Of a stretch of DNA of 64,000 nucleotides, positions 1 to 64,000 are shown in pieces (the stretch's first letter is position 1; the number at the start of each line of letters is the position of its first letter). Both the position numbers and the translations under genes were made by a program. Below the pieces are notes generated by a model. It did no database searches, had not been told where the DNA came from, and saw only the letters and a program-made list of their open reading frames with translations. The stretch comes from Pseudomonas nitroreducens TX1. Lineage in GTDB: Bacteria > Pseudomonadota > Gammaproteobacteria > Pseudomonadales > Pseudomonadaceae. The DNA is taken from assembly GCF_000313755.1 (NCBI RefSeq), contig NZ_AMZB01000116.1, positions 1-64,000 of the forward strand, given 5' to 3'.

Positions 1-54
1 TCGAGTAAAAGACAGTTGCTCCTACGATCATTTGGGCTCTACAACTCTGGGAGG

Positions 55-79
55 ATTGCGAGCAAGCTCGCTCCTACAA
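55..79. repeat. REP-type palindrome (GTAGGAGCGAGC family)
   Basis: The stretch carries the inner palindrome GAGCAAGCTC followed by GCTCCTAC. Read on the minus strand it gives GTAGGAGCGAGCTTGCTCGC, the same core as the perfect inverted repeat at 22747-22776. This is the usual look of Pseudomonas intergenic REP elements. It lies just past the murB terminator. Confidence 0.75.
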
Positions 80-106
80 AAGCTGCCTTGTGCGTGGAAA
101 GGGGAC

Positions 107-130
107 AAAAAAAAGGATGCCTCGGCATCC
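107..130 (-). terminator. Rho-independent terminator of the murB operon
   Basis: GGATGCC and GGCATCC (115-130) form a 7-bp stem with a 2-base loop. On the minus strand it is followed by eight U residues (A8 at 107-114 on the plus strand). It sits 20 bases past the murB stop. Confidence 0.85.
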
Positions 131-152
131 CTTCTTCACGACTGCAGCAACC

Positions 153-1172
153 TCAGTAGAGATTCGGCTCCATCTCCAGCTCTACGCCAAAGCGCTGCTG
201 GATGTCGCCTTGAATGCGCTGCGCCAGACCATGCAGTTGCGCGCCCGTGGCGCCGCCGTAGTTCACCAGCACCAGCGCCTGCTGCGCATGCACCCCGGCA
301 GCACCGTCGCGGAAACCTTTCCAACCAGCCTTGTCGATCAGCCAGCCGGCAGCGAGTTTCATCTGCCCATCACCCTGCGGATAGGCCACCAGGTCGCTGT
401 AGTGCTGGCGCAGCACGTCGGCCTGGCCCACCGAAACCACCGGGTTCTTGAAGAAACTACCGGCATTGCCAAGCACCGTCGGGTCCGGAAGCTTCTCGCG
501 GCGGATGGCACAGATCACTCGCGAGACATCGGCCGGCGTCGGCGCAGTCACGCCCTCCTCCGCCAGGCGCTGGCGTACCGGGCCGTAGTCCAGGTGCAGT
601 TTCGCCGCGCGACTCAGAGCAAAGCGCACCCGCAGGATCAACCAGCGACCCGGTTCGCGCTTGAGGCGACTGTCGCGGTAGGCAAACGCGCAGTCTTCCA
701 GACCGAACTCATGCAGCTCGCCAGTCTGGCGATCCAGCGCGGTCAGACCGGCGAACACATCCTTGATCTCGACGCCATAAGCACCGATGTTCTGCATGGG
801 CGCGGCACCCACAGTGCCAGGGATCAGGCTCAGGTTTTCCAGACCGCCCACACCCTGCGCCAGGGTCCAGCGCACAAAGTCGTCCCACACCTCACCGGCC
901 TGAGCCTCGACCACCACGCGCTCGCCATCATCACTGACGACACGCACACCACGGGAAGCCATGCGCAAGACCAGTGCCTCGACGTCACGGGTCAGCAGGA
1001 GGTTGCTGCCGCCGCCAATCACCATCAGCGGCAGACCTTTTTCCGCAGCGGCGGCTATACCGGCGCGCACTTCGGCATCGTCATGAGCCTGGGCAAACCA
1101 GCGCGCCGTGACCTCGACACCGAAGGTGTTGTAGGGCTTGAGGGAAATGCGTTCTTGCAGTTGCAGCGTCAC
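153..1172 (-). CDS. murB: UDP-N-acetylenolpyruvoylglucosamine reductase MurB
   Basis: MurB reduces UDP-GlcNAc-enolpyruvate to UDP-MurNAc with NADPH in the cytoplasmic stage of peptidoglycan synthesis. The 339-residue length is normal for the family. An FAD-binding segment VIGGGSNLLLTRD lies at residues 51-63, the YRDSRLK segment around 165-171, and the catalytic serine is probably Ser239 in GNAGSFFKNP. A C-terminal acidic residue (Glu335 in EMEPNLY) matches the family's catalytic glutamate region. The start is GTG, and GTGA overlaps the ptpA stop, so the two genes are translationally coupled. It is the last gene of the envelope operon and is followed by a strong terminator. Confidence 0.97.
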   Translation of the reverse strand: MTLQLQERISLKPYNTFGVEVTARWFAQAHDDAEVRAGIAAAAEKGLPLMVIGGGSNLLLTRDVEALVLRMASRGVRVVSDDGERVVVEAQAGEVWDDFVRWTLAQGVGGLENLSLIPGTVGAAPMQNIGAYGVEIKDVFAGLTALDRQTGELHEFGLEDCAFAYRDSRLKREPGRWLILRVRFALSRAAKLHLDYGPVRQRLAEEGVTAPTPADVSRVICAIRREKLPDPTVLGNAGSFFKNPVVSVGQADVLRQHYSDLVAYPQGDGQMKLAAGWLIDKAGWKGFRDGAAGVHAQQALVLVNYGGATGAQLHGLAQRIQGDIQQRFGVELEMEPNLY

Positions 1173-1633
1173 AGGCGCCCCTTCACTTCCGTCAGCAGGC
1201 CATCGCAGGCCCTTTCCACCAGGTCCAGCACCCTCTCGAAACCATCCTCATCGCCGTAGTACGGGTCGGGGACTTCGTCGATCTCCAGCTCATAGCGACG
1301 CAGGAACAGGTCCAGCTCCGCCTTTGCGCCGCTGCCGCGCAGATGCTTGAGATCGCGCAGGTTGGCGTTGTCCATGGCCAGGATCAGGTCATAGCGGGAG
1401 AAGTCGGCGACGCAGACCTGACGTGCCCGCAGGCTCGACAGATCATAGCCACGGCGCAACGCGGCGGCGCGAGTGCGTGCGTCCGGCGCCTTGCCGACGT
1501 GCCAATCGCCAGTGCCAGCCGAGTCGATCTCGATGCGATCTTCAAGGCCCGCTGCGCGAACCTTGTGGCGGAGCACGCCTTCGGCCGTGGGCGAACGGCA
1601 GATATTGCCCAGGCAGACGAACAGGACCTTCAT
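1169..1633 (-). CDS. ptpA: Low-molecular-weight protein-tyrosine-phosphatase
   Basis: A 154-residue LMW-PTP that hydrolyses phosphotyrosine. The P-loop CX5RS (CLGNICRS) is close to the N-terminus, and the general acid is in DPYYG near residue 122. These phosphatases often pair with bacterial tyrosine kinases in capsule or polysaccharide control, but no kinase gene is nearby, so the substrate is unknown. ATG is preferred over the in-frame TTG one codon earlier. The start overlaps the kdsB stop in TGATG, and the stop overlaps the murB start. Confidence 0.93.
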   Translation of the reverse strand: MKVLFVCLGNICRSPTAEGVLRHKVRAAGLEDRIEIDSAGTGDWHVGKAPDARTRAAALRRGYDLSSLRARQVCVADFSRYDLILAMDNANLRDLKHLRGSGAKAELDLFLRRYELEIDEVPDPYYGDEDGFERVLDLVERACDGLLTEVKGRL

Positions 1634-2397
1634 CAAGCCCCCAGGATGCGCCGCACGCGCTCCAGGTCTTCCGGGGTGTCGACGCCGGCCTGCGGAGCTT
1701 CCAGGGCATCAGCCACGTGAATACGCACGCCGTGCCAAAGCGCACGCAGCTGCTCCAGACACTCGGTGTCTTCCAGCCAGCACGGGCCCCAGGCCACGAA
1801 ATCGCGCAGGAAGCGCGCACGGTAGGCGTAGATACCGATGTGGCGACGGTACGGCACGTTGGCCGGCAGGCTTTCGCGGTCCACGGCAAAGGCGTCGCGC
1901 GCCCAGGGCAGCGTGGCGCGGCTGAAGGTCAGCGCCAGGCCATTCTTGTCGCTGACCACCTTGACGATATTCGGGTTGAACAGCGCGGCCGGGTCGTGGA
2001 TTTCCTCGCACAGGGTGGCGATGCCAGCCTCCGGGTGGGCCGCGAGGTTGGCAGCGACCTGATCGATGATCGACGGCGGCACCAGCGGCTCGTCACCCTG
2101 CACGTTGACCACGATGGCGTCGTCGGCCAGGCCCAGCGCATCAGCCACTTCCGCCAGGCGGTCGGTGCCGGAGTTGTGCTCGGCGCGGGTCAGCACCACC
2201 TGGGCGCCGAAGCCCTGACAGGCATCGACGATACGCTGGTCATCGGTGGCAACCACGACCTGGGTAGCCGAGCTTTTGCCGGCCTGCGCCCAGACGTGCT
2301 GGATCATCGGCTTGCCGGCGATGTCCTGCAGCGGCTTGCCGGGTAGACGGGTGGAGGCGTAGCGGGCAGGAATGACGACAGTGTAGGCCTGGGTCAT
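1633..2397 (-). CDS. kdsB: 3-deoxy-manno-octulosonate cytidylyltransferase KdsB
   Basis: KdsB activates Kdo with CTP to CMP-Kdo, the donor for the inner core of lipopolysaccharide. The 254-residue protein shows the N-terminal nucleotide-binding motif [14 protein letters not shown] (residues 10-23) and the [10 protein letters not shown] motif near residue 95, both diagnostic of the family. It lies between trm112 (4-base gap) and ptpA (1-base overlap) in an operon that also has lpxK, so Kdo and lipid A genes are co-transcribed. Confidence 0.97.
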
Positions 2398-2401
2398 GAC
2401 G

Positions 2402-2587
2402 TTACTTGTCCAGACGCTCGTCGACGTTCAGGGTACGCGCCTCGCCTTCCAGCATGACCGGAATGCCGTCGCGCACCGGGTAGGCCAGGCCGTCGGCCTT
2501 GCAGATCAGCTCGGACTTGTCGTCGGTGAGCTTGAGCGGGCCCTTGCACAGCGGACAGGCGAGGATATCGAGGAGTTTCGGGTCCAT
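2402..2587 (-). CDS. Trm112-family small protein (YcaR-like)
   Basis: A 61-residue protein starting [18 protein letters not shown], the typical Trm112/YcaR N-terminus. Cys11 and Cys14 form one CxxC pair, but only one further Cys (Cys29) is present, so a full four-Cys zinc ribbon is not visible. Family members are small activator or scaffold proteins for methyltransferases in eukaryotes; the bacterial role is unclear. Its fixed position between lpxK and kdsB suggests a link to LPS synthesis, but that is inference. Confidence 0.9.
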
Positions 2588-2631
2588 GGTGCGTTCCTTG
2601 AGCTAGGAATATTGAGCGGGACGACGGCGGA

Positions 2632-3630
2632 TCAGCGGGCGAGCAGGCGCTCGAGCTGGGCGTCGAACCAGGCGACGAAGGCCGGTGACGGCTGCGCTTC
2701 GACGGCGAGGTACCACCAGTCGGGCGCGGCGAAGGGCCGGCATTTCACCGCGTCCTTCTCGGTCATGACCAGCGGCAGTTCCGGCGTGAAGCGCAGCTGC
2801 TCGGCGGTATAGGCCGCATGGTCGGGGAAGGGATGCGGAATCGGCCGCCAGTTTAGCGCCTCGAGCGTTGCGAAGAAACGCTGCGGGTTGCCGATCCCGG
2901 CCAGCGCGTGCAGCGACTGACCGGCGGGGAAGTGCGCGACACCCCGACGCTCGCCGCTGGCCAGGTTGACCAGGACAGAAGGTCGCAGGACGAAAGAGAA
3001 GGCGCCGGGCGGATCGGACGGCGCGCCGTTGTGCAGCACGGCGTCGACTTCGGCCAGCCGCTCGGCCGGTTCGCGCAGCGGCCCGGCGGGCAGGCAGCGG
3101 CGGTTGCCCAAGCCACGGGCAGCGTCGATCAGCACCAGCTCAAGGTCACGGGCCAAGCGGTAGTGTTGCAGGCCATCGTCGCAGAGGATCAGGTCCAGCG
3201 GCTCCTCGGCCAGCAACGCGCGCACGGCGCTGGAGCGGTCCGGGTCGATCATCAGTGGTACACCGCTGCGGCGCACGATCATCAGCGGCTCATCACCCGC
3301 TTGCGCCGCCGACTGTTCGGCGCGCACGCGCCAGGGAGTCTGTGGCGGCCTGGCGCCATAACCGCGACTGACCACGCCGACCTTCAGCCCACGGGCGCGG
3401 CAGTGTTCGATCAGCCAGAGGATCATCGGCGTCTTGCCGGTGCCGCCCACGGTGATGTTGCCCACCACGATGATCGGTACCGGAGCGCGGTAGGCCGGCT
3501 TGGCACCGGAGAGGAAGTCCTGCCGGCGGCGCCGGGCTACACGCCGGTAGAGCAGTTCAAGCGGCCTGAGCAGGGCCAGGGCCGGGTGGCCCTTGTACCA
3601 GGCGTCGAGCAGGCGGTCGGAGAACGCCAT
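2632..3630 (-). CDS. lpxK: Tetraacyldisaccharide 4'-kinase LpxK
   Basis: LpxK phosphorylates the 4' position of the lipid A precursor at the inner face of the inner membrane, giving lipid IVA. The 332-residue protein has an N-terminal amphipathic segment, then the P-loop [13 protein letters not shown] (about residues 56-68) and the C-terminal [13 protein letters not shown] motif. The start ATG shares one base with the exbD stop, so coupling is likely. In many gamma-proteobacteria msbA stands beside lpxK; it is absent here. Confidence 0.97.
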
Positions 3631-4079
3631 CAGGGGGTCTTCTTGTCCGCCCGGGACTCGATGGTGGTGATGCGCAGATGGGTGAAGCCCAGCTTGCCGG
3701 CAGCATCCATCGCGGTGACCACGGACTGGTAGTCCACCTTGCCATCGGCAGTGATCACTACCGGCAGGCTGTTGTCGCCAGCGGATTCACGCTGCATGGC
3801 ATTCATCAGGTTTTCCAGGTCGTCGCGCGCCAGACTCTGGCCGTTGAGCGCGTAGTGCCCCTCGACGCTGATGGAGATTTCCAGCTGCTTGATCTCGGTC
3901 GCTTCCGGCGGCGTGCCGCTGACCGCCTCGGGCAACTCGACCTTGAGCTGCGAGGGCTTGGTGAAGGAGGTGGCGACCACGAAGAACAGCAACAGTACGA
4001 AGATCACGTCGATCAGCGACGCCAGGTTGATGAAGACGTCCTCGCGGGCCGCTCCGCCCGCTCTGCGGCGGAATTTCAC
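3630..4079 (-). CDS. exbD: ExbD/TolR-family biopolymer transport protein
   Basis: A 149-residue inner-membrane protein with a short cytoplasmic N-terminus, one membrane helix (about residues 17-39) and a periplasmic domain. Asp24 in [10 protein letters not shown] is at the position of the proton-carrying Asp of ExbD and TolR. It should form a proton-driven motor with the ExbB-like protein encoded upstream (4-base overlap). No tonB or tolA gene is nearby, so the energised partner is not known; the lpxK context hints at the envelope. Confidence 0.93.
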
Positions 4080-4711
4080 GCTTTGCCTTCCTCGACGAAG
4101 TCGACTTCGCGATCGCCCTGGGTCACTTCCACCAGCTTGATGGCCTCCTGTTCCATGGCGATGACCAGTTCATCGACGCGGCGCAGCAGGTAACGGTGGA
4201 AGAACACTGCCGGGATCGCCACGATCAGGCCGGCCGCAGTGGTGATGAGGGCCTTGGAGATACCGCCGGCGAGCATCGGCGCGTTGGCCATGCCATCGCC
4301 CATGAAGGCGCTGAATATCTGAATCATGCCGAACACGGTCCCCAGCAGGCCGAGCAGCGGCGCCATGGCGGCGATGGTGCCCAGGGCGTTGAGGTAGCGC
4401 TCCAACTCGTGGATGACGCGGGAGGCGGCCTCCTCGATGCACTCCTTCATGATCTCGCGACCATGCTTGGAGTTGGCCAGGCCGGCGGCGAGGATTTCAC
4501 CCAGCGGGGACGACGCGCGCAGGTCCTTCAGGGCCTGGCTGTTCATCTTCTTGTCCTTGATCTGCTTCCATACCTGACCGAGCAGCTGCGGCGGCGCCAC
4601 GCGGCTCAAGCGCAGGGTCCAGAGACGTTCGGCGACGATCGCCATGGCAGCGACGGAGCTCAGCAAGATCGGCAGCATCATCCAGCCGCCAGCTTTGACC
4701 AGTTCCCACAC
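4076..4711 (-). CDS. exbB: ExbB/TolQ/MotA-family proton channel protein
   Basis: A 211-residue MotA/TolQ/ExbB family protein with three predicted membrane helices; the last two, near residues 110-175, include MAPLLGLLGTVFGMI. It forms the proton channel with ExbD. The open frame runs upstream to 5185 through comEC, but that part is unrelated sequence. The GTG at 4711 has AGGGGA about nine bases upstream and gives the N-terminus MWELVKAGGWMMLP, the expected family start. This start and the overlap with exbD are the reasons for the chosen boundaries. Confidence 0.92.
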   Translation of the reverse strand: MWELVKAGGWMMLPILLSSVAAMAIVAERLWTLRLSRVAPPQLLGQVWKQIKDKKMNSQALKDLRASSPLGEILAAGLANSKHGREIMKECIEEAASRVIHELERYLNALGTIAAMAPLLGLLGTVFGMIQIFSAFMGDGMANAPMLAGGISKALITTAAGLIVAIPAVFFHRYLLRRVDELVIAMEQEAIKLVEVTQGDREVDFVEEGKA

Positions 4712-4782
4712 AGTGGTGAATCCCCTGAAAAAAAGTGGCGCCACTCTAGCACAGGGGCCGTGGCGAGCCGACCGCCCGAGGG

Positions 4783-6993
4783 TCAATTTTCCTGCCAGAA
4801 ATGTGCACCTTCCCGCACTCCCCGGACCTCGCCATAGGCACCGAGCGTCAGGGTCAGCGCGCCCTGCTCCGCCGTATCCTGAATCCGGATGCCCAGCGCG
4901 CGGAAGCGCTCGACGACCGACGGGTGCGGATGGCCATAAGGGTTGTTGGCGCCGCGGGAGATGATCGCCGTCGACGGCCCGATCGCTCGCAGGAAAGCCG
5001 GACCGGAGGAGCTGCGGCTGCCATGGTGCCCGGCCAGCAACCAGTCGATGTGCTCGTCCGGATGTGCCGCCAGCCAGGCCAGCTCGGCGGGCTGCGGCAG
5101 GTCGCCGGTGAGCAGGATTCGCTCGCCGTTGGCTTGGATTTCCAGCGCGCAGGAGCGGTCGTTGCTTTCCCTGGCACTTGCCCACGCCCAGCTGGCAAGG
5201 CGAACGCCATCAATCTGCCACTGCTCGATCCGACAGGGCCGTGCTTGCAATTCGGGCGCCAGTCGCTCCGGCTCGCCACTGATGACTTGCATTGGCCGCA
5301 GCGAGCGCTTCACCGCCATGGCGCCGCCGGCATGGTCGTTGTCCGCATGGCTGAGCATCAACATGTCCAGACGACCGATTCCCAGGCTGCGCAGCGTCGG
5401 CACGACGACGCGCTCGCCGATGTCGAAATCGCCATTGCGCGCCCCAGTGTCGTAGAGCCAGACCTGGCTGCGAGTGCGGATCAACACCGAAAGCCCCTGC
5501 CCCACGTCCAGTACGCGGATCTCAGCCATGCCGGGCGCGGGCAGCAGGACCGTCGGCCAGAACACCGGCAGGAACATCGCCAGCCCCAACGACCGCAAGG
5601 GCACGCCAGCCGGAGCAAGCAACAGGAGCGCCCCCAGCATCGCCAATGCCACCGCCCAGGTCGGCGCCGCTACCGGTTGCCAGGCCGGCGCCAGCTCAGC
5701 CATCCAGCCGAGCAGGCGGAACAGCAGTTCCAGCACACCGCCCGATACCCAGAGCAGCGCCTCGCCCAGCCAGGGAAGCCCAAGCGCCAGGCTCCCCAGC
5801 AGGGCCAACGGCACTACGATCAATTCCACCCAGGGCACCGCGATCAGGTTGGCGACCACACCGGAAACGCTCAGCGGCAAACCCAGGGCAATGGATGCCG
5901 GCAGCAACCCGACCGCCATCAGCCATTGCGCGCGCAGCCAGGTCCGCCAGCCGTTCCAGCGCCCCAGCCGCCCCGAGAACCCGAAGATCAACAACGCCAC
6001 CGCCGCATACGACAGCCAGAAGCCCGGCAACAGCACCACCAGCGGTTCGGCTACCAGCACCGCCAGCAAGGCACCGAGCAAGGGCGCCCACAGGCCTCGA
6101 TGGCGATAGCGCAGGCGCCATAACAGGACAATGGACACCATGACGCAGGCGCGCTGCAGCGGCACGTCGAACCCCGCCATCAGGCTGTACGCCCAAGCGC
6201 CGGCGGCGGCCAGCAGACAGGCACAGGGCAGCCACGGCAGGCGCACCGGCCAGCAGCCGAAGCGGGCCAGCCCGGCAACCAACGCATAGAGCAGGCCGGC
6301 CAGCAGCGAGATGTGCGAGCCGGAGATCACCATCAGGTGCAGGGTGCCGGTGTCCTGCAGGACCTGCCAGTCCGCCGTGGTCAGCCCGGAGGCATCACCC
6401 AGCACCAGCGCGGCCAGTGCACCTGAGCGGCCGTGAGCGTCGACCGCCAGCAAACGCTGTCGCCAAGCCTCACGCCAGGCGCCGGGGCCACTCGAGACCT
6501 CCAGACGCTGCCCGTCCTTTATGCTGCCGGTGGCACCGATACGCTGCGCGGTGAGCCAGGCCTCGTAATCGAACCCTGCACCATTGGCCATGCCGTGGGG
6601 ACGCTTGAGTTTCACCGCCAATCGCCAGCGTTCGCCGCCTTCCACCGGCGGCCCACCAAACCAGGACAGGCGCAGCGTGGCAGGGACCTTGGCGCGGGGG
6701 CTGGAGACGTCGGCGAGCAGGAAGCGCACCGAGGGGCCGGAGCGATCCGGCAGGCCCTCCACCCTGCCCTCCAGCCACAGCGTGCGGCCGTCCAGTTCCG
6801 GCGCCAGGCGGTCATCCAGTGCCCACTGCGCCGACAGGCAGGCCCAGGCGAAACCGAGCAGAAACAGGCCGATGAAGTAGCCGCGAGTCAGTAACAGAGG
6901 CAACGCGGACAACGCGAGAACCAGCAAGATGCAGCCAGGTGGAAGCACCGGCATCCAGCGCAGCGCCAGCAAACCCAGGGCCAGCGCGAACAT
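4783..6993 (-). CDS. comEC: ComEC/Rec2-family DNA-internalisation channel
   Basis: A 736-residue polytopic membrane protein. The N-terminal hydrophobic and OB-like region (DUF4131) comes first, then the multi-helix Competence domain, then a C-terminal metallo-beta-lactamase-like domain with LSHADNDHAGG and GHHGSRSSS. ComEC moves single-stranded DNA across the inner membrane during natural transformation. I chose ATG 6993 with ACAGGG immediately upstream; an ATG at 7098 would add 35 polar residues that do not look like a family N-terminus. It is transcribed toward exbB, with a 71-base gap. Confidence 0.93.
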   Translation of the reverse strand: MFALALGLLALRWMPVLPPGCILLVLALSALPLLLTRGYFIGLFLLGFAWACLSAQWALDDRLAPELDGRTLWLEGRVEGLPDRSGPSVRFLLADVSSPRAKVPATLRLSWFGGPPVEGGERWRLAVKLKRPHGMANGAGFDYEAWLTAQRIGATGSIKDGQRLEVSSGPGAWREAWRQRLLAVDAHGRSGALAALVLGDASGLTTADWQVLQDTGTLHLMVISGSHISLLAGLLYALVAGLARFGCWPVRLPWLPCACLLAAAGAWAYSLMAGFDVPLQRACVMVSIVLLWRLRYRHRGLWAPLLGALLAVLVAEPLVVLLPGFWLSYAAVALLIFGFSGRLGRWNGWRTWLRAQWLMAVGLLPASIALGLPLSVSGVVANLIAVPWVELIVVPLALLGSLALGLPWLGEALLWVSGGVLELLFRLLGWMAELAPAWQPVAAPTWAVALAMLGALLLLAPAGVPLRSLGLAMFLPVFWPTVLLPAPGMAEIRVLDVGQGLSVLIRTRSQVWLYDTGARNGDFDIGERVVVPTLRSLGIGRLDMLMLSHADNDHAGGAMAVKRSLRPMQVISGEPERLAPELQARPCRIEQWQIDGVRLASWAWASARESNDRSCALEIQANGERILLTGDLPQPAELAWLAAHPDEHIDWLLAGHHGSRSSSGPAFLRAIGPSTAIISRGANNPYGHPHPSVVERFRALGIRIQDTAEQGALTLTLGAYGEVRGVREGAHFWQEN

Positions 6994-7145
6994 CCCTGTA
7001 CGAGGCAACGGAGCGACTCCTGGCCTGCGGTACAACCGCCGATCCGTTTGAGCGTCGGCGGTTACACACGGACATAGTTGGCAACGAATGACTGTCACCT
7101 AGCTAGGCATAATGGTGCGTCGTCCGTCTGCCAGAGATTTCCTCC

Positions 7146-7676
7146 ATGCCGCGCCGAATCTTCAAGCGCTACATGCCGGATCCGGAGAGCATCAGGAACC
7201 ACAAGGGCCTGCGCTTTCTCGGACCGCTGATCCAGTCGCCCAACCTCTGGCACCTGAATCGCCGCTCCGTGTCCCGCGCCATGGGCATGGGGCTGTTCGC
7301 CGCGTTCATTCCGATCCCGTTGCAGATGCTGCTGGCCGCCTCCCTGGCCGTGTGGGTAAGGGCCAACCTGCCGATTTCGGTGGGGCTGGTCTGGCTGACC
7401 AATCCGATCACCATGCCGCCCGTCTTCTATTGCACCTACAAGATGGGCGCCTGGGTCATGGGCATCCCGGCCCGCGCCCTGCCCGACCACCTGACCTGGG
7501 AATGGATCAGCGGCGAACTGGCGATGCTCTGGCAGCCCTTCCTGCTGGGCTCGGTGATCTGCGGCATCCTGGTGGGCCTGCTCGGCTACCTGGCCACCGA
7601 AGGTTACTGGCGCTGGTGGATCGGCCGCAGCTGGCGGCGTCGCCGGGCGCTACGCAATCTGCAACAAGGTCTCTGA
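7146..7676 (+). CDS. DUF2062-domain membrane protein
   Basis: A 176-residue protein starting MPRRIFKRYMPD with hydrophobic segments near residues 55-75, 80-105 and 130-155, as in the DUF2062 family. The family is widespread in proteobacteria and has no firm biochemical function. It is divergent from comEC and ends just before a bidirectional terminator shared with the lol operon. Confidence 0.9.
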   Translation: MPRRIFKRYMPDPESIRNHKGLRFLGPLIQSPNLWHLNRRSVSRAMGMGLFAAFIPIPLQMLLAASLAVWVRANLPISVGLVWLTNPITMPPVFYCTYKMGAWVMGIPARALPDHLTWEWISGELAMLWQPFLLGSVICGILVGLLGYLATEGYWRWWIGRSWRRRRALRNLQQGL

Positions 7677-7680
7677 AACG

Positions 7681-7708
7681 AAAAAGCCGCCCCGAGGGGC
7701 GGCTTTTT
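7681..7708. terminator. Bidirectional terminator between DUF2062 gene and lol operon
   Basis: A5, then GCCGCCCC-GA-GGGGCGGC, then T5: an 8-bp GC-rich stem with U-tracts on both strands, between two convergent genes. Confidence 0.92.
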
Positions 7709-7721
7709 CCTAGGCCGGCGA

Positions 7722-8969
7722 TCACTCGTAACGCAGCGATTCCGCCGGCTGGGTCGAGGCCGCGCGCCAGGCTGGATAGAGCGTGGCGAGGAAGCTCATG
7801 GAGAGCGCCGCGACGCAGATCAGCACGATATCGCTGACCTGCGGATCGGAAGGCAGGTAGTTGATGAAGTAGATGTCCGAGTTGAACACGTGGGTGCCGG
7901 CGACGCGCTCCAGGGTCGAGACGATGGCGGTGACGTTGTACGCCGCCAGCACGCCGAGCACGCAGCCGATGACGGTGCCGATCAGGCCGATCACCGTGCC
8001 CTGCACCATGAAGATCGCCATGATCTGTTTCGGCGTGGCGCCCAGGGTGCGCAGGATGGCGATGTCCGCGCGCTTGTCGGCCACCACCATGATCAGGGTG
8101 GCGATAATGTTGAAGGCGGCAACCGCGACGATCAGCAGCAGCAGCAGGCCGATCATGGTCTTTTCCATCTTCATCGCGCTGAACAGGCTGCCCTGGGTAT
8201 GGGTCCAGTCCACCGAGCGGTAGCCTTCGCCGAGTTGCCTGGCGATGGCGGCACCGACGTCCGGCGCCTGGAACAGGTCCTTCAGGGCGATGCGCACGCT
8301 CTGCACCTGGCCAGGCTGCCAGCGCATCAGGCTCGCCGCGTCGTCCACGTGGATCAGCGCGAGGGTGCTGTCCAGTTCGGCACCGACCTTGAAGATGCCG
8401 ACCACGTTCAGGCGCTGCATGCGCGGGGTGATGCCGCCGGGCGCGGTGCTCGGCTCTGGAACGATCAGCAGCAGGCTGTCACCGACGTTGACGTGGAAAC
8501 GCCGCGCGGTGATCTCACCGATGACCACGCCGAACTCGGTGGCCTTGAGGTCATCGAGGCTGCCGCGAACCATGTGCTGGCCGATGATCGACACCTGGGT
8601 TTCCAGCGCCGGATCGACGCCATCGACCTCGATGGGCTGCATCATGCCCTTGTAGGAGAGCATGCCGTCGACTTCGGTGTAGGGTACCGCGCCGACGATC
8701 TTCGGGTTCTGCTTCGCTACCTCGGCGACGCGCTGCCAGTCGTCCAGCGGGCCGCTGGTTTGCTGCAGCACGGCATGGGGGACCATGCCGAGGATGCGCG
8801 AGCGCATTTCCTTCTGGAAGCCATTCATTACCGAGAGCACCACGATCATCGCCAGCACGCCCAGGGCAAGTCCGATCATCGAGGTCAGGGAGATGAACGA
8901 GATGTAATGGTTGCGTCGCTTGGCACGGGTGTAGCGGGTGCCGATGAAGACGGACAGGGGTCTGAACAT
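7722..8969 (-). CDS. lolE: Lipoprotein-releasing system permease (LolC/LolE family)
   Basis: A 415-residue ABC permease with an N-terminal helix (about 22-48), a large periplasmic MacB-type domain and three C-terminal helices of the FtsX fold. It works with LolD to extract outer-membrane lipoproteins and pass them to LolA. It is closely related to the permease at 9672-10925: both start MFRPLSV and share the NGF motif after helix 1. That two different permeases flank lolD supports a LolC/LolE pair. Which one is C and which is E is my guess from gene order. It is followed by a strong terminator. Confidence 0.93.
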   Translation of the reverse strand: MFRPLSVFIGTRYTRAKRRNHYISFISLTSMIGLALGVLAMIVVLSVMNGFQKEMRSRILGMVPHAVLQQTSGPLDDWQRVAEVAKQNPKIVGAVPYTEVDGMLSYKGMMQPIEVDGVDPALETQVSIIGQHMVRGSLDDLKATEFGVVIGEITARRFHVNVGDSLLLIVPEPSTAPGGITPRMQRLNVVGIFKVGAELDSTLALIHVDDAASLMRWQPGQVQSVRIALKDLFQAPDVGAAIARQLGEGYRSVDWTHTQGSLFSAMKMEKTMIGLLLLLIVAVAAFNIIATLIMVVADKRADIAILRTLGATPKQIMAIFMVQGTVIGLIGTVIGCVLGVLAAYNVTAIVSTLERVAGTHVFNSDIYFINYLPSDPQVSDIVLICVAALSMSFLATLYPAWRAASTQPAESLRYE

Positions 8970-8980
8970 TCCGTTATCCC

Positions 8981-9679
8981 TCAGGCGGCGACCAGCCGGC
9001 CCTCCTCCAGGCGCAGCACACGGTCCATCTGCTGGGCGAGGTGGGTGTCGTGGGTCACCACCAGGAAGGCGGTACGCAGGGATTGCGACAGTTCCAGCAT
9101 CAGCTCCTGGATACCGTGGGCGGTGTGCTGGTCGAGGTTGCCGGTGGGCTCGTCGAGCAGTACCAGCTTCGGCGTGTTGACCAGGGCGCGGGCAATGGCC
9201 ACGCGCTGGCGCTCACCACCGGACAGCTCGGACGGCTTGTGGCTCAGGCGATGGCCCAGACCCACGCGCTCCAGCAGCGCGGTGGCACGCTGACGCGCCT
9301 CGGGGATCGGCGTCTTGCCGATCAGCAGCGGCATGCAGACGTTCTCCAGGGCGGTGAACTCGGGCAGCAGGTGGTGGAACTGGTAGACGAAGCCCAGCGC
9401 GCGGTTGCGCAGCAGGCCGCGCTGCTTCTCGTTCAGCGCCGACAGTTGCTCACCGGCCAGCCAGACGCTGCCGGTGCTGGGGGTGTCGAGGCCGCCGAGC
9501 ATATTCAGCAACGTACTTTTGCCCGAGCCGGAGCTTCCGACGATGGCGACGCGCTCGCCGGGCAGCAGCTCCAGCTGCACGCCGGAGAGCACCTCGACCG
9601 ATTGCGGGCCTTCCTCGTAGCGCTTGCCGAGGTCGCGGCAACTCAGGACGGCCTGGTCGTTGGGGGTCGGCTTACTCAT
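8981..9679 (-). CDS. lolD: Lipoprotein-releasing system ATPase LolD
   Basis: A 232-residue ABC ATPase with Walker [10 protein letters not shown], signature LSGGERQR and Walker [13 protein letters not shown]. It powers lipoprotein release by the LolC/E permeases. I chose ATG 9679 ([10 protein letters not shown]); it overlaps the upstream permease stop by eight bases, and the longer frame only adds residues read from the permease 3' end. Confidence 0.96.
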
Positions 9680-10925
9680 AACGCAGGGCCTCCGCGGGCT
9701 GGGTGCGGGCCGCACGCCAGGCCGGATACAGGGTGGCGAAGAAACTCAGGATCAGCGCGGCGCTGCACACCAGGATCACGTCCTCGCTCATTAGTTGCGA
9801 AGGCAGGTAATCGATGAAATAGACGTCCGCGTTGAGGAATTTGTGGCCCAGCAGGCGCTCCAGCAGGGCGATGGCGGAGCTGACGTTGAGCGCCGCGAGG
9901 ATGCCCAGCACGCCGCCGATGAAGGTGCCGATGACGCCGATCACCGTGCCCTGCACCATGAATGTCGCCATGATCTGCCCCGGCGTGGCGCCCAGGGTGC
10001 GCAGGATGGCGATGTCGGCCTTCTTGTCGGTGACGACCATGACCAGGGTGGAAATGATGTTGAACGCGGCGACCGCGACAATCAGCAGCAGCAACAGGCC
10101 AATCATGGATTTTTCCATGCGGATCGCCTGGTACAGGTTGCCGTGGCTGCGGGTCCAGTCGCGGGCAAAATAGTCGTTGCCCTTCAGGGTTCGGGCGATT
10201 TCCCAGGCGGTACGCGGTGCCTGGAACAGATCGTCGAGCTTCAGGCGCAGCCCTTCGACCTGGCCTTCCTTGAGACGGCGCATGCGGGCTGCGTCGTCGA
10301 TGTGGACCATGGCGACGTAGCCGTCCAGCTCACCGGCGCCGACGTGGAAGGTTCCCACAACGGTAAAGCGTTTCATGCGCGGGAACATGCCCGCCGGGGT
10401 GACCGAGACTTCCGGGGCGATGAAGGTGACCTTGTCCCCCAGCTTCACGCCGAGGTTCTTCGCCGCCTTGTCGCCGATCAGGATGCCGAACTCGCCAGGC
10501 TTGAGGCTCGAGAGCGAGCCCTCCTGGAAGAACTGGTCGATGATCGAGACCTTGCTCTCCTCGTTCGGGTCCACGGCGTTGATCAGCACCTTCTGCACCG
10601 TGCCGCCGGCGCTGAGAAGGCCCTGCATCTGGATGAAGGGTGCGACCTCCAGCACATTGGGGTGCTGGGTCTTGATCTGCCCGGCGATACCCTGCCAGTC
10701 GGAGATGGGCTGGTAGGACTCGACCGTGGCGTGGGGCACCATGCCCAGCACGCGGGTGCGCATCTCGTGGTCGAAGCCGTTCATCACCGAGAGCACCACG
10801 ATCATCACCACGACGCCCAGCGCGAGGCCGATCATGGAGGTGAGCGAGATGAAGGAAACGAAGTGGCTGCGGCGTTTGGCGCGTGTGTAGCGCGTTCCGA
10901 TGTAGACGGAAAGGGGTCTGAACAT
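9672..10925 (-). CDS. lolC: Lipoprotein-releasing system permease (LolC/LolE family)
   Basis: A 417-residue permease with the same layout as the gene at 7722-8969: first helix after [18 protein letters not shown], periplasmic domain to about residue 265, and three FtsX-type helices. It is the first gene of the permease-lolD-permease operon, which begins about 125 bases from the divergent PilZ gene. The assignment to LolC rather than LolE rests on position only. Confidence 0.93.
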
Positions 10926-11049
10926 GTGGGGCCGAATGAGAAGGTGAAGAGTGCGTCGGGCGTCAGTTCCATCTGGCGTGCGACTTCCGTGTGGCGAGGC
11001 TCGGCAGGCGGCTTTACACTCAGACCATCACTGCCGCCGTGGGTTCGCC

Positions 11050-11625
11050 ATGTCCACTCCAGACGCGGATGACCGCCGCGAATACTATCGTATTGAAGAC
11101 ACGCTCGCATTGGAATTTCGCCCGCTGCGCGAGGACGAAATCCAGTCGCAAGAAGTGCTTCAGGATGATTCCGCGCTGTTCAATCTGCTCAGCGACCTGC
11201 ACCTGACCGACTTCGAGTCGCAACACCTGCTGCGGCATATCAATGAGCGCGACCGCCCGCTGGCCAGCTACCTGAAGGTGATGAACAAGCGCATCGACCT
11301 GATCGCCCAGGCCCTGACCCAGAGCCTGCTCAGCGAGATCGGCCCGGCACGCAAGGTGACGCTGTCCGAAGGCGGCATCGATTTCCGCGACGCGCAGCCA
11401 CTGCCTGTCGGCCAGGACCTGGCGATGAAGATCGTCCTGCTGCCCCACGGCCTGGGCCTGCTGCTGCGTGCCAAGGTCACCCACTGCCAGCAGCAGACCG
11501 AGGGGGATTACGAGATCGGCACCGAATTCGAGATGCTCGGCGATGCCCCGCGCCAGTTGCTGGCCCGCCACATCCTTCAGCGCCAGGCATCGGAACGTCG
11601 TCAGGCCAAGGCCCGCGAAGAATGA
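11050..11625 (+). CDS. PilZ-domain protein, likely c-di-GMP binding
   Basis: A 191-residue protein starting MSTPDADDRREYYR. REYYR fits the RxxxR half of the PilZ c-di-GMP signature. The second half, normally D/NxSxxG, reads TLSEGG, so its first residue is Thr rather than Asp or Asn. The PilZ fold is therefore likely, but nucleotide binding may be altered. An upstream in-frame ATG at 10951 is rejected because the added residues run into the divergent lolC promoter region and do not resemble the family. It overlaps or abuts a small secreted-protein gene and a phosphodiesterase gene downstream. Confidence 0.85.
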   Translation: MSTPDADDRREYYRIEDTLALEFRPLREDEIQSQEVLQDDSALFNLLSDLHLTDFESQHLLRHINERDRPLASYLKVMNKRIDLIAQALTQSLLSEIGPARKVTLSEGGIDFRDAQPLPVGQDLAMKIVLLPHGLGLLLRAKVTHCQQQTEGDYEIGTEFEMLGDAPRQLLARHILQRQASERRQAKAREE

Positions 11626-11639
11626 CCCCAGGGAAATCC

Positions 11640-11954
11640 ATGCGCCATCTGCTGCTCCTGTTGAGCCTTGTCACTCCGCTGCCACTGCTGGCGGATACCC
11701 TCTCGATACCCGTGGGCGCCCAGGGCGACCCGCACATCGTGCTGCCGGCCCGAGGCGAGAGCCAGAAGGCCGTGCTGGAGCGCTTTGGCCTGCCGGACGA
11801 AGAGCACCCGGCGGTGGGCAAACCGCCTATCTCGCGCTGGGACTACCGCGAATTCAGCGTCTATTTCGAAAGCGGGGTGGTGGTCGATGCCGTCCGCCAG
11901 CACCGCTCGCAATACCTCAAAGACCTCCCACCGACTCCCAAGGAGCCCCAGTGA
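11640..11954 (+). CDS. Small secreted protein of unknown function
   Basis: A 104-residue protein with a clear signal peptide (MRHLLLLLSLVTPLPLLA, cleavage near residue 18). The mature part holds a GLPDEEHPAVG segment and ISRWDYREFSVYFE followed by VVVDAVRQHR. I recognise no catalytic motif; it resembles small periplasmic proteins annotated next to the glycerophosphodiesterase in other pseudomonads. ATG 11640 has AGGGA upstream; ATG 11622 overlaps the preceding stop and is a possible alternative. The stop overlaps the next GTG. Confidence 0.75.
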   Translation: MRHLLLLLSLVTPLPLLADTLSIPVGAQGDPHIVLPARGESQKAVLERFGLPDEEHPAVGKPPISRWDYREFSVYFESGVVVDAVRQHRSQYLKDLPPTPKEPQ

Positions 11955-12673
11955 CTCTGATCTATGGCCATCGCGGCGCCAAAGGCGAAGCACCGGAAAA
12001 CACCCTGAACAGCTTCCTGCGCTGCCTGGAACATGGCGTGAAACGCTGTGAACTGGACCTGCACCTGTCCAGGGATGGCGAGCTGATGGTGATTCACGAC
12101 CCGACGCTCAAGCGCACCACCGGCCGGCGCGGCAAGGTATCCGAGCAACTGGCGGACGATCTGGTGAGCATGGACGCCCGCGACGGCGGTCCGGGCTGGG
12201 TGCGCCCCTGCCCCATCCCGCGCCTGGCGGAACTGTTCGAGCGCTGCGAGTTCGAGCACTGGCAGCTGGAGGTGAAAAGCGCATCGAAGGATCGTGCCAG
12301 CCGCACGGTGCAAGCGATCCACCAATTGGTGGGCCGTTTCGGCCTGCGCGACCGGATCACCGTGACCTCGAGTTCACGCACCGTGCTGCGCGCACTGGAG
12401 GAGCTGGCGCCGGAACTGTCGCGCGGGCTGGTGGCGGAATACGCCTGGCTCGACCCATTGAAGGTCGCCGCGCATTACGGCTGTGACCTGCTGGCGCTGA
12501 ACTGGATGCTGTGCACCCCGGAGCGCTTGCTGAAAGCGCAGAAGCAGGGACTGCATGTGTCGGTCTGGACGGTCAACGAGCCGGCACTGATGCGCCGGCT
12601 CGCCGATTTTGGCGTGGATAGCCTGATCACAGACTTTCCCGGTTTGGCCACTGCCACGATCGGGAATCGCTGA
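11951..12673 (+). CDS. Glycerophosphodiester phosphodiesterase
   Basis: A 240-residue GDPD-family TIM-barrel enzyme without a signal peptide, so probably the cytoplasmic UgpQ-like type. It hydrolyses glycerophosphodiesters to glycerol 3-phosphate and an alcohol. GHRGAKGEAPENT at residues 6-18 holds the catalytic His and metal ligands, ELDLHLSRDGELMVIHD holds further ligands and the second His. The start is GTG within GTGA overlapping the upstream stop. The frame extends far upstream but only as antisense-like sequence. Confidence 0.93.
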   Translation: MTLIYGHRGAKGEAPENTLNSFLRCLEHGVKRCELDLHLSRDGELMVIHDPTLKRTTGRRGKVSEQLADDLVSMDARDGGPGWVRPCPIPRLAELFERCEFEHWQLEVKSASKDRASRTVQAIHQLVGRFGLRDRITVTSSSRTVLRALEELAPELSRGLVAEYAWLDPLKVAAHYGCDLLALNWMLCTPERLLKAQKQGLHVSVWTVNEPALMRRLADFGVDSLITDFPGLATATIGNR

Positions 12674-12682
12674 GCAGGTTCC

Positions 12683-12716
12683 CCCCGACCGGCTCAGGCC
12701 GCCGGTCGGGGTATTT
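12683..12716. terminator. Hairpin between convergent phosphodiesterase and sthA
   Basis: CCCCGACCGGC and GCCGGTCGGGG form an 11-bp stem with a 7-base loop, followed on the plus strand by TATTT. It ends at the sthA stop codon. Confidence 0.75.
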
Positions 12717-14110
12717 CAAAAAATCCGGTTCAGGCCGTCGAACGCCGCAACGCGGTAGGCTTCGGCCATGGTCGGATAGTTGAAGGTGGTGTTGACGAAG
12801 TACTTCAGGGTGTTCAGCTCGCCCGGCTGATTCATGATCGCCTGGCCGATGTGGACGATCTCCGAGGCCTGGTCGCCGAAACAGTGCACCCCGAGGATTT
12901 CCAGGGTGTCGCGGTGGAACAGGATCTTCAGCATGCCCACCGGCTCGTTGGAGATCTGCGCGCGAGCCATGCCCTTGAAGAAGGCCTTGCCCACTTCGTA
13001 GGGAATCTTCGCCACGGTCAGCTCCTGCTCGTTCTTGCCGATGGAGCTGATCTCCGGAATGGTGTAGATGCCGGTCGGCACGTCGTTCACGAAGCGCCAG
13101 CCATCGTGCTCGACGATGTTGCCGGCGGCCGAACGCCCCTGGTCGTAGGCAGCGCTGGCCAGGCTCGGCCAGCCGATCACGTCACCCGCGGCGTAGATGT
13201 TCGACACCGAGGTCCGGTAGTTCTCATCCGTCTCGATCTGGCCACGGCTGTTGACCTTGATGCCGATGTTCTCCAGGCCCAGGCGGTCGGTGTTGCCGGT
13301 GCGGCCATTGCACCACAGCAGGGCGTCTGCCTTGATCTTCTTGCCCGACTTCAGATGCAGGATCACCCCGTTGTCCAAGCCCTCGACGCGCTCGTAATCC
13401 TCGTTGTGACGGATCAGCACGTTGTTGTTGCGCAGGTGGTAGCTCAGCGCGTCGGAGATTTCGTCGTCGAGGAAGCTCAGCAGTTGGTCGCGGGTGTCGA
13501 TCAGGTCTACCAGCACACCCAAGCCACTGAAGATCGAGGCGTACTCGCAGCCGATCACGCCGGCTCCGTAGATGATCAGGCGGCGCGGAGTGTGGCTCAG
13601 GGACAGGATGGTGTCGCTGTCGTAGACGCGCGGGTGGTTGAAGTTGATGTCCGAGGGGCGATACGGGCGCGAACCGGTGGCGATGACGAACTGGTCGGCC
13701 ACCAGGCGCTCGACGGCGCCGCTGGGGGTGACGACTTCAACGGTGCGTTCATCGACGAAACTGGCGGTGCCGTTGAACATGTCGATGCGGTTGCGCGCGT
13801 AGTAGCCGGTGCGCGAGGAAACCTGCTTGGAGATCACCCGCTCGGCGCTTTTCAGCACGTCCGGGAAGGAGAACCAGCGCGGCTCGCCGATCTGGCGGAA
13901 CATCGGGTTGGTGTTGAACTCGATGATCTGCTTCACCGAGTGACGCAGCGCCTTGGACGGGATGGTACCCAGGTGCGTGCAGTTGCCGCCGACCACGCGA
14001 CGGCTGTCCACCACCGCCAGCTTGCGCCCGTACTTGGAGGCGTTCATCGCTGCCCCCTCGCCTGCCGGGCCCGTGCCGAGAATCACCACGTCGTAGTTGT
14101 AGACAGCCAT
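12716..14110 (-). CDS. sthA: Soluble pyridine nucleotide transhydrogenase SthA
   Basis: A 464-residue FAD-dependent enzyme that exchanges hydride between NADPH and NAD+. GTGPAGEG near residue 10 binds [15 protein letters not shown] near 180 binds the nicotinamide nucleotide, and YAAGDVIG near 306 contacts FAD. The usual disulfide of this family is missing: [13 protein letters not shown] keeps one Cys, with Thr where the second would be, as is typical of SthA. The chosen ATG (14110) gives MAVYNYDVV; the longer frame adds 21 residues without a match to the family. Confidence 0.96.
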
Positions 14111-14207
14111 GCGTACTCCTTCAGAACAGGCCGGGACGCTCGCTTGGTGCTCCCGGCAGAACCCCGGCACCACATGCGCCGAGGCGGATCGAAATCATTG
14201 GCGCAGC

Positions 14208-14324
14208 TTAGCCCTGCGGCAAAAGGCTGCACATTAGCGCTTGGTCGGCAGGTAGGCGAATTTTGCCGCCACTACATGCCGTTGCCACCGTTGCGAGTGC
14301 CATCATGCCCGCCGAAGCTTTCAT
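14208..14324 (-). CDS. Possible 38-residue lipoprotein-like peptide coupled to apbE
   Basis: A short frame starts in ATGA overlapping the apbE stop and ends at 14208. It encodes MKASAGMMALATVATAC followed by SGGKIRLPADQALM and a short tail. A lysine near the N-terminus, a hydrophobic stretch and ATAC look like a lipoprotein signal with the modified Cys at 17. The overlap with apbE favours translation by coupling, but so short a frame may be chance. It is not NqrM, which has several conserved cysteines. Confidence 0.35.
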   Translation of the reverse strand: MKASAGMMALATVATACSGGKIRLPADQALMCSLLPQG

Positions 14325-15340
14325 TCGGGCGACGGAAACAGCGCTTCGAAACGCGTCGTCGCGCGGGTCACGAAACCCTCGCCCTGGCGCACGATAAAGA
14401 ACGCCGCCAGCCCATTGCGCTCGGCAAAGGTATAGCCCTCCTCCGGCCCCAGCACCATCAGCAGGGTCGACAGACCATCGGCGCGCAGCGCCTGGCCTTC
14501 CGCCACGGTGACCGCCGCCAGCGCATGGCGCACCGGCGCACCGGTGCGCGGATCGAAGGTGTGCGAATAGCGCTGCCCCCCCTCTTCGAAATAGTTGCGG
14601 TAGTCGCCGGAGGTGGACAGGCCGATGCCGTCCAGCGCCACCGAGCGCTCCACCTGCCGCTCGCGCTCGCCGCTGGGCACTTCCAGGGCGATGCGCCAGG
14701 GCGTGCCATCGGGCTTGTGGCCCACGGCCTTGAGTTCTCCGGTGATTTCCACCAGGTAATCGGTCAGGCCCAAATCGGCCAGACGCGCACTGACCTGATC
14801 CACCGCGTAGCCGGCGACGATGCTGTCGAAGTCCAGCTGCGCGTCGACGTCCTTGCACAACTGATCACCGTCCAGACGCAGATGCTGATGGCCGACGCGG
14901 GCTCGCTCGCGCTCCAGCGCAGCGGCATCGGGCACCTTCTCGCTGCGCGACTGCGGGCCAAAGCCCCAGAGGTTCATCAGCGGCTCGACGCTGAGGTCGA
15001 AGGCGCCGCCACTCTGCAGGGAAAGCTGTTCGCCGTAGCGCCAGAGCGTCAGCATGTCCGCCGGCAAGGCCATGCAGGCGCCGGCGGGCAAGGCGTTGAA
15101 GCGGGACACCTCGGAGTCGTCGCGGTAGGTGGAGAACTGCTCTTCCAGGCTCGCCAGGATCGCGTCGACCTCGGCCTTGAGCTTGGCTGAATCCGGCGAC
15201 TTGCCAGTCGGCACGAACTGCACCGTGTAGCTGCTGCCCATGGTCGGCCCGCCGAAGCGCTCGACGGATTGCCCGCAGCCGCTCAGGGCTGCCAGAACCA
15301 GCACTATCAACAGGCTTGCACGGGACAAGGTCATCTCCAT
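14321..15340 (-). CDS. apbE: FAD:protein FMN transferase ApbE (lipoprotein)
   Basis: ApbE covalently attaches FMN to Thr or Ser of target flavoproteins such as NqrB, NqrC and RnfG, on the periplasmic side. The protein has a lipoprotein signal ending LSGC near residue 21, GGPTMGSSYTV, GGAFDLSVEPLMNLWGFGP, and the C-terminal SHTFDPRTGAPV motif. ATG 15340 and ATG 15334 are both possible. Normally pseudomonads of the P. aeruginosa type carry nqrA-F directly upstream; here aroP follows at once, so this apbE has no visible client in the window. Confidence 0.93.
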   Translation of the reverse strand: MEMTLSRASLLIVLVLAALSGCGQSVERFGGPTMGSSYTVQFVPTGKSPDSAKLKAEVDAILASLEEQFSTYRDDSEVSRFNALPAGACMALPADMLTLWRYGEQLSLQSGGAFDLSVEPLMNLWGFGPQSRSEKVPDAAALERERARVGHQHLRLDGDQLCKDVDAQLDFDSIVAGYAVDQVSARLADLGLTDYLVEITGELKAVGHKPDGTPWRIALEVPSGERERQVERSVALDGIGLSTSGDYRNYFEEGGQRYSHTFDPRTGAPVRHALAAVTVAEGQALRADGLSTLLMVLGPEEGYTFAERNGLAAFFIVRQGEGFVTRATTRFEALFPSPE

Positions 15341-15427
15341 CAGCCGCCAGGTGCGCGGCGCCGGGCATTCTACCGCAAGCAGCCGGCGCCACTGTTGCCA
15401 CTCTGGCAAAGGTGCATTACCCAAATA

Positions 15428-15451
15428 AAACGGGAGCCGAAGCTCCCGTTT
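15428..15451 (-). terminator. Terminator of aroP
   Basis: On the minus strand, AAACGGGAGC and GCTCCCGTTT pair in a 10-bp stem closed by a UUCG tetraloop, followed by TATTT. It lies between aroP and apbE. Confidence 0.85.
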
Positions 15452-15461
15452 CTCAATCGGC

Positions 15462-16859
15462 TCAGGCGTTGGCCTTGGCCGGGGTCTTGCGCTTGAACAG
15501 GTAGCACACCCCCATCAGTACTATCCACACCGGGATGGCGTACACCGACACGTCGATGCCCGGGATCTGCAGCATGATGCCGAGGATGAAGACCACGAAG
15601 GCCAGGCACAGCCAGTTGCCGAAGGGGTACCACAGCGCGCGGAAGAACGGCTGCACACCCTTGGCCGACATGGCCTTGCGGAACTTCATATGGGCCAGGC
15701 TGATCATCGCCCAGTTGATCACCAGCGCGGCGACCACCAGCGACATCAGCAGCTCCAGCGCCTGGTGCGGGATCACGTAGTTGACCACCACGCAGGCCAG
15801 GGTAATGAAGGCCGAGACACCGATGGCCAGCAGCGGCACGCCACGGTCATCGACCTTGGCGAAGGCACGCGGCGCATCGCCCTGTTCGGCTAGGCCGAAG
15901 AGCATGCGGCTGTTGCAGTACACGCAGCTGTTATAGACCGACAGCGCGGCGGTGAGCACCACGAAGTTCAGGATGTGCGCCGCATACTCGCTGCCCAGCA
16001 ACGAGAAGACCTTCACGAACGGACTGCCGCTGTAGGGATCGCCGGCGCTGTTGATGCTCTGCAGCAGGGCATCCCAGGGGTACAGCGAGAGCAGAACGGC
16101 CAGGGCTCCGATATAGAAGATCAGGATCCGGTAGATGACCTGGTTGATCGCCTTGGGAATCACCTTCTTCGGCTCGGCGGCTTCGGCGGCGGTGATACCG
16201 ACCAGTTCCAGGCCTCCGAAGGAGAACATGATGATCGCCAGGACCATGATCAGCCCCTTCCAGCCATTGGGGAAGAAGCCGCCATGGGTCCACAGATTGC
16301 TCACCGAGGCCTGCGGACCGCCGGCACCGCTGACCAGCAGCCAGACGCCCAGCAGGATCATGCCGATGATGGCAACGACCTTGATGATCGCGAACCAGAA
16401 CTCGGTCTCGCCGAACGCCTTCACGTTGAACAGGTTGATGGCGTTGATCAGGACGAAGAACACCGCTGCCGTCGCCCAGGTCGGGAAATTCGGCCACCAG
16501 AACTGGATGTACTTGCCGACCGCGGTCAGCTCCGACATGCCCACCAGAATGTAGAGCACCCAATAGTTCCAGCCGGACATGAAGCCGGCGAAACCGCCCC
16601 AGTATTTGTGCGCGAAATGGCTGAAGGAGCCGGCAACGGGCTCCTCGACGATCATCTCGCCCAGCTGGCGCATGATCAGGAAGGCGATGAAGCCGCCGAT
16701 GGCGTAGCCGAGGATCATCGACGGGCCGGCGGATTGCAGGACGCCGGCAGAGCCCAGGAACAGGCCGGTACCGATGGCGCCGCCGAGGGCGATCAGCTGG
16801 ATATGGCGGTTCTTCAGGCCGCGCTTCAGCTCGCCTTCATGCAGATGTTGTCCATCCAT
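15462..16859 (-). CDS. aroP: Aromatic amino acid permease AroP
   Basis: A 465-residue APC-superfamily permease with 12 predicted helices. It begins MDGQHLHEGELKRGLKNRHIQ and continues with the substrate-site segment GGAIGTGLFLGSA, typical of AroP/PheP transporters that import Phe, Tyr and Trp with protons. The sequence matches my memory of AroP more closely than GabP or CycA, but substrate choice among close relatives cannot be settled by eye. It has its own terminator. Confidence 0.9.
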   Translation of the reverse strand: MDGQHLHEGELKRGLKNRHIQLIALGGAIGTGLFLGSAGVLQSAGPSMILGYAIGGFIAFLIMRQLGEMIVEEPVAGSFSHFAHKYWGGFAGFMSGWNYWVLYILVGMSELTAVGKYIQFWWPNFPTWATAAVFFVLINAINLFNVKAFGETEFWFAIIKVVAIIGMILLGVWLLVSGAGGPQASVSNLWTHGGFFPNGWKGLIMVLAIIMFSFGGLELVGITAAEAAEPKKVIPKAINQVIYRILIFYIGALAVLLSLYPWDALLQSINSAGDPYSGSPFVKVFSLLGSEYAAHILNFVVLTAALSVYNSCVYCNSRMLFGLAEQGDAPRAFAKVDDRGVPLLAIGVSAFITLACVVVNYVIPHQALELLMSLVVAALVINWAMISLAHMKFRKAMSAKGVQPFFRALWYPFGNWLCLAFVVFILGIMLQIPGIDVSVYAIPVWIVLMGVCYLFKRKTPAKANA

Positions 16860-16924
16860 TTGAAGTCTTTCCAGGTTCGGGAATTGGCAGATTTTATTGA
16901 TGTTTTATGGGGGTGCCACTAACG

Positions 16925-16953
16925 AAAAACGGGAGCCCGAGAGCTCCCGTTTT
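16925..16953 (-). terminator. Terminator of the GAPDH gene
   Basis: AAAACGGGAGC and GCTCCCGTTTT form an 11-bp stem with a 6-base loop; on the minus strand it ends in a U-rich tail. It lies 16 bases beyond the gap stop. The stem sequence is nearly the same as that of the aroP terminator. Confidence 0.85.
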
Positions 16954-16968
16954 CCTGATCCGCCTGAA

Positions 16969-18417
16969 TCAGCGCGGGAAAGCCGGCGGGTTGACGCCAG
17001 CCATGTCTTCCATCACGCGGACGACCTGGCAGCTGTAGCCGAACTCGTTGTCGTACCACACGTAGAGGACGACGCGGTTGTCGTTGGCGATGGTCGCCTC
17101 GGCATCAACCACGCCCGCATGGCGGGAGCCGACGAAGTCGGTGGAAACCACTTCCTGGGAAGCGACGAAGTCGATCTGCTTCTGCAGGTCCGAGTGCATG
17201 GCCATCTGGCGCAGGTACTCGTTGATCTCTTCGCGGGTGGTGGCCTTTTCCAGATTCAGGTTGAGGATGGCCATAGAGACGTTCGGCGTCGGAACGCGGA
17301 TGGCGTTGCCGGTCAGCTTGCCCTTGAGCACCGGCAGAGCCTTGGCTGCGGCGGTAGCGGCGCCAGTCTCGGTGATGACCATGTTCAGCGGCGCGGCGCG
17401 GCCGCGACGGCTGCCCTTGTGGAAGTTGTCGATCAGGTTCTGGTCGTTGGTGAACGAGTGAACGGTTTCGACGTGGCCGTTGACGATGCCGTACTGGTCG
17501 TTGACCGCCTTCAGCACCGGCACGATGGCGTTGGTGGTGCAGGACGCGGCGGAAACGATCTTGTCGTCAGCAGTGATGTCGCCATGGTTGATGCCATGCA
17601 CGACGTTCTTCAGCGCACCCTTGCCCGGAGCGGTCAGGATCACGCGATCGATGCCCGGGCACTTCAGGTGCTGGCCCAGGCCTTCGGCGTCACGCCACTT
17701 GCCAGTGTTGTCGACCAGCAGGGCTTTCTTGATGCCGTACTGGGTGTAGTCGATCGACGCCGGGTCGTTGGAGTAGATCACCTGGATCAGGTTGCCGTTG
17801 GCAGTGATCGTGTTGTGCTCTTCATCGATGGTGATGGTGCCATCGAACGGACCGTGCACGGAGTCGCGGCGCAGCAGGCTGGCGCGCTTGACCAGATCGT
17901 TGTCGGCGCCCTTGCGGACGACGATGGCGCGCAGGCGCAGGCCGTCGCCGCCGCCGGTCTTCTCGATGAGGATGCGTGCCAGCAGGCGGCCGATCCGACC
18001 GAAGCCGTACAGGACGACGTCGGTGCCTTCGCGGGCCCCGCCGTTCTGCTTGCCGACCACGTCGGCCAGCTCGTCCTTGGTGAACTGCTCGATGCTGCGG
18101 CCATTACCTTCGGTCTTGAACTTGGCAACCATCTTGCCCAGGTCTACCGAGGCGGCGCCCAGCTTGAGCTCGCTCATCGCCTTGAGGATCGGGAAAGTGT
18201 CGTGAACCGACAGCCCGCCTTCTTCGGCCAGGCGGTGACGGGCGAAGCGGTGCGCTTTGAGGATCGCGATCACCGAACGGTTGATCAGGCCACGGCCGTA
18301 GATCGAGGTCACCACGTTGTTGTTACGGTACAGCTGACCGATCAGCGGAATCATGGCTTCCGCGAGGGCTTCACGATCGATCCACTCACCGAGACACTGG
18401 TCGGGCTTCTGGGTCAC
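16969..18417 (-). CDS. gap: Glyceraldehyde-3-phosphate dehydrogenase with N-terminal extension
   Basis: A 482-residue GAPDH that is about 150 residues longer than the usual enzyme. The Rossmann motif GFGRIGRLLARIL begins at residue 138, and the catalytic Cys is Cys293 in SAASCTTNAIVP. Residues 1-130 form an extension starting MTQKPDQCLGEW that is shared with the PA3001-type enzymes of pseudomonads, so it is not an artefact. I chose GTG 18417 because GGAAGG lies nine bases upstream; ATG 18435 would add six residues. It is divergent from mfd. Confidence 0.92.
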   Translation of the reverse strand: MTQKPDQCLGEWIDREALAEAMIPLIGQLYRNNNVVTSIYGRGLINRSVIAILKAHRFARHRLAEEGGLSVHDTFPILKAMSELKLGAASVDLGKMVAKFKTEGNGRSIEQFTKDELADVVGKQNGGAREGTDVVLYGFGRIGRLLARILIEKTGGGDGLRLRAIVVRKGADNDLVKRASLLRRDSVHGPFDGTITIDEEHNTITANGNLIQVIYSNDPASIDYTQYGIKKALLVDNTGKWRDAEGLGQHLKCPGIDRVILTAPGKGALKNVVHGINHGDITADDKIVSAASCTTNAIVPVLKAVNDQYGIVNGHVETVHSFTNDQNLIDNFHKGSRRGRAAPLNMVITETGAATAAAKALPVLKGKLTGNAIRVPTPNVSMAILNLNLEKATTREEINEYLRQMAMHSDLQKQIDFVASQEVVSTDFVGSRHAGVVDAEATIANDNRVVLYVWYDNEFGYSCQVVRVMEDMAGVNPPAFPR

Positions 18418-18575
18418 GGGCAATACCTTCCACATGTAGGAGAAGAAAAAAGGGGCTACATTATGACGGCGCGAACAATCGCCGGCAATCCGCAGCGGTC
18501 GTATGACTGACATCCGTCAATCGGGATAGTTACAATCCGATGGGTCAAATTCCTCGACCGGAGCCACGACTGCCC

Positions 18576-22040
<3,465 letters not shown>

Positions 22041-22051
22041 GGACCCTGTGC

Positions 22052-22711
22052 ATGCGCCTGTTCCAACCCTTGCTGCTGTCGCTGGCGCTTCTGTCGCCCG
22101 CCGCCTTCGCCGAGCCCTACCAGGTGGAGCTGATTCTCTTCCAGCAGTCCGGCGACCCCGTGTTCGCCAGCCGCCCCGCCCCGGACGACTGGGCCAAGGG
22201 CGCGCAACCGCCCGGGCCGGACAGTTCGCGCCCCACAGCAATGGACGCCCAGGTGGCCAAGCTCAAGCAGAACGAAGGGTTCCAGGTCCTGATGCACAAG
22301 GCCTGGCGCCAGGAAATCGATGCCAACCCGGTGCGGGTTTCCCTGAGTGAAGGCGACAAGCGTGACGGCCACTTCCCGGTGGAAGGCACCGTCGCCCTCA
22401 GCCAGCAACGCTTCGTGAACACCCAGACCGACTTCTGGATCAACCAGTTCGGCCAGGATGGCCTGCTTGCCGCCAGCCAGCACATGGTCCAGGAGGCCAG
22501 CCTGAAGAACAGCGTGCTCACCTACCTCGACCATCCTAGCCTGGGCATGCTGATCAAGGTGACTCCGCTCAACGCCAAGCCTGCTTCCGCGCCGCCGCCC
22601 GGCATGGAAGACGAAGCGCCCACCGGCCCGGACGCGTCGCAGCAGCCAGCCCCGGCCGCCCCGGCAGACGGTGGTTTCGACGCCCCGCCGCCGGCGCAGC
22701 CCGCGCAATAA
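22052..22711 (+). CDS. csiV: CsiV-family secreted protein
   Basis: A 219-residue protein with a signal peptide (MRLFQPLLLSLALLSPAAFA). YQVELILFQQSG at the mature start and the central EGTVALSQQRFVNTQTDFW are typical of CsiV. CsiV in Vibrio binds peptidoglycan and supports the penicillin-binding-protein activator LpoA; the role in Pseudomonas is inferred. The C-terminal 45 residues are rich in Pro and Ala. It starts 11 bases after mfd, so co-transcription is likely. Confidence 0.85.
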   Translation: MRLFQPLLLSLALLSPAAFAEPYQVELILFQQSGDPVFASRPAPDDWAKGAQPPGPDSSRPTAMDAQVAKLKQNEGFQVLMHKAWRQEIDANPVRVSLSEGDKRDGHFPVEGTVALSQQRFVNTQTDFWINQFGQDGLLAASQHMVQEASLKNSVLTYLDHPSLGMLIKVTPLNAKPASAPPPGMEDEAPTGPDASQQPAPAAPADGGFDAPPPAQPAQ

Positions 22712-22713
22712 TG

Positions 22714-22748
22714 AAAAAAGCCCGGCACTCGCCGGGCTTTTGTTTTTT
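22714..22748 (+). terminator. Terminator of mfd-csiV
   Basis: AAAGCCCGGC-ACTC-GCCGGGCTTT followed by TGTTTTTT. The stem has a strong GC core and a U-tract directly after csiV. Confidence 0.92.
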
Positions 22749-22776
22749 GTAGGAGCGAGCTTGCTCGCTCCTACAA
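22747..22776. repeat. REP palindrome, perfect inverted repeat
   Basis: TTGTAGGAGCGAGC, two T bases, then the exact reverse complement: a 14-bp perfect inverted repeat. The same core occurs at 55-79 and in part at 43364-43376. It lies between convergent csiV and the methylthioinosine phosphorylase gene. Confidence 0.9.
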
Positions 22777-22784
22777 GTCCTCCA

Positions 22785-23531
<747 letters not shown>

Positions 23532-24530
23532 TTAGTCGATCAGTTGAGCGGCGCGCAGTTCGCCGACGGCTTGTTGCCAGCGCGGCAGCTGCTTGTATTC
23601 GGTGCCCGGCCAGGCCTTGGCGCGCATGCGCTGCAGGCGCTGTGGGGCAGTCACCTTGAGGCGCTGCAGGGCGCCCAGGGCCAGCTCGGCGGAGGCGCGG
23701 TCGTTGCACACCAGGCCCATGTCGCAACCGGCGCTCAGCGCGGCCTCGATGCGGTTGGCGGCATCCCCGACCACGTGGGCTCCGGCCATGGACAGGTCAT
23801 CACTGAAGATCACGCCGTCGAAGCCCAGCTCGCCGCGCAGGATGTCCTGCAACCAGCGGCGAGAGAAGCCGGCGGGGTTCGGATCGACCTGCGGGTAGAT
23901 CACATGGGCCGGCATCAGCGCATCCAGCTCGCCGGACAAGCGCTGGAACGGCACCAGGTCCACGGCTCGGATCTGCTCCAGCGTACGCTCGTCCTCCGGA
24001 ATGCCGACATGGGAATCGACTTCGGCCCAGCCGTGGCCGGGGAAGTGTTTGCCGGTGGAAGCCATGCCGGCGGCGCGCATGCCGCGGATGAACGCACCCG
24101 CCAGTGTGACGGCACGCTCTGGATTGCCTTCGAACGCGCGGCTGCCAACTACGGCGCTGCGTTGATGATCCAGATCCAGCACCGGGGCAAAGCTCAGGTC
24201 GAGCCCAACCGCCAGCACTTCGGTTGCCATCAACCAGCCACATTGCTCGGCCAGCCGCTCGGCATTGGCATTGTCAGCGATGGCACGCATCGCCGGCAGG
24301 CGCAGAAAACCCTGGCGCAGGCGTTGTACGCGACCGCCTTCCTGGTCCACCGCCAGCAGCAGGTCGGGACGCACCGCGCGAATGGACGTCATCAGCTCGC
24401 GCACCTGGCGCGGCGATTCGATGTTGCGGGCGAAGATGATCAGGCCACCGACTTCCGGGTGGCGCAGGATCTGGCGGTCCTCGGCGGTCAGCCAGGTGCC
24501 GCCGATGTCGAGCATCAGGGAGCCTTGCAT
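23532..24530 (-). CDS. nagZ: Beta-N-acetylhexosaminidase NagZ
   Basis: NagZ is a cytoplasmic GH3 enzyme that removes GlcNAc from anhydro-muropeptides in peptidoglycan recycling, and so affects AmpR-controlled beta-lactamase. The 332-residue length is typical. GKHFPGHGWAEVDSHV carries the family signature with the catalytic His/Asp pair, and FSDDLSMAG carries the nucleophile Asp. ATG 24530 (MQGSLMLDIGG) has AAAGGA eight bases upstream. The longer frame from 24602 overlaps the upstream gene. Confidence 0.96.
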   Translation of the reverse strand: MQGSLMLDIGGTWLTAEDRQILRHPEVGGLIIFARNIESPRQVRELMTSIRAVRPDLLLAVDQEGGRVQRLRQGFLRLPAMRAIADNANAERLAEQCGWLMATEVLAVGLDLSFAPVLDLDHQRSAVVGSRAFEGNPERAVTLAGAFIRGMRAAGMASTGKHFPGHGWAEVDSHVGIPEDERTLEQIRAVDLVPFQRLSGELDALMPAHVIYPQVDPNPAGFSRRWLQDILRGELGFDGVIFSDDLSMAGAHVVGDAANRIEAALSAGCDMGLVCNDRASAELALGALQRLKVTAPQRLQRMRAKAWPGTEYKQLPRWQQAVGELRAAQLID

Positions 24531-24541
24531 GTGCATTCCTT

Positions 24542-25066
24542 TCAATTCAGTTGCGCCGCCTGCCAATCGGGACAGGCGGCCTCTTCGATTCGGACCCGGC
24601 AATGGAGCGGCACCCGCGGGAAGAGTTCCAGCAGGTCGTCATTGCGCAGGCGGATACAGCCGTGGGACAGCGGCACGCCCATGGGCTCGCAGTCGGGCGC
24701 GCCGTGCAGGTAGATGTAGCGGCGGAAAGTATCGACCTCCCCCATCCGGTTGCGCCCCGGCTCGCAGCCGCTGAGCCAGAGGATGCGCGAGAGGATCCAG
24801 TCGCGGCCGGGAAAGGCCTCGTGAAGCTCGGCCGTCCACGTCTCGCCGGTCCAGCGTCGCCCCCTCAGGACCGCACCTTTGGGCAAATCCTCGCCAATAC
24901 GTGCACGGACCTGATGCAAACCGCACGGCGTGCAGCCGGATCCGTTGCGCTCCCCCGCGCCGTTGGCGGCGCTGGATACCGGAACACGCACGGCAAGACG
25001 CCCAGCGGCAAAACCGTAGAGCATCTGGTCAGCAAGGGAGATATGGAGAAGATCAAGATCGGCCAT
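24542..25066 (-). CDS. L,D-transpeptidase (YkuD) family protein
   Basis: A 174-residue protein with the YkuD active site SHGCIRLRND: His135 and Cys137 are the catalytic pair, and His121-Gly122 lies in the upstream conserved stretch. There is no clear signal peptide at MADLDLLHIS, which is unusual for an enzyme that acts on periplasmic peptidoglycan; it may act in the cytoplasm on recycled muropeptides like LdcA-type functions, but that is inference. The gene lies directly upstream of nagZ (11 bases), which fits a recycling role. Confidence 0.88.
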   Translation of the reverse strand: MADLDLLHISLADQMLYGFAAGRLAVRVPVSSAANGAGERNGSGCTPCGLHQVRARIGEDLPKGAVLRGRRWTGETWTAELHEAFPGRDWILSRILWLSGCEPGRNRMGEVDTFRRYIYLHGAPDCEPMGVPLSHGCIRLRNDDLLELFPRVPLHCRVRIEEAACPDWQAAQLN

Positions 25067-25122
25067 GGCCGGCTACTGTAGCCGATCGGGCCGGCGCAGC
25101 CCAGCGCGAAGCCGGGCCCGCA

Positions 25123-25839
25123 TCAGACCTTGGCGGGAGCCTGTGCGGCGCTCGACTTGGTGCGTGGCTTGAGCTGGGCACCGGCCAGCGATGGATCGCT
25201 CACACCGCTATCCGCGCGCATGCCGGCAGCAAGGAACGGCACCATCAGGCGCATTACCTGCTCGATGGAAGTGTTCACGCCGAAATCGTTTTCGGCCATG
25301 GCGCGCAGCGCCTTGATGCCGGACATGCTGAACACCGCAGTACCCAGCATGAAGTGCACCCGCCAGAACAGCTCCAGCGGCGGCAGGCGCGGCGCGGATT
25401 CATGGACCAGCAGCATGTAGCGGCGGAATACCTTGCCGTAGACCTCTTCGAGGTATTTGCGCAGGTGCCCCTGGCTCTGGCTGAACGCCAGGCCCAGCAA
25501 GCGCATGAAGATGGACAGGTCGTTGCCGCTGCGCGGCTTCACCGCCATGGCCTGGACCACGAGCAGCTCCAGCAGCTCTTCGAGGGTTGCGCGCGGCGCA
25601 TCGGGCTTGGCCTGGCGGCGATCCAGCTCCTTTTCGAGGCTGGCGCAGAACGGACCGAGGAAGCGCGAGAAGACCGCCTGGATCAGCGCCTTCTTCGAGC
25701 CGAAGTGATAGTTCACCGCCGCGAGGTTCACCCCCGCCTTGCTGGTGATCAGACGCAGGGAGGTTTCGGCGAAGCCTTTCTCCGCGAACAGCTGTTCCGC
25801 AGCATCCAGGATGCGTTCGACGGTTTCCGACTGGGCCAT
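25123..25839 (-). CDS. psrA: TetR-family fatty-acid-responsive regulator PsrA
   Basis: A 238-residue TetR-type regulator: N-terminal helix-turn-helix (residues 1-50, SKAGVNLAAVNYHFGSKKAL recognition region), then a ligand domain. PsrA responds to long-chain fatty acids, represses fadBA5-type genes and activates rpoS in Pseudomonas. The N-terminus MAQSETVERILDAAEQLF matches the family; the longer frame from 25899 would read through its own operators. Two palindromes of the PsrA type lie 16-42 bases upstream, so it is probably autorepressed. Confidence 0.95.
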   Translation of the reverse strand: MAQSETVERILDAAEQLFAEKGFAETSLRLITSKAGVNLAAVNYHFGSKKALIQAVFSRFLGPFCASLEKELDRRQAKPDAPRATLEELLELLVVQAMAVKPRSGNDLSIFMRLLGLAFSQSQGHLRKYLEEVYGKVFRRYMLLVHESAPRLPPLELFWRVHFMLGTAVFSMSGIKALRAMAENDFGVNTSIEQVMRLMVPFLAAGMRADSGVSDPSLAGAQLKPRTKSSAAQAPAKV

Positions 25840-25854
25840 GGCTACTCCGCCTGA

Positions 25855-25881
25855 CAAACACTTGTTTGAAACATACGTTTC
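25855..25881. promoter_or_regulatory. Two adjacent PsrA operator palindromes
   Basis: CAAACACTTGTTTG (25855-25868) and GAAACATACGTTTC (25868-25881) both fit the known PsrA site (G/C)AAAC-N4-GTTT(G/C) exactly. They share one base and lie directly upstream of the psrA start, as expected for autorepression. Confidence 0.85.
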
Positions 25882-26046
25882 AGCGTCTTGTATTGTCAAG
25901 CAAAGTGCGATGGATTGTTACCAATATCATGGCAATGCGACGAGACACCTTCTGTACAGCAAGACGCCTGCCAAGATCAAAAGGTTACATGCGCGAACGC
26001 TCCACCGACAGCCGCGACCAATAAAAGCATTGCCAGCCGGCCATCA

Positions 26047-26062
26047 CTGTATATAATTCCAG
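26047..26062 (+). promoter_or_regulatory. LexA (SOS) box 1 of lexA-sulA
   Basis: CTGTATATAATTCCAG fits CTGT-N8-ACAG with one mismatch in the right half. It lies 22 bases upstream of the lexA start. Confidence 0.85.
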
Positions 26063-26065
26063 TCA

Positions 26066-26081
26066 CTGTATAAAAAGCCAG
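26066..26081 (+). promoter_or_regulatory. LexA (SOS) box 2 of lexA-sulA
   Basis: CTGTATAAAAAGCCAG has a consensus left half and a CCAG right half. It ends three bases before the lexA ATG, and the 19-base spacing to box 1 is typical of tandem LexA sites before lexA. Confidence 0.8.
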
Positions 26082-26084
26082 AGT

Positions 26085-26705
26085 ATGGACATGCTGAAGC
26101 TCACGCCGCGCCAAGCCGAGATCCTCGCCTTCATCAAACGCTGCCTGGAAGCGAACGGCTACCCGCCTACCCGCGCGGAAATCGCCCAGGAACTCGGCTT
26201 CAAGTCGCCCAACGCCGCCGAGGAGCACCTGAAAGCCCTCGCCCGCAAAGGCGCCATCGAGATGACCCCAGGCGCCTCCCGCGGCATCCGCATTCCCGGC
26301 TTCGAGCCCAAGGCCGCCGCCAATGACGACGAACTGCCGATTATCGGCCGCGTCGCCGCCGGCGCGCCGATCCTCGCCGAACAGAACGTCGACGACACCT
26401 GCCGGATCAACCCCACCTTCTTCAACCCGCCGGCCGACTACCTGCTGCGCGTACGCGGCCAGAGCATGAAGGATGTCGGCATCATGGATGGCGACCTGCT
26501 CGCCGTGCATGTGACCCGTGAGGCGCGCAATGGCCAGATCGTCGTTGCCCGCCTGGGTGAAGAGGTCACGGTGAAGCGCTTCAAGCGTGAAGGCAGCAAG
26601 GTCTGGTTGCTCGCCGAGAACCCGGAGTTCGCCCCCATCGAGGTCGATCTCAAGGAACAGGAACTGGTCATCGAAGGCTTGAGCGTCGGCGTGATCCGCC
26701 GCTGA
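26085..26705 (+). CDS. lexA: SOS repressor LexA
   Basis: A 206-residue repressor with a winged-helix N-terminus ([15 protein letters not shown], then [14 protein letters not shown]) and a C-terminal S24 peptidase domain. The self-cleavage bond is Ala92-Gly93 in VAAGAP, with Ser127 (GQSMKD) and Lys164 (VTVKRF) as catalytic dyad. ATG 26085 follows the second SOS box directly; the next ATG at 26091 is also possible. sulA follows after 13 bases, so the two form an autoregulated SOS operon. Confidence 0.97.
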
Positions 26706-26718
26706 ACAGGAGACATCC

Positions 26719-27192
26719 ATGCAGTACCCGCAGCCGCAGAACCTGCCGCAACTCCCGCTGTTCCAGGAAGCACTCTGGGCAAGCGGTACTGCTCCCTTGC
26801 TCCCGGAGCTATTGGAAGAAGAGCCCGTCGCCGACGAAAGCACATTCAGCGAGATCGCCCTGCGCGGCCTCCCCGGCCAGTGCCTGATGTTGCTGGCGCC
26901 GATGCTCCGCGAACTGAGCGAGGAAAGCGACTCGCGCTGGCTGACACTGATCGCCCCGCCATCCAGCCTGACCCCGGACTGGCTGCGCAAGGCCGGCCTG
27001 AACCGTCAGGGCATCCTGCTGCTGCCCGCTCGCGATCAGGCATCCGCCCAGGCCCTGGCCTGCGAGGCGCTTCGCCTGGGCAACAGCCACACCGTAGTGA
27101 GCTGGCTGAACCTCAGCCCGAAGGCGCGCACGCAGCTATCCCGCGCCGCCTTTGCCGGCCAGGCGCAGAGCCTGAATATTCGTCTGGGATGA
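26719..27192 (+). CDS. sulA: SOS cell-division inhibitor SulA
   Basis: A 157-residue SulA-family protein that blocks FtsZ polymerisation during SOS. RWLTLIAPPSSLTPDWLRKA and HTVVSWLNLSPKARTQL are recognisable SulA segments, and the central GILLLPARD fits the RecA-like fold. The Shine-Dalgarno CAGGAGAC precedes the ATG. Position directly after lexA is conserved in Pseudomonas. Confidence 0.93.
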   Translation: MQYPQPQNLPQLPLFQEALWASGTAPLLPELLEEEPVADESTFSEIALRGLPGQCLMLLAPMLRELSEESDSRWLTLIAPPSSLTPDWLRKAGLNRQGILLLPARDQASAQALACEALRLGNSHTVVSWLNLSPKARTQLSRAAFAGQAQSLNIRLG

Positions 27193-27204
27193 TCTGATCG
27201 AGGA

Positions 27205-27228
27205 GCTTCGCCGCGAGCGCGGCGAAGC
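27205..27228. terminator. Hairpin between convergent sulA and DUF gene
   Basis: GCTTCGCCGC-GAGC-GCGGCGAAGC is a perfect 10-bp stem. It has no U-tract on either strand, so it is only a possible terminator. Confidence 0.5.
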
Positions 27229-27241
27229 GAAACAGCAGAAC

Positions 27242-27481
27242 TCAGTGCAGGACGCGCGGACCTTCTTCGTCCATGCTCATGTCGCCGCCTTCTGCAAGAC
27301 GACCGGCCATCTGTACACCGACATTGAACATCGCCTTGGCGATCTCGATGTGCTGCCCCTGCAGGAATCCCTTGGCATCGGCGGAAAACTCCAGGGTTAC
27401 CAGCGCCTCCTCCTCGTCCGCACGACGCAGCACGATACGCCCGTCAGGCAGCTCGACAATTTCCAGAAATGAGGTTGGCAT
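27242..27481 (-). CDS. Conserved hypothetical protein, 79 residues
   Basis: A small soluble protein starting MPTSFLEIVELPDGRIVLRR and ending EEGPRVLH. It is acidic with a central FLQGQHIEIAKAMF helix region. I recognise it as a Pseudomonas conserved hypothetical (PA3009-like), with no known function. GGAGAAC lies seven bases upstream of ATG 27481, which decides the start over ATG 27496. Confidence 0.85.
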   Translation of the reverse strand: MPTSFLEIVELPDGRIVLRRADEEEALVTLEFSADAKGFLQGQHIEIAKAMFNVGVQMAGRLAEGGDMSMDEEGPRVLH

Positions 27482-27588
27482 AGCGACGTTCTCCACAGCA
27501 GAACGCGTAGTGTAACAGCCACATCCGCTACACCCTAGCCAAAGCTTGCATGGACCGACCGGAAGGCCGGCGCACAGTGATGCGCGAA

Positions 27589-28110
27589 TCAGAGCTCGGT
27601 GAGCGAAGCGCGGAAACGCAGCACTAGGTCCTTCAGGGCTTTACGCCAGGCTTCCAGCTCATCATTGCCCAGTTCGGCCGGCGCCTCGTCGTCGACATTC
27701 ACCGCCTGGATCAACGGTTGGGTCGGATCGACCTTGGCTTTCTTCGGCTCGGTCGGCGGCTGGAACAGCGCGGCATAGGCCGCCAGCAGGCGCCCCAACC
27801 AGGCCTCCGGCGATTGCGCCAGTTCGACCATCTCCGCCAGCTCCGGGCTTGGAGCTGCAGCCAGCACCTCGGCATTGAGCAGCATATCGACGCGCGGCGC
27901 ACCGGCCTGGGGTAGGCGGTAGTAACCGGCGATCTCATGAGCCACGCCCAGCACCGCTCCGTAGAGATGGAACAGCGCCGCTTCGCGCTCGGCCTGGATG
28001 CGCGCCTGGGCATTCATCGCACGCGCGGTTTCAGCGTTGCGCCAGGCTTCCAGAGCAAGGCCGGCGAAGAACAGCTTCTGGTTGGTGCGGGTATAGAGTT
28101 CGTTCGCCAT
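27589..28110 (-). CDS. DUF6586-family hypothetical protein
   Basis: A 173-residue, mostly helical protein starting MANELYTRTNQKLFFAGLALEAW. It has no signal peptide or membrane helix; the C-terminal part has an acidic linker (VNVDDEAPAELGNDELE) before a helical tail. I believe this is the DUF6586 family seen next to topA in pseudomonads. Function unknown. ATG 28110 is chosen because the upstream residues overlap the region just past topA and look unconserved. It follows topA by 67 bases and may be co-transcribed. Confidence 0.85.
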   Translation of the reverse strand: MANELYTRTNQKLFFAGLALEAWRNAETARAMNAQARIQAEREAALFHLYGAVLGVAHEIAGYYRLPQAGAPRVDMLLNAEVLAAAPSPELAEMVELAQSPEAWLGRLLAAYAALFQPPTEPKKAKVDPTQPLIQAVNVDDEAPAELGNDELEAWRKALKDLVLRFRASLTEL

Positions 28111-28177
28111 GACCGGGCCCTCTGCAGTCGACTTCGGCAGTATAAGCGCGCCCCGCCTTGGCGGGACGCGCCTTCCA

Positions 28178-30784
28178 TCAGCGCTTGTCTTCGACCTTCC
28201 ACTTGCCGCCGTCGAAGAACGCACGCCAGCCGGTGGGCTTGCCGTCGACTTCGGACTGCACGTACTGCTCCTTGGTCTTGCGGCTGAAGCGGATCACCGC
28301 CGGGCGGCCATCCGGGTCTTTCGCCGGAGCGGACAGCAGGAAATGGTACTTCGGATCCAGCTCCTCCTTGTGCGGCAGCAGCTCGGCCACCAGCGGAGCG
28401 CGGGTCTCGCGGTTCTTCGGGAACTGGCTGGCGGCCAGGAACAGGCCGGAAGCGCCGTCACGCAGTACGTAGATGTCGTCCACCTTCTCGCACTTGAGTT
28501 CCGGCATGCGGATGGCGTCCATCTTCGGCGGCGCAGGCTCGCCATTCTTCAGCAACTTGCGGGTGTTCTTGCAGGTCGGGTTGGTGCAGCCAAAGAACTT
28601 GCCGAAGCGGCCGGTCTTGAGCTGCATTTCACTGCCGCACTTGTCGCACTCCAGGCTGGGGCCTTCGTAACCCTTGATGCGGTACTGGCCTTCCTCGATC
28701 TCGTAGCCGGCGCAATCGGGGTTGTTGCCGCAGATGTGCAGCTTGCGCTTTTCGTCGACCAGGTAGGCGTCCATCGCGGTGCTGCAGATCGGGCAGCGGT
28801 GCTTGCCACGCAGTACGCGGGATTCGGATTCGCCCTCGTCATCCGCGGCGATCTCGTCGCCCGGAATCAGGTTCACGGTCGCCTTGCAGCGCTCTTTCGG
28901 CGGCAGGCTATAGCCCGAGCAGCCGAGGAATACGCCGGTGGAGGCGGTACGGATCATCATCGGCCGGCCGCACTCGCGGCAGGGGATGTCGGTCAGGGTC
29001 GGCTGGTTGGCGCGCATGCCATCGTTGGAGGCTTCGGCCAGGTCGAGCTTCTTGCGGAAGTCGCCGTAGAACTCGTCCAGCACGTTTTTCCAGTCGCGCT
29101 CACCCTGGGCCACGTCATCGAGGTTCTCTTCCATGCCGGCGGTGAAGCCGTAGTCCATGAGGTTGGAGAAGCTCTCGTTGAGGCGGTCGGTGACGATGTC
29201 ACCCATCTTTTCCGCGTAGAAACGGCGGTTGTGGGTGGTGACGTAGCCACGCTCCTGGATGGTGGAGATGATCGCCGCGTAGGTGGACGGACGGCCGATG
29301 CCGCGCTTTTCCAGCTCCTTGACCAGGCTGGCTTCGGAGAAGCGCGCCGGCGGCTTGGTGAAGTGCTGGCTCGGGTCGAGCTTGAGCAGCTTCATCGCAT
29401 CGCCCTGGTTCATTTCCGGCAGCACGTCGTCCTCGCCCGGCTTGCTCTGCTGCGGCAGCACCTTGGTGTAGCCATCGAACTTGAGGATGCGGCCCTTGGC
29501 GCGCAGCTCGAAGTCACCGGCAGCGGCGCTGACGGTGGTGGACAGGTACTCGGCCGGCGGCATCTGGCAGGCTACGAACTGGCGCCAGATCAGGTCGTAC
29601 AGGCGCTCGGCGTCGCGCTCCATGCCCGACAGCTGGGTCGGACGCAGGTTGACGTCGGAAGGACGAATCGCTTCGTGCGCTTCCTGGGCGCCTTCCTTGC
29701 TGGAGTAGAAATTCGGCTTGGCCGGCAGGTACTTCTTGCCGAACTCGCTGTCGATGAAGCCGCGCACCATGTCGATGGCGTCGGCCGACAGGTTGGTCGA
29801 GTCGGTACGCATATAGGTGATGTAGCCGGCCTCATAGAGACGCTGGGCCATCATCATGGTCTTCTTCACGCCGAAGCCCAGGCGGTTGCTCGCGGCCTGC
29901 TGCAGGGTGGAGGTGATGAACGGCGCCGAAGGCTTGCTGGAAGTCGGCTTGTCTTCGCGCTTGGCGATGCTGTAGCTGGAGGCCTTGAGCTTCTCCAGGG
30001 CAGCAGTGGCCTGGGCCTCATTCAGCGGCTTGAAGGCTTCGCCCTTCTCGCGCACCACTTCGAAGCGGACCTTGTCGTTTTTCGGCGTGCCGAGATCGGC
30101 ATGGACTTCCCAGTACTCTTCCGGGATAAAGGCGCGGATTTCGCGCTCGCGCTCGACCACCAGCTTCACCGCCACCGACTGCACGCGGCCGGCGGACAGG
30201 CCGCGGGCGATCTTGGCCCACAGCAGCGGCGAAACCATGTAGCCCACCACGCGGTCGAGGAAGCGGCGCGCCTGCTGGGCATTCACGCGGTTGATATCCA
30301 GCTCGCCGGGCTGGGAGAAGGCCTCCTGGATGGCCTTCTTGGTGATTTCGTTGAAGACCACGCGCTTGTAGCGCGAGTCGTCGCCGCCGATGGCTTCGCG
30401 CAGATGCCAGGCAATGGCCTCCCCTTCGCGGTCCAAGTCGGTTGCGAGATAGATGGTGTCGGCATCCTTGGCCAGGCGGCGCAGTTCCTCGATCACCTTT
30501 TCCTTTCCGGGCAGGATCTCGTACTTGGCCTTCCAGCCATGCTCCGGGTCGACGCCCATGCGGGTGACGAGCTGGCGTTTGGCCTTCTCCTTGGGCGACA
30601 GGGCCGGCGCTTCGGAAGCCGTCTTGCGCGCTTTCGCCGCAGGCTCCTTCGACGCGGACGAGCCACTGGTGGGCAGGTCGCGGATGTGGCCGATGCTCGA
30701 CTTCACCACGTACTGGTTGCCCAGGTACTTGTTGATGGTCTTGGCCTTGGCCGGTGATTCCACGATGACCAGCGATTTACCCAT
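28178..30784 (-). CDS. topA: DNA topoisomerase I TopA
   Basis: An 868-residue type IA topoisomerase that relaxes negative supercoils. The TOPRIM domain begins [20 protein letters not shown]. The catalytic tyrosine is Tyr324 in [14 protein letters not shown]. The C-terminal quarter has several four-Cys zinc-binding segments, such as [14 protein letters not shown] and [13 protein letters not shown], and a Lys-rich tail. Length and layout match the Pseudomonas enzyme. Confidence 0.97.
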
Positions 30785-30876
30785 GGATCGGAAGATTCCT
30801 GCGTCGAAAAGATGAATTTATAAGGAGGGAGGAGCTAGGAGCGGCACCGCTATATATAGTGGCGGTCGCGCCAAGG

Positions 30877-31140
30877 TCAAGCTTGGGTTTCGCCGGACGG
30901 GCCGGTTGCAAGACCCAGCGGATCGTCTTCGGCGCTCACCAGGGCGAAGCGCGGAAGCCGTTCGCCGTTCACTTCCACCGCTTCGGTGAACATGCTCAGC
31001 GGGCGTACCCAGAGGCCGAATTCACCATACAGCGCCTGGTAGATCACCACCTCTTCCTCGGTCTCCGAATGCCGGGCGACGCCGAGCACGCGGTACTGCT
31101 GTCCCTTGTAGTGTCGATACAGTCCGGGCTGCAAGCGCAT
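30877..31140 (-). CDS. DUF1653-domain protein
   Basis: An 87-residue protein starting MRLQPGLYRHYKGQQYRVLG, with the YQALYGEFGLWVRPLSMF segment that defines DUF1653. This is a small conserved SH3-like domain of unknown function, sometimes fused to other enzymes. It stands alone between topA and fadA. Confidence 0.92.
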   Translation of the reverse strand: MRLQPGLYRHYKGQQYRVLGVARHSETEEEVVIYQALYGEFGLWVRPLSMFTEAVEVNGERLPRFALVSAEDDPLGLATGPSGETQA

Positions 31141-31212
31141 GTCGGTTCCCCTTGGCCGGCCAAAAGGCGGCGATTGTGCTCATTGCAAGGTCGTCGGGCA
31201 ATCCCCACCCGA

Positions 31213-31245
31213 CAAAAACGAAAGCCGGGGCACAAGGCCCCGGCT
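31213..31245 (-). terminator. Terminator of the fadBA operon
   Basis: AGCCGGGGC-ACAAG-GCCCCGGCT is a 9-bp stem; on the minus strand it is followed by TTCGTTTTTG. It begins 18 bases after the fadA stop. Confidence 0.85.
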
Positions 31246-31262
31246 CTCCCATCGACGAAAGC

Positions 31263-32453
<1,191 letters not shown>

Positions 32454-32468
32454 CTATTCGTTGCGCAC

Positions 32469-34616
<2,148 letters not shown>

Positions 34617-35090
34617 CAACTGATCTCCACGCTAGGGAAGCTTGAAATCACACGTCGGACACCGTGTATCGGGACCGTTCGGCAGTGCCGAGGTTAGTCC
34701 CAAAGCTTGCGGCACACCCGCCGACGCGATAGCCGGGGCGTTATGTTGGATCCTTCGCACGTGGCAAATGATCGATTCATACGCCCGTTTGATTTGGGTG
34801 CGCCCACCTTCTAGCAAAAGCCAATGCTTGTCAATCGGCGAGACGTAACAGTCGCAAAGCGGCCGGGGCGTCTGGCCCGGAGCATTCAGCGCAGCCCTGA
34901 TGCCCTATTCACCACGCCTATCGTGACAATTGTCATCTGGCACCGCCGTCCTGAATCCCTCTGTTCAAACCCCATGGCCCGCGCTAGAGTCGGGCGCAAT
35001 GGCGATCTGCCTTCTGCCAACGCCGGCAGACGCCTGGAACCTGTGCAATACAAAACAACAAGAAGCCCATGGCTCCAAGGAGTTGGAACG
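34617..35090. other. Divergent intergenic region fadB / secreted-protein gene
   Basis: 474 bases with no gene that I can support. It must hold the minus-strand fadB promoter with a PsrA-like site at 34778-34791 and the plus-strand promoter of the gene at 35091. Short open frames here have no family resemblance or Shine-Dalgarno sequence. Confidence 0.7.
34778..34791 (-). promoter_or_regulatory. Probable PsrA operator upstream of fadBA
   Basis: The minus strand reads CAAACGGGCGTATG, matching CAAAC-N4-GTTTG in nine of ten fixed positions. PsrA is known to repress fadBA5 in P. aeruginosa, and psrA is in this window, so a functional site is plausible. Confidence 0.6.
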
Positions 35091-35897
35091 ATGCCCAGCC
35101 GTCCGCTCGTGCGTCTGCTGTCTGCGCTCGCGCTCACCGCCCTGCCCCTCATCGCTGTCGCCGACGCCGCCAGCGACCTGCTCAACGTCCACCAGACGCG
35201 CCTCGCCGCCCAGCGCAGCCTCGGCGACTTCTTCATGTTCAACGCGATGGAGGGCGACCAGAAGTACGCCAAGATGGTCGAGGCCTCGTCGCAGAGCGCC
35301 GCCGGCGCCTTGGGCAAGCTCGGGGAAATGCCCGGCAACGAATCGAAGAAGCTCAAAGCCGAGTTGCAGGATGAGTGGAAGGCCTATGCGACCCAGTTGC
35401 ATACGCTTACCGGCGCGCTGGACAGCAGCGGCTATACCGATCTGCAGCCGGTGGCCGACCTCGCGGCGCAGAACCGCAAGCTGCTGGAGACCGCCGAGCA
35501 GCTCTACATGAAGATTCAGGAGGAAAGCGGCAGCAAGGTTCCGCCGCTGACCCAGCAGACCCGCGAGCAGAGCCTGTTGATGCAGGACATCGCGGTGGAC
35601 TACGCCTCGCGCAATGCTTCGGTGGGCGCGAGCTTCTTCGGCGGCGGCGAGGAGCGCCCGCTGGACGACCTGGCCAACCGCTTCGCGATCAACCTGGTGA
35701 AGCTGCAACAGGCGCCGCAGACCACGCCGGAGATCGGTCAGGAACTACGCGGCGTGGCGATCAAGTGGCGCTACATCGAGAAGTCGCTGCAGAACTACAA
35801 CCAGAACAGCGTGCCCTTCCTGATCAACAAATACTCCGACCGCATCATCGAAGACCTGGAGAAAGTCTCCGGGCTCTATGCCGCGCAACAGAGCTGA
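35091..35897 (+). CDS. Secreted helical protein of unknown function
   Basis: A 268-residue protein with a signal peptide (MPSRPLVRLLSALALTALPLIAVADA). The mature part is rich in Gln, Ala and Leu and looks like a long helical bundle, with no catalytic motif visible. It corresponds to PA3015-like conserved hypotheticals. AAGGAG precedes ATG 35091, which decides the start within a frame that is open from 34824. It converges on the next gene with a 5-base gap. Confidence 0.85.
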   Translation: MPSRPLVRLLSALALTALPLIAVADAASDLLNVHQTRLAAQRSLGDFFMFNAMEGDQKYAKMVEASSQSAAGALGKLGEMPGNESKKLKAELQDEWKAYATQLHTLTGALDSSGYTDLQPVADLAAQNRKLLETAEQLYMKIQEESGSKVPPLTQQTREQSLLMQDIAVDYASRNASVGASFFGGGEERPLDDLANRFAINLVKLQQAPQTTPEIGQELRGVAIKWRYIEKSLQNYNQNSVPFLINKYSDRIIEDLEKVSGLYAAQQS

Positions 35898-35902
35898 TCG
35901 CC

Positions 35903-36337
35903 TCACGCATGCTGCTTGAGGAAGCTGGCGACCCGCTCGAGGTCGCTACTGTCGCCGCGCTCGCCCCAGTACAGCGCGAGAAACTGCGGCGTCGCCTCGA
36001 CCAGGTAGACATCCTTCGGCAGGCGGGCCAGCGCCTGCGCCAGCTCGGCGGGTGCGCTCGCTTCTCGCCAGCGGTCCAGCCAGACGCCTGGTTCGCTCTG
36101 CCAGTAGCACCAGACATCGCGGCTCTTGCCGCGGGCGCGATGGTATTGCGCGCACTGGCGCGGCGGCTGCCGTTCCAGCCAGTGCGGCCATTCCTGCTGC
36201 GCCATCTGCATGGCCAGACCCAGGCGGCGCGCCTGCAGGCGCAGGTTCATTTGCCCGCGCTGGCCGCGCGACGGGATCAGCCAGGTCAGCGGGCTTAGCA
36301 CCAGAGCGATGAGAAGAATTACCATCCAGGTAGTCAT
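35903..36337 (-). CDS. Membrane-anchored conserved hypothetical protein
   Basis: A 144-residue protein with one N-terminal membrane helix (MTTWMVILLIALVLSPLTWL) and a soluble domain facing probably the cytoplasm, since basic residues (SRGQRGQ, RLQARR) follow the helix. The soluble part is rich in Trp and Gln and ends SFLKQHA. I cannot assign a function. ATG 36337 is preferred to 36364 because it places the helix at the extreme N-terminus. Confidence 0.78.
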   Translation of the reverse strand: MTTWMVILLIALVLSPLTWLIPSRGQRGQMNLRLQARRLGLAMQMAQQEWPHWLERQPPRQCAQYHRARGKSRDVWCYWQSEPGVWLDRWREASAPAELAQALARLPKDVYLVEATPQFLALYWGERGDSSDLERVASFLKQHA

Positions 36338-36418
36338 ATCGGTTATACCGGTCAAACAGGTCAAGCACGGCCATTGGGGCCATACTGTTTACTAACGAGT
36401 CCCCCGGAGGAGACGCTC

Positions 36419-36859
36419 ATGCCCTACCAACACATTCTGGTCGCCGTCGACCTAACCGAAGAATGCGATCCGGTGATGAAACGGGCGGTCGCGCTGGCCA
36501 AGGCCAACGATGCCCGGCTCTCGGCGGTGCATGTGGTCGAGCCCATGGCCATGGCCTTCGGCGGCGACGTGCCGATGGACCTGTCGATGTTGCAGCAGCA
36601 GCAATTCGACCAGGCCAAGGAGCGCCTGCACCAGTTCACCCTCACCTACGCCGAGATCACCAGCTCCCAGTGCCACCTGGTCTATGGCCAGCCGCGCCAG
36701 GAAATCCACCGTCTCGCCGATGAGCAGGACTGCGACCTGATCGTCGTCGGCAGCCACGGCCGCCACGGTCTCGCCCTGTTGCTGGGCTCCACCGCCAACG
36801 ACGTGCTGCACGGTGCGCCCTGCGATGTCCTCGCCGTACGCCTGCAGAAAACCGGCTGA
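36419..36859 (+). CDS. Universal stress protein (UspA family)
   Basis: A 146-residue protein starting MPYQHILVAVDLTEECDPVM. The C-terminal GSHGRHGLALLLGSTANDVL is the UspA nucleotide-binding G-2x-G-9x-G(S/T) motif, so ATP binding is possible. In pseudomonads such proteins support survival in anaerobic stationary phase. CCGGAGGAGA precedes the ATG. Confidence 0.95.
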   Translation: MPYQHILVAVDLTEECDPVMKRAVALAKANDARLSAVHVVEPMAMAFGGDVPMDLSMLQQQQFDQAKERLHQFTLTYAEITSSQCHLVYGQPRQEIHRLADEQDCDLIVVGSHGRHGLALLLGSTANDVLHGAPCDVLAVRLQKTG

Positions 36860-36875
36860 GCCAACCCAAGCAGAC

Positions 36876-36903
36876 AGCGGGCCCCGAGGGGCCCGCTTCG
36901 TTT
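36876..36903. terminator. Bidirectional terminator between usp and DUF gene
   Basis: AGCGGGCCCC-GA-GGGGCCCGCT is a 10-bp stem; on the plus strand it is followed by TCGTTT. It ends at the stop codon of the convergent gene. Confidence 0.8.
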
Positions 36904-37589
36904 CAGGCGCCGAGCATGTCCCCGCTCATCAGCAACGGCCGCACCTTCTGCAACTGCGCCTCCAGCGAATAGCTCATGCTCGACGCCATGGAGAAGAAGC
37001 TGAGGAAGGCCTTCAGGTTCGAGTCTCCGTCGCAGGTCTCGTGAATCCGCTGCCAGAACGCCTGGTTCACCAGCTGCAACTGCTGGAATTGTTTTACCAG
37101 TCCCTTCAGCTCCCAGTCCGCATGGCGTCCCTCGCGGAAATTGAAATACTGCCGCATCAGGTAAAGCGACACCGCGCGCAGGATGAACTCCTGGTTGCTG
37201 GCGAACGGCAGGTGCTGCTGCGCCATCGGCTTGAGCCGGCCCAGCAGCGGGCAGGCGCTGGTGGCCATGATCACGCCGAGCAGCGCGCGCAGCCCCTCTT
37301 CCAGCCCCGCATGCTTGATGTATTCGCGCTCAGGCGTGCGCACCTGCACCGTGACCTTCTTGAAGGCCGGCAAACCACGGAAGTCCTCGATCACCCGGTG
37401 CAGATCCACCGCCGCCGGGCAGTGGCTATGCTGCGCCGGGTTCAGCGGGCAATTGCTGCAACGGTTGTTCTCCAGGCGCGTCCAGCGTGGCGTCTGGGCG
37501 GCTATCTGGGCGTCGTACTGACGCTCCAGCTCGATGCGGTAACTGAACTCGTGCTCATCATCCAGGGTGATGCGGTACTCGATTGCCAT
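36903..37589 (-). CDS. Conserved hypothetical with CxxC/HxHC cluster (DUF6901-like)
   Basis: A 228-residue protein starting MAIEYRITLDDEHEFSYR. The region C44-x2-C47 ... H54-x-H56-C57 looks like a metal-binding site. The rest is helical, ending LLMSGDMLGA. I think this is the family named DUF6901, but am not certain of the number. No catalytic motif is recognised. It is downstream of the ABC-F gene in the same direction with a 62-base gap. Confidence 0.8.
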   Translation of the reverse strand: MAIEYRITLDDEHEFSYRIELERQYDAQIAAQTPRWTRLENNRCSNCPLNPAQHSHCPAAVDLHRVIEDFRGLPAFKKVTVQVRTPEREYIKHAGLEEGLRALLGVIMATSACPLLGRLKPMAQQHLPFASNQEFILRAVSLYLMRQYFNFREGRHADWELKGLVKQFQQLQLVNQAFWQRIHETCDGDSNLKAFLSFFSMASSMSYSLEAQLQKVRPLLMSGDMLGA

Positions 37590-37651
37590 TCGGCCGTCCC
37601 CAACAGTCTTTGATCAGCGATACGCACGGGCACATCACCGGACCGAACGGA

Positions 37652-39562
37652 TCACTCTTCCAGTTCGGCCCAGCGCTCGATCAGTTGGTCCAACTCCCCT
37701 TGCAGCGACCCCAGGCGATCCAGAACCGCCTGCGCCTCGCTTGGCGGACGCTGGTAGAAATTCGGCGCCGCTGTTTCTGCCTGCAGCGCGGCCATTTCTG
37801 CCTCCAGTGCGTCGATCTGCCCGGGGATGGCTTCCAGTTCACGTTGCAGCTTGTAGCTCAGTTTCTTCTTCGGCGCGGCTTCCACCGGCGCACTCACAAC
37901 CGCCGGTTGTTCGGGAGCGGGGGCAGCAGCAGGCTTGTCGGCCTTCTCCTCACCCACGCCCAGCAACTTGGGCGAGCCGCCCTGACGCAGCCAGTCCTGG
38001 TAACCGCCGACGAATTCGCGCACGCGCCCCTCGCCTTCGAACACCAGGGTGCTGGTCACCACGTTGTCGAGGAAGGCCCGGTCGTGGCTGACCATCAGTA
38101 CGGTGCCGTCGAAGGTCAGCAGCACCTCTTCCAGCAGCTCCAGGGTTTCCACGTCCAGGTCGTTGGTCGGTTCGTCCAGCACCAGCAGGTTGGCCGGCTT
38201 GCTGAACAACTTAGCCAGCAACAGGCGTGCCCGCTCGCCACCGGAGAGCGCTTTCACCGGGGTACGGGCGCGCTGCGGCGAGAACAGGAAGTCGCCCAGG
38301 TAGCTGAGGACGTGGCGATTCTGCCCGTTGATGGTGATGAATTCGCGACCTTCGGAAATGTTGTCGATAACGGTCTTTTCCGGCTCCAGCTGGTGACGCA
38401 GCTGGTCGAAATAAGCCACTTCCAGTCGGGTGCCTTCCTTGACGCTGCCGGAAGTCGGCTGCAGGTCGCCCAGCAGCAGTTTGAGCAGCGTGGTCTTGCC
38501 GGTGCCGTTGGCGCCGAGCAGGCCGATGCGGTCACCGCGCTGCAGCACCAGGGAGAAATCACGGATCAGCGCCGGGCCGCCCGGATGGGCGAAGCCGGCT
38601 TTCTCGACGACTATCACCTGCTTGCCGGACTTCTCGGCCGTCTCCATCTGGAAGCTGGCCTTGCCCTGGCGCTCACGGCGTTCGGCACGCTCGTTACGCA
38701 TCGCCTTCAGCGCGCGCACCCGGCCTTCGTTACGGGTACGACGGGCCTTGATGCCCTGGCGAATCCACACTTCCTCCTGGGCAAGACGCTTGTCGAACAG
38801 TGCGTTGGCCGCTTCTTCCGCCGCCAGCTCCTGCTCTTTATGCACGAGGAAGCTGGCGTAGTCGCCGTTCCAGTCGATCAGGTGGCCGCGGTCCAGTTCG
38901 AGGATGCGGGTGGCCACGGCCTGCAGGAAGGAGCGGTCGTGGGTGATGAACAGCACGGCACCGGGGAAATCCGCCAGAGCGTTTTCCAGCCAGGCGATGG
39001 CACCGATGTCCAGGTGGTTGGTCGGTTCGTCCAGCAGCAGCAGGTCGGGCTCGGCCACCAGCGCCTGGGCCAGCAGCACGCGGCGGCGCCAGCCACCGGA
39101 GAGCTCGGCGAGGGTCTTGTCCGCCGGCAGCTGCAGGCGGCTCAGGGTGGTATCCACCAGCTGGCCGAGGCGCCAGCCGTCGCGGGCTTCGAGGTCCTGC
39201 TGGACGCGCGCCAGCTTGTTCAGGTCCTCTTCGCTTTCGATGTGCATGCTCAGGTGGTGGTACTGCGCCAGCAGCTCGCCGACTTCGGCAAGGCCCTCGG
39301 CGACCACGTCGTAGACGGTACGGTCGTCGGCGCGCGGCAATTCCTGCGGCAACTCGCCGATCTTCAGCGAGGGCGCGCGCCAGATGTCGCCGTCATCGGG
39401 CTTCTGCTCGCCCTTGACCAGCTTGAGCATGCTCGACTTGCCGGTGCCGTTGCGGCCGATGATGCAGACCCGCTCACCGCGACCGATCTGCCAGGACACC
39501 TTATCCAGCAGCGGAGTGGTGCCAAAGGCAAGGGACACGTCGGTTAACTTGAGCAGGGTCAT
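37652..39562 (-). CDS. ABC-F family ATPase (YheS/Uup type)
   Basis: A 636-residue protein with two ABC ATPase domains and no membrane segment. Walker A motifs are GRNGTGKSS and GANGTGKTT, with LSGGWRRRV and LSGGERARL signatures. The ABC-F linker lies between them, and the C-terminal 90 residues form a coiled-coil domain, as in Uup. ABC-F proteins act on the ribosome; Uup also affects transposon excision. ATG 39562 (MTLLKLTDVSLAFG) is favoured over 39577. Confidence 0.92.
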   Translation of the reverse strand: MTLLKLTDVSLAFGTTPLLDKVSWQIGRGERVCIIGRNGTGKSSMLKLVKGEQKPDDGDIWRAPSLKIGELPQELPRADDRTVYDVVAEGLAEVGELLAQYHHLSMHIESEEDLNKLARVQQDLEARDGWRLGQLVDTTLSRLQLPADKTLAELSGGWRRRVLLAQALVAEPDLLLLDEPTNHLDIGAIAWLENALADFPGAVLFITHDRSFLQAVATRILELDRGHLIDWNGDYASFLVHKEQELAAEEAANALFDKRLAQEEVWIRQGIKARRTRNEGRVRALKAMRNERAERRERQGKASFQMETAEKSGKQVIVVEKAGFAHPGGPALIRDFSLVLQRGDRIGLLGANGTGKTTLLKLLLGDLQPTSGSVKEGTRLEVAYFDQLRHQLEPEKTVIDNISEGREFITINGQNRHVLSYLGDFLFSPQRARTPVKALSGGERARLLLAKLFSKPANLLVLDEPTNDLDVETLELLEEVLLTFDGTVLMVSHDRAFLDNVVTSTLVFEGEGRVREFVGGYQDWLRQGGSPKLLGVGEEKADKPAAAPAPEQPAVVSAPVEAAPKKKLSYKLQRELEAIPGQIDALEAEMAALQAETAAPNFYQRPPSEAQAVLDRLGSLQGELDQLIERWAELEE

Positions 39563-39769
39563 TGGGTATCTCCACAAACAGGGCGCGCAGTTTAAGGGAA
39601 AGCGCGGAAAAGTCAGAGGGGTGCAGACAAAGTGCCAGGGCGAGACATTCGTCCCTCTTTGAGCCGGGCAGCCCTGGTGGCGCTTTCACCCCCTGCGCGC
39701 AACAGGCTAAGCTACCCGGCAGCGGGCGCGCGCCCTCCAGCGCCCACCGATCATCTTCCCGGAAGAGCC

Positions 39770-41695
39770 ATGCGCGGTCGCCTTTTCTCCCTGTTTTCCT
39801 GCCTGATCCTCAGCCTGTCCGCCTCGACAGCCAACGCAGCGTCCCTGCCCCAGCAGCGCCAGATGTACGACGAGGCGCAGAAGGCCCTTGCGCGCGGCGA
39901 CAGCGGCCCGTACTTCAGCTACCAGTCGGCGTTGGCCGATTATCCCCTGCAGCCGTACCTGGCCTACGACGAACTGACCAGCCGTTTGAAAAGCGCCAGC
40001 AACGCCGAGATCGAGCGGTTCATCGAGCAACACGGCGACCTGCCGCAGATCAACTGGCTGAAGCTGCGCTGGATGCGCCAGCTCGCCGACCGCGGTGACT
40101 GGAACACCTTCGTCCGTTATTACGACCCGAAGATGAACTTCACCGAACTGGACTGCCTCTACGGCCAGTATCTGTTGGGCCATGGCAACAAGGCCGACGG
40201 CTACGCCACCGCCGAGAAGCTCTGGCTGGTGGGCAAGCCGCAGCCCGATGCCTGCGACACTACCTTCGCCCTGTGGCAGGCCGACGGCCAACTTACCGAG
40301 GAGAAGGTCTGGAAACGCCTGAAGCTGGCTGCCGAAAAAGGCAACTACAGCCTCGCCACGGTACTCTCCAAGCGCCTGCCGACCCTCGGCAGCCAGGGCG
40401 CGTTGATGGTCAACGTCGCGCAGAACCCTTCGCAGCTGAGCCAGGCCACGCGTTTCGGCGCCCGCGACCACGCCACCGCCGACGTGGTCGGCCTCGGTCT
40501 GCGCCGCCTGGCCAAGCAGGACCCGGAAAAAGCCATCAACCTGCTGGACTACTACAGCTCGGTGCTGCCCTTCTCCAGCGACGAGAAAGTCTCCATCGCC
40601 CGCGAGATCGGCCTGAGTCTGGCGCGCCGCTACGACCCACGCGCACTGCCGATGATGGTCAAGTACGACCCGCAACTGCGCGACGACACCGTCACCGAAT
40701 GGCGCCTGCGCCTGTTGCTGCGGCTGGGCCGTTGGGAAGACGCCTATGAGCTGACCCGCGCCCTGCCACCGTCGCTGGCCGAGACCAACCGCTGGAAATA
40801 CTGGCAGGCGCGCTCGCTGCAACTGGCGCAGCCGCAGAACAAGCAGGCCATCAACCTGTACCAGCCGGTGGCCGGCGAACGTGATTTCTATGGTTTCCTT
40901 GCCGCCGACCGGATCAACGCCCCCTACCAGCTGAACAATCGCCCGGTATCGCTGGACGCGGCGACGATGCAGCGCGTGCGCAATGCGCCGAGCACCCGCC
41001 GCGCCCTGGAGTTCTACGCCCGCGGCGAGATCATCAACGCCCGCCGCGAGTGGTACCACGCTGCCCGCCACCTGAGCCACGACGAGCTGCTGGCCCAGGC
41101 GAAGATCGCCTACGACATGCAGTGGTACTTCCCGGCCATCCGCGCGATCAGCCAGGCCAAGTACTGGGACGACCTGGATATTCGCTTCCCCATGGCCTAC
41201 CGCAACACCCTGGTGCGCGAGGCGCGCAACCGAGGCCTGCACTCCAGCTGGGTATTCGCCATCACCCGCCAGGAAAGCGCCTTCATGTCCGACGCGCGCT
41301 CCGGCGTTGGCGCCACCGGCCTGATGCAACTGATGCCGGCCACCGCCAAGGAAACCTCGAAGAAATTCGGTATCCCGTTGGCCTCGCCGCAGCAATTGAT
41401 CGTGCCGGATGTGAACATCCAGCTCGGCGCCGCGTACCTGAGCCAGGTGCACGGCCAGTTCAACGGCAACCGCGTGCTCGCCACCGCCGCCTACAACGCC
41501 GGTCCCGGCCGCGTACGGCAGTGGCTGAAGGATGCGCGTCACCTGGCCTTCGACGTCTGGGTCGAGACCATTCCGTTCGATGAGACCCGCTCCTACGTGC
41601 AGAATGTGCTGTCCTACGCGGTGATCTACGGGCAGAAGCTCAACGCACCGCAGCCCATCGTCGACTGGCACGAACGCTTCTTCGACGAACTCTGA
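39770..41695 (+). CDS. slt: Soluble lytic murein transglycosylase Slt
   Basis: A 641-residue secreted enzyme with signal peptide (MRGRLFSLFSCLILSLSASTANA), a long superhelical U/L domain and a C-terminal lysozyme-like SLT domain. The catalytic acid is probably Glu502 in TRQESAFMSDARSG, followed by GATGLMQLMPATA. It cleaves peptidoglycan between MurNAc and GlcNAc with anhydro-product formation, feeding NagZ recycling. GGAAGAG precedes ATG 39770. Confidence 0.96.
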   Translation: MRGRLFSLFSCLILSLSASTANAASLPQQRQMYDEAQKALARGDSGPYFSYQSALADYPLQPYLAYDELTSRLKSASNAEIERFIEQHGDLPQINWLKLRWMRQLADRGDWNTFVRYYDPKMNFTELDCLYGQYLLGHGNKADGYATAEKLWLVGKPQPDACDTTFALWQADGQLTEEKVWKRLKLAAEKGNYSLATVLSKRLPTLGSQGALMVNVAQNPSQLSQATRFGARDHATADVVGLGLRRLAKQDPEKAINLLDYYSSVLPFSSDEKVSIAREIGLSLARRYDPRALPMMVKYDPQLRDDTVTEWRLRLLLRLGRWEDAYELTRALPPSLAETNRWKYWQARSLQLAQPQNKQAINLYQPVAGERDFYGFLAADRINAPYQLNNRPVSLDAATMQRVRNAPSTRRALEFYARGEIINARREWYHAARHLSHDELLAQAKIAYDMQWYFPAIRAISQAKYWDDLDIRFPMAYRNTLVREARNRGLHSSWVFAITRQESAFMSDARSGVGATGLMQLMPATAKETSKKFGIPLASPQQLIVPDVNIQLGAAYLSQVHGQFNGNRVLATAAYNAGPGRVRQWLKDARHLAFDVWVETIPFDETRSYVQNVLSYAVIYGQKLNAPQPIVDWHERFFDEL

Positions 41696-41757
41696 TCCAC
41701 TCCCCCGCCCGGCACCCGCCGGACGGTCTTCATCCCTTCAAGGAAAAGGAAATTCCC

Positions 41758-42138
41758 ATGCGCAAGACCCTGCTTTCCGTCACCGTCCTCGCCGCCGGCC
41801 TGCTGAGCACCGACCTCGTTCTGGCCGCCTGCGAGAAGCCGCGCAACGCCTTCGACAGCGTGTACTGCCTGAGCACCGAATACGCCCAGGTGGACCGCGA
41901 GCTGAACAATGAATTCGGCACCCTGCGCAAGATGCTCAACGACGGCCAGAAGGCTGCGCTGAAGAAGAGCCAGATCGCCTGGATCAAGGACCGCGACGCC
42001 CAGTGCAGCTACGAGCGCGACGGCGGTTACTTCGTCAACCTGCAGTGCGCGGTGGACAAGACCAATGAGCGCCTGGCGGTCCTGCGCGAGCGTGAGCGCG
42101 AGTGCCAGAGCACCGGTTGCGTCGACGCCAAGCTGTAA
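41758..42138 (+). CDS. LprI-like (DUF1311) secreted protein, possible lysozyme inhibitor
   Basis: A 126-residue protein with signal peptide (MRKTLLSVTVLAAGLLSTDLVLA) and six cysteines in the mature part. SVYCLSTEYAQVDRELN and LKKSQIAWIKDRDAQCSYE are typical of the LprI/DUF1311 family; the Mycobacterium member inhibits lysozyme. It lies 62 bases after slt, so a role near peptidoglycan hydrolysis is plausible. AAGGAAAAGG precedes the ATG. Confidence 0.85.
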   Translation: MRKTLLSVTVLAAGLLSTDLVLAACEKPRNAFDSVYCLSTEYAQVDRELNNEFGTLRKMLNDGQKAALKKSQIAWIKDRDAQCSYERDGGYFVNLQCAVDKTNERLAVLRERERECQSTGCVDAKL

Positions 42139-42205
42139 AGCGCAGAGGGCATACACTCACGAACGGTGTATGCCTTGAGTACCTGTAGCGTCCCGATGGC
42201 GGGAC

Positions 42206-43015
42206 CTACTCCAGGACTTCCACGTCCATGCCCACACTCAGCTCGCCGCTGTTCAGGGCAATGAGGTTCTGGCCGAACAGCGCTTCGCCATTGACGTTGC
42301 GATAGCCCAGCAGGGTCGCCAGCGGCTCGCGGGCGGCATCGCGCTCGCCGGTATGCGGGTCGATGGTGGTGAGGATGCAGCGCGAGCAGGGCTTGGCCAC
42401 CTTGAAGGTGACGTCGCCGATGCGGATACGCTTCCAGCCATCTTCGGCGAAAGGCTCGGCGCCAGTGACCACCAGATTGGGGCGGAAGCGCAGCATCTCC
42501 AGCGGGCGTCCGACCTTGGCCGACAGGTCATCCAGCGAACCCTGGCCGATCAGCAACAGCGGGAAGCCGTCGGCGAAATGCACACGCTCGCCGGGCTCGG
42601 CGTAGGCGGTGTCGACCTGCCGGGCGCGCTGCTCGGGCATCTGCACCAGGCGCACGTCGCGACCGAGGAAGGTGCTCAGCCACTGGGCGGCGGCTTCGCC
42701 GGCATCCGGCACCTGCAGCATGTCGCGCCAGATGAGTACGCCGCGCAGGTTGTCGTCGCGGCCGGGCACATTCACCAGCAGGTCATCCATGCCGGGCGCG
42801 CGCAGGCGCAGGGCGGCGAAATCGTCCTGCCAGCGCGCCTCGATGCGGCCCATCTGCGGCAGCAGGCGCTGAGTGAGGAAGCGGCCATTGGAGGCCTCTA
42901 CCACCAGCCAGCGTCGGTCCCCTGCCAGGCCCAGCGCGTCCAGGCGGACGGACTCCAGCGGCTCGTAAGCGGTGGATTTGACCGGGTAGCGGTAGAGCGC
43001 GCTCAGGCTGTACAT
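42206..43015 (-). CDS. MOSC-domain protein (YcbX-like)
   Basis: A 269-residue protein with an N-terminal MOSC_N beta-barrel domain (MYSLSALYRYPVKS) and a C-terminal MOSC domain. Cys in KPCSRCILTTIDPHTGE is the conserved molybdenum-cofactor-binding region; the E. coli YcbX uses this to reduce N-hydroxylated compounds. It lacks the C-terminal ferredoxin domain of YcbX. It is flanked by REP palindromes upstream. Confidence 0.9.
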   Translation of the reverse strand: MYSLSALYRYPVKSTAYEPLESVRLDALGLAGDRRWLVVEASNGRFLTQRLLPQMGRIEARWQDDFAALRLRAPGMDDLLVNVPGRDDNLRGVLIWRDMLQVPDAGEAAAQWLSTFLGRDVRLVQMPEQRARQVDTAYAEPGERVHFADGFPLLLIGQGSLDDLSAKVGRPLEMLRFRPNLVVTGAEPFAEDGWKRIRIGDVTFKVAKPCSRCILTTIDPHTGERDAAREPLATLLGYRNVNGEALFGQNLIALNSGELSVGMDVEVLE

Positions 43016-43377
43016 GGGAAGCGTCCTTTCATGCAGGCGAAAGCGACCTTATACGGCGTGGGACGTGCGACTAGCAATGGGCATTGCGGTGGCGGGCATG
43101 GGTCGCCCAGACAGACGCCTGACACTGACGGAGCAGGAAGAAGGGACTTCGCGGAGAAGCTCCGCTCCAATCTGGAAACATCTGCGCTGGGAGCCCCTCT
43201 CCCCCGCCCTCTCCCTGAAGGGAGAGGGAGCCGTCCGAGCGGGGTGACGCTGCAGTTTCAGCCGGCCGCGATCCCATTCCCTCTCCCTTCAGGGAGAGGG
43301 AATACAGGCACGAACTTTCAGAAGAAGAGACTTGCCCCTACAAGAGCGGGAGCGGCTGTTCCCTGTAGGAGCGAGGA
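43016..43377. other. Intergenic region with palindromes
   Basis: 362 bases without a supported gene. They contain the hairpin GCGGAG-AAG-CTCCGC near 43151, the REPIN-like pair at 43207-43303 and a partial REP (GTAGGAGCGAG) ending at the cheV stop. Confidence 0.75.
43207..43303. repeat. REPIN-like inverted pair of CCCTCTCCCT palindromes
   Basis: Copy A (43207-43228) is CCCTCTCCCT-GA-AGGGAGAGGG, copy B (43276-43303) is ATTCCCTCTCCCT-TC and its inverse. The loop bases are reversed between copies, so they face opposite ways about 50 bases apart, as in REPIN units. Confidence 0.8.
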
Positions 43378-44307
43378 TCAGGCGGGGACTTTCTGCAACC
43401 GCCGACGCACCACTTCCACCAACTGGTCCGGCTGGAACTTGGAGAGGAAGTCGTCGCAGCCGACCTTCTTCACCATGGCATCGTTGAAGCTGCCCGACAG
43501 CGAGGTGTGCAGCACCACGTAGAGGTCTCGCAGGCGCGGGTCGCTGCGGATCTCGGTGGTCAGCCGGTAGCCGTCCATTTCCGGCATCTCGGCGTCGGTG
43601 AAGACCATCAGCAGCTTCTCTTCCATGTCGTTGCCTTCGTCCGCCCAGCGCTTGAGCTGCTGCAGCGCGCGCAGGCCGTCAGTCGCAACATGCAGACGCA
43701 AGCCAAGCTGGCCGAGTGTGTCGCGCAGTTGGGAGATGGCCACGCTGGAGTCATCCACCACCAGCACTTCGCGGCCACGGGTCTGGCTGAGCAGCTTGTC
43801 GTCCAGGCGGTCGCTGGAGACGCGGGTGTTCATCGGCACGATCTCGGCGAGCACCTTTTCCACGTCGATGATTTCCACCAGGCGGTCTTCCACCTTGGTG
43901 ATCGCGGTCAGGTAGTGCTGGCGGCCCGCGCCACCGGGCGGCGGCTGGATCGACTCCCAGTTGAGGTTGAGGATGCGCTCTACCCCGCCCACCAGGAAGG
44001 CCTGCACCGAACGGTTGTACTCGGTGACGATGATGGTGCTGTTGGCATCCGGAGTCAGCGCACGCATGCCGATGGCGCGGGACAGGTCGATCACCGGCAG
44101 GGTCTGGCCGCGCAGGTTGATCACCCCGCAGATCATCGGGTGGCGCTGCGGGATCAGTGTCAGGCGCGGCAGTTGCAGCACTTCCTGCACCTTGAACACG
44201 TTGATCGCGAACTGCTGCCGCCCGGCCAGGCGGAAGACCAGGATTTCCAGGCGGTTCTCGCCTACCAGTTGGGTGCGTTGATCGACAGTGTCGAGAATAC
44301 CGGCCAT
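43378..44307 (-). CDS. cheV: CheV-type chemotaxis coupling protein
   Basis: A 309-residue fusion of a CheW domain (about residues 18-165, with GVINLRGQTLPVIDL) and a response-regulator receiver domain (about 180-305). The receiver shows Asp185/Asp186, phosphoacceptor Asp238 in FTDAEMPEMDG, and Lys290. CheV couples chemoreceptors to CheA and is adjusted by phosphorylation. No other chemotaxis gene lies in the window. The stop codon touches a partial REP. Confidence 0.95.
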   Translation of the reverse strand: MAGILDTVDQRTQLVGENRLEILVFRLAGRQQFAINVFKVQEVLQLPRLTLIPQRHPMICGVINLRGQTLPVIDLSRAIGMRALTPDANSTIIVTEYNRSVQAFLVGGVERILNLNWESIQPPPGGAGRQHYLTAITKVEDRLVEIIDVEKVLAEIVPMNTRVSSDRLDDKLLSQTRGREVLVVDDSSVAISQLRDTLGQLGLRLHVATDGLRALQQLKRWADEGNDMEEKLLMVFTDAEMPEMDGYRLTTEIRSDPRLRDLYVVLHTSLSGSFNDAMVKKVGCDDFLSKFQPDQLVEVVRRRLQKVPA

Positions 44308-44420
44308 GCCTGCTCCAGATTCGGAATGAGTCGTGCGGGAAAGCTATCGGCCATCCGTTTGGAAACAAGATACCGGCCCGGAGCCATCATGCACGACTTA
44401 CTCTGTCACGGCCAGGCCGA

Positions 44421-45341
44421 TCAGCTGTTCGCGCCCATGAGCCGCTGGGTCGACGAGAGCAAGGGCGAGTCCGCTGGCAGATGCATGGAAATCGCCGCAG
44501 GGCGCACCTCGAAGCGCAGCCTGGGCCCCTCCAGCGGCTCGCCGTCGAGATTGACGTCCAGGCCCTCGTGCGCCTCGACCTCTATCCACGGCAGGCGCGC
44601 ACGGACGAACAGGTCCTGGGTACCAAGCCCACCGCCCAGCAGCGCGCCGAGGGTGCCGACCATGTCCTGCGGCGTCGGCAGGATGCTCACATCGAGCAAT
44701 CCATCGTCCGCTGCCGCCTGGGGACAGAGCACATGTCCGCCGCCCGCCTGCCGTCCGTTGCCGATGCCCAGCGCGAGGAATTCCCCTTCCCAGCTGAAAT
44801 CCGGGCCGCTGAAGCGGCCCTGCGCTGCATGCACCTCGGAGAAGCGCGTCAGGCCGGTGAGCAGGTAGGCCGCGCCGCCGAGCAGCTTCTTCAGGTCTTC
44901 CGGAGTATTGGCCGTGACCTTGGAGCCGAAGCCGCCGGTGGCCATGTTGAGGAACATCTGCCCGTCCACCTCGCCCAGGTCGATGGGCCGCGCCGGCACC
45001 TCCAGCAGGGCCAGCGCAGCGGCTGGCTCCAGCGGCACGCCGGCGGCACGGGCGAAGTCGTTGGCGGTGCCCAGCGGCAGGATCGCCAGGCTGGCCTTGC
45101 CACCGGCCTGGGCCAACGCCTCGGCGACATCGCGCACGGTGCCGTCTCCACCGCCGGCAATCAGCGTCGTATAGCCCGCTGCCAAGCCCTCCTCCACCAG
45201 GCGCCGGGCGTCGCCCGCCTCCCAGGTCACCCTCACGTCGAGCGTTTGCCCCGCCTCGCGCGCAGCCAGCACAGCGGCGCGCACCTCCTCGTTGGCGGCT
45301 TGCTTGCCATGCAGGATCAATAGGGCCTTGGGTTGCATCAT
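44421..45341 (-). CDS. yegS: YegS-type lipid kinase
   Basis: A 306-residue diacylglycerol-kinase-fold enzyme. GGGDGTVRDVAEAL (residues 65-78) binds the nucleotide, followed by PLGTANDFARAAG. In E. coli, YegS phosphorylates lipid substrates such as phosphatidylglycerol in vitro; the physiological substrate is not settled. GAGGAAG six bases before ATG 45341 fixes the start. The kinase gene lies 87 bases downstream of the FGGY kinase in the same direction, so it may be the last gene of that locus. Confidence 0.93.
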   Translation of the reverse strand: MMQPKALLILHGKQAANEEVRAAVLAAREAGQTLDVRVTWEAGDARRLVEEGLAAGYTTLIAGGGDGTVRDVAEALAQAGGKASLAILPLGTANDFARAAGVPLEPAAALALLEVPARPIDLGEVDGQMFLNMATGGFGSKVTANTPEDLKKLLGGAAYLLTGLTRFSEVHAAQGRFSGPDFSWEGEFLALGIGNGRQAGGGHVLCPQAAADDGLLDVSILPTPQDMVGTLGALLGGGLGTQDLFVRARLPWIEVEAHEGLDVNLDGEPLEGPRLRFEVRPAAISMHLPADSPLLSSTQRLMGANS

Positions 45342-45428
45342 GGTCGGCTTCCTCGCGAGTGATCCATTGAGCGTCAACTAATGGACCCAGAGTAGCGCGG
45401 GAAAATTTCGCCAACCTTCAACGGCGGA

Positions 45429-46988
45429 TCAGGCCGGGTAGCCGGTGATCTCGCGAATGCTCTGGTACAGCGGCTTGAGCTGCTTGTACATGCGCTGGTA
45501 GACCTCGCTGTACAGCCGCTCGTAGGTGCGCTGCGCCTCGGGGCGCGGATGGAAGACATCGCCGACGCGGGTCATGGCGGCGATGGCGTGGGTAAAGTCC
45601 GGATAGAGGCCGAGCCCCACCGCACAATCGATGGCTGCACCCAGGCCGGAAGCTTCGTAGACATGCGGACGCTCTGCCGGCAGGCCGAAGATGTCGGCGG
45701 TGAGCTGCATCGCCGCATCGCTCTGCGAGCCGCCACCGGCCACGCGCAGGCGCTGGATGCGGGTGCCGGAGCGCTTCTCGATACGCTCCTTGCCCTGGCG
45801 CAACGCGTAGGCCAGGCCTTCGAGGATGGCGCGGTAGATGTGCGCGCGGGTGTGCACGTCACCGAAGCCGATGATCGAGCCCTTGGCTTCCAGCCCCGGC
45901 TCGCGGATGCCCGGCGTCCAGTAGGGTTGCAGCATCAGGCCCATGGAGCCGGCGGGCACGCTGTCGACCAGTTCGTCAAAGAGTTTTTCCGGCTCGACGC
46001 CGAGTTCCTGCGCGCGTTGCATCTCGCGCAGGCCGAACTCGCGCTTGAACCAGCTGACCATCCAGAAACCGCGGTAGATCATCACCTCGGTGTTGAAGTG
46101 ATCGGGGATCGCCGCGGGGTACGGCGGGATCAGCGGGATGGTCTCCAGATAGCGTGAACGGGTGGTGTTGATGGTCGCGGTGGTGCCGTAGGACAGGCAG
46201 GCCACGGTCGGATCGATGGCGCCGGCGCCGAGCACTTCGCAGGCTTTGTCGGCGCCGGCGGCGATCAGCGGCAGGCCTTCGGGAATGCCGGTCAGGCGGC
46301 TGGCTTGGGCAGTGATCTCGCCCAGTTTCTCGCCGGGCTTGAACAGCTCCGGCAGCTGCTCGCGGCGCACGTCCAGCGCCTGCCACTTCCAGTCGCGCGG
46401 CGCGGCCCATTGCAGCTTCTTGTAGTCGAACGGCAGGTAGGCAACGCTGCAGGCCACCGAATCCACGTAGCGTCCGCACAGACGCTGGGTGAGGAAGCCG
46501 GAGAGCAGCAGCACCTTGTGCGTGCGCTGGTGGATGTCCGGCTGCTGCTGGGCGATCCAGTTCACTTCGGCCTGGGTACGGAAGTAATCCACCGCGCCCT
46601 GCGCGCCCACCAGCTTGAACAGCCACCCCCAGGGGCCCTTGATCGATTCGCCCGGCTCGGCGCGGCGCTGGTCCAGCCAGATGATCGCCGGGCGCAGGGC
46701 CCGACCCGCTTCGTCGACGTGGATCACGGTACCGCGCTGGGTCGTCAGCGAGACGCCACGGATGCGCCTGCGGTCGATGTCCACGCTGGCCCACAGGCGC
46801 TTGCAGGCCTCGCCCAGCTGCTCCCAGTAGTACTCCGGGTGCTGCTCGGCCCAACCGGGCTGCGAGGAGAAATAGGCTTCCAGCTCGACCTTGCCCTTGC
46901 CCACCAGGTTGCCCTGGAGATCGAAGAGCAGCGCGCGCACGCTCTGGGTGCCGTTGTCGATGGCCAGCAGGTAGTTGTTGTTATCCAT
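45429..46988 (-). CDS. FGGY-family carbohydrate kinase
   Basis: A 519-residue kinase of the glycerol/xylulose/ribulose kinase fold. The N-terminal domain starts LLAIDNGTQSVRALLFD, with WLDQRRAEPGE in place of the substrate motif; the C-terminal domain has AAGADKACEVLGAG and VAGGGSQSDAAMQ. The substrate is not clear from sequence: it is not GlpK-like in its substrate pocket region. ATG 46988 (MDNNNYLLAID) is used; the longer frame overlaps the dehydrogenase. Its partners are described under the locus findings. Confidence 0.9.
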   Translation of the reverse strand: MDNNNYLLAIDNGTQSVRALLFDLQGNLVGKGKVELEAYFSSQPGWAEQHPEYYWEQLGEACKRLWASVDIDRRRIRGVSLTTQRGTVIHVDEAGRALRPAIIWLDQRRAEPGESIKGPWGWLFKLVGAQGAVDYFRTQAEVNWIAQQQPDIHQRTHKVLLLSGFLTQRLCGRYVDSVACSVAYLPFDYKKLQWAAPRDWKWQALDVRREQLPELFKPGEKLGEITAQASRLTGIPEGLPLIAAGADKACEVLGAGAIDPTVACLSYGTTATINTTRSRYLETIPLIPPYPAAIPDHFNTEVMIYRGFWMVSWFKREFGLREMQRAQELGVEPEKLFDELVDSVPAGSMGLMLQPYWTPGIREPGLEAKGSIIGFGDVHTRAHIYRAILEGLAYALRQGKERIEKRSGTRIQRLRVAGGGSQSDAAMQLTADIFGLPAERPHVYEASGLGAAIDCAVGLGLYPDFTHAIAAMTRVGDVFHPRPEAQRTYERLYSEVYQRMYKQLKPLYQSIREITGYPA

Positions 46989-47014
46989 GGGGCTCTCGTT
47001 CAATGGGGCCGCGG

Positions 47015-48592
47015 TCAGTGCGGCAGGCTGTAGCAGCGACGCCACAAGGCCAGATAGTCCTGTTCCTCACGTTTCCAGCGCGTGTCGTCCCAGCCCAGGC
47101 GTGGCTGGCACAGTGCGCGGATCTTCGGCAGCTCGGCGGCTGCGCCATCGGCCAGCAGCAGGCCGATACGGGTACGGCGCAGCAACAGGTCGTCCAGGTG
47201 CAACACCAGTTCGCCTTCCGCCGCCCTAGCCAGCTCGGCCCAGAGACAATCGGTGTTGCCGATGCATGCGCTGCCCAGGGTTCTGATTGCCCTCGCCAGC
47301 TCCGGCAGCGCGCGGCCATGGCGACCGCTCAGGCGTCGCTTCTGTGGCGCAGTGAGTCCTGGCAAGTCGATGTCTGCCACCGGTTCGAAGACCTGCTCGC
47401 CGGCGGGTTCCAGCGGGCGCTCCAGCATCGGCGCGCAGGCCGCCAGGACTTCCAGCGCCAGCAGGCGGAAGGTGGTCAGCTTGCCGCCGGCCAGGGTCAC
47501 GCAGCCGGGCTCGACCCACAGCGCATGTTCGCGCTTCTCGTCCGACGGCCTGAGCACTGGGGCGCCATCGCTGACCACCGGACGCACCCCGGCCCAGGTG
47601 GAGAGCACATCTGCCGAGCTGATCCGGGCAGACGGGAACTGCTGCGCGCAGGCCGCCAGCAGGTAGTCCACTTCCTCGCGGCTGATGGCGGCATCATCGT
47701 CCAGCGTGTCGCGATGGTCGAGGTCGGTGGTGCCGACCACGGTCGCGCCCTCCCAGGGGAAGACGAACACCGGACGCTTGTCCTGACCGTGCATGAAGCT
47801 GAAGGCGTGGGCGACCGGCAAGCGCCAGGCCGGCAGCAACAGGTGGCTGCCGCGCAGCGGGCGGATGTGCTCGCTGCCTTGCTTCTGCCGCAAGGCATCG
47901 GCCCAGGCGCCGGTGGCCAGGGCCACGGCGCGGGCGCGGATACTGAAGCGCTGGCCGCTCTCGCTGTCCTCGGCGACCAGTCCCTGAATGCGACCATCGC
48001 GGCGGTCCAGTTCGATCACTTTCAAGCCGTTCAGGGCTTCGCCGCCTTCGGCACGCGCTTCGCCCAGCACACGCATCACCAGGCGTGCATCGTCGGTGAC
48101 CGCGTCCTCGAAACGGGTGCCGCCCAGCAGGCGGTTTTCCTTCAGCCCCGGCGCCAGGTAGCGCAATTCTTCCAGGCGATGGAACAGATGGTTTCGCCGC
48201 CCCGCGAGCGCGTCGTAGAGCCAGAGCAGGGCGCCGAACACCCGCGGGCCGGGGAAGCCGCCCTGGTAGTGCGGCATGATGAAGCTCAGCGGATCGACCA
48301 GCCCCGGTGCCTCGCCCAGCAGGCGCTGGCGCTCGCGCACCGAGTCGCGGGTCAGGCCGAACTGGCCCTTGGCGATGTAGCGCAAGCCGCCGTGGACCAT
48401 CTTCGACGAGCGGCTGGAGGTACCCCAGGCGAAGTCGCGCTGCTCGATCAGCAGGCAGCGCCAGCCGCGCCGCGCCGCCTCGCGCAGGATGCCGGCGCCA
48501 GTGATGCCGCCGCCGACCACGATCAGGTCCCAGTCGCGCGCCGCCAGTTCCGGCAACGCCTCGGCACGCCAGGCTGCATTCCAGGCAGGCAT
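47015..48592 (-). CDS. GlpD-like FAD-dependent glycerol-3-phosphate dehydrogenase
   Basis: A 525-residue flavoprotein of the DAO/GlpD family. VVGGGITGAGILREAARRGW at residues 25-44 binds FAD, followed by SKMVHGGLRYI and GTDLDH near residue 290. It oxidises sn-glycerol 3-phosphate or a related phosphate with electrons to the quinone pool. The C-terminal DAO_C helical domain is present. It is separate from the usual glp locus and lies between the FGGY kinase and the AGPS-like gene, with 26- and 4-base gaps. Confidence 0.9.
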   Translation of the reverse strand: MPAWNAAWRAEALPELAARDWDLIVVGGGITGAGILREAARRGWRCLLIEQRDFAWGTSSRSSKMVHGGLRYIAKGQFGLTRDSVRERQRLLGEAPGLVDPLSFIMPHYQGGFPGPRVFGALLWLYDALAGRRNHLFHRLEELRYLAPGLKENRLLGGTRFEDAVTDDARLVMRVLGEARAEGGEALNGLKVIELDRRDGRIQGLVAEDSESGQRFSIRARAVALATGAWADALRQKQGSEHIRPLRGSHLLLPAWRLPVAHAFSFMHGQDKRPVFVFPWEGATVVGTTDLDHRDTLDDDAAISREEVDYLLAACAQQFPSARISSADVLSTWAGVRPVVSDGAPVLRPSDEKREHALWVEPGCVTLAGGKLTTFRLLALEVLAACAPMLERPLEPAGEQVFEPVADIDLPGLTAPQKRRLSGRHGRALPELARAIRTLGSACIGNTDCLWAELARAAEGELVLHLDDLLLRRTRIGLLLADGAAAELPKIRALCQPRLGWDDTRWKREEQDYLALWRRCYSLPH

Positions 48593-48596
48593 CGTC

Positions 48597-50192
48597 TCAG
48601 TCCTGCAGCAGCGTGCCGGGGTTCAGCCGGCCGGACGGGTCGAAATGCCCGGCCAGCGCCTGGATCGCCGCCATGCCCAGCGGGCCCTTCTCCACCGGCA
48701 GATAGGGCGCGTGGTCCTTGCCCACGCCGTGCTGGTGGCTGATGGTTCCGCGGTGGTTGGCGATGGTCTGGCTGGCAGCGTGCTTGAGCTTGCGCCAGCG
48801 CTCGTGCGTCTGCGCATAGCTGGCCGCCGGGCGGAACACATAGGTGGTATAGATGCTCGAGCCTTCGCCATAGACATGCGACAGGTGGGTGAACACATGC
48901 ACGCGCTCGCCTTCGGCGGCCAGGCCCTCACGCAGGCTGGCTTCGATACGGTTCAGCAGGTTGTCGACGTTGGACCAGTCGGTGGCGGTTTCCAGGGTGT
49001 CGACCACGTAGCCGTTCTCCCACAGCGCTTCGCGCAGGTAAGGAAAGCGGAAGCGGTTCTGCGCCCATTTCCTGCCCAACAGGGTGCCGGTGAACACGCC
49101 GCCAAAGGCCTTGAGAAGGCGCCGCGCAGCACGCAGCGAGGTCGCGTTCTGGGCGCGGTCGCCGGTGACGCCGAAGGTCAGCATGCATTTGCCCTCGGCC
49201 GCGCCGCGCAGTTTCAGGTAGCGCTCCAGCCAGGCGATCTGCCCCGGATGACCTGCCAGTGCAAGCTGGGTGGTGGTTTCCACGGCATTGGACAGGCGCA
49301 GCATGGAGAGCGGTACGCGCGCCTGCACCAGGGTGCGGATGCCTTCCAGCGCCTGCTCCCAGGACGGCAGGAAAACCGCGTAGAAACGCTCGTCCTCGGC
49401 GATGCGCGTGACCCGCACCTTCACCGACGAGAGAATGCCGAAACGACCTTCGGAGCCCATCACCATCTCGCGCAGATCAGGCCCCGCCGAGGAGGCCGGG
49501 AAGGTCGGAATTTCCAGGGTACCGGCGAAGGTTTCCAGCGAACCGCCGGCGAACAGCTGCTCGATGCGCCCGTAGCGCAGCGACTGCTGGCCACTGGAAC
49601 GGCTGGCGACCCAGCCACCGAGGGTGGAGAGCTCCCAGGACTGCGGGAAGTGACCGAGGGTATAGCCCCGGGCGCGCAGCTGGCTTTCTACTTGCGGCCC
49701 GTTGGCGCCGGGGCCGAAGGTGGCGATCAGGCTCTGCTCGTCCAATTCCAGCAGGCGGTTCATGTGCTCCAGGGAAACCGTGAGCACCGCCTTGTCGGAC
49801 ACCGGCGGGTTGATGTGACCGGCCACCGAGGTGCCGCCGCCATAGGGGATCACCAGGCAGTCCCAGAGCTCGGCGAACTTCAGTAGCTCACGGATCTGCT
49901 CGGCGGTCTGCGGGTAGGCCACGCCGTCGGGGAACACGCCGAAGTCGCCTTCGCGCATCGCCAGCCAGTCCGGCAGGCTCTGGCCGCGAGCGTGCAGCAG
50001 GCGGTCCCGGGCTTCGCGCACCACCAGCGGATGCTCGGGCAGGCGCGAGGCCGGCACCTTGGCCAGTACCTGCTCCAGCGTCGCGTCCGGCAGCGTCAGG
50101 CCCGGGCCCACCAGTTCGGCGAGGAACCCACGCCCGTTATCGGGCAGTTCGACCACCGTCGTTTCTTCACCCCAGCCGTTCCAGCGTCGCAT
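48597..50192 (-). CDS. FAD-binding oxidase resembling alkyl-DHAP synthase
   Basis: A 531-residue protein with an FAD-binding PCMH domain (YGGGTSVAGH near residue 120) and a C-terminal domain ending GTISHQHGVGKDHAPYL. That end matches the active-site motif of alkyldihydroxyacetonephosphate synthase, where HHH is seen in eukaryotes; here residues 486-488 are HQH. AGPS replaces the acyl chain of acyl-DHAP by a fatty alcohol. E. coli YgcU is, from memory, a distant relative. Activity here is not proven. It is the first gene of the operon, 157 bases from the divergent araC-type gene. Confidence 0.88.
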   Translation of the reverse strand: MRRWNGWGEETTVVELPDNGRGFLAELVGPGLTLPDATLEQVLAKVPASRLPEHPLVVREARDRLLHARGQSLPDWLAMREGDFGVFPDGVAYPQTAEQIRELLKFAELWDCLVIPYGGGTSVAGHINPPVSDKAVLTVSLEHMNRLLELDEQSLIATFGPGANGPQVESQLRARGYTLGHFPQSWELSTLGGWVASRSSGQQSLRYGRIEQLFAGGSLETFAGTLEIPTFPASSAGPDLREMVMGSEGRFGILSSVKVRVTRIAEDERFYAVFLPSWEQALEGIRTLVQARVPLSMLRLSNAVETTTQLALAGHPGQIAWLERYLKLRGAAEGKCMLTFGVTGDRAQNATSLRAARRLLKAFGGVFTGTLLGRKWAQNRFRFPYLREALWENGYVVDTLETATDWSNVDNLLNRIEASLREGLAAEGERVHVFTHLSHVYGEGSSIYTTYVFRPAASYAQTHERWRKLKHAASQTIANHRGTISHQHGVGKDHAPYLPVEKGPLGMAAIQALAGHFDPSGRLNPGTLLQD

Positions 50193-50349
50193 GCCCGCTC
50201 CTTTTATCCAGGTCTCTGTCTGCCATTTCGATAGCTATTCCGGTGCCGCTTGATGGCTGCCTATACTAGCCAGCCGCCCTGCCCTGTCACTGTCGGATCA
50301 AGACAGGCGCAGTTGCCGATCGAGACACCGAAGAACAAGAACTCACGCC

Positions 50350-51378
50350 ATGCATTCCCTGGGCTACACCTCCGTCCCCGCACTGCTGAAATACCTGCGC
50401 CACGCCGAGTCCCTCGGCATGGACCAGGACGCTGCCCTCAAGGCTGCCGGCCTGGAACGCTCGCAACTGAGCGACAACAGCCAGCGTCTGCCGAGCGAGG
50501 CCCACGAACGCCTGCTGCAGCACCTTTGCGCGCACTCCGGCGATCCGTTGTTCGGCCTGCACTCCGCACGCTTCGTGCAGCCAGGCTCCTGGAGCGTGCT
50601 GGGCTACATCACCATGAACTGCGCCAACCTGGGCGAAGCCATGGGCCGCATCATTCCCTACGAGAAGCTGGTCGGCGACATGGGCGTCAGCCGCCTGGAA
50701 CCGGGCACGGACCACATCAAGCTGATCTGGAACTGCCGTCACGAGGCGGCGCAGATCCGCCGGCACATGGTGGAAAACGTGCTGGCATCCTGGCTGCTCT
50801 ATGCGCGCTGGATCGCCGACACCGATGGCTCGCCGCAGGAAGTCTGGTTCGAGCACGCGCAGCCCGAGGGCGCCGATGTTGCCGAGTACGAGCAACTGTT
50901 CGGCTGCCCGGTGCGTTTCGAGCAACCCTTCAGCGCCCTGCTGGTACCCCTGCAGTTGCTCAGCTACCCGCTGCGCCAGGCCGACGCCAATCTGCTGCGC
51001 ACCCTGGAAGAACACGCCCTGGCGCTGATGGCCGAACTGGACGACGACGAGCCGCTGCCGCTGCGGGTGAAGAACGCCCTGCGACTGCTGCTCAAGGACG
51101 GCCTGCCGCGCAAGGAGCGCGTCGCCGAACGCTTCGACATGACCGTGCGCACCCTGCAACGCCACCTGCAGCAGGCCGGCGCCAGTTACCAGCAGATCCT
51201 CGACGAACTGCGCCAGGAACTCGCCAAACACTACCTGGTGCACAGCGACCTGCCGATCCAGGACATCGCCCAGTACCTGGGCTTCACCGAGTCGCGCTCC
51301 TTCCATCGCAGCTTCAAGGGCTGGACGGACCAGACGCCCGGCGAATATCGCCAGCAGCACAAGAAAACGCCGGTCTGA
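50350..51378 (+). CDS. AraC-family transcriptional regulator
   Basis: A 342-residue regulator with an N-terminal Arabinose_bd-type domain (residues 10-200) and a C-terminal AraC double helix-turn-helix (about 240-338, ending FHRSFKGWTDQTPGEYRQQH). It is divergent from the AGPS-like operon and is the obvious candidate regulator of it. The ligand is unknown. The stop codon is in the loop of its own terminator. Confidence 0.93.
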   Translation: MHSLGYTSVPALLKYLRHAESLGMDQDAALKAAGLERSQLSDNSQRLPSEAHERLLQHLCAHSGDPLFGLHSARFVQPGSWSVLGYITMNCANLGEAMGRIIPYEKLVGDMGVSRLEPGTDHIKLIWNCRHEAAQIRRHMVENVLASWLLYARWIADTDGSPQEVWFEHAQPEGADVAEYEQLFGCPVRFEQPFSALLVPLQLLSYPLRQADANLLRTLEEHALALMAELDDDEPLPLRVKNALRLLLKDGLPRKERVAERFDMTVRTLQRHLQQAGASYQQILDELRQELAKHYLVHSDLPIQDIAQYLGFTESRSFHRSFKGWTDQTPGEYRQQHKKTPV

Positions 51379-51391
51379 GACCGGCGTTTTT
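51364..51391 (+). terminator. Terminator overlapping the araC-type 3' end
   Basis: AAAACGCCGGTC-TGA-GACCGGCGTTTTT: a 12-bp stem with the stop codon TGA as its loop and a U-tract after it. Confidence 0.92.
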
Positions 51392-51856
51392 CACTGCGCA
51401 GCTGCCCGCGCCAAAGCACATGGCGTTTGGATATTGACGCTTTTCACCATCTGTCGGATTCCCCCCTCGCTTTCGTCAAATCCCTGTCGAAACGACGAGC
51501 ACCCTGATGGCATTGAGCTACCGTCTGAAGTCAGTACAGACCTGTTCAGGTTCGGGACTTCGAACATCCCGTGCCTCCCAGAAGGTCTGGAGCGAGCGGA
51601 GAATCAAGATAACAACGACCTGATGGATGCATGGATGGGAGGTTTCAACGAGCCTTGGCATCGTTCGGTGCACGGAACTCCGGGTGACGCAAGGTCGCCC
51701 TGCACTGGCGCCATCGCTCGACACGCCTGCCGCCCTCTGGCGGCATCAAAGGCTCCTGCCCCAGAACCCGCAGGCTCCCGACTCAGGGACTGATTGACCG
51801 CGAGCTTGATATAGAGGTTGTCCGAGGCGTGTCAGCTCTGAACTGAGGGATAAATC
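51392..51856. other. Long leader upstream of the VCBS/RTX gene
   Basis: 465 bases with no supported gene. Open frames here (for example 51434-51793) have no family resemblance and lack a Shine-Dalgarno sequence. It presumably holds the promoter and leader of the large gene at 51857; I see no clear operator or riboswitch. Confidence 0.6.
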
Positions 51857-54800
51857 ATGGGCGAGTCGTATCAGTGGGATTTCGGTTCGGTTGCATCCGG
51901 CCTGCAATTCAAGATCGTTTTCGACGGCACCGGCTTCACGGTGACCTGCACATCCGGCTATCTGGATCTCAACGCCCTCTGGTTCTCGGACGGCGACAAG
52001 AGTGCCGAGGGGACGGTTACCCTGGCCAAATCCGATAACAGCCTCAACATGAACGGCACCGGTATTACCTGGGATGACGTCTACAAGGTTTCCAGCACCG
52101 GGCTTGGCTCTACGGGCACGAACAAGGCCAGCTTCCTCACCGCCGGCGAGTCGATGTCGTTCTCCCTGGCGACGCTCGACCTGCCGGAATCCATCAGCGC
52201 ACTGCTGGCCAATCCCACACTGCTGACCATTGGCGTGCGGGTCACCAGCGACAGCTCGACCAGTGGCGAGGGCAAGTATGTCGACACCAGCGGCACGCTG
52301 ATCTCGAGCGTCAACCATGCGCCGACCCTGGCCACCGTCAGCAATGGCACGGTCACCGATACCGCGGGGGACGACAGCTTTGCGAACGTGAGCGGGACCC
52401 TGCACGGCAGCGATGCCGACGGCAACCCGGTGAGTTACAAACTGGCGGATTCCAGCGCCTCGAGCGGCACCGGGGACAGTGCCGGCTTCAACGTGCAGAA
52501 GAGTTCGGACTACGGAACCTTCTACCTGAATACCGCCAGCGGGGCCTACAAGTTCGTCGCCAACGATGCCGCGGTGGAGGGCCTGAAGACCACCCAGACC
52601 GCAGACTTCACGGTCAGCGCGACCGATGGCGTCGCCGATAGCGCCACCCAGACCATCAGCATCAGCCTGAACGGCGTCAACGATACCCCCGAGCTCAACG
52701 CCTCGCTGACCGCCTTCACCTTCATCGACACCTCGGGGAACGACAGCTTCACCAGCGTGACTGGCCAACTGACCAGCACGGACCGCGACGTCGGCGATAC
52801 GGCGAGCTATGCCATCGATGACAGCAGTGCTGCGACCGGGTCCTTCGATGTGAACGGCCACGTCTATCAACAGAAACTGGTCGGCAACTTTGGCACGCTC
52901 TACCTGGACACCAGTGGCGCCTACGAGTACGTCCCCAACGACTCCGCCGTCGAAGCGCTGGAGGCAAGCACCAGCGAAAGCTTCACGCTCAAGGTGACCG
53001 ATGACTCGAATGCAACCGCCACCAAGACCCTGACCATCAACCTGACCGGGGCCGAAGATGCGCCGGAGGTGACGGCGGTAGTTGCGGGTTATGCCGACAC
53101 AGAGGCCGACGACACCTTCGCCGATACCACCGGTACGCTCAACGTCAGTAGCCGCGACGGTGACACCAGCTTCACCTTCACCCTGTCGGGCAGCAGTGAC
53201 TCGGTGCTATCGGGTTACGACCGACAGGACACCAGCAGTGCCTTCGGCACGCTCTACCTGAACAGCACCAGTGGCGCCTACAAGTTCATCGCCAATGACG
53301 CAGCCATCGAAGCGCTCGAAAGCGGCAGCATTCCCAACGCGGTTTATCACGTCACCGCTGCTGCCGACGGTGTGACTTCGGCGGACCAGACCATCACCAT
53401 CACCTTTGCAGGCGCCGAAGACGCCCCGCTCGTGGCGCCCGTGCTGGAGTCCTATCTCGATACGGCCGCCGACGACACCTTCGCCGACAAGACCGGCACC
53501 CTGGACGTCACCAGCCGCGACGGCGACTCCAGCTTCACCTTCGCACTGGCTGGCAGTAGCGCGACGGGACAACTGGACTATGACCTGAAGAACGCCAGCA
53601 GTGGTTACGGCACCCTGTACCTGAACAGCAGCACGGGCGCGTACAAGTTCGTTGCGAACGACGCGGCCATCGAAGGCCTGGAAAGTGGCAACAACCCGAG
53701 CGCGATCTATCACGTTACCGCTGCAGCGGACAACGCGACCTCGTCCGACCAGACCATCACCATCAACCTCAACGGCGCCGAAGATGCACCGGTGGTGGCT
53801 CCCGTGGTGGCGAGCTACACCGACACGGCCGCCGACGACACCTTCACCGACAAGACCGGCACCCTAAGCGTCACCAGCCGCGATGGCGATTCCAGCTTCA
53901 CCTTCGCTCTGGCTGGCAGTAGCGCGACGGGACAACTGGACTATGACCTGCAGAACACCAGCAGCATCTTCGGCACGCTGTACCTCAACAGCACCAGCGG
54001 CGCCTACAAGTTCGTGGCCAACGACGCAGCCATTGAAGCGCTGCAGCCCGGCAGCAATCCAAGCCTGGTGTATGCCGTCACAGCCTCCGCTGACGGCGCG
54101 ACCTCGGCCAGCCAATCCATCACCCTCGGCATTACCGGCGGCAACGATGCGCCGCGCGACCTGACGCTGACGGCGGACACCTCCAACGCCTTCATCACGG
54201 GCAATGGCGTGCCCGGCAACAACGGAGCTATCGGCACCATCAGCGTGACCGCCGGCTCCGACCCGGACGCGGGTGGCAGTTATTCCTTCAGCCTCTTCAG
54301 CGCCAAGTCCGGCGCCCTGGGCGCGGCAAGCATCAGCACCGATGCCAGCGGGCTGTTCGCCGTCAGCAGCGCGGGAGCGCTCAGCAGCACAACGGGGCTG
54401 GCGTCGGGCACCATCTACGAGGTGACGGTCCAGGCAAGCCAGGGTTCCGGTGCGACGCTTGCCACCTACAACGAGACCTTCAGCGTCGTCACTGGCACCA
54501 ACGCCGGGACGGAAACCCTACCCGGCGGGGGGTACGACTTCAGCTCGGGCGACGATGTCATCTACGGCCGGCAGAACGTCGACATCATCCTTGCCGGTTC
54601 GGGCGACGACACCGTGTTCGGCCAGGACGGCAACGACGAGATCCATGGCGGCACCGGCATCGACCTGCTGTTCGGCGGCAAGGACAACGACTCTTTCGTG
54701 TTTTCCACCGGCAACACCGGCATCACCCTGGCAACCGCGGATACCATTGGCGACTTCAACTCGGCGAACGACACCATCGTCACCTCGCTGGCTGCGGGCA

Positions 54801-55045
54801 ACGTCACCATTGCCAATGGTTCCTCGTTGTCCGACTTCAATGCCTTCGTCGCCGCCGCAAACGCATCGATGGCGACGGGCACGGCAACCAGCGGTTCTTA
54901 CATGGCCTGGAACGCTGCGGGCACGGGCAATGGGTGGCTGGTCATCGACGAGAACCACAGCAACTCGGTGGACAGTGGCGACAGCTTGATCGTGCTGACC
55001 GGGGTGAACACGGCAACTGGGTTTGCAACGACCGATATCGCCTGA
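51857..55045 (+). CDS. VCBS-repeat RTX protein, likely secreted adhesin
   Basis: A 1062-residue Ser/Thr/Asp-rich protein without Sec signal. Residues 1-155 form a unique beta-rich N-terminus starting MGESYQWDFGSV. Five VCBS-type repeats (GTLYLNS-x-SGAYKF-x-AND core) begin near residues 171, 294, 417, 538 and 659. A cadherin-like stretch follows, then RTX nonapeptides (SGDDTVFGQ, DGNDEIHGG, TGIDLLFGG; about residues 895-945) and a C-terminal type I secretion target ending TGFATTDIA. GAGGGA precedes ATG 51857. It most likely is a calcium-binding surface or biofilm protein exported by a type I system encoded elsewhere. Confidence 0.88.
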   Translation: MGESYQWDFGSVASGLQFKIVFDGTGFTVTCTSGYLDLNALWFSDGDKSAEGTVTLAKSDNSLNMNGTGITWDDVYKVSSTGLGSTGTNKASFLTAGESMSFSLATLDLPESISALLANPTLLTIGVRVTSDSSTSGEGKYVDTSGTLISSVNHAPTLATVSNGTVTDTAGDDSFANVSGTLHGSDADGNPVSYKLADSSASSGTGDSAGFNVQKSSDYGTFYLNTASGAYKFVANDAAVEGLKTTQTADFTVSATDGVADSATQTISISLNGVNDTPELNASLTAFTFIDTSGNDSFTSVTGQLTSTDRDVGDTASYAIDDSSAATGSFDVNGHVYQQKLVGNFGTLYLDTSGAYEYVPNDSAVEALEASTSESFTLKVTDDSNATATKTLTINLTGAEDAPEVTAVVAGYADTEADDTFADTTGTLNVSSRDGDTSFTFTLSGSSDSVLSGYDRQDTSSAFGTLYLNSTSGAYKFIANDAAIEALESGSIPNAVYHVTAAADGVTSADQTITITFAGAEDAPLVAPVLESYLDTAADDTFADKTGTLDVTSRDGDSSFTFALAGSSATGQLDYDLKNASSGYGTLYLNSSTGAYKFVANDAAIEGLESGNNPSAIYHVTAAADNATSSDQTITINLNGAEDAPVVAPVVASYTDTAADDTFTDKTGTLSVTSRDGDSSFTFALAGSSATGQLDYDLQNTSSIFGTLYLNSTSGAYKFVANDAAIEALQPGSNPSLVYAVTASADGATSASQSITLGITGGNDAPRDLTLTADTSNAFITGNGVPGNNGAIGTISVTAGSDPDAGGSYSFSLFSAKSGALGAASISTDASGLFAVSSAGALSSTTGLASGTIYEVTVQASQGSGATLATYNETFSVVTGTNAGTETLPGGGYDFSSGDDVIYGRQNVDIILAGSGDDTVFGQDGNDEIHGGTGIDLLFGGKDNDSFVFSTGNTGITLATADTIGDFNSANDTIVTSLAAGNVTIANGSSLSDFNAFVAAANASMATGTATSGSYMAWNAAGTGNGWLVIDENHSNSVDSGDSLIVLTGVNTATGFATTDIA
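52367..54193 (+). repeat. Five tandem repeats within the VCBS/RTX gene
   Basis: The aligned start codons lie at 52367, 52736, 53105, 53468 and 53831, giving periods of 369, 369, 363 and 363 bases (123 and 121 residues). Repeats 4 and 5 share a 42-base identical run beginning near 53545 and 53908, so the last duplication is recent or kept homogeneous. Confidence 0.88.
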
Positions 55046-55069
55046 GCCCTGGTGGAGGAACCCGCAAGA

Positions 55070-55104
55070 ACAAACGGGGCCGCGTTCTGCGGCCCCGTTT
55101 GTTT
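55070..55104. terminator. Bidirectional terminator between RTX gene and moeA
   Basis: ACAAACGGGGCCGC-GTTCT-GCGGCCCCGTTTGT: a 14-bp stem with U-rich flanks, between the convergent genes. Confidence 0.9.
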
Positions 55105-55126
55105 CCGGCTGATACCGGTCGGCCGG

Positions 55127-56341
55127 TTAGTCGAGCAACTCGCTGAACGGGATGAAGACCAGCCAATCGCCTTCAACCAGCGTCGTTCCCTCGCGCACTT
55201 CTGCCAGTCCCTCGGCCCAGGCGGCGCTGCGCAGTACACCGGAACTCTGGTTGGCGAAAGGCACAGCACGGCCGTTCTCCAGTCTTGCACGCAGGTACTC
55301 GCGGCGATTGCCTGGCTTGGTCCAGTTGAAGCCAGCTGGCACCTGCAGGCGTAAAGGCTCGACCTTCTGCATACCGAGGCGACGCATCAGGTAGGGTCGC
55401 GCCAGCAGCGCGAAGGTCACCAGGGTGGACGCCGGGTTGCCCGGCAGCCCGATCACCGGCACCTGCTGATACTGGCCCACGGTCAGTGGCTTGCCCGGCT
55501 TGATCGCCAGTTTCCACAGCGCCAGCTCGCCCGCTTCACGCAGGGCCGCACCGAGAAAATCCGCCTCGCCGACGGAAACGCCGCCGGTGGAAAGGATCAG
55601 GTCAACATTCGACAACCCGGCCAGGGCCGCGCGTGTGCGCTCCAAGTCGTCCGGAAGGATGCCGGCGTCCACCACTTCGCAACCAAAGCGCTGCAGCCAG
55701 GTGCGCAGCAGGTGCCGGTTGCTGTTGTAGATCTGCCCGAGCGCCAGCGGCTGGCCCGGTTCGACCAATTCATCGCCGGTGGACAGCAGCGCCACGCGCG
55801 GGCGGCGACGCACACTCAATTCGGCATGACCTAGCGATGCCGCCAGACCGATCTCGATCGGCCCCAGGCGCGTGCCGGCGGGCAGCACACAGTCCCCCTT
55901 GCGGGTTTCCTGGCCCTGCGGGCGTACGTGCTGTCCGGCCTTGAGTGCCTCGAGGAAACGCACGCGGCCGTCCTCCAGCACTTCGACGTTTTCCTGCATC
56001 TCGACGCAATCGGCGCCCTCGGGTACCGGCGCACCGGTGAAGATGCGCACGCAGGTGCCCGGCACCAGCGGTTCGCCCGCCTGCCCGGCGAAGATCTTCT
56101 GGCTGACCGGCAGCGCCTCGCCCTGCCAGTCGGCCTGGCGCAGCGCATAGCCGTCCATGGCGCTGTTCGGCCACGGCGGCAAGTCCAGTCCGGCCAACAG
56201 GGGCTCGGCGAGCACGCGGCCGTCAGCCTCGCTCAGCGACAGGGTCTCGGTATCGAGGATCGGCGCCTGCTCCGCCAGGCTCAGCAGGCGCGCCAGGGCG
56301 TCCTCGACCGGCAGCAGTCCCGGCTTGTCGCAGCCGCTCAT
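55127..56341 (-). CDS. moeA: Molybdopterin molybdenumtransferase MoeA
   Basis: MoeA inserts molybdate into adenylylated molybdopterin. The 404-residue protein has the MoeA N-terminal domain, the molybdopterin-binding domain with LSTGGVSVGEADF, and GLPGNPASTLVTF near residue 315. ATG 56341 lies in ATGA overlapping the moaB stop, so the genes are coupled; the longer frame starts inside moaB. Confidence 0.95.
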   Translation of the reverse strand: MSGCDKPGLLPVEDALARLLSLAEQAPILDTETLSLSEADGRVLAEPLLAGLDLPPWPNSAMDGYALRQADWQGEALPVSQKIFAGQAGEPLVPGTCVRIFTGAPVPEGADCVEMQENVEVLEDGRVRFLEALKAGQHVRPQGQETRKGDCVLPAGTRLGPIEIGLAASLGHAELSVRRRPRVALLSTGDELVEPGQPLALGQIYNSNRHLLRTWLQRFGCEVVDAGILPDDLERTRAALAGLSNVDLILSTGGVSVGEADFLGAALREAGELALWKLAIKPGKPLTVGQYQQVPVIGLPGNPASTLVTFALLARPYLMRRLGMQKVEPLRLQVPAGFNWTKPGNRREYLRARLENGRAVPFANQSSGVLRSAAWAEGLAEVREGTTLVEGDWLVFIPFSELLD

Positions 56342-56877
56342 CCGCGGCTCTCGCAGGGCGCCGCCTTTTTCAGGTGCGGAGCGAAATTGCAAGGGCGGTG
56401 GCTGGCGTCAAGCTGCTCGCCGAGAATACCGTCCCAAGCGGTGCGGCAGGCGTTGGTGGAGCCCGGCAGACAGCAGACCAGGGTGCCGTTGGCGAGGCCG
56501 GCCAGCGCACGGGACTGGACAGTGGAGGTGCCGATGTCGGCCACGGAAATCTGCCGGAACAGCTCGCCAAAGCCGTCCACTACCTTGTCCAGCAGGCAGG
56601 TTACGGCCTCCGGGGTGCTGTCGCGGCCGGTGAAGCCGGTACCGCCGGTAACCAGCACGACCTGCACTTCGTCTTCGGCAATCCAGGTCGCGACCTGGGC
56701 GCGGATGCGGTAGAGGTCATCCTTGAGCAGGACGCGGGCCGCGAGGTTGTGGCCCGCGGCCTTCAGGCGGTCGACGAACAGCTGGCCGGAGGTGTCGGTT
56801 TCCAGAGTGCGGGTATCGCTGACGGTGAGGACGGCGATGTTCAGCGGGACGAATGGCTGCTCGGCCTTGTGGCTCAT
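56338..56877 (-). CDS. moaB: Molybdenum cofactor biosynthesis protein MoaB
   Basis: A 179-residue MogA/MoaB-fold protein that adenylylates molybdopterin before MoeA acts. VLTVSDTRTLETDTSGQ and VVLVTGGTGFTGRD are the family's substrate motifs; the C-terminus contains LVCCLPGSTNACR. ATG 56877 is chosen; the frame extends into mobA on the other strand. Divergent from mobA with a 70-base gap. Confidence 0.95.
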   Translation of the reverse strand: MSHKAEQPFVPLNIAVLTVSDTRTLETDTSGQLFVDRLKAAGHNLAARVLLKDDLYRIRAQVATWIAEDEVQVVLVTGGTGFTGRDSTPEAVTCLLDKVVDGFGELFRQISVADIGTSTVQSRALAGLANGTLVCCLPGSTNACRTAWDGILGEQLDASHRPCNFAPHLKKAAPCESRG

Positions 56878-56947
56878 GATGAGGGCCCTTGCTTGTGAGG
56901 TTGGAATGCGCGGTGTTATATCACAGGCCCGCCCTGGAGACCCTGAC

Positions 56948-57532
56948 ATGCCACAAGCCCCGCTCCCCCCCTGCTCCGTCCTGATTCTCGCTGGAGGACG
57001 CGGCCAGCGCATGGGCGGCCAGGACAAGGGCCTGATGGAGTGGCAGGGCCGCCCGCTGGTGAGCTATGCGGCCGCCCTCGCCCGCCCATTCAGCGACGAT
57101 CTGATTATTTCCTGCAACCGCAACGCGGACGTCTACGCCGGCTTCGCCGACCGCCTGGTACAGGATGACAGCACGGACTTCCCCGGCCCGCTGGCCGGTA
57201 TCCGGGCAGGCCTGGCCATCGCGCGTCATTCGCACTTGCTGGTTCTTCCCTGCGATGCGCCGCGCCTGGATGCCGAGTTGCTGCAGCGCCTGCTGCGCGC
57301 ATCGGCCGCAGAGCCGGACGTCGTACACATGCTGCGCTGCGGCACGCAGTGGGAGCCTTTGTTCAGCATCATCCCAGTGGCGATGTGCGCGTCGATAGAG
57401 GAAGCCTGGAACCAGGGCGATCGCAGCCCCCGTTACGTTTTCTCGAAACTGGGCCTGCAAGCGGTGGATTGCCCAGCCGACGACCCACGCCTGGCCAACC
57501 TGAATACCCCGGAGCTGCTCTATCGCGCCTGA
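56948..57532 (+). CDS. mobA: Molybdenum cofactor guanylyltransferase MobA
   Basis: MobA converts Mo-molybdopterin to the guanine dinucleotide cofactor with GTP. The 194 residues begin MPQAPLPPCSVLILAGGRGQ, followed by RMGGQDKGLMEW, the nucleotide-binding motif. FPGPLAGIRAGL and LPCDAPRL are further family segments. CTGGAGA precedes ATG 56948. The three Mo-cofactor genes moeA, moaB and mobA thus stand together. Confidence 0.95.
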   Translation: MPQAPLPPCSVLILAGGRGQRMGGQDKGLMEWQGRPLVSYAAALARPFSDDLIISCNRNADVYAGFADRLVQDDSTDFPGPLAGIRAGLAIARHSHLLVLPCDAPRLDAELLQRLLRASAAEPDVVHMLRCGTQWEPLFSIIPVAMCASIEEAWNQGDRSPRYVFSKLGLQAVDCPADDPRLANLNTPELLYRA

Positions 57533-57626
57533 TAGCAACGCATTCGAAAATTTTCCGGGAACTATGCCGTAGTCCTCCCGGTCAGACTTTTCGTACTTTT
57601 TTGTTCGCTCATCAGGAGATTCACTA

Positions 57627-57848
57627 ATGAACAAACGGATGCTTCCCGCCTTCCTGCTCGCCCTGGGCTTCGGAGTGCTCGCAGGTTGCTCCACTCCGTC
57701 GGTCATCACCCTGAACGATGGTCGCGAGATTCAGTCGGTCGACAAGCCCAAGTACGACGAAGAATCCGGCTTCTATGAGTTCGAACAGCTGGATGGCAAA
57801 ACCGCCCGTGTGAACAAGGATCAGGTACGGACCGTCAAGGACCTCTGA
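57627..57848 (+). CDS. YgdI/YgdR-type small lipoprotein
   Basis: A 73-residue protein with a lipoprotein signal ending LAGC (Cys21) and an SH3-like mature domain TPSVITLNDGREIQSVDKP. This is the YgdI/YgdR family of small outer-membrane lipoproteins; role unknown. TCAGGAG precedes the ATG. It is followed by a strong terminator. Confidence 0.93.
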   Translation: MNKRMLPAFLLALGFGVLAGCSTPSVITLNDGREIQSVDKPKYDEESGFYEFEQLDGKTARVNKDQVRTVKDL

Positions 57849-57865
57849 TTCTCCCGGTGGTGAAA

Positions 57866-57903
57866 ACGCCCCGCAGGCCCCTGATCGGTCTGCGGGGCGT
57901 TCG
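57866..57903 (+). terminator. Terminator of the YgdI-type gene
   Basis: ACGCCCCGCAG and CTGCGGGGCGT pair over 11 bp around a 13-base loop, followed by TCGCGTTT. Confidence 0.82.
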
Positions 57904-57952
57904 CGTTTCCTGGGGCGGGAAAATCTTTTTTCAGAAATTTTTCGCTAACCCC

Positions 57953-57980
57953 TTGTGCATCAAAAGTTTTTCGGTAGAAT
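57953..57980 (+). promoter_or_regulatory. Probable sigma-70 promoter of tRNA-Pro
   Basis: TTGTGC (57953-57958) and TAGAAT (57975-57980) are separated by 16 bases, and a GC-rich GCGCGCC discriminator follows, as usual for stable RNA promoters. Confidence 0.6.
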
Positions 57981-57993
57981 GCGCGCCATCAAA

Positions 57994-58070
57994 CGGAGCG
58001 TAGCGCAGCTTGGTAGCGCGTCTCGTTCGGGACGAGAAGGTCGCTGGTTCGAATCCAGTCGCTCCGACCA
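57994..58070 (+). tRNA. tRNA-Pro (anticodon CGG)
   Basis: A 77-base cloverleaf: the acceptor CGGAGCG pairs with CGCTCCG, the anticodon stem TCTCG/CGAGA encloses loop TTCGGGA with anticodon CGG (reads CCG), and the T-arm has GGTTCGAATCC. CCA is encoded. Confidence 0.97.
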
Positions 58071-58077
58071 AATCCCG

Positions 58078-58105
58078 AAAACCCGCCTAACAGCGGGTTT
58101 TTTAT
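58078..58105 (+). terminator. Terminator of tRNA-Pro
   Basis: AAACCCGC-CTAACA-GCGGGTTT followed by TTTTATT; eight bases after the tRNA. Confidence 0.93.
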
Positions 58106-58240
58106 TGCCTGCGATTTTTCCCCTGATGTGAGTCCGCAGGCACAAAAAGCCCGTCGCAAGGACGGGTTATTTTCATGGGCAATCCCCCGCTGTCGCACCG
58201 GCGCCGCTCAAGGCTGAGCGGCGCTTGAGCCCGCAGTGCC

Positions 58241-58504
58241 TCAGCGACTGAGGAAAGCGGCGACCTGCTCGGCGTCGAACGGCCAGTTGAGTTCGGCGCC
58301 AGAATCGCAACGACGCAACACGGGGATAGTCAGGCCGTACTGCTCGACCCAATCCTCGCGGTCGGCGATGTCCACCAGTTCGACCATCAGGCCATGCTCG
58401 ACAAAGGGCATCAGCACCGCTTCGGCCACTTCGCAAAGATGGCAGCCGAGGGTGCCGAAGAGCTGGCATTCCGGCGGCAGGTTGGGCTCCTTGATTGGCG
58501 ACAT
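58241..58504 (-). CDS. Glutaredoxin-family protein
   Basis: An 87-residue thioredoxin-fold protein with C21-H-L-C24 as the redox motif in GTLGCHLCEVAE, and TIPVLRR as the cis-Pro segment. It is a short glutaredoxin-like protein (DUF836/NrdH-like). It lies three bases downstream of the TetR gene in the same direction, so they are co-transcribed. Confidence 0.9.
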   Translation of the reverse strand: MSPIKEPNLPPECQLFGTLGCHLCEVAEAVLMPFVEHGLMVELVDIADREDWVEQYGLTIPVLRRCDSGAELNWPFDAEQVAAFLSR

Positions 58505-58507
58505 GCT

Positions 58508-59065
58508 TCAGACTCCGGCGTGCTTGAGCAGAGTATCGGCCACGGCACGGGCCTCGCGCCCCTGATGCGCCGGCCCCTGCATGTGCGCCATCACCAGCAC
58601 GCCCTCAAGCAGGTATTGCAGTTGCCGAGCCAGCGCTTCCGGCTCCGCTGCGCCGAGTCGCGCCAACTGGGCGGCAAAGAAACGCCCCAGGAAAGCCTTG
58701 TGCTCGGCGGCCTGCTGATGAATGGGGTGTTCGCGATCATGGAATTCACCGGCGGCGTGGATAAAGGCGCAGCCGCAGAAATCAGGGGCGTTGAGCACTT
58801 CCTGCAAGCCGTCGAAAACCGCCAGGATCGCCTCGCGGGGCGCCAGAATGCGTTCGGCCACCTCCATGCGTTCGACCATGCGGACGTGACGCTCTTCCAG
58901 CGCGGCCATGATCAGCTCGTCCTTGGACTTGAAGTGCTTGTACAGCGTCATTTTCGCAACGCCCGACTCGGCGAGGATCCGGTCGATACCGGTGGCGTGG
59001 TAGCCCTCGCGGTAGAACAGATCCTGTGCGGTGGCGAGCAGCAGCTCGCGTTTGCTGGATGCCAT
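58508..59065 (-). CDS. TetR-family transcriptional regulator
   Basis: A 185-residue regulator. The helix-turn-helix spans about residues 1-50 (LFYREGYHATGIDRILAESG, then KMTLYKHFKSKDEL). The C-terminal part has CGCAFIHAAGEF, so two Cys (CGC) may sense thiol-reactive compounds; this fits a divergent glutathione S-transferase and a co-transcribed glutaredoxin. An inverted repeat at 59177-59190 is the likely operator. ATG 59065 is selected over 59158, which lies in the promoter region. Confidence 0.9.
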   Translation of the reverse strand: MASSKRELLLATAQDLFYREGYHATGIDRILAESGVAKMTLYKHFKSKDELIMAALEERHVRMVERMEVAERILAPREAILAVFDGLQEVLNAPDFCGCAFIHAAGEFHDREHPIHQQAAEHKAFLGRFFAAQLARLGAAEPEALARQLQYLLEGVLVMAHMQGPAHQGREARAVADTLLKHAGV

Positions 59066-59176
59066 GGCATTCCCTCCTGACCGGACATTATGCGCGAGGC
59101 TCGACGCCCAGGGGAGCCGGACAATTGCAGGGCGACAGCGGATCCGATTGGCCGGCAATCATTTCGCTTGAACTAT

Positions 59177-59190
59177 ACAGACCTGTCTGT
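59177..59190. promoter_or_regulatory. Likely operator of the TetR regulator
   Basis: ACAGAC-CT-GTCTGT is a perfect 6-bp inverted repeat with flanking TAT/CTA partial symmetry. It lies between the TetR gene and the divergent glutathione S-transferase gene, as TetR-type sites do. Confidence 0.65.
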
Positions 59191-59240
59191 CTAATATCTA
59201 CCACATCGCCGTCCCGGCAACATCGCAAAGGACTCACGCC

Positions 59241-59837
59241 ATGAAACTCCACGACGTCGCGCTTTCCGGTAATTGCTACAAGGTTCGGTTGTTTCTCGGG
59301 CTCATCGGGCAGAGAGCCGAGCTGTTGCCGGTGGACCTGATGGGCGGCGCGCACAAGCGCCCGGCCTTCCTGGCGATCAACCCGCGCGGTCAGGTGCCGG
59401 CGCTGGAGGATGGCGAGCTGCGCCTTGGCGACTCCCACGCCATCCTCGCTTACCTGGCCCGGCAGTACGCCGAGCCGCACTGGTACCCGCAGGATGCCAT
59501 CACCCAGGGGCGCATCGCCAACTGGATGAGCTTCTCGGCCAACGAGGTGCAGCACGGCCTGGCGATGGCCCGGGTAATCCAGCTGTTCAAGCGCCCCGGT
59601 GACCTGGCCGCCGCCCAGGCCAAGGGCCGCCATGCCTTGGAACTGCTCGATGCGACGCTGGCCGATCACCGCTGGCTGGCGCAGACCGACAGGCCGAGCA
59701 TCGCCGATATTGCCATCTATCCCTACGTCACCCTGGCGCCGGAGGGCGGCCTGGAGCCGTGCGGCTATCCCTACGTGCAGGACTGGCTGGCCCGTGTGCG
59801 TGCCCTGCCAGGCTACGTCGCGCAACCCGCCTTCTGA
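59241..59837 (+). CDS. Glutathione S-transferase family protein
   Basis: A 198-residue GST with an N-terminal thioredoxin-like domain (MKLHDVALSGNCYKVRLFL, INPRGQVPALEDGE, DSHAILAYLARQY) and a C-terminal helical domain (TDRPSIADIAIYPYV). Ser9 may be the catalytic residue. Substrate unknown; a role in removing electrophiles is likely given the regulator and glutaredoxin next door. Confidence 0.93.
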   Translation: MKLHDVALSGNCYKVRLFLGLIGQRAELLPVDLMGGAHKRPAFLAINPRGQVPALEDGELRLGDSHAILAYLARQYAEPHWYPQDAITQGRIANWMSFSANEVQHGLAMARVIQLFKRPGDLAAAQAKGRHALELLDATLADHRWLAQTDRPSIADIAIYPYVTLAPEGGLEPCGYPYVQDWLARVRALPGYVAQPAF

Positions 59838-59919
59838 CGCTCATCTAACGCCCTGTTGATTGCCCGCGTCGTCGTTCAAGCGGCGGCGCTCCCCTTCGCT
59901 TCAGAAAAAGGAAAATCCG

Positions 59920-60786
59920 ATGCGTCTCCCATCCCTGCTGCTGGCCGGGCTGTTCGCCCTCACCTGTCTGAACCTCCAGGCCGCGGACCTGCGTTTCTCG
60001 CTGATCCGCACCTCAGGCATCACCACGCTGGATGCGTTGACCGTGGCAGGCGGCGACTGGACGAGAAAGGTTCCGATGAACCACACCGCCGTGCTGGTCC
60101 AGCACCATGCCGCCACCTTGCTCTTCGATACCGGTCTGGGCAGCCAGGCGGACGCGCAGTTCAAGCAGGACATGCCCTGGTGGGACAAGCCACTGTTCCG
60201 TTACGAGGGCCTGAAACCCGCGCGCGATCAACTGCAGGGCAGCGGCATCGCCATCGACCGGATCATCCTGTCCCATGCCCATTGGGACCATGCCTCAGCC
60301 TTGTCGGACTTCCCCGAAGTCCCGGTCTGGGCAACCTATGAAGAGATCAACTACGCCCATATCGCCCAGCCGCCGGCGGTGTTCCCCAGCCAGTTCCGTC
60401 ATCCGGTGAAATGGGTGCCCTTCCAGTTCGAATCCGGCCCTTTCCTGAGCTACGACCGCAGCCTCGACCTGTTCGGCGACGGCAGCCTGGTGCTCGTACC
60501 CATGGGCGGCCATACCCCTGGGGCGGTGGGTCTGTTCATCACCCTCGACGAGGGTCGGCGCTACTTTTTCAGCGGCGACACCACCTGGCGGCTGTCCGGC
60601 TTCACCGGCCCCCACGAAAAGTTCTGGATCAGCCGCAACATGGTGGACAACAACCGCGAGCAGACCCTCGCCGAAGTGGCCCGCGTGCATGAACTGATGC
60701 TTGCCCATCCAACGCTCACCGTTGTGCCCGCCCACGACGCTCAAGTGCAGGACAAGCTGGGCTACTACCCCCACTGGGTGCAGTGA
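59920..60786 (+). CDS. Secreted metallo-beta-lactamase-fold hydrolase
   Basis: A 288-residue protein with signal peptide (MRLPSLLLAGLFALTCLNLQA) and the metal motif H119-x-H121-x-D123-H124 in LSHAHWDHAS, GGHTPGAVGL as the second His, and FSGDTTWR for the bridging Asp. Related proteins include AHL lactonase-like and other hydrolases; the substrate is unknown. AAAAGGAAAA precedes ATG 59920. It follows the GST gene by 82 bases and may belong to the same transcript. Confidence 0.9.
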   Translation: MRLPSLLLAGLFALTCLNLQAADLRFSLIRTSGITTLDALTVAGGDWTRKVPMNHTAVLVQHHAATLLFDTGLGSQADAQFKQDMPWWDKPLFRYEGLKPARDQLQGSGIAIDRIILSHAHWDHASALSDFPEVPVWATYEEINYAHIAQPPAVFPSQFRHPVKWVPFQFESGPFLSYDRSLDLFGDGSLVLVPMGGHTPGAVGLFITLDEGRRYFFSGDTTWRLSGFTGPHEKFWISRNMVDNNREQTLAEVARVHELMLAHPTLTVVPAHDAQVQDKLGYYPHWVQ

Positions 60787-60963
60787 AAGCCACGCCAGTC
60801 GCCGATTGGCGCTTCAATAGCCCGCTTACCAATCAGCGACTAAGGTCTAAGAGTCGTCAACATTCGGTAATGATTTAGTAGATAGGCTGTAACAGATTGA
60901 CATGCCGGCCCTGATCCAGTCGGCATCATCAAACTGCCCCAAGCGCTCGAGGAGACAATAACA

Positions 60964-62235
60964 ATGAGCAAGACCCCGATCGCCCGTGCCGTGGCCTTGG
61001 CCACGCTGGGTACCAGCTTGACCGTTCCGACCATTGCCCATGCCGACTTCATCAAGGACAGCAAGGCCACCGTCGAACTGCGCAACTTCTACTTCAACCG
61101 CGACTTCCGCCAGGACAGCCCGGCCCCTAGCCAGAACAAGGCCGAAGAATGGGCACAGGGCTTCATCCTCAAATACGAATCGGGCTACACCGACGGTACC
61201 ATCGGTGTCGGCGTCGACGCCCTGGGCACCCTGGGCCTGAAACTCGATTCCTCGCCTGACCGCAGCGGCACCGGCCTGCTGCAGCGTTCCTCCAGCGACA
61301 AGCGCGCCGAAGACAGCTACGGCGACCTGGGCGTTACCGCCAAGCTTCGCGCCTCCAAGACCACCCTGAAGGGCGGCACCCTGATGCCGAAGATGCCGGT
61401 GGTGCAATTCAACGACACGCGCCTGCTGCCACAGACCTTCAGCGGTTTCGCCCTGAACTCCGCGGAACTCGAGGGCCTGACCGTCGACGGCGGCCGTCTC
61501 TACCAGGTCAACCAGCGCGACTCCTCGGACTACGAGGACATGACCATCACCGGCGGCGGCAAGCGCAACATCAAGTTGGGCGATAGCCTCACATCCAACA
61601 AGTTCCTGTTCGGCGGCCTCACCTACAAGTGGACCGACAGCCTGAGCACCAGCTACCACTACGGCGGCCTGGAAGACATCTACAAGCAGCACTACCTGGG
61701 CCTGATCCACGTGCTGCCGATTGCCGATAAACAGTCGCTGAAGTCCGACATCCGCTGGGCCAAGTCCGATGACGATGGCGGCAGCAACGTCGACAACAAG
61801 GCGCTCAACGCCATGTTCACCTACGCCCTGGGCTATCACGCCTTCGGCGTCGGCTACCAGAAGATGAGCGGCGACACCGGCTTCGCCTACATCAACGGCA
61901 CCGACCCCTACCTGGTGAACTACATCCAGATCGGCGACTTCGCCAACAAGGACGAAAAGTCCTGGCAGGCACGCTACGACTACAACTTCGCCGGCCTCGG
62001 CATCCCCGGCCTGACCTTCATGACCCGCTACGTGAAAGGCGACAACATCGACCTGATCACCACCGACGGCGAAGGCAAGGAATGGGAACGCGACACCGAC
62101 ATTGCCTACGTCTTCCAGGACGGCCCGCTGAAGAACCTGGGCGTGAAATGGCGTAACGCGACCATGCGCACCAACTACACCAACGATTACGACGAAAACC
62201 GTCTGATCGTCAGCTACACCATGCCGCTCTGGTAA
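60964..62235 (+). CDS. opdQ: OprD-family outer-membrane porin (OpdQ-like)
   Basis: A 423-residue porin of the OprD family: signal peptide (MSKTPIARAVALATLGTSLTVPTIAHA), then DFIKDSKATVELRNFYFNRD, the standard OprD start, and a C-terminal aromatic residue (YTMPLW). The family takes up amino acids, small acids or sugars. By position (PA3038-like) it resembles OpdQ, but substrate is not shown by sequence. GAGGAGACAA precedes ATG. Terminated by a bidirectional hairpin. Confidence 0.9.
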   Translation: MSKTPIARAVALATLGTSLTVPTIAHADFIKDSKATVELRNFYFNRDFRQDSPAPSQNKAEEWAQGFILKYESGYTDGTIGVGVDALGTLGLKLDSSPDRSGTGLLQRSSSDKRAEDSYGDLGVTAKLRASKTTLKGGTLMPKMPVVQFNDTRLLPQTFSGFALNSAELEGLTVDGGRLYQVNQRDSSDYEDMTITGGGKRNIKLGDSLTSNKFLFGGLTYKWTDSLSTSYHYGGLEDIYKQHYLGLIHVLPIADKQSLKSDIRWAKSDDDGGSNVDNKALNAMFTYALGYHAFGVGYQKMSGDTGFAYINGTDPYLVNYIQIGDFANKDEKSWQARYDYNFAGLGIPGLTFMTRYVKGDNIDLITTDGEGKEWERDTDIAYVFQDGPLKNLGVKWRNATMRTNYTNDYDENRLIVSYTMPLW

Positions 62236-62251
62236 CCCGCACGGCATGACG

Positions 62252-62281
62252 AAAAAGCCCGGCATCTGCCGGGCTTTTTTT
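62252..62281. terminator. Bidirectional terminator between opdQ and amt
   Basis: AAAAAGCCCGGC-ATCT-GCCGGGCTTTTTTT, a 12-bp stem with U-tracts on both strands. Confidence 0.94.
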
Positions 62282-62300
62282 GCTCCTAAGGCCTTGCGTC

Positions 62301-63509
62301 CTAGTCCTGGCTGAGCGCCCCGATCTTGTGGATCGACAGATCGGCGCCGTAGTACTCCTCCTCCTTCGACAGACGGATGCCCACAGCCGATTTCACCAGG
62401 CCATACACCAGCAGGCCGCCGGCGAACGCCACCGCCACGCCCAGCAGCGTACCGATACCCTGGCTGGCCAGGCTGACCCCACCCAGCCCGCCCAGCGCCT
62501 GCTGACCAAAGATGCCGCAGGCAATGCCGCCCCACGCGCCGCACAGACCGTGCAGCGGCCAGACACCCAACACATCGTCGATCTTCCAGCGCACCTGAGT
62601 CGCGGTGAACGCCCAGACAAACAACGCGCCCGCCACCATGCCGGTGGCCAGGGCGCCGATGGGATGCATCAGGTCGGAGCCGGCGCAGACCGCCACCAGC
62701 CCGGCCAGCGGCCCGTTGTGCAGGAAGCCCGGGTCATTGCGACCGACCAGCAGCGACGCCACGGTGCCGCCGACCATCGCCAGCAGCGAGTTCACCGCCA
62801 CCAGCCCACTGGCTCCCGCCAGCGACTGCGCGCTCATAACGTTGAAGCCGAACCAGCCGACAATGAGGATCCACGAACCCGCCGCCAGGAACGGAATGTT
62901 CGACGGCGCGAAAGCGACCAGGCGGCCCTCTCGATAACGACCATTGCGCTGCCCCAGAAGAACCACTGCGGCCAGCGCCAACCAGCCGCCAAAGGCATGT
63001 ACCACTACGGATCCGGCGAAATCATGGAAGGCAGCACCGAACTCTGCCTTCAGCCAGTTCTGCAAGCCGAAGTTTCCGTTCCAGATCAACCCCTCGAAGA
63101 ACGGATAGACGAAGGCCACGATCAGCGCAGTCGCACACAGTTGCGGACCAAACTTGGCACGCTCGGCAATGCCGCCGGAAATGATCGCGGGAATCGCTGC
63201 GGCGAACGTCAGCAGGAAAAAGAACTTCACCAGCGCGTAGCCGTTTTCGTTCGCCAGCGTCGCCGCCGGCTGCAGGAACGTGACGCCGTAAGCTATCCAG
63301 TAGCCAACGAAGAAATATGCAAGGGTTGAGATGGCGAAGTCCGAGAGAATCTTCGATAGGGCATTCACCTGGTTCTTCAGGCGCACCGTGCCCACTTCGA
63401 GGAAGGCGAAGCCCGCGTGCATGGCCAGCACCATGACCGCGCCGATCAGAAGGAACAGCGTGTTGGAACCGTGGACCAGCGTCTCTACGGCACTATTGAG
63501 GTTTTCCAT
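62301..63509 (-). CDS. amtB: Ammonium transporter (Amt family)
   Basis: A 402-residue transporter with 11 predicted helices and no cleaved signal. HDFAGSVVVHAFGG (with the pore His) and WPLHGLCGAWGG (second pore His) are the Amt motifs. It conducts ammonium under nitrogen limitation; no glnK gene is adjacent, unlike in the usual amtB locus. ATG 63509 is preferred to the GTG before it. The C-terminal tail after GIRLSKEEEYYGAD is the usual cytosolic tail. Confidence 0.92.
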   Translation of the reverse strand: MENLNSAVETLVHGSNTLFLLIGAVMVLAMHAGFAFLEVGTVRLKNQVNALSKILSDFAISTLAYFFVGYWIAYGVTFLQPAATLANENGYALVKFFFLLTFAAAIPAIISGGIAERAKFGPQLCATALIVAFVYPFFEGLIWNGNFGLQNWLKAEFGAAFHDFAGSVVVHAFGGWLALAAVVLLGQRNGRYREGRLVAFAPSNIPFLAAGSWILIVGWFGFNVMSAQSLAGASGLVAVNSLLAMVGGTVASLLVGRNDPGFLHNGPLAGLVAVCAGSDLMHPIGALATGMVAGALFVWAFTATQVRWKIDDVLGVWPLHGLCGAWGGIACGIFGQQALGGLGGVSLASQGIGTLLGVAVAFAGGLLVYGLVKSAVGIRLSKEEEYYGADLSIHKIGALSQD

Positions 63510-63912
63510 CACTACAGGCAGCCCCGGAGGTTGGGGAAAGCACCAAAACGGCTCGCGGCACCCCGGGATCGCACCACGCTGAAGCAGCGATGCACCACAG
63601 AGGAGCCGAGTGCTGGTTCAGATTGGTCCACAGACCATCCGACCCGCTTCGCAATTTCCTGTACTTCCTTATGTTTTTCAGTGGTTTGAGCTTATTTTTC
63701 CGGCCATTCACCGCACCGGAACCGCCCCGCCATGGGGCGCTCGGCACTCCATGCGCACCAGAGAAATGCAAGCGGCATACCAGCACTCCCCTGATCCGCG
63801 GCTAGGCTTTAGCTCGCATCTGCCCCGCGGCCGGGGGGTGAATTTATGAGAAACTTTCCCGGACCCGCGGGGTTCGAACCCTAGGAACCTCAACCAGCAC
63901 AAGGAGCATCAC
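63510..63912. other. Divergent region between amt and DUF883 gene
   Basis: 403 bases without a supported gene. It should hold promoters of both flanking genes. I searched by eye for a sigma-54 site on the amt side and found none with correct spacing. Confidence 0.6.
63850..63878 (+). promoter_or_regulatory. AlgU-like promoter candidate of the DUF883 gene
   Basis: GAAACTT (63850-63856), a 17-base spacer and TCGAA (63874-63878) resemble the extracytoplasmic-stress sigma-factor pattern GAACTT-N16/17-TCNNA. This is weak evidence, and the start codon is 35 bases downstream. Confidence 0.3.
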
Positions 63913-64000
63913 ATGCCTCGCAAGACCGCAGTGAACGCCGCCAAGGACGAACTCCTGGCCGAATTCCAGGCCCTCGTCAGCGACACCGAGAAACTGCTGC
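63913..64000 (+). CDS. DUF883 (ElaB/YqjD-like) protein, truncated by window end
   Basis: The visible 29 codons encode MPRKTAVNAAKDELLAEFQ and onward to LVSDTEKLL. This is the usual start of DUF883 proteins, which have an N-terminal helical domain, a membrane anchor near the C-terminus and, in E. coli (ElaB, YqjD), ribosome binding in stationary phase. AAGGAG lies six bases upstream of ATG 63913. The remainder is outside the window. Confidence 0.8.
   Translation, partial: MPRKTAVNAAKDELLAEFQALVSDTEKLL

Follow-up and report, generated by a model that had tools for sequence, protein, structure and literature searches.

What does a cluster of genes in Pseudomonas nitroreducens TX1 do that places a relative of alkyl-DHAP synthase (AGPS) next to a GlpD-like dehydrogenase, an FGGY kinase, and a lipid kinase: does it make ether bonds or break them? 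The window, by which we mean the whole stretch of 64,000 nucleotides that we analyzed (contig NZ_AMZB01000116.1), contains these features:

44421..45341, minus strand: YegS-type lipid kinase, accessory (306 amino acids from ATG; position of PA3023)
45429..46988, minus strand: FGGY kinase (519 amino acids from ATG; position of PA3024)
47015..48592, minus strand: GlpD-like FAD dehydrogenase (525 amino acids; position of PA3025)
48597..50192, minus strand: AGPS-like FAD flavoprotein (531 amino acids; position of PA3026)
50193..50349, no strand: divergent promoter region with conserved blocks, probably controlled by GliR
50350..51378, plus strand: divergent AraC-family regulator GliR (NCBIfam NF050186)

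An earlier note on this DNA had named four enzymes and an AraC regulator, and Pfam domains agree: FAD_binding_4 and FAD-oxidase_C in the AGPS-like protein, DAO and DAO_C in the GlpD-like protein, FGGY_N and FGGY_C in the FGGY kinase, DAGK_cat and YegS_C in the YegS-type kinase, and Arabinose_bd and HTH_18 in the AraC protein. Two of the proteins also exceed the cut-offs of NCBIfam equivalogs: the AraC protein for GliR (669.1 vs. 570 bits) and the YegS-type kinase for TIGR03702 (454 vs. 387 bits). The AGPS-like, GlpD-like, and FGGY proteins reach no curated NCBIfam cut-off. (The gene for the FGGY kinase has an alternative, longer GTG start.) The note was also right about the tight packing: the gaps between the minus-strand genes, from AGPS through GlpD and FGGY to YegS, are 4, 26, and 87 bases, and the AGPS start is 157 bases from the divergent AraC gene.

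A divergent GliR gene adjoining AGPS-GlpD-FGGY-YegS is the layout of the GliR locus. The note took the cluster for a possible undescribed pathway, but for P. aeruginosa PA3027-PA3023 the regulon of GliR (PA3027) was published in 2021, along with the operon, a deletion, and the guess that it leads from glycerol to alkyl-DHAP (PMC8151288). What survives of that description is that the function still has no assignment. In P. aeruginosa, excess GliR induces PA3026-PA3023 together, which would fit co-transcription of the four genes; a strain lacking PA3026-PA3024 showed no phenotype in any of the media or Biolog plates tested (PMC8151288). Among 1748 reference genomes, the arrangement was reported in 12, which are chiefly from Pseudomonas and otherwise from Shewanella, Oblitimonas, and Rhodoferax (PMC8151288). 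In the window's promoter region, two blocks that read GACAGTGACAGG and CTAGTATAGGCAGCCAT on the AGPS-sense strand are identical in 6 aligned Pseudomonas sequences, which were picked by hand and 4 of which are near-identical to each other. Searching this region for GliR motifs gave weak matches alone; the best fit to the published motif A has 3 mismatches, with no chance level computed. Control by GliR has been published for P. aeruginosa, and we infer the reactions, their direction, and the substrate.

We scanned genome contigs, confirmed 580 relatives, and analyzed the best 80 of the 580 loci. (Genes in these 80 loci were counted with a codon-bias script, which may miss some.) Of the 75 loci with at least 3.3 kb downstream, 73 have AGPS-GlpD-FGGY in one order and on one strand, which is more than chance. 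The proposed link between kinase, GlpD, and AGPS holds up. The hosts include Pseudomonas, Marinobacter, SAR86, Endozoicomonas, Moritella, Agitococcus, Chitinimonas, and Pseudovibrio. A YegS gene is in the fetched stretch of just 11 of the 80 loci, every one of them from Pseudomonas, and a divergent GliR-like gene is present at 39 of the 76 loci with room for one (28/31 in Pseudomonas and 11/45 in others). The core is three genes, AGPS-GlpD-FGGY, with YegS and the AraC gene optional, so we rejected the four-gene, self-contained module of the earlier note. As a control, we checked three other FAD-linked oxidases in the window's own genome, and none has an FGGY, GlpD, or YegS gene nearby.

The operon of the window's clade has neither an importer nor an alcohol dehydrogenase gene, and no acyltransferase or other gene for making acyl-DHAP is part of the conserved triad across the 80 loci. 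Apart from the triad and GliR, no gene cluster recurs in more than 12 of the non-Pseudomonas loci; these clusters are only partly annotated, and greedy gene calling missed some genes. A pair of SDR genes lies upstream of the triad in SAR86, SAR92, and Porticoccaceae, and a PlsC-type acyltransferase gene precedes it in one MAG (L092). We rejected a TRAP importer upstream of the triad in Pseudovibrio, as those genes match families for sulphur transport, isochorismatase, and nicotinate phosphoribosyltransferase. The neighbors of the triad in Marinobacter are recurrent and apparently unrelated; judging translations by eye, they resemble secretion and GGDEF/EAL genes.

We think that the chances are about even that the cluster serves to break down glycerol ethers (R-O-glycerol). 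In this reading, the FGGY kinase would phosphorylate the glycerol moiety at its free end to give R-O-glycerol 3-phosphate, and the GlpD-like flavoprotein would oxidize C2 to give R-O-DHAP. AGPS is thought to act via an adduct between flavin N5 and C1 of the DHAP unit, with the C1 group leaving. The AGPS-like enzyme would form this adduct, the C1 group would leave, and the reaction would end with water, yielding DHAP (to glycolysis) and ROH. GliR would turn the operon on, and YegS would be a second, lipid-facing kinase. The likeliest substrates in Pseudomonas would be 1-O-alkylglycerols or lyso ether lipids. To our knowledge, the Biolog plates on which the deletion was tried contain no long-chain alkylglycerols. 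In the literature available to us, including that on YgcU and Rv2251/Rv2252, we found no description of such a pathway; the available texts also gave nothing on bacterial breakdown of betaine-lipid head groups, which are ethers and another candidate substrate. In the accessible portion of a proteomic comparison, the PA3026 protein is lower on octadecane than on hexadecane, which is uninformative for function (PMC5491041).

The proteins themselves bear on the direction of the pathway. In NCBIfam, the FGGY kinase scores best with the XylB model (264 bits, below the cut-off of 380) and at 159-163 bits with the GlpK models (cut-offs of 590 and 498). Of the signature residues of GlpK, it has R83, Y135, and D245, while E84, Q246, and F270 are replaced by Gly, Lys, and Thr. 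According to the available part of one paper, E84 of GlpK binds glycerol (PMC3245297). E84 is missing from all 86 aligned kinases (85 triad rows and E. coli YgcE) and from 13/13 AGPS-linked kinases of other clades (counting YgcE again), and it is kept in 16/16 GlpK proteins from triad-bearing genomes. Because E84 is a GlpK-type residue, its lack is ordinary in XylB-like kinases, the branch that includes the window's kinase. Its loss is informative mainly for AGPS-linked kinases that are GlpK-like, such as those at L139, L140, L154, and L155, which retain R83, D245, Q246, and F270. Y135 is Tyr in just 33 of the 86 triad-type kinases, and 4 of the 13 from other clades lack R83. Also, a separate GlpK-type kinase is encoded in all 16 of the triad genomes that we tested, of which 15 were found via loci outside Pseudomonas; it exceeds the cut-off in 15 cases and falls just short in SAR86 (579 vs. 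590 bits), so the triad kinase is not these genomes' glycerol kinase. On both grounds, we rejected glycerol as its main substrate.

These results matter for the scheme of the GliR authors, which runs from glycerol via glycerol 3-phosphate, DHAP, and acyl-DHAP to alkyl-DHAP and names DHAP acyltransferases as candidates only (PMC8151288). If the AGPS-like enzyme ran forward to make ether lipids, then the nearest solved structure (AGPS) and its place in the tree (below) would make sense, the SDR pair in SAR86 and relatives could reduce alkyl-DHAP, and the PlsC-type gene at L092 could belong to the pathway. But with a GlpK-type kinase elsewhere in every genome tested, synthesis would not need a dedicated kinase and GlpD, and the triad kinase lacks E84. 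Synthesis would also require reduction at C2 after alkyl-DHAP is formed, whereas GlpD oxidizes, and the conserved triad offers no acyltransferase. We know of no ether lipids from Pseudomonas. We consider ether-lipid synthesis unlikely. The earlier note's remark that ether cleavage is as likely as synthesis holds up, and our comparison of these sequences moves the evidence from synthesis towards catabolism.

The GlpD-like protein scores 276 bits with the NCBIfam model for glycerol-3-phosphate dehydrogenase, below its cut-off of 360. All six positions of the GlpD active site, which we take to be R54, Y55, H233, R317, R332, and K354 (placed by motif), are retained in 86/86 triad rows and in 9/9 others. 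For GlpD, the 16 triad genomes gave a mixed result, as 8 of them have a protein over the cut-off. The triad's GlpD is the only long GlpD match in SAR86, Agitococcus, and one MAG, and there it may act on plain glycerol 3-phosphate as well.

Among FAD-linked oxidases of known structure, AGPS is closest to the flavoprotein by sequence. With phmmer, it matches Dictyostelium AGPS (2uuu) at E = 5e-64 and guinea-pig AGPS at 2e-53, and the next match is D-lactate dehydrogenase at 1e-18 (AGPS 220 bits vs. 71). In the tree, from which L156, L161, L162, L030, L157, and L164 were left out, Dictyostelium AGPS groups with the window's clade, a YegS-linked clade, and a clade without kinases (support 97/94). 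Of the full guinea-pig set (R419, R515, Y578, and H615-H616-H617), the window protein keeps all but H616, which is Gln. The five other residues are retained in 95/95 rows, and 90 of the 91 triad-clade rows carry Gln in place of H616, so the active site is altered. The retained residues do not prove DHAP chemistry, because a sister clade without a nearby kinase also has R419, Y578, H615, and H617. In most of the distant clades, Arg is missing at the R515 column; it is present in L145 and YgcU, where the alignment is unsure.

These comparisons bear on two other explanations. The kinase and GlpD might act on a C3-C5 polyol, with the flavoprotein a GlcD/D-lactate-type hydroxy-acid dehydrogenase that has no link to DHAP. 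The kinase's best score, with a xylulokinase model, fits this, as do some AGPS-like genes that lie near CoA-transferases, TRAP importers, or ABC importers without a kinase, and one that neighbors PdxA and a four-carbon acid sugar kinase. But the flavoprotein's similarity to AGPS far exceeds that to D-lactate dehydrogenase; R419, Y578, and the HxH motif were not found in L158, the sole own-genome paralogue in the tree (on a long branch); and GlpD's glycerol-phosphate positions are fully retained. We judge this explanation rather improbable. Alternatively, after the same first two steps, the flavoprotein might oxidize C1 beside the ketone, and the hemiacetal would fall apart into ROH and a C3 dicarbonyl phosphate. 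Most members of the FAD-linked oxidase superfamily carry out oxidations, and the replacement of H616 could reflect such a change, but the product would be a reactive dicarbonyl, and beyond the triad and GliR no gene cluster recurs in more than 12 of the non-Pseudomonas loci. Oxidative cleavage seems very unlikely.

Could cleavage of glycerol ethers extend beyond the triad? Many more distant AGPS-like genes adjoin a kinase and a dehydrogenase, with other orders and swapped parts, and several of these clusters carry importers, GlpP antiterminators, or alcohol-oxidizing genes. For example, L139 and L140 have MFS-FGGY-GlpD-AGPS-GlpP, L138 and L145 have GlpD-AGPS-FGGY, and L146, L152, and L160 have FGGY-ABC-glycerol dehydrogenase. 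In Paracoccus, one same-strand run encodes ABC importer-GlpD-AGPS-FGGY-aldehyde dehydrogenase-enoyl-CoA hydratases-alcohol dehydrogenase. At two actinobacterial plasmid loci (L148 and L149), a YegS/diacylglycerol-kinase gene adjoins AGPS and GlpD. Among 20 plasmid stretches examined, 12 have a kinase gene and 8 have none. The evidence from importers and alcohol dehydrogenases comes from clades that are distant from the window's.

We tentatively propose, with more doubt than for the window itself, a general bacterial pathway that cleaves glycerol ethers without oxygen: activation by a kinase, oxidation at C2, and AGPS chemistry reversed with water. Under this proposal, lineages swap the kinase, dehydrogenase, and importer around the AGPS-type enzyme, and therefore both soluble and lipid ethers would be served: versions with FGGY or GlpK-like kinases and importers would act on soluble glycerol ethers or glycosides, and those with YegS on lipid ethers. 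A function would then be assigned to the GliR operon, to E. coli ygcU/ygcE, and to the actinobacterial GlpD-AGPS-YegS cluster, and the proposal would suggest that eukaryotic AGPS derives from a catabolic etherase or has a common ancestor with one. Lipids of animals, algae, and archaea commonly contain ether-linked glycerol. A flavin route in Pseudomonadota (including SAR86), Actinomycetota, and Bacillota would be biochemically new and would have an ecological role; several functionless clusters would become one testable hypothesis with named substrates.

Several known systems resemble the triad in part. The window shares its genes, their order, and the divergent regulator with the GliR/PA3026-PA3023 system. 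The GliR authors proposed to go from glycerol to alkyl-DHAP; we propose the opposite direction, an O-substituted glycerol, and a wider family. They found no homologues of glpD or glpK in the non-Pseudomonas genomes (PMC8151288), whereas we found a GlpK-type kinase in 16/16 triad genomes. In glycerol catabolism by GlpK and GlpD, a kinase is likewise followed by an FAD dehydrogenase with the same active-site positions, and GlpP antiterminators also occur in distant AGPS clusters; the triad differs in its kinase without E84, its coexistence with a separate GlpK-type kinase, and its third enzyme. The ygcN-ygcE region of E. coli K-12 (ygcU, ygcE, ygcP, ygcS, yqcE) encodes the AGPS-like YgcU (26% identity), the FGGY kinase YgcE (31% identity, E84 also lost), the antiterminator-like YgcP, and transporters. 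We found no GlpD there; in its place are the SDR-like YgcW and YgcQ/YgcR, which we take to be electron-transfer-type flavoproteins. In the available texts, deleting ygcU left the response to D-serine unchanged (PMC13012123), and another paper merely lists ygcU (PMC8228696). Alkylglycerol monooxygenase (AGMO) of animals cleaves the ether bond of alkylglycerols, as we propose for the triad, but unlike the triad it is a tetrahydrobiopterin-dependent membrane enzyme. In the accessible parts of two papers, AGMO is termed the only known enzyme for this cleavage (PMC7911779, PMC9192799). Finally, eukaryotic AGPS (PDB 2uuu and 4bby) is homologous to the window protein across most of its length, lies on the same side of a supported branch, and shares the catalytic Arg and Tyr and two His, while the window's clade differs in having Gln for H616 and in belonging to an operon with a kinase and a dehydrogenase.

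The earlier note placed four genes and a divergent regulator here, and the window bears out their positions. With starts refined by ATG, the gaps within the four-gene run are 4, 26 and 87 bases and the divergent promoter is 157 bases. NCBIfam identifies the regulator as GliR (669 bits vs. a cut-off of 570) and the lipid kinase as YegS (454 bits vs. 387), while the AGPS-like (alkyl-DHAP-synthase-like), GlpD-like and FGGY proteins are below every curated cut-off. The genes around the locus are:

39632-41695, soluble lytic transglycosylase, an ordinary neighbour
42206-43015, MOSC protein, likewise ordinary
43378-44307, CheW-receiver (CheV-like) protein, likewise ordinary
51857-55045, + strand, repetitive protein of 1062 aa with a C-terminal RTX-like calcium-binding repeat (Pfam HemolysinCabind, E 5e-6), adjoining the regulator
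55127-56392, MoeA, likewise ordinary

Published work already covers the locus, how it is regulated and, to a first approximation, where it occurs. Among 19 papers that mention any of the five P. aeruginosa locus tags, PMC8151288 is the one devoted to the locus. According to the available text of PMC8151288, an excess of GliR in P. aeruginosa increases PA3026-PA3023 more than 40-fold, and likewise PA3464 (plcA, phospholipase C). The text also reports that GliR binds the PA3026 promoter and that cells lacking PA3026-PA3024 grew no differently in the media, under the osmotic stress or on the Biolog plates that were tried. Out of 1748 reference genomes, its authors found 12 with the arrangement: all five genes in 4, and the regulator plus AGPS-GlpD-FGGY in 8. 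They suggest that glycerol is converted to alkyl-DHAP, which is close to the link between polyols and ether lipids that the earlier note proposed. The earlier note's "undescribed" therefore holds only in part.

The conserved core is three genes, AGPS-GlpD-FGGY (the triad). Searching genome contigs with nine aligned homologues gave 580 confirmed relatives, of which we retained the 80 best loci (loci here and below carry L numbers). Of these 80, 75 have 3.3 kb or more downstream, and in 73 of those the three genes are consecutive on one strand, with median gaps of 5 and 7 bases. At the two exceptions (L084 and L087), the AGPS gene is present and the other two are absent. The remaining five loci have less room, and one of them, L110, has all three genes even so. 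A divergent GliR-like gene is found at 39 of the 76 loci with upstream room (28/31 in Pseudomonas, 11/45 in others), and YegS is found at 11 of the 80, all from Pseudomonas. Hosts include Marinobacter, SAR86, SAR92, Porticoccaceae, Endozoicomonas, Oleiphilus, Moritella, Agitococcus, Rhodanobacter, Rhodoferax, Undibacterium, Chitinimonas and Pseudovibrio; two host MAGs, assigned to Actinomycetota and Chloroflexi, may be binning errors. The spread is patchy, as 18 of 398 sampled genomes of the phylum have a homologue with an E value of 1e-60 or lower, and in 16 of these it is of the window type (52-100% identity). Two betaproteobacterial MAGs (L099 and L102) have sulfatase genes immediately 5' of the triad, and L102 has a radical SAM/SPASM gene there too.

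The best solved relatives of the window's flavoprotein are AGPS from Dictyostelium (220 bits) and guinea pig (186 bits), with D-lactate dehydrogenase far behind (71 bits). Two PDB chains of guinea-pig AGPS deviate from wild type at R419 and Y578 (numbered by counting in a printed alignment), which align with R299 and Y448 of the window protein. Across 95 rows, 91 of them from the triad clade (90 distinct sequences), R419, R515, Y578, H615 and H617 are always conserved; at the H616 position, 90 rows have Gln and the other 5 have His (E. coli YgcU, L029, L030, L031 and L093, the last a triad member). Arg was not seen at R515 in most soluble-importer clades, where the alignment is unsure. In a tree of 37 rows, a branch with support of 97/94 leaves Dictyostelium AGPS on one side together with the window clade, an actinobacterial clade adjoining GlpD/YegS, and a clade with no kinase nearby. 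Because this last clade retains R419, Y578 and all three His, these residues alone are no proof of DHAP chemistry.

The no-kinase clade (L029, L031, L141, L142, L150, L151, L163, L165 and L166) is supported and AGPS-like, and its function is probably separate from the triad's. Some members adjoin CaiB-type CoA-transferases, TRAP or ABC importers, or GMC oxidoreductases. In Rhodococcus (L163, 5785-8590), a sterol-desaturase-family gene is upstream of the AGPS-like gene; that superfamily includes animal AGMO.

Six GlpD active-site positions, placed by motif, are conserved in all 86 triad rows (85 distinct) and in 9/9 dehydrogenases of other AGPS clusters, as would be expected of an enzyme that grips the glycerol 3-phosphate head. 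GlpD is above the cut-off in 8 of 16 triad genomes. In SAR86, Agitococcus and one MAG, the triad's GlpD is the sole long match in the genome, so it may handle ordinary glycerol as well.

The glycerol-kinase signature, in the available text of PMC3245297, is R83, E84, Y135, D245 and F270. Among 86 kinases (85 triad rows and E. coli YgcE), R83 and D245 are conserved in all, Y135 in 33, and E84 in none; at position 270, YgcE has Ala and the other 85 have Thr, and Q246 gives way to Lys in 85 kinases and to Asn in one. Outside the triad clade, E84 is missing from 13/13 AGPS-linked FGGY kinases and R83 also from 4/13 (YgcE is counted twice). The GlpK-type kinases of triad-bearing genomes have R-E-D-Q-F in 16/16 cases. 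In the XylB-like branch, which includes the window's kinase, a missing E84 is ordinary and tells little; the telling cases are L139, L140, L154 and L155, whose GlpK-like kinases have retained R, D, Q and F but not E84. A separate GlpK-type kinase occurs in each of the 16 genomes tested, one being the window's and 15 reached via non-Pseudomonas loci; 15 of the kinases score over the cut-off, and that of SAR86 reaches 579 vs. 590. This contradicts the statement, in the available text of PMC8151288, that none turned up outside Pseudomonas.

More distant AGPS-like proteins (26-37% identical to the window's where measured) occur in other arrangements:

L139, L140: MFS importer-FGGY-GlpD-AGPS-GlpP
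L154, Cupriavidus (unannotated record): FGGY and GlpD also present
L138 and L145 (Novosphingobium, with MFS genes): GlpD-AGPS-FGGY
L144, Paracoccus, on a single strand headed by an acyl-CoA-ligase-like gene: ABC importer-GlpD-AGPS-FGGY-aldehyde dehydrogenase-two enoyl-CoA hydratases-TetR-iron alcohol dehydrogenase-thioesterase
L146, L152, L160: AGPS-FGGY-ABC importer-glycerol/iron alcohol dehydrogenase-SDR
L147, Enterococcus: glycerol dehydrogenase-GlpP-FGGY-AGPS
L148 (Tsukamurella), L149 (Streptomyces): GlpD and TetR divergent from AGPS-YegS
L153, Mesorhizobium: FGGY-AGPS with LacI and an ABC importer
L155: AGPS-unknown-GlpK-GlpD
L159, 6953-11987: AGPS-PdxA-four-carbon acid sugar kinase-MFS
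E. coli ygc region: another arrangement with an AGPS-like gene

In L159, unrelated parts (a PdxA-type dehydrogenase and a four-carbon acid sugar kinase) fill the triad's roles. A small-molecule or lipid kinase gene accompanies the AGPS-like gene in 12 of 20 plasmid stretches, which is not a rate, as we chose the stretches ourselves from 241 and 92 matched records. In the other 8 (L150, L151 and L161-L166) no kinase is annotated, and a search at E 1e-4 matched neither FGGY nor GlpD nor YegS. The kinase label (26/37 rows) can be mapped on the tree with two changes, and 0 of 500 shuffles were as low, which near-copies favour. FGGY, GlpD and YegS are absent within the 14-18 kb read around the window genome's three other FAD-linked oxidases, one of which is near a weakly GliR-like AraC gene.

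These clusters might break down glycerol ethers: R-O-glycerol would be phosphorylated to R-O-G3P, oxidized to R-O-DHAP, and split into DHAP and ROH. This catabolic route is a better fit than ether-lipid synthesis because the kinase and the C2 dehydrogenase are each replaceable while the AGPS-type enzyme is constant, and because it is accompanied by importers, by antiterminators of the G3P type and, in Paracoccus, by genes that could oxidize a released alcohol. Synthesis would require a source of acyl-DHAP and then a C2 reduction, and a special kinase would be superfluous. For the window clade itself, the catabolic case is weaker, as there is no importer or alcohol dehydrogenase. The hints in this clade are lipid-facing, and some of them would fit synthesis too. 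They include YegS, the published co-regulation of plcA, and genes immediately upstream of AGPS in two relatives:

L112, 2777-3493, FadR-type regulator
L092, 8637-9422, PlsC-type acyltransferase

Another hint, from SAR86 and relatives, is a pair of a short-chain dehydrogenase and an extended SDR, 5' of the triad on the same strand (L104, L105, L106, L110, L111 and L113). The pair abuts the triad in SAR86 (L105), giving a five-gene run, and GliR lies between them in L104, L110, L111 and L113; L028 has a similar pair. For these reasons, we consider glycerol-ether breakdown an evenly balanced proposition, and its bold, general form rather doubtful. This glycerol-ether pathway is not described among the matches listed by our literature searches; as proposed, the pathway would be a recombination of known enzyme families.
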